In this document: positions 1 to 38,477 of the stretch, piece after piece
Layout of the letters: each line of letters begins with the position of its first letter
How positions within the stretch are numbered: the stretch's first letter is position 1
IMG/VR virus record: IMGVR_UViG_3300042306_000889
Span: 1-38,477 of that record
Source of the DNA: a virus
Length of the DNA: 38,477 bases
Direction: 5' to 3' (one strand)
Notes under the pieces: generated by a model
Seen by the model: only the letters and a program-made list of their open reading frames with translations
Database searches by the model: none
What the model was told of the DNA's origin: nothing
Made by a program: the position numbers and the translations under genes

Positions 1-90
1 TTATCCGAAGCCACTCCAGATGAGATGTTTAACATTGAATTAGGCTTACTTAATGAGGGAGCCTTATTCAGTACCCCCGAATCTGACTAA
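1..90 (+). CDS. 3' end of an unidentified gene
   Basis: An open frame runs from the first base to a TAA at 88-90 and gives 29 residues ending FSTPESD. The start lies outside the window. The frame ends just before promoter box P1 (93-114), as other genes in this arm end just before their neighbour's promoter. No family can be named from this fragment. Confidence 0.6.
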   Translation, partial: LSEATPDEMFNIELGLLNEGALFSTPESD

Positions 91-92
91 TT

Positions 93-114
93 TGTCAGAC
101 CCCTCTGCTACAAT
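93..114 (+). promoter_or_regulatory. Promoter P1, TGTCAG-N10-TACAAT
   Basis: TGTCAG is at 93-98 and TACAAT at 109-114, with an extended -10 TG at 106-107. It lies 30 bp upstream of the ATG at 144. The ribosome site CGAAAGG follows at 129-135. One of twelve copies with exactly 10 bp between box and -10. Confidence 0.85.
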
Positions 115-143
115 ACTCTAAACAACTACGAAAGGGAAAACCT

Positions 144-347
144 ATGTATCAAATAACTGTCGCCTATGACGGCAAGCCTATCCACTTCAATAAGAACTAT
201 GCAGACGCCTTAGAAGCGTTCACCGCATTTCTTTCATTTGTTGATTGGGGCTGGGCTAACGAATACTCAACTGTAAATCTTATGACGCCAACTGGCAAAA
301 TGTATACCAAAAATTTCTATCGTACAGGATTGGTCGTATCAAAATGA
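144..347 (+). CDS. Small phage protein, 67 aa, unknown function
   Basis: The start is set by promoter P1 and the CGAAAGG ribosome site just upstream. The protein begins MYQITVAYDGK and contains an aromatic, compact FVDWGWANEYSTVNL stretch at about residues 32-46. There is no signal peptide or membrane segment. I recall similar sequences as small actinophage proteins of unknown function. Its TGA overlaps the ATG of the next gene (ATGA), so the two are probably translationally coupled in one early operon. Confidence 0.8.
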   Translation: MYQITVAYDGKPIHFNKNYADALEAFTAFLSFVDWGWANEYSTVNLMTPTGKMYTKNFYRTGLVVSK

Positions 348-538
348 TGACTCGTAAAGATTATGTCGCAACCGCAGAAATTCTAAAGTATGCAAGCAAC
401 AAAACGCACCCCGCTTTATTTTCTAAAATGGTAAATGATTTTGCAGAAATGTTTGCAAAAGATAATCCGCGTTTTGATGTTGTAAAATTTCACGAAGCAA
501 GCAACTACACAACTGTATTTGGAAAGGTAGAAAAATGA
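344..538 (+). CDS. Small phage protein, 64 aa, unknown function
   Basis: The start overlaps the stop of the preceding gene. There are two consecutive ATG codons (344 and 347), so the N-terminus is MMTRKDY or MTRKDY. The protein is predicted to be mainly helical, with no Cys motif and no membrane segment. It is the second gene of the P1 operon. Function unknown. Confidence 0.78.
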   Translation: MMTRKDYVATAEILKYASNKTHPALFSKMVNDFAEMFAKDNPRFDVVKFHEASNYTTVFGKVEK

Positions 539-678
539 TTTTGCAAATGTCAGCAATTTATTGCGAGGAATGTAATGACTCTGCTTTTATTGTAGAGCAT
601 GAGGACATGATAGAAATTTCTGCGTGTGAATGTTCACAAGAATTACAAGAGATAGCGGAGTGGATAAATGAGCCTTAA
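535..678 (+). CDS. Small Cys-rich protein, 47 aa
   Basis: The ATG at 535 overlaps the stop of the preceding gene (ATGA) and the frame stays open for 48 codons. The sequence carries two close Cys pairs, YCEEC near residue 9 and CEC near residue 31, which could hold one zinc ion. The rest is acidic. Third gene of the P1 operon. It was found by reading the overlap, as it is very short; function unknown. Confidence 0.65.
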   Translation: MILQMSAIYCEECNDSAFIVEHEDMIEISACECSQELQEIAEWINEP

Positions 679-787
679 AGAAAAAGTAAAACGCATTCAG
701 GAATTGCGTCGCAGTAATGCGGCGCAACCTGTTCGCAATAAAAAAAAATACACACGCAAGCGCAAGCATAAAAATTCAAAGTATTGA
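668..787 (+). CDS. Very basic 39-aa protein
   Basis: The ATG at 668 lies inside the end of the preceding gene and the frame ends at TGA 785-787. The product is strongly basic, with Lys/Arg runs such as NKKKYTRKRKHKN in its second half, so it could bind nucleic acid. No fold is recognisable. Last gene of the P1 operon; the repeat element R1 begins 12 bp later. Confidence 0.6.
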   Translation: MSLKEKVKRIQELRRSNAAQPVRNKKKYTRKRKHKNSKY

Positions 788-798
788 ATATTTATGCA

Positions 799-865
799 GC
801 CCGCAATAGTGCGGGGTTATCCACAGGGTTACGGGGCTTATCCACAACCCCTGGAATTTTGTGAT
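799..865 (+). repeat. Intergenic repeat R1 (TTACG-20-CCCTGG)
   Basis: R1 starts with a GCCCGCAA hairpin (CCCGC/GCGGG) and then has TTACG at 829 and CCCTGGAATTTT from 849, a start-to-start distance of 20 bp. The same order and distance recur in R2-R5 and R7. This copy also contains two TTATCCACA boxes and leads into a Crp-like site at 860-875. Confidence 0.75.
817..846 (+). promoter_or_regulatory. Two perfect DnaA-box sequences
   Basis: TTATCCACA occurs at 817-825 and again at 838-846, same strand, 21 bp apart (about two helical turns). Both match the bacterial DnaA-box consensus exactly. They lie inside repeat R1. A role in replication is inference. Confidence 0.6.
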
Positions 866-875
866 CATTCTCACA
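860..875. promoter_or_regulatory. Crp/GlxR-like site, TGTGA-N6-TCACA
   Basis: A perfect 10/10 match to the Crp consensus. Its centre is about 70 bp upstream of the predicted start of promoter P2. Confidence 0.65.
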
Positions 876-908
876 AAAGCTGCGACACGCCGAGGATGGA
901 TTAGATAA

Positions 909-930
909 TGTCAGTGCCATCCGCTATAAT
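909..930 (+). promoter_or_regulatory. Promoter P2, TGTCAG-N10-TATAAT
   Basis: TGTCAG at 909-914 and TATAAT at 925-930. A weak -35-like TAGATA lies at 902-907. A CAACAACGAAAGG leader (941-953) precedes the ATG at 960. Confidence 0.87.
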
Positions 931-959
931 ACTCTTATACCAACAACGAAAGGCAAAAA

Positions 960-1166
960 ATGACAACAATCGAACATGTACTACGCTTCGTAACTGAAGT
1001 AGATGAAACTAATCCAACAGGTGCTCGCTTATTGGCACTTGATAAGGCAGACCAAATTGCTATGCTAGAAGGAATGCTAAAAGAACTTATTGCACCAACA
1101 CTACAACCTGCACTAGATGAAATTAATGCAGGTGGCTCATGGGCAATTCTAAAGGTGGCTAACTAA
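960..1166 (+). CDS. Small phage protein, 68 aa, unknown function
   Basis: The start is fixed by promoter P2 and its CGAAAGG ribosome site. The product is acidic and predicted to be mostly helical (MTTIEHVLRFVTEVDE...), with no Cys motif or membrane segment. Its stop overlaps the next ATG by one base (TAATG), so the two genes form a coupled pair. I do not recognise a family. Confidence 0.78.
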   Translation: MTTIEHVLRFVTEVDETNPTGARLLALDKADQIAMLEGMLKELIAPTLQPALDEINAGGSWAILKVAN

Positions 1167-1435
1167 TGGGATACACAACAGCATTAGCATTAGAAGAAGA
1201 ATTGTCATTAGAGGCAGGACTTGCTTATCACTTGCAGGGTAATCATTACCCACCCGTTCCCGTATCAATGGTGCAACCTTGCATCGAGGCTATTGATGCA
1301 TTCTATGATGAGGAGTATAGTCGAGAGATTAATCTTCCAGAAGGTATCACTTGGCGTGGGCAGACTTCATGCCCAGCGTCTGCAATCGTAGATGCTCACC
1401 ACTTAGAGGCGTGGCTTCCAGAATACGAGGACTAG
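1166..1435 (+). CDS. Conserved small phage protein, 89 aa
   Basis: Coupled to the preceding gene by a TAATG overlap. The protein has a distinctive YHLQGNHYPPVP stretch at about residues 21-32, followed by a Cys and an acidic helix. I recall this stretch from other phage proteins of unknown function. It is soluble, with no signal peptide. It ends before a hairpin that overlaps the next Crp-like site. Confidence 0.8.
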   Translation: MGYTTALALEEELSLEAGLAYHLQGNHYPPVPVSMVQPCIEAIDAFYDEEYSREINLPEGITWRGQTSCPASAIVDAHHLEAWLPEYED

Positions 1436-1443
1436 GGATCAAA

Positions 1444-1475
1444 ACCAGGCGTGTGAGATTAATCACACGCTTGGT
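1444..1475 (+). terminator. Hairpin overlapping a Crp-like site
   Basis: A 13-bp stem (one G-U pair) with loop GATTAA follows the gene at 1166-1435. It lacks a T tract, so factor-independent termination is not certain. The stem contains TGTGA-N6-TCACA at 1452-1467, so the palindrome may exist mainly for protein binding. Confidence 0.5.
1452..1467. promoter_or_regulatory. Crp/GlxR-like site, TGTGA-N6-TCACA
   Basis: A perfect 10/10 match with flanks that extend the palindrome (GCG...CGC). Its centre lies about 74 bp upstream of the predicted start of P3. Confidence 0.65.
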
Positions 1476-1505
1476 ATCTCAAATAGTAAGATAGGGCTTG
1501 ATAAA

Positions 1506-1527
1506 TGTCAGACCCCAATGCTACAAT
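1506..1527 (+). promoter_or_regulatory. Promoter P3, TGTCAG-N10-TACAAT
   Basis: TGTCAG at 1506-1511 and TACAAT at 1522-1527 with an extended -10 TG. A -35-like TTGATA lies at 1498-1503 (18-bp spacer). The ribosome site is AAAAGAGG before the ATG at 1556. Confidence 0.84.
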
Positions 1528-1555
1528 ACTAACCTAACAAAGAAAAGAGGCAAAA

Positions 1556-1738
1556 ATGACAATCAACGACAAGTTGTATCAGGTTGGAGATTTATTCACA
1601 ACCCTAAAGTCAAAAAAGACAGGTGTGATTAAAGAAATCCACCCACAAACATCTGGCTCGGTGCGTGTGCTATTGGAAATGCCCAACAAGGAAACTCGTT
1701 GGACTTCCGTATCTGCTCAAACACTACTAGGCGTATAA
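1556..1738 (+). CDS. Conserved small phage protein, 60 aa
   Basis: A single-gene unit between promoters P3 and P4. The sequence looks like a small beta-barrel (GDLFTTLKSKKTGVIKEI, then VRVLLEMP and RWTSVS), as in SH3-like or KOW-like folds; this fold guess is inference from the pattern of alternating hydrophobic residues. No Cys motif or membrane segment. Function unknown. Confidence 0.78.
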   Translation: MTINDKLYQVGDLFTTLKSKKTGVIKEIHPQTSGSVRVLLEMPNKETRWTSVSAQTLLGV

Positions 1739-1763
1739 TCTAAAGGCAGGGGGGTCGCAGATT

Positions 1764-1785
1764 TGTCAGACCCCCCTGCTATAAT
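1764..1785 (+). promoter_or_regulatory. Promoter P4, TGTCAG-N10-TATAAT
   Basis: TGTCAG at 1764-1769 and TATAAT at 1780-1785, extended TG at 1777-1778. CCAACGAAAGG precedes the ATG at 1822. Confidence 0.87.
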
Positions 1786-1821
1786 ACTCATAACACAAAC
1801 CAACCAACGAAAGGTAACACA

Positions 1822-2238
1822 ATGTCAAGAGCAATCACAGTAAAGGTGGCAACACCAAAGGTAATCAAGGCTTTGGAAACAAAGTTAGCAACAATCAAGA
1901 AGGACTATGCAGAGCAAGGTGCAAACGAGGCTAAGTATGAAAAGGCTCGTAAGGCTTGGCAGAAAGAACTTCAGGACTATGCAATCGCAAACATCAAGAA
2001 GTCAGAGAACCTTCGCACCTCTTATCGTTCTTGGAATAACACACTCAACATTGACTTTGATTTGACAGTATCCGAAAAGGATTTGCCAAAAGAGCCTGAG
2101 CGTGATTATACAGTTATGCACCAGCACTCATACAATGAAATTGTAGAGGACATCACAAATGCTCTCACAATTCTCAAGATGACAGATGAGGAAACAGTAA
2201 ATGCTTCTACTATGAAGCAAATTGCTCGTTATCTCTAA
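1822..2238 (+). CDS. Helical phage protein, 138 aa
   Basis: Start set by P4 and its ribosome site. The N-terminal 75 residues are charged and helical (LETKLATIKKDYAEQG and on), probably a coiled coil; the C-terminal half has a HQHSYNEIVEDITNAL helix. No known domain is recognisable. It is the only gene between P4 and the structured leader at 2246-2314, through which its transcript may continue into the next gene. Confidence 0.78.
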   Translation: MSRAITVKVATPKVIKALETKLATIKKDYAEQGANEAKYEKARKAWQKELQDYAIANIKKSENLRTSYRSWNNTLNIDFDLTVSEKDLPKEPERDYTVMHQHSYNEIVEDITNALTILKMTDEETVNASTMKQIARYL

Positions 2239-2245
2239 ATAATTT

Positions 2246-2314
2246 GGGGGGCAGAACTAAAGTCCTGAACCCAAACGACCTGAGTAAGTCGCCAAACTGC
2301 TCTCCCTTCGGGGA
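2246..2314 (+). ncRNA. Possible structured leader RNA
   Basis: The 99-bp spacer before the gene at 2338 has no TGTCAG promoter but can fold. An outer helix pairs GCAG (2251-2254) with CTGC (2297-2300), an inner hairpin pairs CGAC (2276-2279) with GTCG (2288-2291), and a UUCG-capped hairpin TCCC-TTCG-GGGA lies at 2303-2314. It does not match a riboswitch class I can name. Confidence 0.3.
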
Positions 2315-2337
2315 CAACTACTAACAAAGGCAACAAG

Positions 2338-2592
2338 ATGAAAAATCGTTTTCGTGTAGAAATCTATGACGCAAACAAAATGAATGATGTAACAATTTAT
2401 TCAGAGCAAGGTGTAGACAAAGAATATTTAACTGAGTTGGCTTTTTCAAACCGAAGTAATTTCTTTGGTGATGTACGTGCTTATGTATACGATACATTAA
2501 AGAAGACAAAGACAACCGCTCTTTATCTGCCGTCCGAAGTTATTAACTTCAATCGAAAGAATCAATTGACTAGGGATGAGCTGGGTCTGTAA
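2338..2592 (+). CDS. Small phage protein, 84 aa, unknown function
   Basis: The ATG follows the ribosome site AAAGG (2325-2330 area) but, unlike its neighbours, no TGTCAG promoter. It is probably expressed by read-through from P4. The protein is mixed alpha/beta (RFRVEIYDANKMNDVTIYSEQG), with no Cys pair or membrane segment. I recall similar small proteins in other phages, without function. Confidence 0.75.
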   Translation: MKNRFRVEIYDANKMNDVTIYSEQGVDKEYLTELAFSNRSNFFGDVRAYVYDTLKKTKTTALYLPSEVINFNRKNQLTRDELGL

Positions 2593-2602
2593 GGATCCAG
2601 CA

Positions 2603-2622
2603 CCAGGCGCACATGTGCCTGG
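2603..2622 (+). terminator. Hairpin after 2338-2592
   Basis: CCAGGC (2603-2608) pairs with GCCTGG (2617-2622). No T tract follows, and the 3' arm merges with repeat R2, so termination is only possible. Confidence 0.4.
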
Positions 2623-2689
2623 CCCGCAAAGCTAAGGGGTTATCCACAGCGTTACGACTGCCTGTGGATATCCCTGGAATTTTGTGATA
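2622..2689 (+). repeat. Intergenic repeat R2 (TTACGAC-20-CCCTGG)
   Basis: GCCCGCAA at 2622-2629, TTACGAC at 2652-2658 and CCCTGGAATTTT from 2672, again 20 bp apart. TTACGAC sits in the loop of a 9-bp inverted repeat TATCCACAG/CTGTGGATA. The 5' arm is part of a perfect DnaA box (2640-2648). Confidence 0.75.
2640..2670. promoter_or_regulatory. Inverted pair of DnaA-like boxes
   Basis: TTATCCACA at 2640-2648 is a perfect DnaA box. The opposite arm (2663-2671) reads ATATCCACA on the minus strand, 8 of 9 matches. The conserved TTACGAC of R2 lies between them. Confidence 0.5.
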
Positions 2690-2698
2690 TTTGTCACA
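2683..2698. promoter_or_regulatory. Crp/GlxR-like site, TGTGA-N6-TCACA
   Basis: A perfect 10/10 match. Its centre is about 74 bp upstream of the predicted start of P6. Confidence 0.65.
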
Positions 2699-2729
2699 TG
2701 GATCAATTCGGACATATTGTAACTATCTA

Positions 2730-2758
2730 TTGATAATGTCAGTGGCACCTGTTATACT
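2730..2758 (+). promoter_or_regulatory. Promoter P6, TTGATA / TGTCAG-N10-TATACT
   Basis: TGTCAG at 2737-2742, TATACT at 2753-2758, extended TG at 2750-2751. It also has a -35-like TTGATA at 2730-2735 with a 17-bp spacer. CGAAAGG at 2773-2779 precedes the ATG at 2790. Confidence 0.85.
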
Positions 2759-2789
2759 TACAACTAATCAAACGAAAGGTAATAAATAT

Positions 2790-3797
2790 ATGGCTCACAA
2801 TCTCGAAACCGAAAACGGCGAAGTTGCATTTGCATTGCGTGGCGCTCCTGCGTGGCACAATCTTGCAAATCGTATTTTCACAAAGGATGAGGAAGTTACA
2901 ACTAGCCTAATGCTTGAAGAAGCAAAGTTGGCAAATTGGAATGTTCGCCTCTCTCCACTAACCGACCACATCTCAGAATCTTGGAATGATGTATCTAATG
3001 CATCTCTCGTGATTCGTGATAACCCATTCAATGGCGGAACTGATGTTCTTGCAACTGTTGGTAAGCGTTACAAGCCAGTGCAGAATGAAGAACTATTTGC
3101 ATTCGCTGATGCAATTCACGATGCCAATGCTGACTGCCGTTGGGAATCTGCTGGTTCTCTTAAGAAGGGCAAAGTTGTATTCGGCACTGTCGATATTCCT
3201 CGCACAATGGTTCTTGACCCACAAGGCGCTAATGATGCGACAAAGTTATATCTAATCGTATGGACATCACACGATGGTTCTGTTGCCGTTCAAGCAGCGG
3301 TTACCCCTGTTCGTGTTGTGTGCCAAAATACATTGAATCTTGCAATGCGTAATGCAAAGCAATCTTTCAAGATTCGCCACACGCAATCTGTTGAAGGTCG
3401 CATTCAAGTTGCTCGTGAAACTCTTGGGCTTGCTCTTGGGTATTTCGATGAATTTGAGAAAGAAGCACAAGCGATGTTTAATCAAGCAATCACTGATGCA
3501 GAATTCTCAAAGTTGATTCAGACAATCTATCCAAAGCCTGACAAGGATGCGGCTAAGGTTGCGCTAACTAAGTGGGAAAATAAGGTTGTCTTGCTTGATG
3601 AACTTTATCATAACTCACCAACGAATGCTAATATCAAGGGAACAAAGTGGGGTGCATTTAATGCACTTACTGAGCGCCTTGACTACTATCGTTCAGGTCG
3701 CGGAAATTCAGAAACACTTATGGCTGGTGCATCTGGTTTTGACCCACTCTTAACCGCAGAAAAAAATAAAATTAAGAAATTAATTTCTGCGTTTTAA
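2790..3797 (+). CDS. DUF932 phage/plasmid-like protein
   Basis: A 335-aa protein of the DUF932 family (phage/plasmid-like protein TIGR03299). This is shown by the N-terminal LRGAPAWHNL block (residues 17-26), a central YKPVQNEELF and VRVVCQNTLNLA. The family is common in large phages and plasmids, but no activity is agreed. I chose ATG 2790 because it follows P6 and the CGAAAGG site; an in-frame ATG at 2691 lies upstream of the promoter. It is the largest gene of the left arm and forms its own transcription unit, ending before tRNA-Asp. Confidence 0.88.
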   Translation: MAHNLETENGEVAFALRGAPAWHNLANRIFTKDEEVTTSLMLEEAKLANWNVRLSPLTDHISESWNDVSNASLVIRDNPFNGGTDVLATVGKRYKPVQNEELFAFADAIHDANADCRWESAGSLKKGKVVFGTVDIPRTMVLDPQGANDATKLYLIVWTSHDGSVAVQAAVTPVRVVCQNTLNLAMRNAKQSFKIRHTQSVEGRIQVARETLGLALGYFDEFEKEAQAMFNQAITDAEFSKLIQTIYPKPDKDAAKVALTKWENKVVLLDELYHNSPTNANIKGTKWGAFNALTERLDYYRSGRGNSETLMAGASGFDPLLTAEKNKIKKLISAF

Positions 3798-3808
3798 TAA
3801 AATAATCC

Positions 3809-3831
3809 TGAGCATGATTTAAAACTGCTCA
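3809..3831 (+). terminator. Hairpin between DUF932 gene and tRNA-Asp
   Basis: TGAGCA (3809-3814) pairs with TGCTCA (3826-3831), loop 11 nt. No T tract. It could be a terminator or a processing signal before the tRNA. Confidence 0.35.
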
Positions 3832-3837
3832 CCACTA

Positions 3838-3914
3838 GGTCCGTTAGCTCAGTTGGTTAGAGCGCTACCCTGTCACGGTAGAGGTCACGAGTTCAAGTCT
3901 CGTACGGATCGCCA
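3838..3914 (+). tRNA. tRNA-Asp (GUC)
   Basis: A full cloverleaf: acceptor GGTCCGT/ACGGATC, D arm GCTC/GAGC, anticodon stem CTACC/GGTAG around loop CTGTCAC (anticodon GTC), T arm ACGAG/CTCGT. Discriminator G73 is followed by an encoded CCA at 3912-3914. It is the only tRNA on the plus strand and lies directly before repeat R3. Confidence 0.95.
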
Positions 3915-3917
3915 GGC

Positions 3918-3981
3918 GCCCGCAATGCTAAGGGGCGCAAAAGTGTGTTACGACTCACAAAGATTTTCCCTGGAATTTATT
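3918..3981 (+). repeat. Intergenic repeat R3 (TTACGAC-20-CCCTGG)
   Basis: GCCCGCAA at 3918-3925 within a GCGCC/GGCGC hairpin, TTACGAC at 3948-3954, CCCTGGAATTTA from 3968 (20 bp). Its 5' edge lies 4 bp after the tRNA-Asp CCA end. Confidence 0.75.
3944..3959. promoter_or_regulatory. Crp/GlxR-like site, TGTGT-N6-TCACA
   Basis: A 9/10 match whose spacer is the TTACGAC core of repeat R3. Its centre is about 63 bp upstream of the predicted start of P7. Confidence 0.5.
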
Positions 3982-3986
3982 GTAAA

Positions 3987-4008
3987 TGTCAGTGGGGTCG
4001 TGTACAAT
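3987..4008 (+). promoter_or_regulatory. Promoter P7, TGTCAG-N10-TACAAT
   Basis: TGTCAG at 3987-3992 and TACAAT at 4003-4008. ACAACGAAAGG follows before the ATG at 4038. Confidence 0.86.
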
Positions 4009-4037
4009 ACTCTATATACAACAACGAAAGGTATAAA

Positions 4038-4463
4038 ATGTCATCACGAACTAAAGGCTACATGGGAACACTAGTAGACGGCAAGAAGCTTGCCACAATT
4101 GCAAATGGTATATATAACTTACAATACAGTTCAGACTTTTCTGAATGCACAGTAGACAATCTGCTATTTATTGAACTTGAAGAGAAGAATGTATTTGGGG
4201 ATCCTAAATATGCTCTCGTATGTTCTGAAGGAGTAGGCTGGGAACAAGATACATATGGTTGCCTAGAGGTACCTACAAACATCGGGCCTATGGGTCTATG
4301 GAATGGCCGTGTCTTTATCTCAGTAGATACTGTTAAGTCTTGCTTAACTGATCAGACTGAGGATATATCAGATTACATTAGAGTTTTTGGTGATCGTCTA
4401 GATAGAAACTGTAGCCTGTGGCAATCAAAAATGTCAGTGGTCCCTGCTACAATAGCGCTATGA
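4038..4463 (+). CDS. Phage protein, 141 aa, unknown function
   Basis: Start set by P7 and CGAAAGG; the frame is open further upstream but only through the promoter and repeat R3. The protein has three Cys spread out (about residues 37, 62 and 76), and no membrane segment. Its last ten codons (MSVVPATIAL) are promoter P8 read as protein. The TGA overlaps the ATG of the next gene. Confidence 0.75.
   Translation: MSSRTKGYMGTLVDGKKLATIANGIYNLQYSSDFSECTVDNLLFIELEEKNVFGDPKYALVCSEGVGWEQDTYGCLEVPTNIGPMGLWNGRVFISVDTVKSCLTDQTEDISDYIRVFGDRLDRNCSLWQSKMSVVPATIAL
4432..4453 (+). promoter_or_regulatory. Promoter P8 inside a gene end, leaderless
   Basis: TGTCAG at 4432-4437 and TACAAT at 4448-4453 with extended TG. 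The ATG at 4460 begins 6 nt after the -10, so the transcript would start at or next to the A of the start codon, without a ribosome site. Confidence 0.75.
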
Positions 4464-5083
4464 CCAACTATCAGAAGTATACCTGGGTGTGCACGGGCGA
4501 CTGTGACGCACTAATCGAATATACAATTAAAGATGGATATGGATGGCCTGCAGGTGTGATGGACCTCACATGCCGTTGTAATTCAAATTGCACATTATTG
4601 TCAGTGGAAGATGCTACAATACCTTATACAGATTCACCCCTACCAACGAAAGAAGATAAAATGGAAACAACAACACCACAGGTAATGACACTTGATTGGA
4701 TTGAGAACGATGTAGTTACCAACAAGACATATACTGAATCAGATGTTCGTCACATGGTGTGGCAACTTAAGAATCTTACAACAAAGCAGAACGAGTGGTT
4801 CAAGAAGGAATCACAACTTCGTACATTTATTCACGACAACTTTGAAGACTCAGAGGACCAAGAGTCTTTGACTGCTATTGCAGAAATGTTTGACATTCCT
4901 TTAACTAAGGAGATTGAATATACTGCATGGGTTCGTGTAGACATGACAATCGAAGTTGAAATCGGCGGAGATATGGATGCCATTGAAGACTTTATCTCAT
5001 CTAATCTAACTGTTGATTCATATGACTCTATGATTCAGGTTAATAATCATGAGATTGATAGAGTAGAAGAAGGTGCCTACTAA
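4460..5083 (+). CDS. Zinc-ribbon domain joined in frame to a second gene
   Basis: From ATG 4460 the frame runs 207 aa. Residues 11-44 carry five Cys (C11, C15, C38, C40, C44: CTGDC and CRCNSNC), a likely zinc-binding mini-domain that I recall as a separate small protein in other freshwater phages. Residues 45-67 are encoded by promoter P9 and its leader. From residue 68 the frame continues into the METTTPQV protein, which has its own promoter and start at 4661. So the zinc unit has no stop of its own; either a fusion is made from P8, or the stop was lost. Confidence 0.6.
   Translation: MTNYQKYTWVCTGDCDALIEYTIKDGYGWPAGVMDLTCRCNSNCTLLSVEDATIPYTDSPLPTKEDKMETTTPQVMTLDWIENDVVTNKTYTESDVRHMVWQLKNLTTKQNEWFKKESQLRTFIHDNFEDSEDQESLTAIAEMFDIPLTKEIEYTAWVRVDMTIEVEIGGDMDAIEDFISSNLTVDSYDSMIQVNNHEIDRVEEGAY
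4599..4620 (+). promoter_or_regulatory. Promoter P9 inside the zinc-ribbon frame
   Basis: TGTCAG at 4599-4604 and TACAAT at 4615-4620, extended TG at 4612-4613. CCAACGAAAG precedes the internal ATG at 4661. Confidence 0.8.
4661..5083 (+). CDS. Acidic phage protein, 140 aa (internal start)
   Basis: Promoter P9 and an ACGAAAG ribosome site point to ATG 4661, in the same frame as the longer product above. The 140-aa protein has a helical first half (YTESDVRHMVWQLKNL) and a C-terminal mixed domain (YTAWVRVDMTIEVEIGG). Function unknown. Its TAA overlaps the next ATG (TAATG). I regard this as the main product of the frame. Confidence 0.75.
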   Translation: METTTPQVMTLDWIENDVVTNKTYTESDVRHMVWQLKNLTTKQNEWFKKESQLRTFIHDNFEDSEDQESLTAIAEMFDIPLTKEIEYTAWVRVDMTIEVEIGGDMDAIEDFISSNLTVDSYDSMIQVNNHEIDRVEEGAY

Positions 5084-5286
5084 TGTACTTTGAACTTACC
5101 GCTCCTGATAGGCTCTCTCTTGAGAGGGCCTATTGGGATGCACAAATCACAGGGCTTGACCCTGAATTTATTCCACCGTTGACATTCAACATCGGAACTG
5201 GTAGTATTGAGAAAGTAAGTCGCATTCGTGACAAGTACAATCTAACTGAAAGTTACTGGTCAGAAAAAGAAGCGACAGGATATTAG
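5083..5286 (+). CDS. Small phage protein, 67 aa
   Basis: Coupled to the preceding gene by TAATG. It begins MYFELTAPDRLSLERAYWDAQ and is soluble, without Cys. It has no promoter of its own and belongs to the P9 operon. Family not recognised. Confidence 0.75.
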   Translation: MYFELTAPDRLSLERAYWDAQITGLDPEFIPPLTFNIGTGSIEKVSRIRDKYNLTESYWSEKEATGY

Positions 5287-5294
5287 GAGAGAAC

Positions 5295-5441
5295 ATGTCA
5301 GATTATAAAGATGGTTGGGACGACGGGTATAAGTTTGCTCGTGAAGAAATCATGGAGAAGTTGTCAGAGATTGATATCAATGACATTGACTCATGGATTC
5401 TTGACCGTCTTTCCGAAATGATTGAAGGAGGCTCGCTATGA
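5295..5441 (+). CDS. Acidic 48-aa protein
   Basis: ATG 5295 follows a good ribosome site (AGGAGAG at 5285-5291) and the TGA at 5439-5441 overlaps the next ATG. The peptide is acidic and helical (DYKDGWDDGYKFAREE). Member of the P9 operon; function unknown. Confidence 0.7.
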   Translation: MSDYKDGWDDGYKFAREEIMEKLSEIDINDIDSWILDRLSEMIEGGSL

Positions 5442-5632
5442 ATGAATGGATCGGTTGCGATAAATGTAATTCAGTAGTACCTGCAATGTATTTAGTTAAG
5501 ATGGTCAGCGGCGAGCTTGCTTTCTGTGGTCATCATTTTAACAAGTTTAAGCCAGGCCTTGACAAGGTCTCGTATGAAGTGATAGAATTGAATAAGGCAG
5601 AAGTAATACCTCAACTAGAAACGGCGGAATAA
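5438..5632 (+). CDS. Small zinc-finger protein (DUF7455-like)
   Basis: 64 aa with a CDKC pair at residues 7-10 and FCGHH near residues 29-33, the pattern of small actinobacterial zinc proteins such as DUF7455 (C-x2-C, then L-x-FCxHH). Metal binding is likely; partner unknown. Translationally coupled to the preceding gene (ATGA), ribosome site GAAGGAGG upstream. Confidence 0.75.
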   Translation: MNEWIGCDKCNSVVPAMYLVKMVSGELAFCGHHFNKFKPGLDKVSYEVIELNKAEVIPQLETAE

Positions 5633-5633
5633 A

Positions 5634-5999
5634 ATGGGCGACAGAGCAAACTTTGGATTTAAAGATTCTAAAGGCGATACACTATATCTATATGGACACT
5701 GGGCGGGCTATGACATGCTAGCAAAACTAGCCAATGCTGTAAGCGCTGCAGAGCCAAGGTGGCAGGACCCTTCATATGCAACACGTATTGCTATCTCTAA
5801 TTTAGTTGGAGATGAGTGGGCCCAAACAACTGGATGGGGCCTTAGCATTAATCACATCCTAGACAACGAGCACAAGATTCCTGTAATCAATTGGGCCACA
5901 CAAACGTTTACACTGTATGAAGAGGACCTCCAAACAGTTGTATTTACTTTATCATTAGCCGCATTTGTCGATAAATATAGTAGGCTAGTTATGGTATAA
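5634..5999 (+). CDS. Conserved phage protein MGDRANF type, 121 aa
   Basis: Begins MGDRANFGFKDSKGDTLYLYGHWAGYDML, a start that I know from many phage and actinobacterial hypothetical proteins. No catalytic motif can be assigned. It is the last gene of the P9 operon and is followed by two hairpin terminators. The start is 1 bp after the preceding stop. Confidence 0.82.
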   Translation: MGDRANFGFKDSKGDTLYLYGHWAGYDMLAKLANAVSAAEPRWQDPSYATRIAISNLVGDEWAQTTGWGLSINHILDNEHKIPVINWATQTFTLYEEDLQTVVFTLSLAAFVDKYSRLVMV

Positions 6000-6005
6000 T
6001 TAAAC

Positions 6006-6028
6006 CAGGACCTATGGTCTTGTTTTTA
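6006..6028 (+). terminator. Rho-independent terminator
   Basis: CAGGACC (6006-6012) pairs with GGTCTTG (6016-6022) around a TAT loop and is followed by TTTTT. It closes the P9 operon. Confidence 0.75.
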
Positions 6029-6123
6029 ATGAAGAATGAAATGGTGCATCTATTAGTCTACGGGCCAGGTGCTAAGTAAAGCGGTTTATTTCTTTCGTTG
6101 GAAATCTAGCAGCCATATTCATA
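6029..6123. other. Gene-free spacer between two terminators
   Basis: No ORF longer than 16 codons and no promoter box is visible. With the flanking terminators, R4 and P10, the whole 342-bp gap (6000-6341) is non-coding. Confidence 0.6.
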
Positions 6124-6166
6124 CCCCCTAGTCAGCTTCAACTCTGATCCTAGGGGGATTCTTTTG
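6124..6166 (+). terminator. Second strong terminator
   Basis: CCCCCTAG (6124-6131) pairs with CTAGGGGG (6150-6157), followed by ATTCTTTTG. It directly precedes repeat R4. Confidence 0.75.
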
Positions 6167-6236
6167 CCCGCAAAGACTTGAGGGTAGCATATTTGTTTTA
6201 CGACTGTCAATTATATTCCCTGGAATTTGCTGTGAT
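6166..6236 (+). repeat. Intergenic repeat R4 (TTACGAC-20-CCCTGG)
   Basis: GCCCGCAA at 6166-6173, TTACGAC at 6198-6204, CCCTGGAATTTG from 6218 (20 bp). It leads into a Crp-like site. Confidence 0.75.
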
Positions 6237-6246
6237 ATCGACCACA
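6231..6246. promoter_or_regulatory. Crp/GlxR-like site, TGTGA-N6-CCACA
   Basis: A 9/10 match. Its centre is about 82 bp upstream of the predicted start of P10. Confidence 0.55.
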
Positions 6247-6260
6247 ATGATCAAAAATGT

Positions 6261-6275
6261 GGTGTGACTCACACC
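6261..6275. promoter_or_regulatory. Perfect palindrome GGTGTGA-C-TCACACC
   Basis: A 15-bp palindrome about 52 bp upstream of the predicted start of P10. Its half-sites resemble those of the Crp-like sites but the spacing is 1 bp, not 6. Confidence 0.5.
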
Positions 6276-6291
6276 CATTTGCTATTCCATT

Positions 6292-6313
6292 TGTCAGTGG
6301 TCTAGTCTATAAT
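6292..6313 (+). promoter_or_regulatory. Promoter P10, TGTCAG-N10-TATAAT
   Basis: TGTCAG at 6292-6297 and TATAAT at 6308-6313. ATCAACGAAAGG precedes the ATG at 6342. Confidence 0.87.
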
Positions 6314-6341
6314 TAGAACATATCAACGAAAGGATATTCAT

Positions 6342-7115
6342 ATGCCAAATTGGGTGTATAACACATTAACAATCCAAGGTCCGAAGGACCAAGTAGATTC
6401 AATTAAAGATAGATTGAATGCTCCATTTACTCTAGCACAAGAGACATTCGGTATGGGTGATATTAGTTCTATGGGCTTTCCTACTAAGATTGAACAGGTA
6501 TCTTATTCTAATCCCGTTTTTTCTTTCTTCAACATTCATTCATATAAGGATGACGGAATTACTGATGAGGAATATGCCTGCCAGCCAACACGTTCAGGTG
6601 CAGATACAAAAGACCCTGATTGGTTTGCACAAGAAATTGCTCACGCTAAAACTCAGAAGGATTGGTATTCTTGGAATAACACCAACTGGGGAACTAAATG
6701 GGATGTAGCCGTCCGTGACGGAGATGAGTATCCAAATACAGAATTACTTGAATATAAGTCAGATGGCGATGACAACTGGGTTGTATATAAGTATGAGACT
6801 GCATGGTCACCTGCTGTAACTATTCTAACTAAACTATCATTACTTGTTCCTAACTGTGTTCTAACTTTAGAATACGAGGAGGAAACAGGCTGGGGTGGGG
6901 AGTATGAGATTGTTCGTGGTGATGTAAAAGAATTAGTTGAATGGGAGAATCGTTGCTATGCATGCCAATCTTATGACACATTAAGTTACTGCGAAGATGA
7001 CTGTGGAGAATTCTGCTCAGAATGTAGCCAAGGTTCTTGGCAAGATGAAGAGGCTATGAAAAAATGTCAGACCCACATGGTATTATTGGAATCTACAGAA
7101 AAGGTGGAAGCATGA
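6342..7115 (+). CDS. Api92-like / DUF1281 ferredoxin-fold protein
   Basis: 257 aa. The start MPNWVYNTLTIQG, the FFNIHSY segment, the WGTKWD block (residues 116-121), YKYETAWSPA and the EEETGWGGEYE segment are the hallmarks of the Api92/DUF1281 family, found in phages and plasmids, function unknown. The C-terminal 50 residues add a Cys cluster (C207, C210, C219, C223, C227, C230) likely to bind zinc. Promoter P11 is embedded in its last 17 codons, and its TGA overlaps the next ATG. Confidence 0.82.
   Translation: MPNWVYNTLTIQGPKDQVDSIKDRLNAPFTLAQETFGMGDISSMGFPTKIEQVSYSNPVFSFFNIHSYKDDGITDEEYACQPTRSGADTKDPDWFAQEIAHAKTQKDWYSWNNTNWGTKWDVAVRDGDEYPNTELLEYKSDGDDNWVVYKYETAWSPAVTILTKLSLLVPNCVLTLEYEEETGWGGEYEIVRGDVKELVEWENRCYACQSYDTLSYCEDDCGEFCSECSQGSWQDEEAMKKCQTHMVLLESTEKVEA
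7065..7086 (+). promoter_or_regulatory. Promoter P11 inside a gene end
   Basis: TGTCAG at 7065-7070 and TATTAT at 7081-7086 with TG at 7078-7079. The leader carries AAAAGGTGGAAG before the ATG at 7112. Confidence 0.7.
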
Positions 7116-7261
7116 CAAAAACAGAAGTATTTAATGAAGTAATTAATACAATCTATCAAGACAACTTTGGCCATGTAGATTTTATGGATAATATGGGTGG
7201 AGATTGTGATTGCAATATTCATAATGTACTAAACTATTTACATGAATACGAGGTGGATTAA
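7112..7261 (+). CDS. Small acidic protein, 49 aa
   Basis: I chose ATG 7112 because it overlaps the preceding stop and has an AAGGTGG ribosome site; the frame is open upstream only through the promoter. The peptide has a GDCDC motif near residue 33. Its stop overlaps the next ATG (TAATG). Function unknown. Confidence 0.7.
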   Translation: MTKTEVFNEVINTIYQDNFGHVDFMDNMGGDCDCNIHNVLNYLHEYEVD

Positions 7262-7446
7262 TGCTAGGTTATGAAATGTCTGATATCAATGAGATGATTA
7301 ATGCTGTACATGACGCTAAGTTATTCTACATTAGGACCCCGTCCGATTTGATCGACAAGGAGCCATTAGTTAAAAGCTTGGAAAAGACAAATGATTTCTT
7401 ACAAGGCCTGTGGGCAGAAGGGTATTTTGATGGCTACCAAGACTAG
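7261..7446 (+). CDS. Small phage protein, 61 aa
   Basis: Coupled by TAATG to the gene before. Acidic and helical (MSDINEMINAVHDAKLF), without Cys. It overlaps the next gene by 17 bp. Second gene of the P11 operon; function unknown. Confidence 0.7.
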   Translation: MLGYEMSDINEMINAVHDAKLFYIRTPSDLIDKEPLVKSLEKTNDFLQGLWAEGYFDGYQD

Positions 7447-7666
7447 TACATTTCTAGAGTATATGAAGTTACATCTAATTAGTTTAGAACAAGATTCTGA
7501 ACGGGTTCAAGAAGAAATGTCTCAGTTTGAATATAACATGGATTCAAAGGACTATCAGTCATTAGAGATTGAAGACATATCTTTAAATGGACAGATTATA
7601 GCAACCAGGCATTTATTGTCAGTGGCTACTGATATAATGAACTCTTCTAGCGAAAGGTATGAATAA
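7430..7666 (+). CDS. Helical phage protein, 78 aa
   Basis: Start chosen at ATG 7430 (MATKTSTFLEY), preceded by AGAAGGG; an ATG at 7391 in the same frame lies deep in the preceding gene. The product is a charged helical protein, perhaps a coiled coil. Its C-terminal LLSVATDIM is promoter P12 read in frame. The TAA overlaps the next ATG. Confidence 0.65.
   Translation: MATKTSTFLEYMKLHLISLEQDSERVQEEMSQFEYNMDSKDYQSLEIEDISLNGQIIATRHLLSVATDIMNSSSERYE
7617..7638 (+). promoter_or_regulatory. Promoter P12 inside a gene end
   Basis: TGTCAG at 7617-7622 and TATAAT at 7633-7638 with TG at 7630-7631. GCGAAAGG follows before the ATG at 7666. Confidence 0.82.
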
Positions 7667-7953
7667 TGCAATTTTATCCAGAAGTAGAGGAAGACCCTGT
7701 GCTCCCTCCCCACTTGCAACGTTTGGTTAATGCAGGTGTTAGTGGATTAGATATAATGCACGGTGAACTAAAGAATCTAATGTTAATTGCTGAGCAAGAC
7801 TTAGCAAGCGCATTAGAGCAGGAGGAGTTGTCTGAAGAGGCAATGGATTCTATGGTCCGAACAGAATGTGAAGGGCGCCTAGATATGCTGGTAGAACTGT
7901 ATCAACTAACATATGATTTATCATTTGCGATAGGAGCACGAGATGAAGCCTGA
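7666..7953 (+). CDS. Acidic helical protein, 95 aa
   Basis: Start set by P12 and its GCGAAAGG site. A proline-containing N-terminus (EVEEDPVLPPHLQRLV) is followed by long acidic helices. No Cys motif and no membrane segment. It overlaps the next gene by 11 bp. Function unknown. Confidence 0.73.
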   Translation: MQFYPEVEEDPVLPPHLQRLVNAGVSGLDIMHGELKNLMLIAEQDLASALEQEELSEEAMDSMVRTECEGRLDMLVELYQLTYDLSFAIGARDEA

Positions 7954-8260
7954 AGATAAAGATAAACTAAACAAATGTCTAGAGATTCTTGACACCACCG
8001 ACCTTGGCTTATCTATGGTTTGGCTATGGACGTGGTCGACCATTAATAACATCCTAGAGGATGAGACATATAAAGCCAAGGTAACCCAAGACCAGATGTG
8101 GGAACACCTGTGCGAGGCTGTAGAGGCTGGACACGGGTTCTCCCTGGAATACGGGGCAGAGCAACATCAAGACGATGTGCTTGAATGGATGACTAATCGT
8201 GACTACATTGTAGATACAATGTTTGAAGATGATGAGGAGGACGAAGATGAAGATGAGTGA
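7943..8260 (+). CDS. Protein with acidic tail, 105 aa
   Basis: The ATG overlaps the preceding gene and has a TAGGAGC ribosome site. A helical body (LSMVWLWTWSTINNIL) ends in a tail of almost only Asp and Glu (residues 95-105). Such tails occur in DNA mimics, but nothing else here supports that role. Part of the P12 operon. Confidence 0.72.
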   Translation: MKPEDKDKLNKCLEILDTTDLGLSMVWLWTWSTINNILEDETYKAKVTQDQMWEHLCEAVEAGHGFSLEYGAEQHQDDVLEWMTNRDYIVDTMFEDDEEDEDEDE

Positions 8261-8390
8261 TGAGTACATTAACGATCAATTAAATAAAGCCCAAAAGCTT
8301 TTGTGGGGTGGGTCAGAAACAGAAAACATCGAGGCCCATAACATCATTGCTAAATTAATTAAAGATAGAGTAGAACAGGTAGGACTATGA
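8253..8390 (+). CDS. Small phage protein, 45 aa
   Basis: ATG 8253 lies in the end of the preceding gene (another in-frame ATG is at 8247) behind GAGGACGAAG. The TGA at 8388-8390 overlaps the next ATG. The peptide is helical (INDQLNKAQKLLWGG). Too short to classify. Confidence 0.62.
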   Translation: MSDEYINDQLNKAQKLLWGGSETENIEAHNIIAKLIKDRVEQVGL

Positions 8391-8581
8391 GCAATCAATA
8401 CAAAGTCTATGGCGATGTAGTACAGGAGTATTACATTGTTATCACCGCCGAGAATCGTGATGAGGCTTGGTATGCTGCGGAGGCAACTCCGAAATCAGAA
8501 TGGAAGAAACTTCCTGCTCGCAACAAGGGAAACCTTATCGAGCCCTATAACATCGAAGAACTAGAACTTACAACTAAATAA
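8387..8581 (+). CDS. Small phage protein, 64 aa
   Basis: Coupled to the preceding gene (ATGA), with an AGGTAGGA ribosome site. It starts MSNQYKVYGDVVQEYYIVI and looks like a small alpha/beta fold with an ENRDEAWYAAEA helix, a pattern I recall in other phages without function. Last gene of the P12 operon. Confidence 0.75.
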   Translation: MSNQYKVYGDVVQEYYIVITAENRDEAWYAAEATPKSEWKKLPARNKGNLIEPYNIEELELTTK

Positions 8582-8585
8582 AGAT

Positions 8586-8628
8586 AGCATGGGCCGTTAT
8601 GGACAATTTGGACATAACGGTCATTATG
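8586..8628 (+). terminator. Hairpin after the P12 operon
   Basis: CCGTTATG (8594-8601) pairs with CATAACGG (8613-8620), extended by outer GCAT/ATGC pairing. No clear T tract. Confidence 0.5.
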
Positions 8629-8640
8629 CTAAGGGACACG

Positions 8641-8688
8641 GGCAAAAATATTGCTTTACGACCCTATTTACAAATCCCCGAAATTCGG
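8641..8688 (+). repeat. Intergenic repeat R5 (degenerate)
   Basis: TTACGAC at 8656-8662, with CCCCGAAATTC in place of CCCTGGAATTT from 8676 (20 bp). The second half has become the palindrome CCGAA-A-TTCGG directly before a -10. Confidence 0.6.
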
Positions 8689-8695
8689 ATATAAT
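8678..8695 (+). promoter_or_regulatory. Promoter with palindrome CCGAA-A-TTCGG
   Basis: TATAAT at 8690-8695 follows the perfect palindrome at 8678-8688 by 1 bp. No TGTCAG box is present. This promoter drives the Lsr2-like gene and may be autoregulated through the palindrome (inference). Confidence 0.55.
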
Positions 8696-8731
8696 ATATA
8701 TAACAACTCGATCTAGAAAGGATCAAATCAA

Positions 8732-8881
8732 ATGACAACATCAACAACAACTCGTGAATACCTCAAGGCCCAGGGAATCTCAGTAGGCAAGCGTGGTCGC
8801 TTCTCAGCTGCAGCTCTAGGCGTGATCTCAAAGGCGGAAAAGGAAGGCGTAGTCTTCACAGATAAGAAGACAGCTAAGTAA
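8732..8881 (+). CDS. Lsr2-like DNA-binding mini-protein
   Basis: A 49-aa protein that resembles only the C-terminal DNA-binding domain of Lsr2, the actinobacterial AT-rich-DNA silencer. REYLKAQG (residues 8-15) is followed by VGKRGRFSAAAL (18-29), where the RGR motif corresponds to the AT-hook-like loop of Lsr2. The Lsr2 dimerisation domain is missing. It is a single-gene unit with its own promoter and a strong terminator. It could compete with host Lsr2 or silence phage DNA. The ribosome site is AGAAAGGAT before ATG 8732. Confidence 0.78.
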   Translation: MTTSTTTREYLKAQGISVGKRGRFSAAALGVISKAEKEGVVFTDKKTAK

Positions 8882-8892
8882 TAACTAACTGT

Positions 8893-8922
8893 GGGGACCT
8901 GCCTCTGCGGAGGCGGGTCCCC
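8893..8922 (+). terminator. Strong hairpin terminator
   Basis: GGGGACC-T-GCCTC pairs with GAGGC-G-GGTCCCC around a 4-nt loop (13 bp with one G-U pair). It is followed by CTTCATTT. Confidence 0.8.
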
Positions 8923-8935
8923 CTTCATTTACAAA

Positions 8936-8957
8936 TGTCAGTGGTCAATGGTATAAT
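8936..8957 (+). promoter_or_regulatory. Promoter P13, TGTCAG-N10-TATAAT
   Basis: TGTCAG at 8936-8941 and TATAAT at 8952-8957 with TG at 8949-8950. AACGAAAGG precedes the ATG at 8978. Confidence 0.86.
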
Positions 8958-8977
8958 CAAAACGAAAGGCGGAACTC

Positions 8978-9322
8978 ATGGCTAAAGCAGACGAATTCAA
9001 AGCGGCAGAAAAACTAACATCATATCTAAATAATGCTAACTTCTCACCAGCAGTAATGGCTAATGTACTAACAACTGAACATACCTTATACACCCAAGAC
9101 AGGCTAATGGAACTAGTTAAGTATATTATCCAATACAATGCTCTTAGATTAAAGTCAGAATGGGACAAGGGCTATACATCTGAGGGGCTAATGCTAGCAG
9201 ATGCTCTCAATGATATGATTGAGGCAAAATATGGGGCGGTGGATAGAGACCTCACAATAGACTCTATGAAAGAAACAAGAGTAAGAGAACCTAAATACGT
9301 AATGGACTTAGATTCATTCTAA
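8978..9322 (+). CDS. Conserved phage protein, 114 aa
   Basis: Start set by P13 and its ribosome site. The central part (LTTEHTLYTQDRLMELVKYI, then SEGLMLADALNDM) is one I recall in other actinophages, function unknown. The protein is helical and soluble. It is the last plus-strand gene and is closed by a strong terminator before the convergent gap. Confidence 0.8.
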   Translation: MAKADEFKAAEKLTSYLNNANFSPAVMANVLTTEHTLYTQDRLMELVKYIIQYNALRLKSEWDKGYTSEGLMLADALNDMIEAKYGAVDRDLTIDSMKETRVREPKYVMDLDSF

Positions 9323-9335
9323 TATAGAATACCTG

Positions 9336-9377
9336 GTAGGACATATAGCTTTAATTAGTTATATGTCCTACTTTTTT
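9336..9377 (+). terminator. Strong rho-independent terminator
   Basis: GTAGGACATATA (9336-9347) pairs perfectly with TATATGTCCTAC (9360-9371) and is followed by TTTTTT. It ends the left arm. Confidence 0.9.
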
Positions 9378-9379
9378 AT

Positions 9380-9440
9380 GCCCATCTTATGGGCCAAATT
9401 TTCTCTTTACGACGCATATAAAAAATGCCCTGGAATTTGT
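9380..9440 (+). repeat. Intergenic repeat R6
   Basis: GCCC-ATCTTAT-GGGC hairpin, TTACGAC at 9407-9413, CCCTGGAATTTG from 9428 (21 bp). No TGTCAG promoter follows it. Confidence 0.7.
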
Positions 9441-9467
9441 AGCAAATAGATCAAAATCTGTCAATAT

Positions 9468-9506
9468 CTGCATAGAATATAACAAAATGTTATATATATT
9501 ATGCAG
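9468..9506. repeat. Large inverted repeat
   Basis: CTGCATA (9468-9474) and ATATAAC (9477-9483) pair with GTTATAT (9489-9495) and TATGCAG (9500-9506) around AAAAT. It could form a cruciform or hairpin. Confidence 0.65.
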
Positions 9507-9527
9507 AATTAGACATAATTTTTTGGC

Positions 9528-9586
9528 ATAAATATGGGCCAAAATTGCTCTTTACGAACAAATTAAATAAATCGTGGAATTTTTTA
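9528..9586 (+). repeat. Intergenic repeat R7 (degenerate)
   Basis: TTACGAA at 9552-9558 and CGTGGAATTTT, placed so that TTACGA and the CCCTGG equivalent start 20 bp apart. ATGGGCCAAAATTGCTC upstream matches R6. Confidence 0.6.
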
Positions 9587-9730
9587 TATGAAACCTATTG
9601 ACAAATATAGGCCAATATGCTGCTATATGGGGCCATTGACATTACGAACATCAAATGGTAGCGTTCTATTACATGGGTATATTTAACTATATATAATGAT
9701 AGTATTTGGATCTAAATTGATAGTATGATT

Positions 9731-9756
9731 CTCCACTTTACTCCACAATACTCCAC
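9731..9756. repeat. Three CTCCAC repeats at 10-bp spacing
   Basis: CTCCAC starts at 9731, 9741 and 9751, so all copies face the same side of the helix. The arrangement is like iterons or a multi-copy protein site. Confidence 0.6.
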
Positions 9757-9817
9757 TATATAAGCCTCTAGGAGGCTCATAGAAGGGAGATTAAATGGAG
9801 GGGGATATAGTAGGTAG

Positions 9818-9858
9818 AGACCAAATGGCTCTAATTTCTAGAGCTTATTCCTTGGTCT
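9818..9858. terminator. Two-part hairpin at the convergent junction
   Basis: AGACCAA/TTGGTCT (9818-9824, 9852-9858) encloses GCTCTA/TAGAGC (9828-9833, 9839-9844). It lies just beyond the last minus-strand gene. No T tract in either direction. Confidence 0.5.
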
Positions 9859-9870
9859 ATATTGTGCTTA

Positions 9871-10044
9871 TTAGGAAGATAATCCTTTAAATGAATGACA
9901 TGCACATACGCCTACTACTTGATAGTTTCTATCTACTTCGGCTAGATCATTATATGTAGCTATAGCTTGGCAGTAATGGCATTTCTCTGTCTTTTGGTCT
10001 TCCGCCCATTCTACATATGCCTCAAAATTATCTAATATACCCAT
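9871..10044 (-). CDS. Small Cys-motif protein, 57 aa
   Basis: Reading the minus strand from ATG 10044 gives 57 codons before TAA, behind a good AAGGA ribosome site. CHYC (about residues 22-25) and CACH (47-50) could form a single zinc site. It starts 1 bp after the stop of the gene at 10046-10243, so it is the distal gene of that unit. Function unknown. Confidence 0.68.
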   Translation of the reverse strand: MGILDNFEAYVEWAEDQKTEKCHYCQAIATYNDLAEVDRNYQVVGVCACHSFKGLSS

Positions 10045-10045
10045 A

Positions 10046-10243
10046 TTACTTATTCCTTGGGATTAGGTTCTGTGGTCCTTCTGTGCCAAATAAGGACTTC
10101 TTAATAGGTACGCAATTAGGCACCTGTTTTCCACCTTTATCCTTCATGCCTACTTGCTTATAACCAGTCCAGCATGCCTTTTGGATATTGTCCCATTTGT
10201 CTTCATCTTCATTATCTGATAAATAATCCATTGTATTGTCCAT
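10046..10243 (-). CDS. Phage protein with C-terminal CWTGYKQVGMK motif
   Basis: 65 aa. I chose ATG 10243: the open frame upstream runs through a tRNA gene. An extended -10 (TGGTACAAT) ends 6 nt before this ATG, so it is probably leaderless. An acidic N-terminus (DYLSDNEDEDKWD) precedes KACWTGYKQVGMKDKGGKQV (residues 23-42) and PNCVP. I recall this CW.GY..VGMK..GGK.VPNCVP motif at the ends of structural or hypothetical proteins of many aquatic phages. Role unknown. Confidence 0.78.
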   Translation of the reverse strand: MDNTMDYLSDNEDEDKWDNIQKACWTGYKQVGMKDKGGKQVPNCVPIKKSLFGTEGPQNLIPRNK

Positions 10244-10249
10244 GTCTTT

Positions 10250-10258
10250 ATTGTACCA
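10250..10258 (-). promoter_or_regulatory. Extended -10 promoter, leaderless
   Basis: Minus strand TGGTACAAT, 6 nt before the ATG at 10243. No convincing -35, as the upstream sequence is the tRNA gene. Confidence 0.55.
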
Positions 10259-10263
10259 TATTG

Positions 10264-10338
10264 TAGGGATACTGGGATTTGAACCCAGACTCGATTGTAT
10301 ATAAGACAATTGCTTTCACCAGATTAAGCTATATCCCC
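10264..10338 (-). tRNA. tRNA-Ile (UAU)
   Basis: Cloverleaf on the minus strand: acceptor GGGGATA/TATCCCT (G1-U72 wobble), D arm GCTT/AAGC, anticodon stem ATTGT/ACAAT around loop CTTATAT, T arm CTGGG/CCCAG. The anticodon is UAU, reading AUA. Most bacteria read AUA with a lysidine-modified CAU tRNA, so this anticodon is unusual. CCA is not encoded. Confidence 0.88.
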
Positions 10339-10418
10339 TAGTTAATATAAACTTGCAGAATTATTCCGCATATATGAACTATGATAGCTATTACTCCGAT
10401 CCAGATTATTGTCTTCAT
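10338..10418 (-). CDS. Single-pass membrane peptide, 26 aa
   Basis: ATG 10418 follows a strong purine-rich site (AAAGGGCGGGA). The peptide is nearly all hydrophobic (IIWIGVIAIIVHICGIIL) and would span the membrane once. Its TAG touches the first base of the tRNA-Ile gene. Very short, so only the ribosome site and composition support it. Confidence 0.5.
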   Translation of the reverse strand: MKTIIWIGVIAIIVHICGIILQVYIN

Positions 10419-10427
10419 TCCCGCCCT

Positions 10428-10709
10428 TTAGTTGATTTTGATATATCTTGAGTCAATATGACCATTGGTTAATATCTCATTATGTGAGATAGTTACCTCT
10501 TCATCTTCATTTTTCCAATGTAAGAAGGATTTAATATATACTACGGCATATGCAATTGCTGCAAATATAAATCCGTATTGCTTAGTTGTTACAGCATATA
10601 CGATCCATAAGCATTCATTTAGAAGTAATACTAGCCATCCCCAGATGGTCTTTCGACCAACAAAGAATATACCTGTTACCCCTATTGCTGCCAATACATA
10701 TGACCACAT
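10428..10709 (-). CDS. Small membrane protein, 93 aa
   Basis: Three hydrophobic segments fill residues 1-67 (VLAAIGVTGIFFVG, WGWLVLLLNECLWIVYAV, FIFAAIAYAVVYI), followed by a charged cytoplasmic tail. The layout is like small PQ-loop or PnuC-type membrane proteins, but I cannot assign it. AGAGGG is the ribosome site. The start overlaps the stop of the zinc-ribbon gene upstream (TAATG). Confidence 0.75.
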   Translation of the reverse strand: MWSYVLAAIGVTGIFFVGRKTIWGWLVLLLNECLWIVYAVTTKQYGFIFAAIAYAVVYIKSFLHWKNEDEEVTISHNEILTNGHIDSRYIKIN

Positions 10710-10858
10710 TACTTCATTACCCTCTTTATCTCATAAAAACAATTAGGGCATTCACCCTTATGTAACCATTTACCTGAATCTAATACTATAAGCTCTGTTA
10801 GTCTGCCGACCACATTTTCTTTACATATAACACAATATGCTTCAAGATTGATAGTCAT
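10709..10858 (-). CDS. DUF5679-like zinc ribbon, 49 aa
   Basis: Minus-strand frame from ATG 10858. YCVICKENV (residues 8-16) and CPNC (37-40) form two CxxC knuckles separated by about 25 residues, as in DUF5679 zinc ribbons. Overlaps the following membrane-protein gene by one base. The leader contains the palindrome TGTCAC-GTA-GTGACA and an ATAGGA ribosome site. Confidence 0.7.
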   Translation of the reverse strand: MTINLEAYCVICKENVVGRLTELIVLDSGKWLHKGECPNCFYEIKRVMK

Positions 10859-10869
10859 ATATTCCTATC

Positions 10870-10884
10870 TGTCACGTAGTGACA
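10870..10884. promoter_or_regulatory. Palindrome TGTCAC-GTA-GTGACA
   Basis: A perfect 6-bp inverted repeat in the short spacer (10859-10934) between groES-like and zinc-ribbon genes. It may be an operator or part of a hairpin; an AAAAGTG/CACTTTT pairing next to it (about 10884-10914) may end the groES transcript. Confidence 0.45.
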
Positions 10885-10934
10885 AAAGTGGCTTCTACTT
10901 TTTCGCTTCACTTTTTGCGGCCTATATATACTAA

Positions 10935-11231
10935 TTAGTTCTTAATTGCAAGTATATTCTTAGTATTAATTAGAAGGTACTTTTGTCCATCTTCATCTTC
11001 AATATCAATACCGCTATTCCTATTATAATAGACTGTGTCGTTGACATCAAGCCCGTTGATTGGTACCAGATCTCCCTTGTAATTATATTCTCCCTCTCCC
11101 ATGTCCAGGATCTTTCCTGTTCTTAGGGAAGGCTCATTAAATGCAGCAGATAATACAATTCCTGAAGAAGTTGTTCTATCCTCTAGCTTATCTTCTGCTA
11201 CCAAAAGTAGGTTACCATATGGTTTAATCAT
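10935..11231 (-). CDS. GroES-like co-chaperonin (Cpn10)
   Basis: 98 aa, the normal Cpn10 length. The family pattern is visible: P4 and LLLVAEDK at the N-terminus, TSSGIVLSAAFNEP (residues 21-34, the mobile-loop region), GKILDMGEGEY, V56 with NDTVYY (the usual GD-x-V position) and the C-terminal YLLINTKNILAI strand. It should cap host GroEL and may adjust it for phage proteins, as phage co-chaperonins do in T4. It lies 4 bp after the JmjC-like gene in the same operon. No groEL gene is in the window. Confidence 0.88.
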   Translation of the reverse strand: MIKPYGNLLLVAEDKLEDRTTSSGIVLSAAFNEPSLRTGKILDMGEGEYNYKGDLVPINGLDVNDTVYYNRNSGIDIEDEDGQKYLLINTKNILAIKN

Positions 11232-11235
11232 ATTT

Positions 11236-11823
11236 TTATTTTCTCTTTTCTGTGTGTATTGGGAAATTCAAGGTAGCTCTGGATGAGTTTGATGTGACCC
11301 TATGTACTGCTCCAGTGGGCACCAGAAGTAGGTCTCCTTCTTCTAATGTTATGGACTCTATGATATCATTTTTATCCTCAGTGTACATGTCCCATATGGT
11401 AACTCCCTTGATCTGCAAAACAACTGCATCCCATGGGTCTGAGTGTACTTCAGATACATATTCGGTTGCAAATAAATTGCAGAAGAATTGAACAGAAGTT
11501 CTTTCAACTGTAGATCCGAAAGCTGTATCAACTTCCTTTATGGAGTTATTTATCTCAGATATTGAGATTGGCATTTGTGATATAAATTGAACATAGCCTA
11601 TCGTTCTTAAAACTGAAGCAACATCGTTTTGATAAACATATTTGTCTTCCTTATAATTCTTATTGGAATCCACATATGTATCTGAGCCTGTATGCAAAGC
11701 TTTATTAATTAGATCTATCATGCTATCCCAAGAAGTATCTAATTGCTTAAATGATTTTATGTGGAGTACCTTGCTGGAAGCCCTGTAATCTTCCCACTTT
11801 TTAATATCTATTTCTTTATTCAT
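11236..11823 (-). CDS. JmjC/cupin-like Fe(II) dioxygenase
   Basis: 195 aa. The second half has the double-stranded beta-helix signature of JmjC or cupin-4 oxygenases: H127-S-D129 (HSDPWD), VLQIKGVTIWDMY, ITLEEGDLLLVPTGAVHRV with distal H174, then RATLNFPI. The H-x-D...H triad should bind Fe(II), with 2-oxoglutarate as co-substrate. Bacterial relatives hydroxylate ribosomal proteins or peptides; the target here is unknown. It overlaps the gene before it by 8 bp and leads into groES. Confidence 0.78.
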   Translation of the reverse strand: MNKEIDIKKWEDYRASSKVLHIKSFKQLDTSWDSMIDLINKALHTGSDTYVDSNKNYKEDKYVYQNDVASVLRTIGYVQFISQMPISISEINNSIKEVDTAFGSTVERTSVQFFCNLFATEYVSEVHSDPWDAVVLQIKGVTIWDMYTEDKNDIIESITLEEGDLLLVPTGAVHRVTSNSSRATLNFPIHTEKRK

Positions 11824-12082
11824 TAGATTCCATTTTTTCTAACTGAAGCATAGCGTCCATTAAGTTATCTTCTGGCACATCGTTAAAATAATACTTCCCA
11901 GTATCTGGGTTTTTAGACCATCCTCTGTATCCATCTAAATCTGGGTAAAATGATGCAGCAGTTTTCATTGACTCAGGATCTTTCATTATGCTGTCTAAAT
12001 AGTCATAGAAATGTACTTCTTTGACTACCTCTTCTCTTAGGCTTGTCCAGCTAAATATACGTCTTGCCAACCATTCAATCAT
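11816..12082 (-). CDS. Unknown protein, 88 aa
   Basis: ATG 12082 overlaps the stop of the upstream 39-aa gene (ATGA). Basic N-terminus (WLARRIFSW), acidic middle with YRGWSKNPDTGKYYFND. No Cys pair or membrane segment. It sits in the dioxygenase operon but has no recognisable domain. Confidence 0.72.
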   Translation of the reverse strand: MIEWLARRIFSWTSLREEVVKEVHFYDYLDSIMKDPESMKTAASFYPDLDGYRGWSKNPDTGKYYFNDVPEDNLMDAMLQLEKMESNE

Positions 12083-12198
12083 TGTCTATGTCTTTTCTTG
12101 TTCCCGTACCTAGACTTGACTTCGGCTTTTGCTTTTTCAACAATAAACTGGGTCAATAAATCTACATTAAACTCTTCATCAAACTGCTGTTCGTTCAT
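12079..12198 (-). CDS. Small helical protein, 39 aa
   Basis: Minus-strand ATG 12198 follows a good site (AAAGGATCCAG) and the TGA overlaps the next ATG. The peptide has an acidic N-terminus and a basic C-terminus (SRYGNKKRHRQ). It overlaps the upstream gene by 20 bp in another frame. Function unknown. Confidence 0.6.
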   Translation of the reverse strand: MNEQQFDEEFNVDLLTQFIVEKAKAEVKSRYGNKKRHRQ

Positions 12199-12298
12199 CT
12201 GGATCCTTTTCCCATGTCATCTTGCCGTCTTTATATACAGGCCAATAGCCTAATGAACGCCAGTCCATTTTCATAATTTTAGGTTCTTTATTTGGCAT
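12179..12298 (-). CDS. Small phage protein, 39 aa, leaderless
   Basis: ATG 12298 lies exactly 6 nt after TATAAT of a consensus promoter (TTGACA-17-TATAAT), so the mRNA should begin at the start codon. The product (MPNKEPKIMKMDWRSLGYWP...) is basic to neutral with many aromatics; no family. The same frame is open further upstream, but only through the promoter. Confidence 0.68.
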   Translation of the reverse strand: MPNKEPKIMKMDWRSLGYWPVYKDGKMTWEKDPDERTAV

Positions 12299-12304
12299 AT
12301 ACCT

Positions 12305-12333
12305 ATTATAGTAAATAAGTCCGTGCCTGTCAA
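12305..12333 (-). promoter_or_regulatory. Consensus sigma-A promoter, leaderless
   Basis: On the minus strand TTGACA (12333-12328), 17-bp spacer, TATAAT (12310-12305), then 6 nt to ATG 12298. A perfect match to both hexamers. It lies just before the 3' end of the upstream dioxygenase gene. Confidence 0.85.
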
Positions 12334-12336
12334 TAG

Positions 12337-13164
12337 CTATCTGTATCTTAAACCAGTTATGCCTTCTTCTCTTTCTTTCTGTACATCTTCTGGGTTCTCC
12401 CACTTAAATCCATTTATTGGGGTCATCCACTCTTTCAAGCTTTTAGTTTCTTTTGCTCTTTTTATCTGAGCATTGTATTCATCTGATTTGTATGGATAAA
12501 ATGTTCCTGGATTTGATGCAGTCGGCAAAACAAAGTTTGAAAACGCAAACCTTACTCCACTTGATACTGGATCAACGCCATGAGCATAATCATTGTGTGC
12601 TCCATGTATTACAAGATCACCTCTGCCTGGTTTAATTCTAAGCTCATTACCTTCCTCGATTGGCTTACTTGCACCAACCCATTCACCATTGCTGTTTACA
12701 TGTGGATAAAATATTTCTCCACCTTCAAATTCACCAAAATATATAACTAGTCCGTAGTGTAATCTGCAGCAAGTATTCCATCTATCTTCTGAGATTAACT
12801 TAGCTGATTCTATGTCACATACCCCACACACTGGCCCGCAGTTCTCATGAGGCTCTCCTGGTGCGTCAGAGTGGATAAACATCCCCTCTTGATCGGGTCT
12901 TGATACAAGTAGATAGGACTGTGGGTGCATGACAAGTTCTGGATAGATTAGCTCACTAGCCATCTCCCAAACCTCTAGGAGATCATAGATTGTATCGGTG
13001 CTTCTAGAGTTGTACCATTCAAGATTATGATCTATACTTTTAGCACCCCCAGCACTATTCTGTACTATGTTCTCTATTTTTTCCAAAAGCTCACCGTTGA
13101 TAAAGTTTTTATAAATCCATATCTTGGGTGCAATTTGCTCTATATTAGGGTTATCTGTAAACAT
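12337..13164 (-). CDS. Prolyl-4-hydroxylase-like 2-oxoglutarate oxygenase
   Basis: 275 aa. Fe(II)/2OG oxygenase core: H98-S-D100 (FIHSDAPGE), IYFGEFEGGEIFYP (141-154), RGDLVIHGAHNDYAHGV with distal H195, and R205 in GVRFAFSNF for the 2OG carboxylate. This is the P4H-type arrangement. Between the HxD and the next strand lies a Cys-rich insert (C109, C113, C116, C132, C133) that could hold a metal. The start is leaderless (TGGTATAAT, 6 nt). It follows the P450 gene by 2 bp and probably acts with it. Substrate unknown. Confidence 0.82.
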   Translation of the reverse strand: MFTDNPNIEQIAPKIWIYKNFINGELLEKIENIVQNSAGGAKSIDHNLEWYNSRSTDTIYDLLEVWEMASELIYPELVMHPQSYLLVSRPDQEGMFIHSDAPGEPHENCGPVCGVCDIESAKLISEDRWNTCCRLHYGLVIYFGEFEGGEIFYPHVNSNGEWVGASKPIEEGNELRIKPGRGDLVIHGAHNDYAHGVDPVSSGVRFAFSNFVLPTASNPGTFYPYKSDEYNAQIKRAKETKSLKEWMTPINGFKWENPEDVQKEREEGITGLRYR

Positions 13165-13166
13165 AT

Positions 13167-14492
13167 TTATATTATACCATTTTCAGTGCTGTTTGGAGTA
13201 TACCTCTTGGATACTTTCATCATGACTTTACCTGCTGGTCTATATGTAGCTAGTATTTCTCCTTTAGGAAAATCTCCAACTAAAGTTAAATTCATCTTTC
13301 TAGAAATTTCCATTAGAATTAATTGAGATTGAATAATAGCAAACTGATACCCTATACATTTGCGTGGACCAAGGTTGAATGGCCAGTAGGCGCCGTCTGG
13401 CAAGGAGTCTTCTAGGTTATTATCCCATCTCATAAAGTCAAAAACGTCAGGATTTGTAAAATATTTTTCATTTCTATGAGTTACGTATGAGCTTAAGATT
13501 ACATGTGTACCTGCCTCTATGAATACGTCTCCTATTGTTGTGTCTACCAAAGCTTTTCGTGGACTCATCCAAACTGGAGAATAAAGCCTTAAAGACTCAT
13601 TTATTACAAATCTTGATAGATTAGCATCTTTAATATTATTAACTATATTGTCTTTATTTACTTCTAATAAGGAATGAGACTCCTTATTAATATTCCCCCA
13701 GCCTTCTTTATCTTGAGTAATATTACATAAAGCCCAAACCAATGTGCTCGCTGTTGTTTCATGCCCAGCTAGCAGCATAGTTATAACTTGATCAGATATG
13801 TCTTGTATTGAAATGTCTTCGTCTTTTATAGAAGCAAGTATTAGTAAATCAATAAAGTCCTTATCTTCAGTTTCATTAGCTATTCTATTCTTAATTACAT
13901 TATCCATCAAAGTATTTAATCTATTTGAAAAATTATCAAAATCACCCTCTTTAAACTTATGTCCTGGGGAGGCTTTCTCTAATATTTTAAAAAATATTAT
14001 TTTTAGATCATCAGCATTTTCTAACATGTCGTCATTAAATATTGTGTTTGTTAAGATTTTATACGATAAGGATAGCATTTCTGCATTAATATCTATAACA
14101 TCTTTTTCAAGCCATTTGTCAGTTTCTTCTTCTATTACCGATAAAGCTTTATTTAAATATAAATTGATTTTATTTACATGGAAGCTTGGATTTATTATTC
14201 TCCTGTGCTTTAGATGAACTGGTTCCTCTGTAGTCAATAAGCCGTTACCTAAAGCTTTTCTTATTATGTTCCATCCGCCAGATTTTTCAAAATTTTTATA
14301 CTGTTTTACATAAACTTCATTAACAAAGTCAGCATCAAATGCAAATATGTATTTTTTTACAGGATCTTCTCCCCCTTTATCTAAATTTAGTTTATAGCAA
14401 AAAAGATCTCCATATGTTCTTTGAAGAGAGACTAAATAATCTGGACCATAATCTAATAAAAGATCATTGACTTCTTTCATATTTTTACCCAT
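13167..14492 (-). CDS. Cytochrome P450
   Basis: A complete P450 of 441 aa, a heme monooxygenase needing an outside electron donor. All key motifs are present: I-helix AGHETT (242-247), K-helix ESLR (E299, R302), PERF-like region FDFMRW (351-356) and the heme loop FNLGPRKCIG with ligand C379. There is no membrane anchor, as in bacterial P450s. It is flanked by an SDR-linked small gene upstream and a 2OG oxygenase downstream. No ferredoxin or reductase is in the window, so redox partners would come from the host. Start 14492 or the in-frame ATG at 14480. Confidence 0.95.
   Translation of the reverse strand: MGKNMKEVNDLLLDYGPDYLVSLQRTYGDLFCYKLNLDKGGEDPVKKYIFAFDADFVNEVYVKQYKNFEKSGGWNIIRKALGNGLLTTEEPVHLKHRRIINPSFHVNKINLYLNKALSVIEEETDKWLEKDVIDINAEMLSLSYKILTNTIFNDDMLENADDLKIIFFKILEKASPGHKFKEGDFDNFSNRLNTLMDNVIKNRIANETEDKDFIDLLILASIKDEDISIQDISDQVITMLLAGHETTASTLVWALCNITQDKEGWGNINKESHSLLEVNKDNIVNNIKDANLSRFVINESLRLYSPVWMSPRKALVDTTIGDVFIEAGTHVILSSYVTHRNEKYFTNPDVFDFMRWDNNLEDSLPDGAYWPFNLGPRKCIGYQFAIIQSQLILMEISRKMNLTLVGDFPKGEILATYRPAGKVMMKVSKRYTPNSTENGII
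13171..13179 (-). promoter_or_regulatory. Extended -10 promoter, leaderless
   Basis: Minus strand TGGTATAAT inside the 3' end of the P450 gene, 6 nt before ATG 13164. No good -35. Confidence 0.65.
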
Positions 14493-14701
14493 GATCCTAT
14501 TTTACCAGAGAACACTTTGCTCCTCAGTATAAATCCGTAGTCTGGATGAGTAACTGAGCTTCCATAATACTCTTCTCCAGTTTCCATATCGGTTATCTTC
14601 CATTTCCCTGGTGCTTTTGTATGAATAATCAATTCTATTGGTGAATCTAAAGACTCAACCGTTGAGCCATCTTTAAGAACTCTATTGTTCATATACACCA
14701 T
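14477..14701 (-). CDS. Unknown protein, 74 aa
   Basis: Overlaps the end of the SDR gene by 20 bp and the start of the P450 gene by 16 bp, so it is translated within the oxidative operon. Predicted to be mostly beta (IELIIHTKAPGKWKITDME). ATG 14701; a second ATG is 3 codons on. No family recognised. Confidence 0.7.
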   Translation of the reverse strand: MVYMNNRVLKDGSTVESLDSPIELIIHTKAPGKWKITDMETGEEYYGSSVTHPDYGFILRSKVFSGKIGSWVKI

Positions 14702-15383
14702 TATCTATAAAGATAGACTGTCCATTAACAGATTTTGAATTTTTAATTAAATAACAAATTAAATCAGACACCTCTTCTGGACCTCCTATATATGCTTTAT
14801 TAATATCTTCGGAAAAAATAATTTTTATAATTTCTTTATCTATATACTTTTCTGTCATTCCAGTTTTAGTAAGAGATGGATGTACTACATTTATTCTAGC
14901 ATTATTGTTATTTTTAATAAAATTTCTTGACCAAAAATTTAAAGCTAGCTTACAGGACGCATATACTTCTGTGTCAGTAAGATTATTTTCTTTTGAATAA
15001 GATATCGCCTCTTCTTCTTTATCATCAAGTAATAAAGATATTAGATGGCTATTTGTCTTGGCATGTGTATATATTATAGATCCCAGAAGGATTGCGTTAA
15101 CGTACCCATATTTATTGTGTATTCTGCTCACAAGTCTAGTTGAACCATAGTAGTTAAGAGGTATTATATCTTTACCACCAATTACTCCAGCAGATGTAAC
15201 TATCCCATCTATGCCCTTTTCTGGCAGTATATTAAAAACAAGATCTTCTATATTTTCTTTAATTGAAAGATCACAGACAATATCAGATGAAAGAATGTCT
15301 ACACCCAATACTGTGCTGTTTTCTTTTAATGAATTGTATATAGCTTTGCCTATGCCAGAAGCTGACCCAGTTACAATATACAT
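14682..15383 (-). CDS. Short-chain dehydrogenase/reductase (SDR)
   Basis: 233 aa. NAD(P)-binding Rossmann fold with TGSASGIG at residues 5-12, D29 after the second strand (favouring NAD), SAG at 64-66 in the place of NAG, catalytic S102, Y141 and K145 (YASCK), and the C-terminal GGPEEVSDLICYLI and NGQSIFIDNG segments. Such enzymes oxidise alcohols or reduce ketones, often on steroids or similar small molecules. Starts behind GAGGATGAC. First large gene of the oxidative operon with the P450. Confidence 0.92.
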   Translation of the reverse strand: MYIVTGSASGIGKAIYNSLKENSTVLGVDILSSDIVCDLSIKENIEDLVFNILPEKGIDGIVTSAGVIGGKDIIPLNYYGSTRLVSRIHNKYGYVNAILLGSIIYTHAKTNSHLISLLLDDKEEEAISYSKENNLTDTEVYASCKLALNFWSRNFIKNNNNARINVVHPSLTKTGMTEKYIDKEIIKIIFSEDINKAYIGGPEEVSDLICYLIKNSKSVNGQSIFIDNGVYEQ

Positions 15384-15412
15384 AATGTCATCCTCAATTT
15401 AGGTAAAGCTAT

Positions 15413-15508
15413 TTAAAATATAGAAGCTTCTGCTTCATCAACGCTATCATCAATTGATCTAGATATATCAATAGATAAATCGCTTGAGCTTGTTCTTAAC
15501 TCACACAT
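15413..15508 (-). CDS. Tiny MC-start protein, 31 aa
   Basis: Minus-strand ATG 15508 with an AAGG site 7 nt upstream. The sequence (MCELRTSSSDLSIDI...) is Ser/Asp-rich. It resembles two neighbouring tiny genes in starting with Met-Cys. Evidence is limited to ribosome site, spacing and operon position. Confidence 0.5.
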   Translation of the reverse strand: MCELRTSSSDLSIDISRSIDDSVDEAEASIF

Positions 15509-15517
15509 AGTAAAACC

Positions 15518-15700
15518 TTAAACTTTTTTTCTTCCAGTTTTCTTTGGCGCAGTAGGTCCCGTTTGGGTCTCTCTTCTGATACCGTGCTTGTTAACATCAA
15601 TCTTAATTGGGGGTCTTTTTGTCTGTATGCCAGATTTAAATTTACCCTGAGTAGGATTCTTTTTTGTTGCCTCTCCAGAGTTTACAACGTTTTCTGACAC
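15518..15700 (-). CDS. Basic small protein, 60 aa (GTG start)
   Basis: GTG 15700 overlaps the stop of the gene before it (TAGTG) and has AAGGG upstream. The product is basic and low-complexity (KKNPTQGKFKSGIQTKRPP..., ending KKTGRKKV), probably disordered, maybe nucleic-acid binding. Function unknown. Confidence 0.62.
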   Translation of the reverse strand: MSENVVNSGEATKKNPTQGKFKSGIQTKRPPIKIDVNKHGIRRETQTGPTAPKKTGRKKV

Positions 15701-15807
15701 TAGTTGCCCTTAATTTGTGATATCGTTACAACATTTCTGGTAGCTGCTGACTCAGCAGATTCGTTTTCAATCTGCTCTTCTTTACCACATGAACAATCTT
15801 TACACAT
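15700..15807 (-). CDS. Tiny Cys-motif protein, 35 aa
   Basis: ATG 15807 overlaps the preceding stop (TAATG). It starts MCKDCSCGKEEQ, with three Cys in the first seven residues, then a Glu/Ser/Ala-rich part. Metal binding by the Cys cluster is possible. Confidence 0.58.
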   Translation of the reverse strand: MCKDCSCGKEEQIENESAESAATRNVVTISQIKGN

Positions 15808-15899
15808 TATCTATTACCCTGATCTGAAACATCCTGGATATTAACTTCTTTAATTCCAGTCTCGCTGCCTACGCTTTCACAACCGCATTCAAAGCACAT
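15807..15899 (-). CDS. Tiny Cys-motif protein, 30 aa
   Basis: ATG 15899 follows the stop of the gene at 15902-16054 by 2 bp. It starts MCFECGCES, the same three-Cys layout as its neighbour, and ends EVNIQDVSDQGNR. I recall similar MC-start mini-proteins in other phages. Function unknown. Confidence 0.58.
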   Translation of the reverse strand: MCFECGCESVGSETGIKEVNIQDVSDQGNR

Positions 15900-15901
15900 A
15901 A

Positions 15902-16054
15902 TTACTTAGGACCCTGAGCCTGCGCTTGGTTTGAAACATCTGTTGATGGGAATGCTGACTTTGGATCAGCTGCGTACTGCTCGTTGTTACCCCATACTGT
16001 TGAATCGTTTACCTTTGGTGATGTAAATCCGTTTAAATCTTTTCCGTCTGACAT
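15902..16054 (-). CDS. Small disordered protein, 50 aa
   Basis: ATG 16054 is preceded by a good ATAGGAG site 7 nt away. Rich in Asn, Ser, Asp, Gln and Pro (GFTSPKVNDSTVWGNNEQ), likely disordered. It heads the tiny-gene cluster and has an extended -10 promoter upstream at 16112-16120. Confidence 0.66.
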   Translation of the reverse strand: MSDGKDLNGFTSPKVNDSTVWGNNEQYAADPKSAFPSTDVSNQAQAQGPK

Positions 16055-16083
16055 GTTATTACTCCTATAGGTTATTTATTTAA

Positions 16084-16104
16084 GTGGGACTAGTATTCCA
16101 CTTA
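16084..16104. repeat. Inverted repeat AAGTGG/CCACTT
   Basis: AAGTGG near 16082 pairs with CCACTT near 16099 around a loop of about 10 nt, in the leader of the tiny-gene cluster. No T tract on either strand, so it may be a leader hairpin. Confidence 0.4.
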
Positions 16105-16111
16105 TAAGACT

Positions 16112-16120
16112 ATTATAGCA
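16112..16120 (-). promoter_or_regulatory. Extended -10 promoter TGCTATAAT
   Basis: Minus-strand TGCTATAAT about 57 bp upstream of ATG 16054, between the zinc gene at 16130 and the tiny-gene cluster. No clear -35. Confidence 0.5.
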
Positions 16121-16129
16121 TTTAGTTGA

Positions 16130-16252
16130 TTAGGATCTATAGTAGATATGCCAACAAGAGTCGCATATATCTATTATTCCACCCTCTGGCTTAGAGGCAA
16201 GTCTAGTAGACTTATTTTTACAACCGCCCCACTCACATACATCACCAAACAC
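16130..16252 (-). CDS. Small zinc-ribbon protein, 40 aa (GTG start)
   Basis: GTG 16252 overlaps the preceding stop (TAGTG). CEWGGC (residues 6-11) and CDSC (30-33) make a four-Cys zinc ribbon of about 28 residues. No other feature. Function unknown. Confidence 0.6.
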   Translation of the reverse strand: MFGDVCEWGGCKNKSTRLASKPEGGIIDICDSCWHIYYRS

Positions 16253-16392
16253 TACTTAGATCCCTTTGCCTTCTGGCCTCTATAGCCTGTTTTCTTGATG
16301 TTCATGGATCCAGGCTTTTTTTGGCCACTTGCGTATGTTCCTGCTTGTCTTTGAGCTAATGCTCTTTGCATTTTATCTAGGTGTTTTCCCAT
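16252..16392 (-). CDS. Basic small protein, 46 aa
   Basis: ATG 16392 overlaps the stop of the DUF2061 gene (TAATG). Lys/Gln/Gly-rich and basic (MGKHLDKMQRALAQRQAG, then KKTGYRGQKAKGSK). Possibly nucleic-acid binding, otherwise unknown. Confidence 0.62.
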   Translation of the reverse strand: MGKHLDKMQRALAQRQAGTYASGQKKPGSMNIKKTGYRGQKAKGSK

Positions 16393-16592
16393 TACTTGAT
16401 TCTCCCGCCGAACTTTGACCAAACTCTCTCATGCAGAAAGTATCCTAAAGCTTCCCAACCTATATAAATTAATGCTCCTAGGCTTGCATACTCCCACTCG
16501 CCAGTAAATAAATATATTACTCCAGCTACTCCAACAAGGTGAAAAGTTTCCCAGCTTACTGTTTTTAATAGCGTTCTTTTAGTTGATTCCAT
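16392..16592 (-). CDS. DUF2061 membrane protein
   Basis: 66 aa. The DUF2061 pattern is clear: KRTLLKTVSWETFHLV at the N-terminus, two membrane segments (VGVAGVIYLF and ASLGALIYIGWEALGYF) and the end motif HERVWSKFGGRIK (family: HErvW). Members are small inner-membrane proteins of unknown function. A TATAAT with extended TG lies 6 nt before ATG 16592, so the mRNA is probably leaderless. Confidence 0.85.
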   Translation of the reverse strand: MESTKRTLLKTVSWETFHLVGVAGVIYLFTGEWEYASLGALIYIGWEALGYFLHERVWSKFGGRIK

Positions 16593-16598
16593 TTTCTA

Positions 16599-16607
16599 AT
16601 TATATCA
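16599..16607 (-). promoter_or_regulatory. Extended -10 promoter, leaderless
   Basis: Minus-strand TGATATAAT, 6 nt before ATG 16592; it overlaps the end of the upstream gene. Confidence 0.6.
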
Positions 16608-17412
16608 TTTCTTCTAAAAAAGGTCTAGTCAATTTGACTATATCTTTAATTATATTGTGTATTTCTGAGCTTGGATGGCTAGATGGTAGCTGATGAATTA
16701 AAATATCAGACACTTCTTTTTCTTTTAACTTTAATATCTCTTTGTATATAAAATCACTATTCCCAGATATTGTTGTACCCTTATGGCTTTCTAAAACTTT
16801 ATTTAAATAAGTATTATTTTTACCTATTAAGTTATCATTTAATATTGCAACAGATACCATTTGATTTTTATTTTTTAATAATCCATTATTATACTGATCT
16901 AAATAATCACTTAACTGCATTATATTAGTTATCCCATACTCAATACAGGCTTTTTGAAAATCAATGCTGTGACCAGAAAGCATGAGGGGTGGTAATTTTT
17001 TTCTTAATGACAATACATTATATTTTTTAAGCCACTCTAGGGTGTATTGGTCTCTTTGTTCTATTGTCTGAATTCTATCTTCAATAAATACAACATCTCT
17101 TAAACTAGTTTCTTGAAACTTAATATTTCCAGGAATTACGTTGAAGGTCACACGCCCTGGTGCAATTTTTTCAAATGTTTCATATATAGTAGCCAGATAC
17201 TCTGGAGACAGAGAGTACGTTCTTACTGCAATTATATACTTAAATGTATGTTCTTTATTTATTGTATTTGCTACAGTAACTACAGCATTATCTAAAAATG
17301 AATCATACACCAAGAGCAACGATTTATATCCCACTTCATGTACAGTGTTTGAGATCTCTATTAATGCATCTCTAGAATTATCCTCAAACAAAGACATGTA
17401 GTGAAAATTCAT
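16600..17412 (-). CDS. Luciferase-like flavin monooxygenase
   Basis: 270 aa. Resembles the bacterial luciferase/SsuD superfamily (LLM): a TIM barrel using FMNH2 or F420. Supporting stretches are SLLLVYDSFLDNAVV, FKYIIAVRTYSLSPEYLATI and ETFEKIAPGRVTFNVIPGN (about residues 79-97; the family has sP..A......l..GR..lnvv.G). It is shorter than the usual 320-370 aa. Actinobacteria often use F420 in this family. Its start directly follows the stop of the histone-like gene. Substrate unknown; it may be part of the oxidative set. Confidence 0.75.
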   Translation of the reverse strand: MNFHYMSLFEDNSRDALIEISNTVHEVGYKSLLLVYDSFLDNAVVTVANTINKEHTFKYIIAVRTYSLSPEYLATIYETFEKIAPGRVTFNVIPGNIKFQETSLRDVVFIEDRIQTIEQRDQYTLEWLKKYNVLSLRKKLPPLMLSGHSIDFQKACIEYGITNIMQLSDYLDQYNNGLLKNKNQMVSVAILNDNLIGKNNTYLNKVLESHKGTTISGNSDFIYKEILKLKEKEVSDILIHQLPSSHPSSEIHNIIKDIVKLTRPFLEEMI

Positions 17413-17640
17413 TTACTTTGTGCTTTTTGTTTTTTTAGATGGCGCTTTCTTTGAAACCGCTTTTTTAGCAGGAGCCTTCTTTGCTACTGCCTTTTTGGCA
17501 ACTGTTTTCTTAACTGGAGCCTTCTTAGAAACCTTCTTAGCAGTTGATTTAGATACTTCAGCATTAACTTGCTCTAGCATTAATTCAATCTGTGACTCAG
17601 CTGATCTAATTCCCAAAAAATTCTTTATCTTGTTTAACAT
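17413..17640 (-). CDS. Histone-H1-like basic tail protein
   Basis: 75 aa. A helical N-terminus (MLNKIKNFLGIRSAESQ) is followed from residue 33 by a repeated Lys/Ala/Pro tail (KKAPVKK, KKAPAKK, KKAPSKK). This is like the tail of histone H1 or of actinobacterial HupB. It likely binds DNA. A weak extended -10 (TGGTAAAAT, 17694-17702) and palindrome CCTAAA-ATATA-TTTAGG (17667-17683) precede it. Confidence 0.75.
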   Translation of the reverse strand: MLNKIKNFLGIRSAESQIELMLEQVNAEVSKSTAKKVSKKAPVKKTVAKKAVAKKAPAKKAVSKKAPSKKTKSTK

Positions 17641-17666
17641 AACTACTCATTTCTTTTTATTTTAAT

Positions 17667-17683
17667 CCTAAAATATATTTAGG
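17667..17683. promoter_or_regulatory. Palindrome CCTAAA-ATATA-TTTAGG
   Basis: A perfect 6-bp inverted repeat in the leader of the histone-like gene, downstream of its possible -10. Possible operator. Confidence 0.4.
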
Positions 17684-17708
17684 CGTTTAATCTATTTTAC
17701 CATAAAAG

Positions 17709-17747
17709 TAATGGTGAGGCTGGCACGTGCCTCCAGCCTCACCATTA
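17709..17747 (-). terminator. Strong hairpin terminator
   Basis: A 15-bp perfect stem (TAATGGTGAGGCTGG with its complement) around a 9-nt loop, directly after the 17753-18892 gene. On the minus strand it is followed by CTTTTATGG. Confidence 0.8.
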
Positions 17748-17752
17748 TTTAA

Positions 17753-18892
17753 TTACTTAACTAAGGTTACCTTAGCCTTTGGGTTCTTCTTGTTCCACTG
17801 AAGAGCTAGCTTATTGAATGCTGCCTTCATGGACTTAATTGCTGCTGCATTGTCTGCAGTCAACTTAGCGATTGCTGCATCATGTGCAAGCTTTGCATCT
17901 GCAAGAGCCTTATCTGAAGCAAGCTTGGCTGTTACGGCCTCCGCCTTTAGCTTAGCAATTTCTGCTGCTGCAGTAAGTGCGGCTGAGTCTGCAAGTGACT
18001 TTGCAGTAGCAGCATCAGCGGCAGCCTTTGCCTGAGCGGCTGCAAGAGCATTTTCTGCTGCAGTCTTTGCTGCAACCTGTGCTGCAAGCTCTGATACTAG
18101 GTCACGAACACCAATTTCTGCAAATGGTGCAAGTGTTGGAGCAGTCAAACCTACTACTGCACCTGCAACAGCATCAGATGATGTTGTTGGAGCAAATGTA
18201 ATTAGTGAGCGTGTTCCTGTTGTTGGAAGAGTTGCCTTGAAGGTTGCTGTTCCAAAGTCTGTTAGGGTAGCACCAGTTGTTACTGTTGCTGTGTCTAGTA
18301 CTGCTGTTGCAGCAAAGACTGTTGCTGTAATTGACTTACCCGATACCTTGTTTCCAAATGCATCTGTTGCTGTTACAACGATATCCTGCTTAGTTCCTGC
18401 TGCACCTGCTGAAGGTGCTGAAACTGTTAGGTTGTTGATCTTGCCAGCAGTACCCTGTACATAGTATGTAAGAGTTGTTCCACCATTGTTGATTACAACG
18501 GTACCGATTGCTGTAGTCTTTGTGTATACAAAGAATGTTGCAGTTGTTCCAGTACCTGTTGCAATTGTCAAGGATGATGATCCTGACGATGCTCCAACTG
18601 GTGCTGCTGATGTGTGTAGAGCTGATACGATTGTTGCGTTAGTTGCTACTGCAGAAACTGATGTTCCCGCTGCTACTGTTGCTACAAAACGTAGTGCATC
18701 TGCTGCATCAATTGTGTTGTCTGCTGGGACTGGTAATGTGGCAGGGGTAGCAATTACACCATTAGTTGTGTTTGCTGTTCCGTCTAGCGTTACCGCTACT
18801 GTCATTACTGTAGCATTTGCAGGTGCTACTGCGACCATGCCCAAAGTCATGGCTGCAACCATGGCTAGTGCGATTTTCTTAAATGAGTTCAT
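17753..18892 (-). CDS. Secreted Big-like protein with helical tail
   Basis: 379 aa. A signal peptide (MNSFKKIALAMVAAMTLGMVAVAPANA, cut after ANA) is followed by Thr/Ala/Val-rich beta domains. One of them has the bacterial Ig-like pattern DAFGNKVSGKSITATV (about 174-189). From about residue 268 an Ala-rich coiled coil runs to the end NKLALQWNKKNPKAKVTLVK. I know this C-terminal tail from secreted proteins of freshwater Nanopelagicales, which suggests transfer from the host. It should be exported to the cell surface. Ribosome site AAGGAG. Monocistronic with a strong terminator. Confidence 0.75.
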   Translation of the reverse strand: MNSFKKIALAMVAAMTLGMVAVAPANATVMTVAVTLDGTANTTNGVIATPATLPVPADNTIDAADALRFVATVAAGTSVSAVATNATIVSALHTSAAPVGASSGSSSLTIATGTGTTATFFVYTKTTAIGTVVINNGGTTLTYYVQGTAGKINNLTVSAPSAGAAGTKQDIVVTATDAFGNKVSGKSITATVFAATAVLDTATVTTGATLTDFGTATFKATLPTTGTRSLITFAPTTSSDAVAGAVVGLTAPTLAPFAEIGVRDLVSELAAQVAAKTAAENALAAAQAKAAADAATAKSLADSAALTAAAEIAKLKAEAVTAKLASDKALADAKLAHDAAIAKLTADNAAAIKSMKAAFNKLALQWNKKNPKAKVTLVK

Positions 18893-18940
18893 TTAATTTA
18901 TTCTCCTTATTTCCTCTGTTATCTTTGCGATTACAGAATG

Positions 18941-19129
18941 TTAGTTTAGTTCATTTATTTTGACTTGGAATGAGCACGGATCTCCGCCTTCATCCCATTC
19001 TTGCATTTCTTCTTCTGTCATAGGTGGACCGTCATGAGTATTACAAAATACATCTGACACCCAACCTCTGTCGTAACCATTTTTAAGCCATATTTCAAAC
19101 TCTAAAAAATCTGCATTTTCTAGATCCAT
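18941..19129 (-). CDS. Small conserved actinophage protein, 62 aa
   Basis: Carries FCNTHDGPPMTEEEMQEW and GGDPCSFQV. I recall this CxTHDGxPxTxEE...DPC layout from many actinophage and actinobacterial hypothetical proteins. C29, H32 and C52 could bind metal. It overlaps the end of the thioredoxin gene by 10 bp. Function unknown. Confidence 0.78.
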   Translation of the reverse strand: MDLENADFLEFEIWLKNGYDRGWVSDVFCNTHDGPPMTEEEMQEWDEGGDPCSFQVKINELN

Positions 19130-19422
19130 TCGGATAGCTCCTGTAGCATTACATGCTTAGGCTTTGCGCCAGTTATTGTCTTTATTGGTTGACCAGACTT
19201 AAATAGTACCATATAAGGTATTGATGTGACAAGGTATTCTGCTGATTTTATAGGATTCTCATCAACATTTAACTTGCCAACCCATAGTCCGAGCTCATCT
19301 GATATCTCATCTAGGATTGGAGACATCTTTTTACATGGTCCACACCATGGTGCCCAAAAGTCTATCAGGACTAAATCATGAGATTTAAGAACCCCTTCAA
19401 AACTTTCATCTGTTACTAGCAA
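19120..19422 (-). CDS. Thioredoxin
   Basis: 100 aa. Classical thioredoxin fold with active site W26-C-G-P-C30 and cis-proline P69 (TSIPYMVLF). It reduces disulfides in the cytoplasm. TTG start at 19422, supported by an AGGGAG site just upstream. Phage thioredoxins may serve ribonucleotide reductase or a polymerase, neither of which is in this window. Confidence 0.93.
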   Translation of the reverse strand: MLVTDESFEGVLKSHDLVLIDFWAPWCGPCKKMSPILDEISDELGLWVGKLNVDENPIKSAEYLVTSIPYMVLFKSGQPIKTITGAKPKHVMLQELSEWI

Positions 19423-19423
19423 A

Positions 19424-19633
19424 TTACTCTCCCTTTAATTCTTCCGCAGCACTATTAAATTTATTCATAAATGCTTGGATTACCCAAATTGCAGTCTCTC
19501 CTGCATTGGAAGCCATTGCTTTTGAAGCCTCTTCTGTTCTATCTTCAATTGCCAAGGCGTTGTACCATTTCTGGTACAACTCCTCACCAATATCTTTAAT
19601 TATTTCTTCAAGTACAGTTAACTTGTTATCCAT
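19424..19633 (-). CDS. Helical protein, 69 aa
   Basis: Overlaps the end of the subtilase gene by 8 bp. Entirely helical and acidic (LEEIIKDIGEELYQKWYNAL). No known domain. Lies between subtilase and thioredoxin in one operon. Confidence 0.7.
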   Translation of the reverse strand: MDNKLTVLEEIIKDIGEELYQKWYNALAIEDRTEEASKAMASNAGETAIWVIQAFMNKFNSAAEELKGE

Positions 19634-20603
19634 TAAGTATCCTGCTTAAAGTAAATAGATTTACAAGTTGTCCTGCCTTATTCTCTACTGCAACAGAGGC
19701 AGACTTCATTAATTCAATTAATTGTGTTGGTGTAAGTGTTGGCTTTAACGTCTTAAGATATACATACTTTGCAGCAATTACTTGAACTGAAACAGATGTT
19801 CCGTAAGAATAACCAGCAATATCTCCAGGGTATACAGTGGGTTGATGAATTTCTCCCCATAGGTCTACTAGGTTTTTGTCATAGTTGCTAACCAAGGAAA
19901 GCTGAGGCTTATCCAGGTTAAGGGTCTCTACTCCACCTACTGCAACAGATTGACTGATGCATGCGGGCCATTCAATTTTACCATTCATTTGTGGATTGCT
20001 TCCGCTATTACCTACAGGGAAAAACACAGGCACTCCAGATGTATTTAGACTGGATATTACTGGATCAAGCGTTGTTGGTGAACAGTATGCGCTATTTGCA
20101 CTTCTTTTAATAACTGGAGCTGATGCAGCATTTGATGATGCAACTGCTACAATGTTATACTTTAATCTATTATTGTTCACCCAAGTCATAGCATTTACAA
20201 GAGTGTTAAGTCCATAAGTCTGAGGCTTTCCAGCTTTTGTGTTGCCTACAATTCTTACAAATACAATATTGACACCTGGGTTACTTTGAATTGCAGCAGA
20301 TACCATTTGAGTTCCATGATTAAATGAAGATGTTGATAGCATGCTCATAGGCAAAACTGATGAACCTGGGCCCTCCATAAAAGTCTTTCCGTTTGGGCAA
20401 GAAGCAAAATCAAGGATACATACCTCTGCTACAAGACGTGACTTGATAGATGGAATTGATGTATCAAGTGCGCTATCTAAAATAGCTAAGGTTGGAACTG
20501 ATGTTGTTGACTTTAGAGTGTTGGCCTTTGGGGCTGCCTGAGAAGGCATTGTGGTGATAGTTAGTGTTGTGGCAATTAGAGCCATCGTTAGTAGTTTTTT
20601 CAT
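19626..20603 (-). CDS. Secreted subtilisin-like serine protease
   Basis: 325 aa. A signal peptide (MKKLLTMALIATTLTITTMPSQA) leads into an S8-family peptidase. Catalytic residues are in order: D43 (ILDSAL), H96 (FNHGTQM), oxyanion N199 (PVGNSGS) and S270 (YGTSVS). No propeptide domain is obvious, and the enzyme is short for the family. I chose ATG 20603: it has the signal peptide and lies 7 nt after TAGAAT of a promoter with a perfect TTGACA. The longer frame's TTG at 20639 is the -35 itself. Acts outside the membrane; target unknown. Confidence 0.85.
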   Translation of the reverse strand: MKKLLTMALIATTLTITTMPSQAAPKANTLKSTTSVPTLAILDSALDTSIPSIKSRLVAEVCILDFASCPNGKTFMEGPGSSVLPMSMLSTSSFNHGTQMVSAAIQSNPGVNIVFVRIVGNTKAGKPQTYGLNTLVNAMTWVNNNRLKYNIVAVASSNAASAPVIKRSANSAYCSPTTLDPVISSLNTSGVPVFFPVGNSGSNPQMNGKIEWPACISQSVAVGGVETLNLDKPQLSLVSNYDKNLVDLWGEIHQPTVYPGDIAGYSYGTSVSVQVIAAKYVYLKTLKPTLTPTQLIELMKSASVAVENKAGQLVNLFTLSRILNG

Positions 20604-20610
20604 AAAGCTA

Positions 20611-20639
20611 ATTCTACTAAATTGAGAAGTGGTTGTCAA
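20611..20639 (-). promoter_or_regulatory. Sigma-A promoter, leaderless (subtilase)
   Basis: TTGACA (20639-20634), 17-bp spacer, TAGAAT (20616-20611), then 7 nt to ATG 20603. Confidence 0.8.
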
Positions 20640-20643
20640 TAGG

Positions 20644-20823
20644 TTATGAATTCTGCTGTGGACGACTACGTGGGTACCACTTGCCAGAATCTATGCTGTT
20701 TGCCTCGGCAGCTTGAACTTGATTGTTAACAACATTATTAATAATTTCATGCATTATGTCTAATTCAATTCTAAGCTTATAAATTTCAAGCTCTAGAAAG
20801 TCTATTCTTCTTTGTGATCTCAT
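20644..20823 (-). CDS. Small coiled-coil protein, 59 aa
   Basis: ATG 20823 overlaps the stop of the upstream zinc gene (ATGA). The first 40 residues form a leucine/isoleucine-rich helix (IDFLELEIYKLRIELDIMHE), likely a coiled coil; the tail is polar (GKWYPRSRPQQNS). Function unknown. Confidence 0.66.
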   Translation of the reverse strand: MRSQRRIDFLELEIYKLRIELDIMHEIINNVVNNQVQAAEANSIDSGKWYPRSRPQQNS

Positions 20824-21032
20824 TCTTCTTCGTTTCTATCCAGTGGCGTTGGTGCTGTTGCCAGTGTGCCACAGTAGGCACACTCCATATCTAAAAAGTA
20901 AGTTGCTATTTCAGAATCATCAAAAATAACTTTAAGATTCCATATCTCGCATCCACATGGGCATACGTGTGTTGGGACTCCCCTGATATCCATTGATCTG
21001 GAGTAGTCTGGTCTTAAGTCGTTGATGTCCAT
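20820..21032 (-). CDS. Zinc-ribbon protein, 70 aa
   Basis: CPCGC at residues 24-28 and CAYC at 51-54 form a zinc ribbon like those of small actinophage proteins. A TACAAT lies 6 nt before ATG 21032, so it is probably leaderless. It sits 14 bp after the end of the proteasome-like gene. Confidence 0.75.
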   Translation of the reverse strand: MDINDLRPDYSRSMDIRGVPTHVCPCGCEIWNLKVIFDDSEIATYFLDMECAYCGTLATAPTPLDRNEEE

Positions 21033-21038
21033 TACCTA

Positions 21039-21044
21039 ATTGTA
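21039..21044 (-). promoter_or_regulatory. -10 hexamer TACAAT, leaderless
   Basis: 6 nt before ATG 21032. The -35 position (21067-21062) reads TATACA with a 17-bp spacer, a weak match. Confidence 0.5.
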
Positions 21045-21046
21045 CA

Positions 21047-21604
21047 CTAAACTTGAATATATGTATAGGGGGCTGCTACGCTCATGTTAAACTCAGTTGC
21101 TGCTTCTAATGCTGCCTTAAGCCTCAGTCTTGGGTTCTTTTGATTCTTTGTAGCATGAAGTGCACCTAATGCTATCTGTCCGCCGCTTCCTTCTGCCATA
21201 TAGTTTACTATGTTTTCTCCAACATGGAAGTCTTCATCTATAGTAAAGATTCTACCTTCAAGACCTACTATAAAAATTCCACCAGTATCTTCCTCAGATG
21301 ATGATCCAATGCTTCCGTATCCATGCTCTTTAAATGCAGCCTTAACAGAATCAACAAACTTAGTTCTCATAAACTTATCTAATCCAGAATTAGTTTTTGT
21401 TGGTGTGTATTTTGGTGGAGTCCACATATACTGAAGAATTTGCCCCATGCGAAATGAATCTGTAAATGCAATAGCATACTGACCAACTTTAAAACACTTT
21501 GGTTCTTTTCTTGACAGGATCCAACCAGTTTTATCGTCTGAGGCAGCATGATCTGATGCCATATAAACGACACCACCCTGGGCAATAGCAACAATACAAG
21601 TCAT
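21047..21604 (-). CDS. Proteasome beta/HslV-like Ntn hydrolase
   Basis: 185 aa. The N-terminus M-T2-C-I-V-A-I with ASD (D18) 16 residues on, then K33/K36 and a central AEGSGGQIALGAL (about 138-150), match the 20S proteasome beta/HslV family. There T2 would become the N-terminal nucleophile after Met removal, with no propeptide. Such proteins form proteolytic rings; no ATPase partner is visible here. The promoter is TGGACA-17-TACAAT with 6 nt to the ATG, so it is leaderless. Confidence 0.8.
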   Translation of the reverse strand: MTCIVAIAQGGVVYMASDHAASDDKTGWILSRKEPKCFKVGQYAIAFTDSFRMGQILQYMWTPPKYTPTKTNSGLDKFMRTKFVDSVKAAFKEHGYGSIGSSSEEDTGGIFIVGLEGRIFTIDEDFHVGENIVNYMAEGSGGQIALGALHATKNQKNPRLRLKAALEAATEFNMSVAAPYTYIQV

Positions 21605-21610
21605 GTATTT

Positions 21611-21639
21611 ATTGTACTATTTTAATTATTCTGTGTCCA
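21611..21639 (-). promoter_or_regulatory. Sigma-A promoter, leaderless (proteasome-like)
   Basis: TGGACA (21639-21634), 17-bp spacer, TACAAT (21616-21611), 6 nt to ATG 21604. Confidence 0.75.
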
Positions 21640-21940
21640 GCATCTCATGATATTCCATGTGATTTAGCTGGCTCATAACACTATCTAATTCAGATCTCAT
21701 TTCAATTAAGTCCTGTATTGCCTTATAATATTTATCTTTCCATTCAGTTAATTCTTTTTCTAACTGATATAGCTCTATTTTAAGGTCTTTTATATCTAAT
21801 CTAAGCTGGTCTTTTTCTTTTTCTTCCCGCCTATTTCTTTCTTTTTTAGCGTCTCTAACTCCAGCAATTATTGCAGTTCCAAATCCGCTGAGGGTCGCTG
21901 CTAATATTGATATTAGTATTGTTAGATATGATATTTCCAT
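21626..21940 (-). CDS. Membrane-anchored coiled-coil protein, 104 aa
   Basis: One N-terminal membrane span (ISYLTILISILAATLSGFGTAIIAG) followed by a long charged coiled coil (residues 30-95). This layout is like small phage membrane proteins of the lysis or tail regions, but it is not proof. TATAAT lies 10 nt before ATG 21940. Confidence 0.72.
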   Translation of the reverse strand: MEISYLTILISILAATLSGFGTAIIAGVRDAKKERNRREEKEKDQLRLDIKDLKIELYQLEKELTEWKDKYYKAIQDLIEMRSELDSVMSQLNHMEYHEMLDTE

Positions 21941-21969
21941 TATATATCATATTATACAGTATATTTAAT

Positions 21970-22209
21970 CTAAGTTAGAAGCTCAGATGCTAATATTTCT
22001 GTACCTACATATCGCTTCTTTTGTATAAAATCTTTGACATGTTCATGCCCATTTTGTCTTCCAGCAATAAGTACAACCCATCTAGGCTCAAACTTTTCAT
22101 CTATGCATGTTTGACACAAGAATAGATTTATATTTAATAAAGATGATTTCTTCAAATTTAGCTTATTCTTTGTTTTGTTACATGAGTAACAAAATATTTT
22201 TTCGTTCAA
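21970..22209 (-). CDS. Conserved zinc protein, 79 aa (TTG start)
   Basis: CYSC (residues 7-10) and CQTC (32-35) make a zinc ribbon, followed by EPRWVVLIAGRQNG and RYVGTEI. I recall this EPR...aGR..G...RYVG pattern from many actinophages; function unknown. TTG 22209 overlaps the stop of the upstream gene (TTGA), and AGAAGGGAAG lies upstream. Confidence 0.76.
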   Translation of the reverse strand: MNEKIFCYSCNKTKNKLNLKKSSLLNINLFLCQTCIDEKFEPRWVVLIAGRQNGHEHVKDFIQKKRYVGTEILASELLT

Positions 22210-22514
22210 GATGCTGGCTTCCCTTCTAGTTCTACTCGAACACCGTAAGACTCAAGTAGTTTTTTTGCTTTTGTTACATAATCAATTACTTTTTCTTTTT
22301 CTATTCCATCAAATTGAATAAAATTATCTTCATATAAACGTAATGCCAAGAATTCTGGGTATTGGACTACATCCATAAGTAGGAACATAGGCTTTGGCAA
22401 TTCCCTTAATCTTTTTTTCATTTCTGCATTATAAAACACTGGCTTGTTCGGCTCACCAGTCCATTGATTTATTCCATACTTAAAGTGATCTTTGTCTTTA
22501 TTTATAAATATCAT
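22206..22514 (-). CDS. Unknown protein, 102 aa
   Basis: ATG 22514 overlaps the WhiB stop (ATGA), which decides the start over an ATG five codons upstream. Mixed alpha/beta (MFLLMDVVQYPEFLALRLYEDN). No known motif. Probably co-translated with WhiB. Confidence 0.72.
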   Translation of the reverse strand: MIFINKDKDHFKYGINQWTGEPNKPVFYNAEMKKRLRELPKPMFLLMDVVQYPEFLALRLYEDNFIQFDGIEKEKVIDYVTKAKKLLESYGVRVELEGKPAS

Positions 22515-22807
22515 TTTATCTTCTTCCAAATTTCTTTTGTTTTGTGCTCATTCTTCATCTTATCAGCTTTTCCTAGAGTTAAGTATACTCCGCCCCAAAC
22601 ACCGTACTCAGTATTATCTATACCAGCCTGGTAGCACATCTTTCTTACTGGGCATGAAAGGCAGCATTGATCTACAGCTTTTGCAATCTGGATATCTGAC
22701 TCATATTTTTCAAAAAATAGTAGCGTGTCCATTCCTAAACATGCCGCTAAATCTTGCCACTCTATATCATTTTCATCGTATCTGTAGTTATCTAAAATAT
22801 TTGACAT
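22511..22807 (-). CDS. WhiB-family Fe-S transcription factor
   Basis: 98 aa from ATG 22807. The four cluster ligands are C23 (LAACLG), C49, C52 and C58 (CLSCPVRKMC), followed by the G(V/I)WGG turn at 69-73 (YGVWGGVYL). These define the actinobacterial WhiB family, which binds a [4Fe-4S] cluster and sigma-A region 4. The basic tail (KMKNEHKTKEIWKKIK) would touch DNA. Its presence points to an actinobacterial host. Another in-frame ATG at 22840 lies in the upstream gene. Confidence 0.9.
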   Translation of the reverse strand: MSNILDNYRYDENDIEWQDLAACLGMDTLLFFEKYESDIQIAKAVDQCCLSCPVRKMCYQAGIDNTEYGVWGGVYLTLGKADKMKNEHKTKEIWKKIK

Positions 22808-23021
22808 ACTTACCTGGCAGGGCCCATGTTCCTTTTTCATTTACTGAGAATTCTTTTTTGATTCCCCAGCTATTATTTCTATAAGCACCGCTGGTGCTAA
22901 AGAACCCGCCATCGTCTTTATTCCAAACAATCAAATCATAATTGTTCCAATAAATGTCTAAATTTTTACCATTAGCTTTTTTTCTTAAAAGCTCTATTCC
23001 ATTTTCATAAAGATGTAACAT
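22788..23021 (-). CDS. Unknown protein, 77 aa
   Basis: ATG 23021 follows ACAGGAAAA; its promoter is at 23055-23084. The sequence is rich in Tyr, Trp and Asn (YWNNYDLIVWNKDDGGFF) and predicted beta. No family. It overlaps the WhiB gene by 20 bp. Confidence 0.7.
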   Translation of the reverse strand: MLHLYENGIELLRKKANGKNLDIYWNNYDLIVWNKDDGGFFSTSGAYRNNSWGIKKEFSVNEKGTWALPGKYVKYFR

Positions 23022-23054
23022 TTTTCCTGTTTATCTATTTTGAACCTATATGTT

Positions 23055-23084
23055 ATTATACAGGTGTTACTTAGGGCTTGTCAA
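23055..23084 (-). promoter_or_regulatory. Sigma-A promoter for the WhiB operon
   Basis: TTGACA (23084-23079), 18-bp spacer, TATAAT (23060-23055). The leader of about 27 nt carries an AGGAAAA ribosome site. Confidence 0.78.
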
Positions 23085-23100
23085 TACAAAAGACAATATA

Positions 23101-23244
23101 TTATTTTTCTTCTATTTTTTTAATTTTTACTGAGATAATTTCTTCATCAGTTCCAAATATATCACTGACATATTCTTTTGCATCTTCAGGGCTAAATGCC
23201 TCTACTACTGCATCGATTTCTATCTTAATTGAATATTTTTTCAT
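23101..23244 (-). CDS. Small acidic/basic protein, 47 aa
   Basis: ATG 23244 overlaps the endolysin stop (ATGA). A compact alpha/beta peptide (MKKYSIKIEIDAVVEAFSPEDAKEYV...), like small phage proteins with a strand-helix-strand order. Function unknown. Confidence 0.66.
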   Translation of the reverse strand: MKKYSIKIEIDAVVEAFSPEDAKEYVSDIFGTDEEIISVKIKKIEEK

Positions 23245-23819
23245 TTACCGCAAGTAGGACACTTCTTTGGTTTAGATGATGTAGTTTTTGCCGCTGGCTT
23301 ATCTACAACTTTAGAGACTGTGCCAAACTTTGGGCGGCCAAAACCTACTATAGAAATCATTTCTCCAGCTTTATTCTTTTTAAATGCACGGAGCTTCTTT
23401 GAAACCTGTCCGCCATTTCTTTGGCTTCCCTTTTTATCTGGGCTAGTGTTTCCTTCTATACACCATACAGTTCCGTCTTCGTTATCCTTGATAACAATTC
23501 CAACATGAGAAATTCTATCAACACCGTCTGAAGGGAAATCAAAATAGGCGATATCTCCTGGCTCTGGATCTGCAATGTCTCCGTCAATCCATGCCCCCGC
23601 TTTCTTAAATGCTGCAGCGCCACCTGGGGTGTAAACAGTATTAGGAATCTTTACTCCTGCCTCGTTACCGCACCAGTTAACAAAACTTCCGCACCATGGT
23701 TGGAAGTTAGCTTTTGTGTAAGCACCATACTTTGTTTCGTTATCTTTAGGACCTTCAATAGTTCCTAGTTCTGCTGTAGCAACTTCAATTAAACGTGCTG
23801 CTGTACCTTGATCTGCCAT
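23241..23819 (-). CDS. CHAP-domain endolysin
   Basis: 192 aa. A CHAP domain cuts peptidoglycan through Cys and His: C43 (QPWCGSFVNWC), H105 (ISHVGIVI) and E122/N124 (CIEGNTS). The C-terminal tail is basic and ends in KCPTCGK, maybe a wall-binding or zinc knuckle. I chose ATG 23819; a TTG five codons upstream is in frame. There is no signal peptide, so release would need a holin, possibly the next gene upstream. Confidence 0.85.
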   Translation of the reverse strand: MADQGTAARLIEVATAELGTIEGPKDNETKYGAYTKANFQPWCGSFVNWCGNEAGVKIPNTVYTPGGAAAFKKAGAWIDGDIADPEPGDIAYFDFPSDGVDRISHVGIVIKDNEDGTVWCIEGNTSPDKKGSQRNGGQVSKKLRAFKKNKAGEMISIVGFGRPKFGTVSKVVDKPAAKTTSSKPKKCPTCGK

Positions 23820-23821
23820 TT

Positions 23822-24229
23822 TTATTTGTCCCAATCTAAATCTACTGGTTGCTCTTCTGGCATTGCCCCATCTGGCTTTGCTGCTAGTCGTGCTGCAGTA
23901 GCATCAATTTCTGCTTCGAGCTTTTTATCTGCCTGTGTATTCTTTGCATCTACTTCTTTATTTGCTATCTGGGCTGCCATGATGTCTTTGGCTCCAGAGT
24001 TGCCAATCAATATTCCAGCAAGTGTTCCTGTAATAAATGTTGCAATGCTGCCTAGCACATTGAAGAACATTTTGTCATTTTCTGACTGAGCTCCGATTGG
24101 CTGTGTTACAAAAAGCAAGCCATAAATAATTCCAAGCGCTGTCATAAAAAGAATGCTACCAAGTGTTATTCCTAGAATAAACTTCAAGCGGGCATCTAAG
24201 TCGGCAGGCGTTAGTTTTTGTTTAGCCAT
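23822..24229 (-). CDS. Two-span membrane protein, holin candidate
   Basis: 135 aa. Membrane segments at about 19-40 (ITLGSILFMTALGIIYGLLF) and 56-77 (VLGSIATFITGTLAGILIGN), then a charged Ala/Lys/Glu tail. It sits immediately upstream of the endolysin gene with 2 bp spacing. Size, topology and place fit a holin or holin-like protein, but no family is certain. AGGAAA ribosome site. Confidence 0.68.
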   Translation of the reverse strand: MAKQKLTPADLDARLKFILGITLGSILFMTALGIIYGLLFVTQPIGAQSENDKMFFNVLGSIATFITGTLAGILIGNSGAKDIMAAQIANKEVDAKNTQADKKLEAEIDATAARLAAKPDGAMPEEQPVDLDWDK

Positions 24230-24437
24230 TTGTTATTTCCTGTTCTGGTGTAGTAGGTGTAACTTTTATTACATCTTTTGTGCAAGTCTGTGAGGCTTCA
24301 CATTCTGGAGGAGTACATTCTGCAGTTTCCCAATTCTTAGGGTCTTGGCAAGGATAGCGATACCTATTTAAAGAATCGCATGCAGTTAATGATACCATTA
24401 ATAGGCCAGCTACGGCAATAGAAATTATTTTCCTCAT
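24222..24437 (-). CDS. Small lipoprotein, 71 aa
   Basis: Signal peptide MRKIISIAVAGLLMVSLTAC with lipobox LTAC, so Cys20 should be lipidated. The mature part is short, Cys-rich (four more Cys) and polar. ATG 24437 is 6 nt after TATAAT, leaderless; the longer open frame upstream runs through the neighbouring membrane gene. Part of the lysis/surface region. Confidence 0.78.
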   Translation of the reverse strand: MRKIISIAVAGLLMVSLTACDSLNRYRYPCQDPKNWETAECTPPECEASQTCTKDVIKVTPTTPEQEITNG

Positions 24438-24443
24438 AGTACA

Positions 24444-24449
24444 ATTATA
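24444..24449 (-). promoter_or_regulatory. -10 hexamer TATAAT, leaderless
   Basis: 6 nt before ATG 24437. No clear -35. Confidence 0.5.
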
Positions 24450-24454
24450 CACTA

Positions 24455-24649
24455 TTACTCTTCTTTTCGAAGTGGTATTGTAAGTAACCAGATAGCTGTA
24501 GCAATTACTGTAGCTACCCCGACCACTTGCTGGGCTGACCCAGTAAGTGTCAGCCAGGCAATAAAGAACCCCAAAAGGGTAAATACCTGAGCTATGCTCT
24601 CTTTTATAACTTCCCAAATATATTTAAATATGGCTTTGATTATTTTCAT
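24455..24649 (-). CDS. Small membrane protein, 64 aa
   Basis: Two hydrophobic segments (VFTLLGFFIAWLTLTG and VVGVATVIATAIWLLTI) between an amphipathic N-terminus and a charged end (RKEE). The ATG is behind a perfect AGGAGG. It touches the end of the PA14 gene. A second holin candidate. Confidence 0.72.
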   Translation of the reverse strand: MKIIKAIFKYIWEVIKESIAQVFTLLGFFIAWLTLTGSAQQVVGVATVIATAIWLLTIPLRKEE

Positions 24650-26751
24650 TATATCCTCCTAGTCATTGCTGCTGCAATAATATTTGATGCGATAATTACT
24701 GGCACCACAACCTCCTGTGCCTTTTCTCTTTGATCGTCCGTCATGTCCTTACCCCATTCGGAAGGGTTCAGGACTTTAGAAAAATCTATGTCTAGCAATA
24801 CTCCAAGGGGGTCTGCTAGAAATTCCTCTGTCTGTACCTCTGTTACTGCGTCTGCTAATGTAAACGGCATTGGGGTATCTCCTGCCGCCTCTGATCTTTC
24901 TGAAAACTCAACAAATGCTGAAGCAAGCGCTGGGTTGTCCTTCATCTGCTCGGCAATCTGTGCAACCTCTGATGCCTTAATACCAAGATCTCCAGCAATT
25001 TCCACCTTTGCTTCTTGTGTCAAAGACTTAAGAGTTTGGCTAACTGCTGCTACTTGTTCAGGAGAAAGTGTAACTAACTTATTGTCCTTACTTGTTAGGT
25101 TAGCAATAACTCCAGACAAGTCTTCTGCAGTTCCAGTTCCCTTTTCAGGAATGAGTTCAGCCAACTCTTCATCTTCTATTTCAGGCTCATCTGTTGGTTC
25201 TGGTTCTGGGGTTGGTTCTGGTTGTGGTTCAGGAGTTGGCTCTTCTGTTGGGTCTACGACTGGCTCATCTGTTGGTTCTGGTTCTGGGGTAGGCTCATCA
25301 GTTGGTTCTGGCTTAGGATCTTCTGTAGGCCCTTCTGTAGGCTCTGGAGAAGGCTCTGGCGTAGGTTCTTCAGTAGGCTCTTCAGTTGGCTCTGTTGATG
25401 GTTCTGGAGAAGGTTCTGGGGTAGGTTCAACTGTAACCTCTGGTGTTGGTTCTGGCTGTGGCATATTCGCAAGGGCAGTAGCAATAGCAGCATTAATTCT
25501 CTGCTTCTCTTCAAAGTCCCATTGAGCAGCATACTCTTCTTCAGCAGCAGTAATAGCATCATTCATATCTTCAATTGCATTGTTGTAGTTTTCAATTGCT
25601 AAATCTTTTGCTGCTAATGTTAGAGCAGTGTTTAGTTCTGCAATTTCATATGTGGTTTCTGCTTGATCTTTTTGATCCTGCGCTTGCTCTAAATCATCTT
25701 GTAACTCATTCAGTGTTGCAACCTCTTGATTGTAAATAGATAACTTATCGTTATAAACTGCCAAGGCAGATGTTCTTGCTGCAAGGGCTTGGTTATAATC
25801 ATTTATCTGCTCTTGTGTTGCGCCTGGGCCAGAAGAAAATGTTCCAAGATTACAACTAAAGTCTACTCCCCAACCACCAGTGTAATCACAGCCTGCCCCA
25901 GTCCATCCTCCAGGAATAGCCCATCCAAGATGGTAAGACCCTGGACCTCCACCGTTGTACCACCAAATTTCTACATCTAATGTTTTATCTTCACTAACAT
26001 CATAGACTGGAGTATATGGGCTCCACCGTGCTCCCTGCTCTACCCATTGATTAGATGCAAGTTGTCCGTCAACAAACATTCTAAACCCATCGTCTGTATA
26101 TCCTGCAAAGAAGGTTGATGTCCAATGATCTGGTACTGTTATCTGTCCAGTAAATTTAACTATAAAGTTTTCATATCTATTACCACAAACTGGCAGGGAC
26201 ATATGGTTTGAGTTCCAGGTACCAGAACAAATAACTCCACTTGGTACTGCTACGTTGTTAAATGTTCTTGTTAAATGATAAACAGTATATGCTAACCCTT
26301 CTCCTCCAGCAGCCTGCATATTAGACTCTGTGGTTTGAAGATTAAGGTTGGCTATGGACAATGCTTCTTGAGCATCATCTTTGTGTGTTAAAGCTAAAGC
26401 AACTGTGGCTGTTTGTCCATCTACTGAGGACTGGGCTGAGGAAAGGTTTGATATTTTTGTATTGAGGTTAGATAATGACTCTGCTTCTGTTTCTACTGCT
26501 CCATCATATGCCTCTTCTGATGAAGTTTTATTATTTTTTGCATCTACAGCATCCTCGTATTTGTCTTCAGCTACTGATATTAATTCTTGTGTATACTCTT
26601 TGTCTGATAAATTATTTATATCTTCGTTTAATTTAGAAATTCTTTCTTGTGCTATAGTTAGCGGATCATCGCTGTAAGCAGGCGTCATGAATAGCCAGCC
26701 AAAGCCTAAAATTGCTGCTAATGATAATCTCCATGCTTTAGTCCTAGTCAA
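24649..26751 (-). CDS. Large secreted PA14-domain surface protein
   Basis: 700 aa. Signal peptide (WRLSLAAILGFGWLFMTPAYS), coiled coil (about 30-145), a PA14-like carbohydrate-binding domain (about 155-315; VPDHWTSTFFAGYTDDGFRM and FVDGQL), a second coiled coil (about 320-430), a Pro/Glu/Thr repeat linker (about 440-560), and a C-terminal hydrophobic stretch (VVVPVIIASNIIAAAM). It looks like an exported glycan-binding adhesin. Start is TTG 26751 behind TAGGAG. Palindrome AAACAATTTGTTT lies upstream. It resembles host surface proteins more than tail proteins; a receptor role is possible. Confidence 0.8.
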   Translation of the reverse strand: MTRTKAWRLSLAAILGFGWLFMTPAYSDDPLTIAQERISKLNEDINNLSDKEYTQELISVAEDKYEDAVDAKNNKTSSEEAYDGAVETEAESLSNLNTKISNLSSAQSSVDGQTATVALALTHKDDAQEALSIANLNLQTTESNMQAAGGEGLAYTVYHLTRTFNNVAVPSGVICSGTWNSNHMSLPVCGNRYENFIVKFTGQITVPDHWTSTFFAGYTDDGFRMFVDGQLASNQWVEQGARWSPYTPVYDVSEDKTLDVEIWWYNGGGPGSYHLGWAIPGGWTGAGCDYTGGWGVDFSCNLGTFSSGPGATQEQINDYNQALAARTSALAVYNDKLSIYNQEVATLNELQDDLEQAQDQKDQAETTYEIAELNTALTLAAKDLAIENYNNAIEDMNDAITAAEEEYAAQWDFEEKQRINAAIATALANMPQPEPTPEVTVEPTPEPSPEPSTEPTEEPTEEPTPEPSPEPTEGPTEDPKPEPTDEPTPEPEPTDEPVVDPTEEPTPEPQPEPTPEPEPTDEPEIEDEELAELIPEKGTGTAEDLSGVIANLTSKDNKLVTLSPEQVAAVSQTLKSLTQEAKVEIAGDLGIKASEVAQIAEQMKDNPALASAFVEFSERSEAAGDTPMPFTLADAVTEVQTEEFLADPLGVLLDIDFSKVLNPSEWGKDMTDDQREKAQEVVVPVIIASNIIAAAMTRRI

Positions 26752-26766
26752 CTATAACTCCTAAAC

Positions 26767-26779
26767 AAACAATTTGTTT
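26767..26779. promoter_or_regulatory. Palindrome AAACAATTTGTTT
   Basis: A perfect 13-bp palindrome in the leader of the PA14 gene. A possible -10 TATAAT lies at 26794-26789 on the minus strand. Confidence 0.4.
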
Positions 26780-26803
26780 ACTTAGTTAATTATACCACTT
26801 TAA

Positions 26804-26992
26804 CTATTTAGGATTATCTGTTTTATAAAAGCCATTACCTTTAAATTGTATTCCGAATGGAGTGAAGTGTCTAATCATTTCCGATTCACATTCAACACAT
26901 GTATACCCAGGGTCGTTTTCTGTAATTGATCTGTTCACTGACATTAAAGCATGTGCTTCGTCATATGAGCATTTATATTCGTATACTGGCAT
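26804..26992 (-). CDS. FmdB-like zinc-ribbon protein
   Basis: 62 aa. Begins MPVYEYKC and has CVEC near residues 32-35, then IRHFTPFGIQFKGNGFYKTD, which is the FmdB family end (FKGsGFY.tD). The first CxxC pair of the family has changed to C8 with H14 at some distance. Function of the family is unclear, maybe regulatory. Overlaps the nuclease stop by one base. Confidence 0.85.
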   Translation of the reverse strand: MPVYEYKCSYDEAHALMSVNRSITENDPGYTCVECESEMIRHFTPFGIQFKGNGFYKTDNPK

Positions 26993-27399
26993 TACTTACC
27001 GCTCTTCTTCCTGGCCTTTGCCAATGCATCAAAGTCTTTAATCTTTGTTTCTCCCATGTATCCCCACGCATGTCCGTCTTGAATCATCTTTTCATTTAAA
27101 GATACATCTGATCCATCCAAGAATACCCACCCTAAAATTCTTCCATACTTTTCAGAGCTGTCCATCTTCTCTGTTTTAATTACTACAGATTTAGCTGCAT
27201 CTATTTCATGCTTTAGATAAGCTTTTGCCTCTAAGCCTAATGCCTTTTCCATCTTATTTGTTGTTCTGCTCTCTGGTGTATCTATACCAGCAAGTCTTAC
27301 TCTTGAGCTAAATGATATATCAAATCCGAGATCAATGTCTACATCAATTGTATCTCCGTCCACAACCTTTGTAACCTTCTTAACATAATACTCAAACAT
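26992..27399 (-). CDS. Staphylococcal-nuclease-like protein
   Basis: 135 aa. SNase fold: VVDGDTIDVDID (residues 12-23, Ca-binding Asp), RVRLAGIDTPES (33-44, catalytic Arg and Glu), KYGRILGWVF (second catalytic Arg) and LNEK with GHAWGY. It should cut DNA or RNA with Ca2+. No signal peptide, so it acts in the cytoplasm. Strong AAAGGAG site. It may break down host DNA. Confidence 0.9.
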   Translation of the reverse strand: MFEYYVKKVTKVVDGDTIDVDIDLGFDISFSSRVRLAGIDTPESRTTNKMEKALGLEAKAYLKHEIDAAKSVVIKTEKMDSSEKYGRILGWVFLDGSDVSLNEKMIQDGHAWGYMGETKIKDFDALAKARKKSGK

Positions 27400-27450
27400 G
27401 ATTCTCCTTTAAATTAATGAGCAGTTTATGGACATGCTCAGGTCTCAATA

Positions 27451-27867
27451 TTATTTGATCTTTAAGATCTTAGGCTGCTTCTCTTTTGGCAGATTTCTAA
27501 CTACACGGATATTTAACATGCCGTCCTTTAGCTCTACGCTTGAGACTTCCATATATTCACTTAGCTCAAAGATTCTTGTGAACTTACGTGCAGCAATTCC
27601 TTTATGGACAACTTCTCCATCTGTTGCTGATGTAATTTCACCTGTGATCCAAAGGCTTCCGTCTTCGATTGATACAGTTAAATCTTCCTTGGTGAATCCA
27701 GCTACTGCCAGCGAAAGCTGATAGTTGTCTTCATCTAACTTTAGCAAATCATAAGGCGGGAACGCCGTATTGTTTACCTTACTTAGACTGTTAAATCGTT
27801 CCAACTCTCGGTTGAAACCAATAAAAAATGGATCCTTGAAAAGATCCATAGCAAATTGTGTTACCAT
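27451..27867 (-). CDS. Small heat-shock protein (Hsp20/IbpA type)
   Basis: 138 aa. Alpha-crystallin domain with FPPYDLLKLDEDNYQLSLAVAGF (37-59), the L-x-I-x-G strand (LWITG), RKFTRIFEL, and ELKDGMLNIRV near the end; C-terminal ILKIK is the I-x-I-type anchor. It holds unfolded proteins in oligomers. Own promoter with an inverted repeat at the start site. Ribosome site AAGGAG. Small Hsp genes are also common in cyanophages. Confidence 0.93.
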   Translation of the reverse strand: MVTQFAMDLFKDPFFIGFNRELERFNSLSKVNNTAFPPYDLLKLDEDNYQLSLAVAGFTKEDLTVSIEDGSLWITGEITSATDGEVVHKGIAARKFTRIFELSEYMEVSSVELKDGMLNIRVVRNLPKEKQPKILKIK

Positions 27868-27894
27868 TGTGTGCTCCTTTTAAGCGAGTTAAAT

Positions 27895-27919
27895 TAGTAC
27901 CCCCATTTGGCAGGTACTA
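27895..27919. promoter_or_regulatory. Inverted repeat TAGTACC-N11-GGTACTA
   Basis: Spans the predicted start site of the hsp20 promoter. It differs from CIRCE and from the HspR site as I know them. Possible operator. Confidence 0.5.
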
Positions 27920-27923
27920 TCTT

Positions 27924-27952
27924 ATTATACCAATCCTAGTTTTACTAGTCAA
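27924..27952 (-). promoter_or_regulatory. Sigma-A promoter for hsp20
   Basis: TTGACT (27952-27947), 17-bp spacer, TATAAT (27929-27924). The leader is about 50 nt. Confidence 0.8.
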
Positions 27953-27961
27953 CTAAAATTG

Positions 27962-28045
27962 TTAGTATGTATAGTCATATCCTTTTGAATGCTTTGGTTT
28001 TTTTGGCTTAAAAAGCTTATTTTTTATAAATATTAATATCTTCAT
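27962..28045 (-). CDS. Tiny basic protein, 27 aa
   Basis: ATG 28045 has a near-perfect ribosome site (AAAGGAG, 7 nt away), better than those of most large neighbours. The peptide (MKILIFIKNKLFKPKKPKHS...) has a hydrophobic start and basic middle and ends YDYTY. It overlaps the SGNH hydrolase end by 29 bp in another frame. I have seen similar KPKKPKxSKGYDYT ends in phages, function unknown. Confidence 0.6.
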   Translation of the reverse strand: MKILIFIKNKLFKPKKPKHSKGYDYTY

Positions 28046-29039
28046 TGCTTATCTCCTTTAAAAAGTTATTTGCTACGTTTTGCATAAAGCATGCGCCAGG
28101 GTGTCCATCTCTAGCGCTAGTCCAGTAGGGCAAAGATCTTTTGTTATATTTTTTAAATATTGCTTCACGATTGGCCCTATTTTTATTAAACTGAAAAGGG
28201 CTGACATACTTTTCCCACGGATCTTCTTTAAAAGTAACAAAATTTTTAAAATTTAATTCATTAAATAAAGCATTTCCATCAAACTCCCACGTTGACCACA
28301 TTAGTTCAATATTAAGTGACTGGCATAGATACTCTAGTGAGTTTATCAATGTTACTACAGTAAGAAGTTGCTCCATATGCTGGTAGCCTTTAATATACTT
28401 ATAGTCATTGGAATCTAAATCTTTATTGCTATGCATATCTGAATGAATAAAATCAGATCTTTCATCTGAATAAATAAATCCTCGTGAGATATTTGGGAAT
28501 AAAACAAAAATTTTGTTTGGAATACCCACTGACTCAATAAATGCCAATATATTTTTATATATTGCAAATATTCCTACTCCAGGTATGCCTATATTATATG
28601 AAGCAAAATCTTCTTCAGGGTTTTGAGAGACTAAACTACTCATCAGAACTTGTGGCCACACCAGATCTTCTGGCAAACCTTGCCCAAAAGTTATTGAGCA
28701 TCCAGCAAACAGAATATTATTTTTATTTTTATCAAATTCTAAAAAGTCTGTGCTTCTGAACCCATCTTGATTTAATTTATATAAAAAATCTGGACCCTCT
28801 ACTACATTTTTTTCTCCCGTTATATTTTGTTTGCATAAAGAATATCTTCCCTCAAACTCAACATCTTTAATGTCTTCAGGAATAACATTGCTATTAGCAT
28901 ATATTTCAGAGATTTTGTTTAAATTTTTATTATTTCCTAGCAGAAATGATCTGGCCTGCAAAGTCTTTCTAAAATTTAAAAACTTTTCTTGATCTGTGTG
29001 AAATAAATCAATAAATTCTTCTTGAGGGTTTTTAGGCAT
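28017..29039 (-). CDS. SGNH/GDSL-type hydrolase, paralog 1
   Basis: 340 aa. Block I is ILFAGCSITFGQG with nucleophile S115; the oxyanion block has YNIGIPGVG (148-156); block V is SARDGHPG with D311 and H313. Such enzymes remove acyl groups from sugars or lipids. It shares GCS, WSTW and ARDGxH with the gene at 32593-33435. It follows the glycosyltransferase gene with an 8-bp overlap, so a glycan substrate is plausible. Confidence 0.8.
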   Translation of the reverse strand: MPKNPQEEFIDLFHTDQEKFLNFRKTLQARSFLLGNNKNLNKISEIYANSNVIPEDIKDVEFEGRYSLCKQNITGEKNVVEGPDFLYKLNQDGFRSTDFLEFDKNKNNILFAGCSITFGQGLPEDLVWPQVLMSSLVSQNPEEDFASYNIGIPGVGIFAIYKNILAFIESVGIPNKIFVLFPNISRGFIYSDERSDFIHSDMHSNKDLDSNDYKYIKGYQHMEQLLTVVTLINSLEYLCQSLNIELMWSTWEFDGNALFNELNFKNFVTFKEDPWEKYVSPFQFNKNRANREAIFKKYNKRSLPYWTSARDGHPGACFMQNVANNFLKEISNEDINIYKK

Positions 29040-29985
29040 TTTTGTCTACAATATCATAGAAGTCTTTAAAATTAATACCGCATGCTATCTCAAACTCTTT
29101 TAATTTTTCTAATGAGGGTGCTCCCCAATACCCTATATATTCACCCAGCAAAATCTCTCTCATAATTCTTTTTCCGTCATTGTATCTTTTCATATAGAAT
29201 GGGAAAAGCCTAGGGTCATTATTCTTTAAGCTTCTCCAGTCGTCTTTGTTATCTTTTTCAAATGCGCCTTTTGTTGTTTGCTTGTTGTAATGAAAGCATA
29301 TGTCTGCATTAATAGAAAACATTCGATATCCTCTAGACCATGCACGTAGAGAATATATTGGCTCATCGCCACCCCAAACAATCCTAGGGTCATGTAAAAT
29401 TTCCGAATAAAGATCTGGCCTGCTAAATGTAAACTGAGCAGATATTAAATTATGCTCTATGTAATCTTCGCTAGAATAAGGAACTCCCTCTATTGTAGGG
29501 TATCCATCTTGAAATGAAGAAACTTTTGGCTCTTTGAATATTAACTTTTGCACAAGATTTGAGGTGCTGGAGTATACAATTTCGCCATCTTTATCGTAGT
29601 ACCATGCTGGTGCTCTTGAGCTTATGACTGGCTTATCTACCAATGATTCAAGTTTAGTAAATCTTTTTATTAATTCAGAATCCCAGCTTTTAACAAATAT
29701 CATATGAGAATCTAACTGTAAAACATAATCTGTGTCTGGCATAACTATAGACGAAGCAATAAGTCTAGCCAATCCAACCCCTTGAGTACCACTAAATTCC
29801 ATATTCATATAAAAAACATTTTTAAAATTTTCAAAGTCAGCTTTGGGGAAGTTATTTAGTCGTGAATCAAATATAACAAAAGAAAGGTTGTCTGGGCTAT
29901 CAGAATTTTCTATAGCACTCTGAACTGTTTGCTTTAGATCTTTTTCATTAGCACTTATTATGGCTACTAAAATTTTATTACTCAT
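29032..29985 (-). CDS. GlcNAc-type glycosyltransferase
   Basis: 317 aa. GT-A fold: AIISANEKDLKQTVQSAI at the N-terminus and the metal-binding LQLDSHMIFVKSWD (about 89-102), which matches the UDP-GlcNAc transferase family PF11397 (DSHmrF...WD). VWGGDEPIYSLRAWSRGYRMF near 203-223 is the acceptor/catalytic region. It would add a sugar to a protein or glycan. ATG 29985 lies 6 nt after TATAAT, probably leaderless, directly after the tRNA array. Confidence 0.82.
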   Translation of the reverse strand: MSNKILVAIISANEKDLKQTVQSAIENSDSPDNLSFVIFDSRLNNFPKADFENFKNVFYMNMEFSGTQGVGLARLIASSIVMPDTDYVLQLDSHMIFVKSWDSELIKRFTKLESLVDKPVISSRAPAWYYDKDGEIVYSSTSNLVQKLIFKEPKVSSFQDGYPTIEGVPYSSEDYIEHNLISAQFTFSRPDLYSEILHDPRIVWGGDEPIYSLRAWSRGYRMFSINADICFHYNKQTTKGAFEKDNKDDWRSLKNNDPRLFPFYMKRYNDGKRIMREILLGEYIGYWGAPSLEKLKEFEIACGINFKDFYDIVDKNA

Positions 29986-29991
29986 TATATA

Positions 29992-29997
29992 ATTATA
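29992..29997 (-). promoter_or_regulatory. -10 hexamer TATAAT, leaderless
   Basis: 6 nt before ATG 29985. No -35, as the upstream sequence is tRNA-Asn; an AGAAAGG also lies upstream, so read-through from the tRNA operon is possible. Confidence 0.45.
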
Positions 29998-30009
29998 CCT
30001 TTCTTTTTG

Positions 30010-30082
30010 CTGGGGATGCAGGGCTCGAACCTGCGACCTAGAAATTAACAGTTTCCCGCTCTGCCAGCTGAGCTAATCCCCA
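30010..30082 (-). tRNA. tRNA-Asn (GUU)
   Basis: Acceptor TGGGGAT/ATCCCCA, anticodon loop CTGTTAA (GUU), T arm GCAGG/CCTGC, discriminator G. Last of the six-tRNA array. Confidence 0.93.
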
Positions 30083-30086
30083 CTAG

Positions 30087-30159
30087 TGTCCCCAGATGGG
30101 CTCGAACCATCGACCCGCAGATTAAAAGTCTGCTGCTCTACCAACTGAGCTATAGGAAC
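30087..30159 (-). tRNA. tRNA-Lys (UUU)
   Basis: Acceptor GTTCCTA/TGGGGAC with wobble pairs, anticodon stem GCAGA/TCTGC around CTTTTAA (UUU), T arm GATGG/CCATC. Confidence 0.93.
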
Positions 30160-30160
30160 G

Positions 30161-30233
30161 TACCCGTAGTTGGATTCGAACCAACGCTGTGTAAATTTTA
30201 AGTCTACTGCCTCTACCACTGGGCTATACGGGC
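30161..30233 (-). tRNA. tRNA with anticodon UAA (Leu-like, short variable loop)
   Basis: Acceptor GCCCGTA/TACGGGT, D stem GCC/GGC, anticodon stem GTAGA/TTTAC around CTTAAAA (UAA), T arm GTTGG/CCAAC. UAA reads the Leu codon UUA. The variable loop is only five bases (ACAGC), whereas bacterial tRNA-Leu has a long variable arm. Its charging is therefore uncertain. Confidence 0.8.
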
Positions 30234-30237
30234 AAAA

Positions 30238-30308
30238 CTTTGGGTGCAGGAATCGGACCTGCGTTTATCGCTTCGGAGGCGAGTGTCCGACCATTAGACG
30301 AACCCAAA
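30238..30308 (-). tRNA. tRNA-Arg (CCG)
   Basis: Acceptor TTTGGGT/ACCCAAA, anticodon stem CTCGC/GCGAT (one mismatch) around CTCCGAA (CCG), T arm GCAGG/CCTGC. It reads CGG. Confidence 0.88.
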
Positions 30309-30329
30309 TCTATTTTTATTTATTATACG

Positions 30330-30401
30330 CACCCCTGGCTGGAATCGAACCAGCGACCAACAGATTAGAAGTCTGTTGCTCTTCCGCTGAGCTACAGAGG
30401 T
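30330..30401 (-). tRNA. tRNA-Arg (UCU)
   Basis: Acceptor ACCTCTG/CAGGGGT, anticodon stem ACAGA/TCTGT around CTTCTAA (UCU), T arm GCTGG/CCAGC. It reads AGA. Confidence 0.93.
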
Positions 30402-30402
30402 G

Positions 30403-30476
30403 TGTGCCAGGTAGGACTTGAACCTACGATTACCGAATTATGAGTTCGGGGCTTTAACCAACTAAGCTACTGGCAC
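30403..30476 (-). tRNA. tRNA-Met (CAU)
   Basis: Acceptor GTGCCAG/CTGGCAC, anticodon stem CCGAA/TTCGG around CTCATAA (CAU), T arm GTAGG/CCTAC. The G1-C72 pair excludes an initiator tRNA. A lysidine-type Ile2 tRNA is possible, but the phage has its own tRNA-Ile(UAU). Confidence 0.88.
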
Positions 30477-30485
30477 CTTAAGTAA

Positions 30486-30515
30486 AGTATACTTTATGCA
30501 CCTACGAAATGTCAA
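30486..30515 (-). promoter_or_regulatory. Promoter of the tRNA array
   Basis: TTGACA (30515-30510), 18-bp spacer, TATACT (30491-30486). The predicted start lies a few bases before the first tRNA (30476). Confidence 0.75.
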
Positions 30516-30521
30516 TAGAAG

Positions 30522-31130
30522 CTATATATCAATTTTAAAATCTATACTTCTCTTGTACTCAATATAGTTTTCATAACAAATTTTTATAGGATTGTATTTA
30601 TACACGGCCAAGTCTATCTCTTTGCGAACAAAAGAGTATTCTCTAGGCAGTCTATACTTTAAATCTTTAATAGACCTCATTTTTTCTTTAACTTGTTCTG
30701 GACTGACTCTGTTTTCTTTAAAGCTAATGTCAAATTTTTTAGAAACTTTATTTAAAAATAAATCTGGTTCTTGTGTCAACAAATTAAAACCTACTGGAGT
30801 TACATAATCAAGGCTTTGTGATTTATTTAAAAATAAATTATATTGATTTGTGTGACGAAGCATTGAATTATAAATAGCAGCATCCAAATGCTTTAAAAAT
30901 ATTTTTTGCTCATCCTCGTTCATGTGAGTAAAGTTAACCTCAATTCCAGAAGCAATTGCTGCATATGGATTTCTTAATAAACATATATTTATACCATTAG
31001 GATCAAAACTATCTGGCTGGTGATCTACCCATCTAAGTACGATATTAAAATTTTCTCTCATTAGATATTGACAAAACATGTTACCAGAGCCTGGGGGTGA
31101 ATTTATAGTAATTGTTTTACGGTTATCCAT
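30522..31130 (-). CDS. Sulfotransferase-like protein
   Basis: 202 aa. The N-terminal TINSPPGSGNMFCQYL (residues 8-23) resembles the P-loop-like 5'-phosphosulfate loop of PAPS sulfotransferases. ICLLRNPYAAIASGIEVN (49-66) resembles their 3'-phosphate site (R...S). It is short for the family. It overlaps the end of the carbamoyltransferase gene by 8 bp, so the two probably act on the same molecule. A different P-loop function cannot be excluded. Confidence 0.6.
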   Translation of the reverse strand: MDNRKTITINSPPGSGNMFCQYLMRENFNIVLRWVDHQPDSFDPNGINICLLRNPYAAIASGIEVNFTHMNEDEQKIFLKHLDAAIYNSMLRHTNQYNLFLNKSQSLDYVTPVGFNLLTQEPDLFLNKVSKKFDISFKENRVSPEQVKEKMRSIKDLKYRLPREYSFVRKEIDLAVYKYNPIKICYENYIEYKRSIDFKIDI

Positions 31131-32547
31131 TTAATATACTAAAGTTATACTCTAGTTCCCATTTCCTTACATCATCTTGATCATTCAATAGGGGCTGCCC
31201 CTTAATATTTAAGCTGGTATTTAATAATACTGGCACTCCTGTTTTTAGATAGAACTTATTTAATACCCTATATAGCCCATAGTGCTGTTCCTTATTTACT
31301 GTCTGAACTCTAGAGGTGCCGTCCTCATGAACTACCGAAGGTATCTTGTCTGGCTGCAGGCATTTAACTGTGTACTGCATATAAGGACTCTTAAAGTCCA
31401 TGTCAAACCACTTATGGGCATGATCTTCAAGAACTACTGGTGCAAATGGCCTAAATAGCTCTCTCTGTTTAATTAAATTTACTTTATCTTTTATAGAAGG
31501 ATCTCTAGGGTCTGCAAGAATACTTCTGTTTCCTAGGGCCCTTGGGCCATATTCTGCTCTGCCTGATGCTACTGCCACTATTCCATCTTTAAGTATTCCA
31601 TCTACAATTTTCTGTATTGGGTATTCTCCACCCAGGTCGTGTCCTAAATAAGGAGTTTTCCAATCAATGTGCTTCCCATATAATGCTGCAGCAGCTCCAA
31701 GTGAACTTCCAGCATCCCCTGGGTTAGGCATAATCCAGACGTCATCGAATATACTCCATAGAATTGTATTTGCAGAAGAATTAAGAGCACAGCCTCCCAT
31801 AAACACTAAATTTTTTTTACCAGTTATTTTTTTTGCCATGTGCATAAACTCTGCTAATCTTATTTGATACACATGTTGAACAGCTGCTGCTATATCAAAC
31901 CTATCCTGATCATTCTCTATAGAGCCCCAGTCATGTATCCCCTTGTGAAAATTATATTTTTGGTTTATCTTTGAATCAAAATAGCTATTTACCTTTAGGT
32001 AATGTTTTTTCCAGTCTCCATAAGCCGCCATTCCCATCATTATATACTCTTCTTGATTTGGAACCAGCCCAATTAATTTAGTAAACGCTGAATAAAACAA
32101 ACCAAAACTTACTGGGTAGTTTTGTTTAAATCTTAATTTAATCTTTTCTCCTTCACCGACCCAAATTGTTGATGTGTTATATTCTCCAATTGCATCTAAG
32201 ACCACTATGGCTGCATCTGTAAACTTACTAGTGTAGTATCCAGCACAGGCATGAGAATAGTGGTGGCTAAAATATTTTACTGGCAAGTCCATAGGAAAGT
32301 TTGGCTTCCAATCCCCTGCTCCTCCCCTAAGAATCAATCTGGATTTTTTTAAATATGGCTTTTCATAGTAGGCGATATTAGTAGGTGTTGCATAATTTAA
32401 TGCATCTAGAATAATTTCTTCATTGTTATACCAATCATTTTTTTGCTTGCTATATCTTTCAGAGTGGGCAGCAAATAGTATTTCTCCATCCTTTATTAAA
32501 GAAACGGAAGCATCATGAGATGTTTCATTTATTCCTAGTATTACCAT
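31123..32547 (-). CDS. NodU/CmcH-family carbamoyltransferase
   Basis: 474 aa. All main motifs of the O-carbamoyltransferase family are present: ILGINETSHDASVSLI (3-18), HHYSHA (95-100), GGCALN (251-256), GPRALGNRSILADPR (334-348), LFRPFAPVVLE (364-374) and LLNTSLNIKGQP. Relatives transfer carbamoyl from carbamoyl phosphate to hydroxyls of antibiotics or Nod factors, and phage members are known. Some act on modified DNA bases, but no base-modifying gene is in this window. It is followed by the sulfotransferase-like gene. TACAAT lies 5 nt before ATG 32547. Confidence 0.93.
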   Translation of the reverse strand: MVILGINETSHDASVSLIKDGEILFAAHSERYSKQKNDWYNNEEIILDALNYATPTNIAYYEKPYLKKSRLILRGGAGDWKPNFPMDLPVKYFSHHYSHACAGYYTSKFTDAAIVVLDAIGEYNTSTIWVGEGEKIKLRFKQNYPVSFGLFYSAFTKLIGLVPNQEEYIMMGMAAYGDWKKHYLKVNSYFDSKINQKYNFHKGIHDWGSIENDQDRFDIAAAVQHVYQIRLAEFMHMAKKITGKKNLVFMGGCALNSSANTILWSIFDDVWIMPNPGDAGSSLGAAAALYGKHIDWKTPYLGHDLGGEYPIQKIVDGILKDGIVAVASGRAEYGPRALGNRSILADPRDPSIKDKVNLIKQRELFRPFAPVVLEDHAHKWFDMDFKSPYMQYTVKCLQPDKIPSVVHEDGTSRVQTVNKEQHYGLYRVLNKFYLKTGVPVLLNTSLNIKGQPLLNDQDDVRKWELEYNFSILNG

Positions 32548-32592
32548 TAGTAATTGTATCTTTTCTTTTTCATCATATTTTTTATTTTTCTT

Positions 32593-33435
32593 TTAACGAT
32601 CATTCTTTTTATTATTTTTATCATATAAAAACTCCTCATAAAATTTTTCTGCCCATATTTTGTGAAAGCCTCTGCCAAAATGATATCCGTCTCTTGCCCT
32701 TAAGTCCTTTATTCGTATGTCCCAGTAGTCTTTATCAAAATTACTTGTGTTTATGTATCCGTCTAGGTTAGCTACAGAATCTGTAATAGTCCGAGCTGTT
32801 GGAGCATGCCATGTTGACCATATTAACTTTATATTATTTATTTTACAGAACTGTATTAAATTTCTTAATAGAAAATAATTAAACAATATATTAACTTTTA
32901 TAACTTCTGGAGATTCATGATTCTTAAAAAAATGCTCAGTATCAATATCATTATCTATCTCACTATCGCTTACCTGATATTTTGGATACCACCCCATTGA
33001 TTCTGACCAGGTCACGTATCTGGTTTGATCTGGCAATTGCAAAAATATATAATCTGGACATCCATAATCATATGCATATTGAAATACATTCATTACTACA
33101 CCAGCTACAGTAAGTCCTGCTTTGCCTACGTTGTAGTAACCTGCAACATCGTTATTTTCTTTAATTTTATGGTAAAGCACATTGGCCCAGACGTCCTCTA
33201 GACTATTTGATGCCCCTTCTGTTTCAGAGCATCCTCCAAACAGGATATGCATCCCAGACTTTTTTTTCGTAAAGTCATCGCATCTAAATCCTTCATTATT
33301 ATACTTATACGTTATACGTTCATCAGGTTTAATGTTTAAATCCTTCTCATAAAACATTATCTCTTCTTCATAATTTGGTTTTGTACGTCCAAAGTATCTT
33401 TTTAGTAATGAAATATCAATCTCGTTTAAATTCAT
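32593..33435 (-). CDS. SGNH/GDSL-type hydrolase, paralog 2
   Basis: 280 aa. Block I ILFGGCSETEG with nucleophile S70, YYNVGKAGLTVAG as the oxyanion block (100-112), and RARDGYHFG with D249 and H252. Shares IWSTWH and ARDGxH with the gene at 28017-29039; the N-terminus of that gene is longer. No signal peptide. It lies between the oxidoreductase and carbamoyltransferase genes, so it may act on the same product. Confidence 0.78.
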   Translation of the reverse strand: MNLNEIDISLLKRYFGRTKPNYEEEIMFYEKDLNIKPDERITYKYNNEGFRCDDFTKKKSGMHILFGGCSETEGASNSLEDVWANVLYHKIKENNDVAGYYNVGKAGLTVAGVVMNVFQYAYDYGCPDYIFLQLPDQTRYVTWSESMGWYPKYQVSDSEIDNDIDTEHFFKNHESPEVIKVNILFNYFLLRNLIQFCKINNIKLIWSTWHAPTARTITDSVANLDGYINTSNFDKDYWDIRIKDLRARDGYHFGRGFHKIWAEKFYEEFLYDKNNKKNDR

Positions 33436-33441
33436 TTACCT

Positions 33442-34392
33442 TTACCCATCTATATTGTTTTTTAAAATTAACTTACCAAAGGTTTCTCTATTTCTTATTT
33501 TTTCATGCATTATTTTTGCATCCTTTAACTCCATAGATTCTCCTATAATAATTTTTATCTTTCCTTCTTTAATTAAATTAAACAAATCATTTACTGCAAT
33601 ACTAAGCTTATTTGAGTTTTCAAACATTTTTGTTCCCCAAAAACCAGAAACTATCTTTGTGTCTTTTAATATATCTCTGATTTGAATAGATGGCAATCCT
33701 TCCCTAGATGAGGCGCCGTATGAACATATATGCCCTCCAGCTTCCAGCATGAAATAATAGTTCATAAAATGCTTTCCGCCATAAGACTCAAGTATAAATT
33801 TAGGCTTTTCTCCTATGCTGCCTAATATTTTTTTTATTTCAGACATGTCGTCTAGGCAAGCAAAGTCGGCCCCTAAAGACTTTATAAAATCTATTTTTTT
33901 ATCGCTTCCAGTAACACCAATTACTGTTGCTCCTACTATCTTGCATAGCTGTATCAGTATCATTCCCACAGCGCTGGATGCACCATTAATAAGAACTAGG
34001 TCTCCAGATTTAATATTACATATGTCTTTAACAATTCCATAAGCAGTTGTTCCTTGACAGACTACAGACAAAGCCTCTTCTTCTGTCACTCCGTCTGGAA
34101 CTTCAAATATTCTATCTTTATTCACAACAAGCTTTTCTGCATAAGCGCCACTGGCAGTATGACCGACATACAACTTACCATCAATCATAAAAGAAGCTTC
34201 TATACCAGGGACCACTGGAGGAAGTGTCTGAACTAGATAGCTATTTTCAGTTTGATAAGTGTCTGCATAATTAACACCTATCATCCTAGTATCTACAAGG
34301 ATCTGATCTTTTACTGGAACTGGATCACGATAGTCTATATATTCCATTACCTCTGGTCCACCAAAAGATTTAACAACTATTGCCTTCATCAT
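33442..34392 (-). CDS. Quinone oxidoreductase-like MDR enzyme
   Basis: 316 aa. Medium-chain dehydrogenase of the NADPH:quinone reductase type: MKAIVVKSFGGPEVM start, IGVNYADTY (38-46), and LVLINGASSAVGMILIQLC (131-149) as the nucleotide-binding loop. The zinc ligands of alcohol dehydrogenases are absent. It would reduce quinones or enones with NADPH. Its ATGATG overlaps the stop of the gene before it. Rare in phages. Confidence 0.88.
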   Translation of the reverse strand: MMKAIVVKSFGGPEVMEYIDYRDPVPVKDQILVDTRMIGVNYADTYQTENSYLVQTLPPVVPGIEASFMIDGKLYVGHTASGAYAEKLVVNKDRIFEVPDGVTEEEALSVVCQGTTAYGIVKDICNIKSGDLVLINGASSAVGMILIQLCKIVGATVIGVTGSDKKIDFIKSLGADFACLDDMSEIKKILGSIGEKPKFILESYGGKHFMNYYFMLEAGGHICSYGASSREGLPSIQIRDILKDTKIVSGFWGTKMFENSNKLSIAVNDLFNLIKEGKIKIIIGESMELKDAKIMHEKIRNRETFGKLILKNNIDG

Positions 34393-34799
34393 ACCCCTAA
34401 CTCTGATCTATACTCAATAAGTATATCAAATAATAAATCAGAATATGATTTATTAACTATAAGAAACTGGGTAGCATTAGGGCTACACAGCTGTATTAAC
34501 TCATCATAAGCACTGCTATCTACTTCAAAAAACCATCTTATGTGGTCAATAAATAAAATAAAAAGGTCATGACCTTCTTTTGTTTTTGCAGAAATTCCTA
34601 AATCAATTGCTATATCAAATTTATCTTGAAAGTCATATGCTTCTTTTAGCATGACAGTATATTCTTCTTTTGAATACCCCTTCATTTTTTCAGTTGCCTT
34701 TATTACCCAAGGATTGCTTGGAAAAGTTTTAGCTATGTTTTGAAATAAAAATCTTCTATTTTCAAAAACCTCTTCTTCAAAATTCAGATTCGTCATCAT
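34389..34799 (-). CDS. Unknown helical protein, 136 aa
   Basis: Begins MMTNLNFEEEVFENRRFLFQ and is all-helical, with a conserved-looking EGHDLFILFIDHIRWFFEVD stretch. No Cys motif. It overlaps its neighbours on both sides, so it is translated in the terminase-side operon. Function unknown. Confidence 0.72.
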   Translation of the reverse strand: MMTNLNFEEEVFENRRFLFQNIAKTFPSNPWVIKATEKMKGYSKEEYTVMLKEAYDFQDKFDIAIDLGISAKTKEGHDLFILFIDHIRWFFEVDSSAYDELIQLCSPNATQFLIVNKSYSDLLFDILIEYRSELGV

Positions 34800-35109
34800 A
34801 TATTCCTTCTGGCCTTATAGGAAGCAAGCCTCTCTCTTTTGCAATTTCAAATCCTTCAGAAGACAATATTATTGTAGCTTCTAAATTTTCATCATACTCT
34901 ACATCTATTAGACCATCTTCATAAAGCTCTAGCAAAGATTCATCAACATACTCTATATGTGACTCCCAAAGTTCTGGGGCAAGTGCTTTTGTTATATCTT
35001 CATCTAGTTCAAATATGTATTCTCCGTTAGGATCAATGCCAGCTATTCTTATTGCACCTATTTCAATATAATAATTAATTTTTTCATTATAATAATCTTC
35101 ATTATTCAT
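34777..35109 (-). CDS. Conserved acidic protein, 110 aa
   Basis: I prefer ATG 35109 (MNNEDYYNEKINYYIEIGAI) over a GTG four codons upstream; neither has a ribosome site, and the start overlaps the preceding gene. Layout: GIDPNGEYIFELDED, KALAPELW, then ESLLELYEDGLIDVEYDENLEA, which looks like a winged-helix segment. I recall this type next to terminase genes in other phages. Function unknown. Confidence 0.74.
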   Translation of the reverse strand: MNNEDYYNEKINYYIEIGAIRIAGIDPNGEYIFELDEDITKALAPELWESHIEYVDESLLELYEDGLIDVEYDENLEATIILSSEGFEIAKERGLLPIRPEGIYDDESEF

Positions 35110-35347
35110 TGGAGTTATCACTTGTCATGGATGTGTAAACAATTGTTTGAACATACTCTGAAAAATGTTTACTTAAATTACCTGGAGGCCTATGCCCTAG
35201 ATTTTCCCAAAGTTTTTTGTACTCCAAAACATTGTAGTATGTTGTTGGGCAAAGTGTGATGCCATTAAAATCTTTTAACAATATAGGAAGAGGAACATGC
35301 TTGCCGCAGCATTTGCACTCTTTAGCTTTTTCTTGATATATACTCAT
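35102..35347 (-). CDS. Zinc-binding protein next to terminase, 81 aa
   Basis: CKCC (about residues 11-14) and C33 with H17 suggest a zinc site; the second half reads NVLEYKKLWENLGHRPPGNL and KHFSEYVQ. Lies directly after the large terminase and overlaps it (ATGA). It could be an HNH-like packaging helper, but the HNH residues are not all visible. Confidence 0.74.
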   Translation of the reverse strand: MSIYQEKAKECKCCGKHVPLPILLKDFNGITLCPTTYYNVLEYKKLWENLGHRPPGNLSKHFSEYVQTIVYTSMTSDNSNE

Positions 35348-37134
35348 AATATTTCCATTCCACTTAATGCGTCAGAAAGGTCCCTAGGCATTGCTGAAGG
35401 AGCCTTTATTAAATTAGGACTTTCCTTTACTAAACTTTCTCTATACTGTTTTTTTACTGAAGAGTAATCATGAACTTCTATGTCTCCAAATGCTGCTCTT
35501 GTTAAACTAATTGCATTATATATAGATCCACAAACAGCGTCTGCTAAGTCTTTTGATCCTTTTCTAGGGTGATCAACTTTATCACGCATAATTCTTAACT
35601 CAAGTAGTTCATCTACTAGCAATGGTATATGTGGACCATTCAGTCTTTCTTCTAAAACCACCATAGCCATATCGTCATAATGCTTCTTTGCTACGGATAA
35701 AGTTTCTGTGCTTATCCCATACTGTTTTAGTTGCTGCATCATGTCATGAGAATTCCATCTATCAAATGTGCATATTCTAATATTAAATCCTCTTGACCTT
35801 AATGATAGTATATAATCTCTAACTTCTCCAAAGTCCACCGACTTATCTGATGTTGGAGTCCAGTACATTACGGCATCAACCTTTACAATAGGAGCTGGTT
35901 GCGAATATGTGTCTGTAACCTTTACGCTCACCCATCTATCAATGTGCGCCATAGAGACTGCACAATGGTCATGTTTTTGTGCTAAGTCTACGTGTATAAA
36001 ATAATCTTTATCCTCTTCTGGCAAAAACCATTCTTCAAATCTTCCAAATTTATCTACCGCTATTGAAAGATCATTAAATGCCATCTCAACCTTTTCACGA
36101 GATTTAAAAAATGCATCTATAGCTTCTGGAGGCATGCAAGCAAATCTTCCTAGAGCATCTGTTACGTCTCTATAAAATGCAATCTTAAAATCTTCAATAC
36201 TTCTGGTTGGATTAACTTCCCATGTGGGTCTGCGTATTGCATACACTCTAGGATATTTGTATGAAACAATTTGATCTTCATCCCAGAAGATGTCGAACTC
36301 ATTACCAACTGTGTTCTCTGGTAAATCTGGATCTAATTTAAATCTATGTGATCTTGATATAATTTCTTTTTCAGATATAATCTCATCGTATCTTTGCTGT
36401 ATATAATCGTTTTTAAAACGCGGGAATGATAAAAGAATTACTTTACCGTAATCTGGAAAACGAGAATCTACTGAGGCCCTATACATGTCATAAATTCCAC
36501 TTGCAGTTTTTGCTTGATCGTGGCCACTTGTGCTATCTAAAGCAAATCCAGAAATTTCATCAAGCACTGCAACAAGAACGTTATATCCTTCAAATGCTTC
36601 TCTTTCTGAGTGACCAGAGTATACAGTTACGTTCTTATCAAACTTGATTTCTGAAGCTTTTTCAAAATATTTACCTATAAACCAAGGAGAGTGTGTGACT
36701 CTATTCTTAAAGCCCTTAAAGAAAACGTTGTTGGCCTGCTGGGCGTTAATAGCAATGTTAATAATATCTATAGAATCTCCTGGAGGTTTGCCATAGTATG
36801 AAGCTGGATCCTTTAAGCATAGCAATAGATATACAATATATGCAACAGAGATAGTTGAGCAATAATCTTTACCGCTACCTTTGCCTAGTTGGGCAACAAC
36901 CTCATTGCATGTTTGCCTATATCTAAGCATGCCTTCTTTTTCACCAAACAGCTTTATCAGTGTTGACTCTTTATATATCTGAGAAGATCTTTCAATCAGA
37001 GTATACTGATACTCTGATAATTCTGGCAGCCCTAGATAGTTTTTGTCTGTTACAAATGTTCTAAGGTCAACGGGCCTTTCATCAAACTCTTCCCCGTCCA
37101 GGATGTCGATGAAATCATTAAAATCAAACTCCAC
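35344..37134 (-). CDS. terL: Terminase large subunit
   Basis: 596 aa. The DNA-packaging ATPase and nuclease. Walker A is LGKGSGKD (residues 83-90), Walker B is VLVAVLDE with D192 and E193. The RNase H-like nuclease has D382 (HVDLAQKHDH), D457 (CTFDRWNS) and D528/D531 (KGSKDLADAV). It overlaps the small subunit gene by 11 bp. It cuts and pumps DNA into the prohead. The sequence is closest in style to large actinophage terminases. Confidence 0.94.
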   Translation of the reverse strand: MEFDFNDFIDILDGEEFDERPVDLRTFVTDKNYLGLPELSEYQYTLIERSSQIYKESTLIKLFGEKEGMLRYRQTCNEVVAQLGKGSGKDYCSTISVAYIVYLLLCLKDPASYYGKPPGDSIDIINIAINAQQANNVFFKGFKNRVTHSPWFIGKYFEKASEIKFDKNVTVYSGHSEREAFEGYNVLVAVLDEISGFALDSTSGHDQAKTASGIYDMYRASVDSRFPDYGKVILLSFPRFKNDYIQQRYDEIISEKEIISRSHRFKLDPDLPENTVGNEFDIFWDEDQIVSYKYPRVYAIRRPTWEVNPTRSIEDFKIAFYRDVTDALGRFACMPPEAIDAFFKSREKVEMAFNDLSIAVDKFGRFEEWFLPEEDKDYFIHVDLAQKHDHCAVSMAHIDRWVSVKVTDTYSQPAPIVKVDAVMYWTPTSDKSVDFGEVRDYILSLRSRGFNIRICTFDRWNSHDMMQQLKQYGISTETLSVAKKHYDDMAMVVLEERLNGPHIPLLVDELLELRIMRDKVDHPRKGSKDLADAVCGSIYNAISLTRAAFGDIEVHDYSSVKKQYRESLVKESPNLIKAPSAMPRDLSDALSGMEIL

Positions 37135-37660
37135 TGACTTCCTCGATAATCTCTATAGGCTCAACAATACCAGTGATTTGTGATAAGCGTTTAGCAACTT
37201 CAATCTTACATTTTGGACAAGATGCAGTTACTTCCTTTAAGATCTTAACCAAGACTTCTTGTTTTCTTTCAGCTTCAGCCATTTGTCCAGCAAGCTCTGC
37301 ATTATCTAATAAGCCAACCTCTTGAAGCATTCCAATTCTTTTGCCTTCAATATCTGCAATTAATTTAAGTGCGCCAGACTTAACGCTAAGCTGCCCTGCC
37401 AGATCAGCATCTTCAACTGTTTTCCAAGCTTCTTTGATTAGCATAGCGTAATGCTGGTCCGCACCAGAGATGGCCTCTTTAGCACGTTCACGGGCTGATG
37501 TGTCGTTGTGGACAACATTCTTCCACTGATCTATTAGCTCTACTACTTCTGACCTCTTAAACCCAGTTAGGGTGGCAATTTGAGTAGGGTTATTACCTCT
37601 TAGTAGCTCTTCAACTACCTTATTCATGCGATCAAAATGATCAGCTAATTCAATATCCAT
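37124..37660 (-). CDS. Terminase small subunit (likely)
   Basis: 178 aa. Helical, with an N-terminal helix-turn-helix-like region (ELLRGNNPTQIATLTGFKRSEVVEL, about 18-42) and a long central helix. C148 and C151 (CPKC) form an unusual CxxC pair. Position directly before terL with overlap supports the call. Near-leaderless promoter TTGAGT-17-TATAAT with 8 nt to the ATG. Confidence 0.8.
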   Translation of the reverse strand: MDIELADHFDRMNKVVEELLRGNNPTQIATLTGFKRSEVVELIDQWKNVVHNDTSARERAKEAISGADQHYAMLIKEAWKTVEDADLAGQLSVKSGALKLIADIEGKRIGMLQEVGLLDNAELAGQMAEAERKQEVLVKILKEVTASCPKCKIEVAKRLSQITGIVEPIEIIEEVSGV

Positions 37661-37668
37661 AGATATAT

Positions 37669-37697
37669 ATTATACTTCTAGTTGACTAAAAACTCAA
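37669..37697 (-). promoter_or_regulatory. Promoter of the terminase operon
   Basis: TTGAGT (37697-37692), 17-bp spacer, TATAAT (37674-37669), 8 nt to ATG 37660. No ribosome site, so nearly leaderless. Confidence 0.65.
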
Positions 37698-38020
37698 ACT
37701 GACTTTGCTATTTTATATAGAACTAGGTAGCCTATTAGATCATCAATATCATTATCGCCTGCAAAACCCTGATTATTCTTAACTCGATTTAGCTTATCGT
37801 CAATACGCACCTTTAACTGCTCTACCGAATCCGCCGTTGAAAATATTCTGGCTGGCTCTAAAGCTGAATTGCCGTAAGATATATTTTTCTCAATTAACAT
37901 ATGGGCAATCTCATGGCAGGTTCTCCATATACTATTACCTGCAGGTGCGCCAGTGGCCCTTAAATAAAGGTCCTCGCAATGAAAATTTTTTACATCTGGA
38001 AATACTGAACTAAGAGCCAT
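37694..38020 (-). CDS. DUF1599-like nucleotide-modification domain protein
   Basis: 108 aa. The C-terminal two-thirds (ISYGNSALEPARIF..., RIDDKLNRVKNN, DNDIDDLIGYLVLYKIA) match the DUF1599/nucleotide-modification-associated domain 1 pattern (YG.S......ri.dKl.R......D...DligY). Family members are found in phages and are thought to act near nucleotide metabolism. The N-terminal 30 residues are not part of this domain. It overlaps the gene before it by 11 bp. Confidence 0.68.
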   Translation of the reverse strand: MALSSVFPDVKNFHCEDLYLRATGAPAGNSIWRTCHEIAHMLIEKNISYGNSALEPARIFSTADSVEQLKVRIDDKLNRVKNNQGFAGDNDIDDLIGYLVLYKIAKSV

Positions 38021-38477
38021 AAGATTCTTCCACCTTTAAAATTACATAATCTACCCAACGCTCAGAGTCTTCTGGCGTATGGTGTTTCCATTCATCTACA
38101 GTTTCAAACATTCTATTAATAACATTATACATTGGCTCTATCGGTTTTGGCAAGCCATTTTCTTCTGATATTTTTCTAAAAATAGGAGACATATCTTCCC
38201 ACATCTGATAATCTTCATCATCCTCATACTGCCACCATGGTGACATAAAGATTACTTTAGTATTATATTTTTTCCCGAATCTAATTGTTTCGCTAGTATA
38301 ATTACGAATAACCGATTCCATATTATTATACTTATTATAGTACTGCATGGCAGCATCCATACCACCAAACTCACCAACAATTACAGAGCTTTCGCCTAAA
38401 TCAGAAATATTATCTTTAAATAAATTTTCTAGGTAATCAAAGTCAACCTTATAAGCGCCTCTGCTTTCTTGCCACAA
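38010..38477 (-). CDS. Partial gene, unknown (5' end outside window)
   Basis: At least 155 codons; the start lies beyond the right edge (the frame is open to the last base). A VIFMSPWWQYEDDEDYQMW stretch and a VIVGEFGG stretch resemble the strands of SGNH-type hydrolases, but no catalytic block is visible in the part given. Function not assigned. Confidence 0.6.
   Translation of the reverse strand: MWQESRGAYKVDFDYLENLFKDNISDLGESSVIVGEFGGMDAAMQYYNKYNNMESVIRNYTSETIRFGKKYNTKVIFMSPWWQYEDDEDYQMWEDMSPIFRKISEENGLPKPIEPMYNVINRMFETVDEWKHHTPEDSERWVDYVILKVEESYGS

Follow-up and report, generated by a model that had tools for sequence, protein, structure and literature searches.

What does a phage gain by encoding a carbamoyltransferase, and which of the surrounding genes act together with this enzyme? 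These questions are raised by a locus in a linear IMG/VR virus record of 38,477 bases (37% G+C), hereinafter the window, for which a preliminary description had proposed that a carbamoyltransferase, a sulfotransferase-like protein, two SGNH proteins, a quinone reductase and a glycosyltransferase form a tailoring set for a glycan or a modified base. A 64.7-kb record (G001) is almost identical to the window, and relatives with sizes of up to ~119 kb were read along with it. The window encodes a WhiB-like protein (22511-22840, identified by eye), and because WhiB counts as an actinophage indicator (PMC10202952), the host of this phage group is probably a freshwater actinobacterium. Isolates of Planktophila phages exist (PMC10202952).

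Several other genes of the window, all on the minus strand, merit mention in their own right: a full-length cytochrome P450 (13167-14492; Pfam p450, E 5e-58), with a second P450 in the relative G009 (80555-81739); a relative of luciferase-like monooxygenases that scores below the cut-off (16600-17412; E 2e-5; a similar ORF in G009 at 61618-63045); a 2OG-Fe(II)-oxygenase-like protein (12337-13164; weak PHROG match) and a JmjC_2-domain protein (11236-11823); and a 700-aa protein with a long PEPTEP-like repeat (24649-26751; DNA repeats at 25172-25465). Many 2OG oxygenases are also encoded by the relatives of the window.

Genomic context of the carbamoyltransferase

The locus starts with the gene for the large terminase (35344-37134, minus strand; matches to phrog_17415 and phrog_9 in PHROG), which heads a run of genes of the same orientation. 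Downstream, past orf81, orf114 and a TipAS-like helical ORF (family c60; 34389-34799; Pfam TipAS E 8e-4, below the cut-off), follow the genes for a quinone reductase-like protein of the MDR family, QOR (33442-34392; Pfam ADH_zinc_N, 65 bits), an SGNH-fold protein with a GCS...DxxH pattern, SGNH1 (32593-33435), the O-carbamoyltransferase, CARB (31123-32547; 474 aa), and a sulfotransferase-like protein, SULF (30522-31130; 202 aa). QOR is separated from SGNH1 by 6 nt and SGNH1 from CARB by 45 nt, whereas CARB overlaps SULF by 8 nt; because neighboring genes abut or overlap all the way from the terminase to SULF, the run is suggestive of a single transcription unit, one that is longer than the block originally described. 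As seen from SULF, there follows an array of six minus-strand tRNA genes (Asn, Lys, Leu, Arg, Arg, Met; 30009-30476; ARAGORN), beyond which lie, again on the minus strand, a GlcNAc-type glycosyltransferase of the PF11397 family, GT (29032-29985; Pfam GlcNAc E 1.3e-24), and SGNH2 (28017-29039), a second member of the SGNH1 family (29% identity). This arrangement, and the location of the block outside the tail module, are as originally described; the gene identities also stand, with the sole reservation that the sulfotransferase-like label is weakly supported (see below).

The carbamoyltransferase is an accessory gene

The CARB protein contains both domains of the family (Pfam Carbam_trans_N, 123 bits against a cut-off of 24; Carbam_trans_C, 179 bits against 27) and matches the Nol-like carbamoyltransferases of PHROG (phrog_1601, E 7e-105). 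When aligned to novobiocin carbamoyltransferase and GdmN, it retains the HHxxH, GPRALG, FRPFAP, H-x-D-G-(T/S)-x-R-x-Q and LLNTS-x-N motifs, and in the family alignment (A7) H95, H96, H99, D118, D278, GPRALG and RPF are invariant. Judging by these signatures, which bear out the initial assignment, CARB is a carbamoyltransferase of the NodU/TobZ type with an intact active site.

Relatives of CARB are found in 595 viral stretches of IMG/VR (the best 80 of the 595 at 79-100% identity), with a mean column identity of 84% across 19 diverse contigs; the closest named virus record is 42% identical. The gene is accessory: it is visible in 14 of the 48 terminase relatives with >2.5 kb of downstream sequence, CARB+ and CARB- phages are interleaved even where the terminases are 93-96% identical, and several gains or losses are observed on the trees. 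The divergence of CARB is uncorrelated with that of RecA, the terminase or the capsid region (r between -0.05 and 0.09), which implies exchange of the gene between lineages. In one relative (G023 50986-52404, locus L146), the CARB frame is interrupted by a single TAG, which could represent a broken gene, a sequencing error or read-through.

The SGNH-fold protein

Neither SGNH1 nor SGNH2 has a match in Pfam when searched as a single sequence. The family profile, however, matched a GDSL esterase in the PDB (E 2e-5), and the AlphaFold2 model of SGNH1 (pLDDT 79) retrieved TesA, PAF-AH and CgnD in Foldseek, with a probability of 1.00 to TesA and others. In the alignment of 41 SGNH sequences (A3), G68, S70, G107, R139, D249 and H252 are invariant; for block III, which normally supplies the oxyanion-hole Asn, no GxND was seen in these 41 sequences, and P135...R139 are conserved instead. 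The profile, the predicted fold and the invariant Ser70, Asp249 and His252 jointly confirm the SGNH identity of the window proteins. An N-terminal hydrophobic segment is absent in all 41 phage SGNHs, whereas most of the CARB-adjacent cellular SGNHs that were checked possess one. SGNH and CARB differ sharply in conservation, the mean identity being 31% for the SGNHs vs 79% for CARB, which argues against inheritance as one block.

Strict co-occurrence of CARB and SGNH

Clustering of all ORF families from 22 records (13 CARB+ and 9 CARB-) yielded a single family that matches CARB fully, namely SGNH (13/13 vs 0/9), the next-best families being present in 8 CARB+ and 0 CARB- records and in 10 and 2, respectively. 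Among 32 large related records, 22 of which were collected through RecA or TerL irrespective of whether CARB was present, the 16 that carry CARB are exactly the 16 that carry the SGNH family, with 0/16 among those without CARB (Fisher 3e-9, kinship ignored). At the terminase-downstream locus of 34 relatives, 11 have both genes, 23 have neither and none has only one. The TerL tree requires seven changes of CARB, four of them forced by well-supported branches, and SGNH changes in step each time, although these 4-7 independent changes do not suffice for significance in a sign test once kinship is corrected for. As further caveats, genes flanking CARB served to train the SGNH profile, which nevertheless also detects SGNHs distant from CARB, and some of the records compared might be incomplete. 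The unit that is held together across the relatives is CARB plus SGNH.

Optional cargo and the tRNA scaffold

The other genes of the block do not track CARB in the relatives, and we therefore reject the idea that the entire block forms a single operon-like set. QOR is present in 2/13 CARB+ and 0/9 CARB- records and travels with the c60 ORF, which it follows even in the absence of CARB (L134); the GT family (GT_c47) is found in 7/13 vs 1/9 records, being missing in 6/13 of those with CARB (PF11397 domains, in 7/16 CARB+ records); and the SULF family is found in 4/13 vs 0/9. GT, QOR and the SULF of the window are thus optional cargo. The tailoring set of the preliminary description, which named lack of co-occurrence in relatives among the evidence that would speak against it, accordingly contracts to CARB and SGNH: such lack is what we find, completely or almost completely, for QOR, GT and SULF, and the opposite holds, strongly, for CARB and SGNH.

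As for SULF itself, the protein has no match in Pfam, and its homologues fall short of the curated cut-offs of Sulfotransfer_1 and Sulfotransfer_3 (17.3 and 15.3 bits against 22 and 27; E 0.0033 and 0.025); a search of the PDB with the SULF profile gave no match, and the single-sequence AlphaFold2 model is uninformative (pLDDT 38). The motifs INSPxGSGNxFCQ and LRNPYxxxASG, which resemble the PAPS-binding 5'-PSB and 3'-PB motifs, are retained in four homologues, so that a sulfotransferase-like identity is weakly supported. Sulfation in general may be a frequent, though non-strict, companion of CARB, given that a second sulfotransferase-like family (c36) is present in 10/13 CARB+ vs 2/9 CARB- records and an APS-kinase-like protein, whose second domain weakly resembles nucleotidyltransferases, in 11/13 vs 4/9. 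Proteins in which an APS-kinase-like domain precedes a weak cytidylyltransferase-like one are common in the phage group (e.g., G001 45630-46388 and L074 8835-9596).

The tRNA array, Met-Arg-(Leu)-Lys-Asn, is a scaffold in which different relatives carry differing cargo between the tRNA genes (window 30009-30476; L110, L130, L131, L141), as is apparent from the comparison of the empty slot of L110 with L130. Short conserved blocks around the cassettes, considered as separate elements, proved to be the tRNA genes themselves. In relatives, the island also contains oxidative stress genes, encoding KatG-like catalase-peroxidase, AhpC/AhpD-like and Dps/ferritin-like proteins (L130 14068-16131; L126 3223-5286; L148; L131), or alternative cargo such as tryptophan halogenase (E 1e-103) and IMP dehydrogenase/GMP reductase (L102 7620-9143; L126 5618-6670). 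Nucleotide-sugar genes have a patchy distribution.

Cyanophage and cellular relatives

The two nearest relatives outside the group, among those of the phage collection, carry an SGNH as well: AG-345-D19 (CARB 42% identical, SGNH 1.3 kb away) and C48C1 (35% identical, SGNH 54 kb away). The pairing is not, however, a rule for all phage carbamoyltransferases: among six further cyanophage records with CARB, the SGNH profile found nothing in five and gave a marginal partial match in the sixth, S-SSM7, and it matched none of seven CARB- cyanophages.

A scan of bacteria with peptides specific for the phage clade gave no match, and 80 cellular CARB loci were obtained with a broad alignment. In the fetched flanks of 17 of the 80, an SGNH is detected (E up to 0.01), and 11 of the 16 matches outside fusion frames are no more than 1.5 kb away from CARB (p 9e-5). 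In a Verrucomicrobia MAG (L421), two tandem genes (3530-6871 and 6867-10187) encode fusions of ~1,110 aa each, with SGNH first and CARB second; the CARB part is confirmed by Pfam, and the SGNH part is indicated by a match to the A3 profile (2e-10) and by a GDSN...DGHY pattern seen in the sequence. The fusions are located downstream of NeuB- and NeuC-like genes, and in L386 and L426 nucleotide-sugar genes adjoin the SGNH-CARB pair (neighbors named by eye in all three loci). Cellular SGNH-CARB pairs are often found within surface-glycan loci. A contig binned as gammaproteobacterial (L383; Gammaproteobacteria MED685), which may be a phage contig, encodes a CARB relative (45%) next to GCS-type SGNH-like ORFs (one profile match, E 0.003) and an APS-kinase-like ORF.

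Proposed function and alternative explanations

Adjacency in most loci, and the many other cargo genes that come and go in the CARB island, would be compatible with mere linkage, CARB and SGNH being held by one mobile cargo block. However, SGNH is located 9-45 kb from CARB in G008 and G009, and in L130 tRNAs and KatG lie between the two (a largely collinear relative, L110, lacks all three), so that simple linkage is no sufficient explanation; considering also the bacterial fusion and the disparity in sequence identity, we regard it as very unlikely. Because SGNH always accompanies CARB in the phage group and the two are fused in a bacterium, they very likely work together.

Enzymes of the TobZ/GdmN/NodU family convert carbamoyl phosphate and ATP into carbamoyl-adenylate and transfer the carbamoyl to a hydroxyl, and SGNH proteins act on carbohydrates by taking off or transferring O-acyl groups. 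With gene identity, strict co-occurrence, repeated joint gain and loss and a natural bacterial fusion established, we propose, with slightly better than even confidence, that CARB and SGNH comprise a two-enzyme module decorating one glycan-type acceptor, probably a cytoplasmic one. CARB, whose active site is intact, would form carbamoyl-adenylate from carbamoyl phosphate and ATP and then place the carbamoyl on a sugar hydroxyl, and the Ser-Asp-His triad would enable SGNH to take off, or to transfer, an O-acyl group of the glycan that CARB modifies. A glycan-type substrate is the best reading in view of the cellular relatives in sugar loci, and the lack of membrane anchors in the phage SGNHs makes a cytoplasmic acceptor probable. 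The acceptor could be a virion-protein glycan, or a nucleotide- or lipid-linked glycan precursor, and the benefit an altered virion surface or the exclusion of other phages. Counting against a glycan module are the non-glycan cargo of the island (KatG, AhpC/D, IMPDH), the patchiness of nucleotide-sugar genes, the gaps in GT_c47 and the carbamoyltransferases of cyanophages, which mostly lack the SGNH.

Modification of a host envelope glycan at the precursor stage, excluding other phages, would account for the position of cellular SGNH-CARB pairs in surface-glycan loci and for the fast turnover of the module between close relatives, which resembles that of serotype-converting genes; yet the phage SGNHs, unlike most of the CARB-adjacent cellular ones checked, have neither an export signal nor a membrane anchor, and no integrase was noticed among the ORFs read, so that we consider a host target in place of a virion glycan unlikely. 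It is improbable that the pair serves a pathway to a small molecule or peptide. A precedent would be crocagin biosynthesis, in which a hydrolase of SGNH fold with a Ser/Asp-x-x-His triad, CgnD, and the carbamoyltransferase CgnI are accompanied by a 2OG dioxygenase (PMC10070186). CgnD (8a2n) does have the best query-normalised TM-score (0.52) among the Foldseek matches of SGNH1, and genes for P450, luciferase-like, 2OG and halogenase proteins are present in the phages, but the rmsd is 10-11 A, the sequence profile of SGNH missed CgnD, and the cellular pairs belong to sugar loci. Phage base-modification systems employ glycosyltransferases and group transferases, and a modified base had been among the substrates suggested for this gene set. 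The search for base-hydroxylating genes that was recommended along with this suggestion turned up no member of the Thymidylat_synt/hydroxymethylase family in 12 records and no Tet_JBP match over the cut-off in 16 (weak sub-cut-off matches in 5/16 could be explained by other 2OG oxygenases), which, along with the cellular homologues in surface-glycan loci, makes decoration of a hydroxylated DNA base very unlikely indeed and leaves a glycan as the best reading among the substrates proposed earlier.

Two further candidates were rejected. Anti-phage defence received no match in PADLOC for eight proteins. Attachment of GlcNAc to hydroxyproline of collagen-like tail fibres, derived from PF11397, the 2OG oxygenases and a collagen repeat, fails because collagen repeats occur in G009 and G004 but not in G001, and PF11397 in only part of the CARB+ records.

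Relationship to known systems

The enzyme families involved are ordinary, and the literature that we searched contains no account of the SGNH-CARB pair, its strictness, its natural fusion or the mismatch of evolutionary rates. A common unexplained phage gene, the 'Nol-like carbamoyltransferase', can now be tested as part of a two-protein system that makes a precise genetic prediction, namely that within the phage clade CARB should never occur without SGNH, and the natural SGNH-CARB fusion is a protein ready for biochemistry. Should the proposed glycan module be real, abundant freshwater phages could alter a sugar coat by means of a carbamoyltransferase that is conserved and a partner that diverges fast, and the principle by which SGNH proteins assist glycan transferases would extend to carbamoyl groups.

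Like the NodU/TobZ/GdmN enzymes (PF02543 plus PF16861), CARB has both domains, HHxxH and GPRALG...FRPFAP, with near full-length coverage, but it is shorter (474 aa vs 576-702 in the PDB chains matched) and is linked to an SGNH protein. The cyanophage carbamoyltransferases share its PHROG at ~30% identity, and in S-SSM7, S-CAM3 and S-SSM5 they have genes for tail fibres, a 2OG oxygenase or heptose as neighbors; they differ from CARB in mostly lacking the SGNH partner. With the SGNH/GDSL hydrolases TesA, PAF-acetylhydrolase and CgnD, the phage SGNHs share the fold, the Ser and Asp-x-x-His, and are set apart by GCS in place of GDS in nearly all sequences, the invariant Arg139, the absence of a recognizable canonical GxND and, for most, of a Pfam match.

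A parallel is provided by the MBOAT-SGNH and AT3-SGNH pairs such as PatA/PatB and OafB: according to two reports (PMC7448272, PMC12148441), SGNH proteins pair with membrane acyltransferases in surface-glycan acylation, so that there, as proposed for CARB-SGNH, a transferase of activated groups is paired or fused with an SGNH for glycan decoration. The phage partner differs in being a soluble carbamoyltransferase rather than a membrane acyltransferase, and the phage SGNH in lacking an export signal. In a bolder version of the proposal, which we rate as a long shot, CARB would supply the carbamoyl and the SGNH serine would transfer it, or pick the site, on diverse glycans, with the fast-diverging SGNH setting acceptor specificity; such a soluble carbamoyl-SGNH transfer system would be, in the cytoplasm, what the AT3/MBOAT-SGNH acyltransferases are in the membrane.
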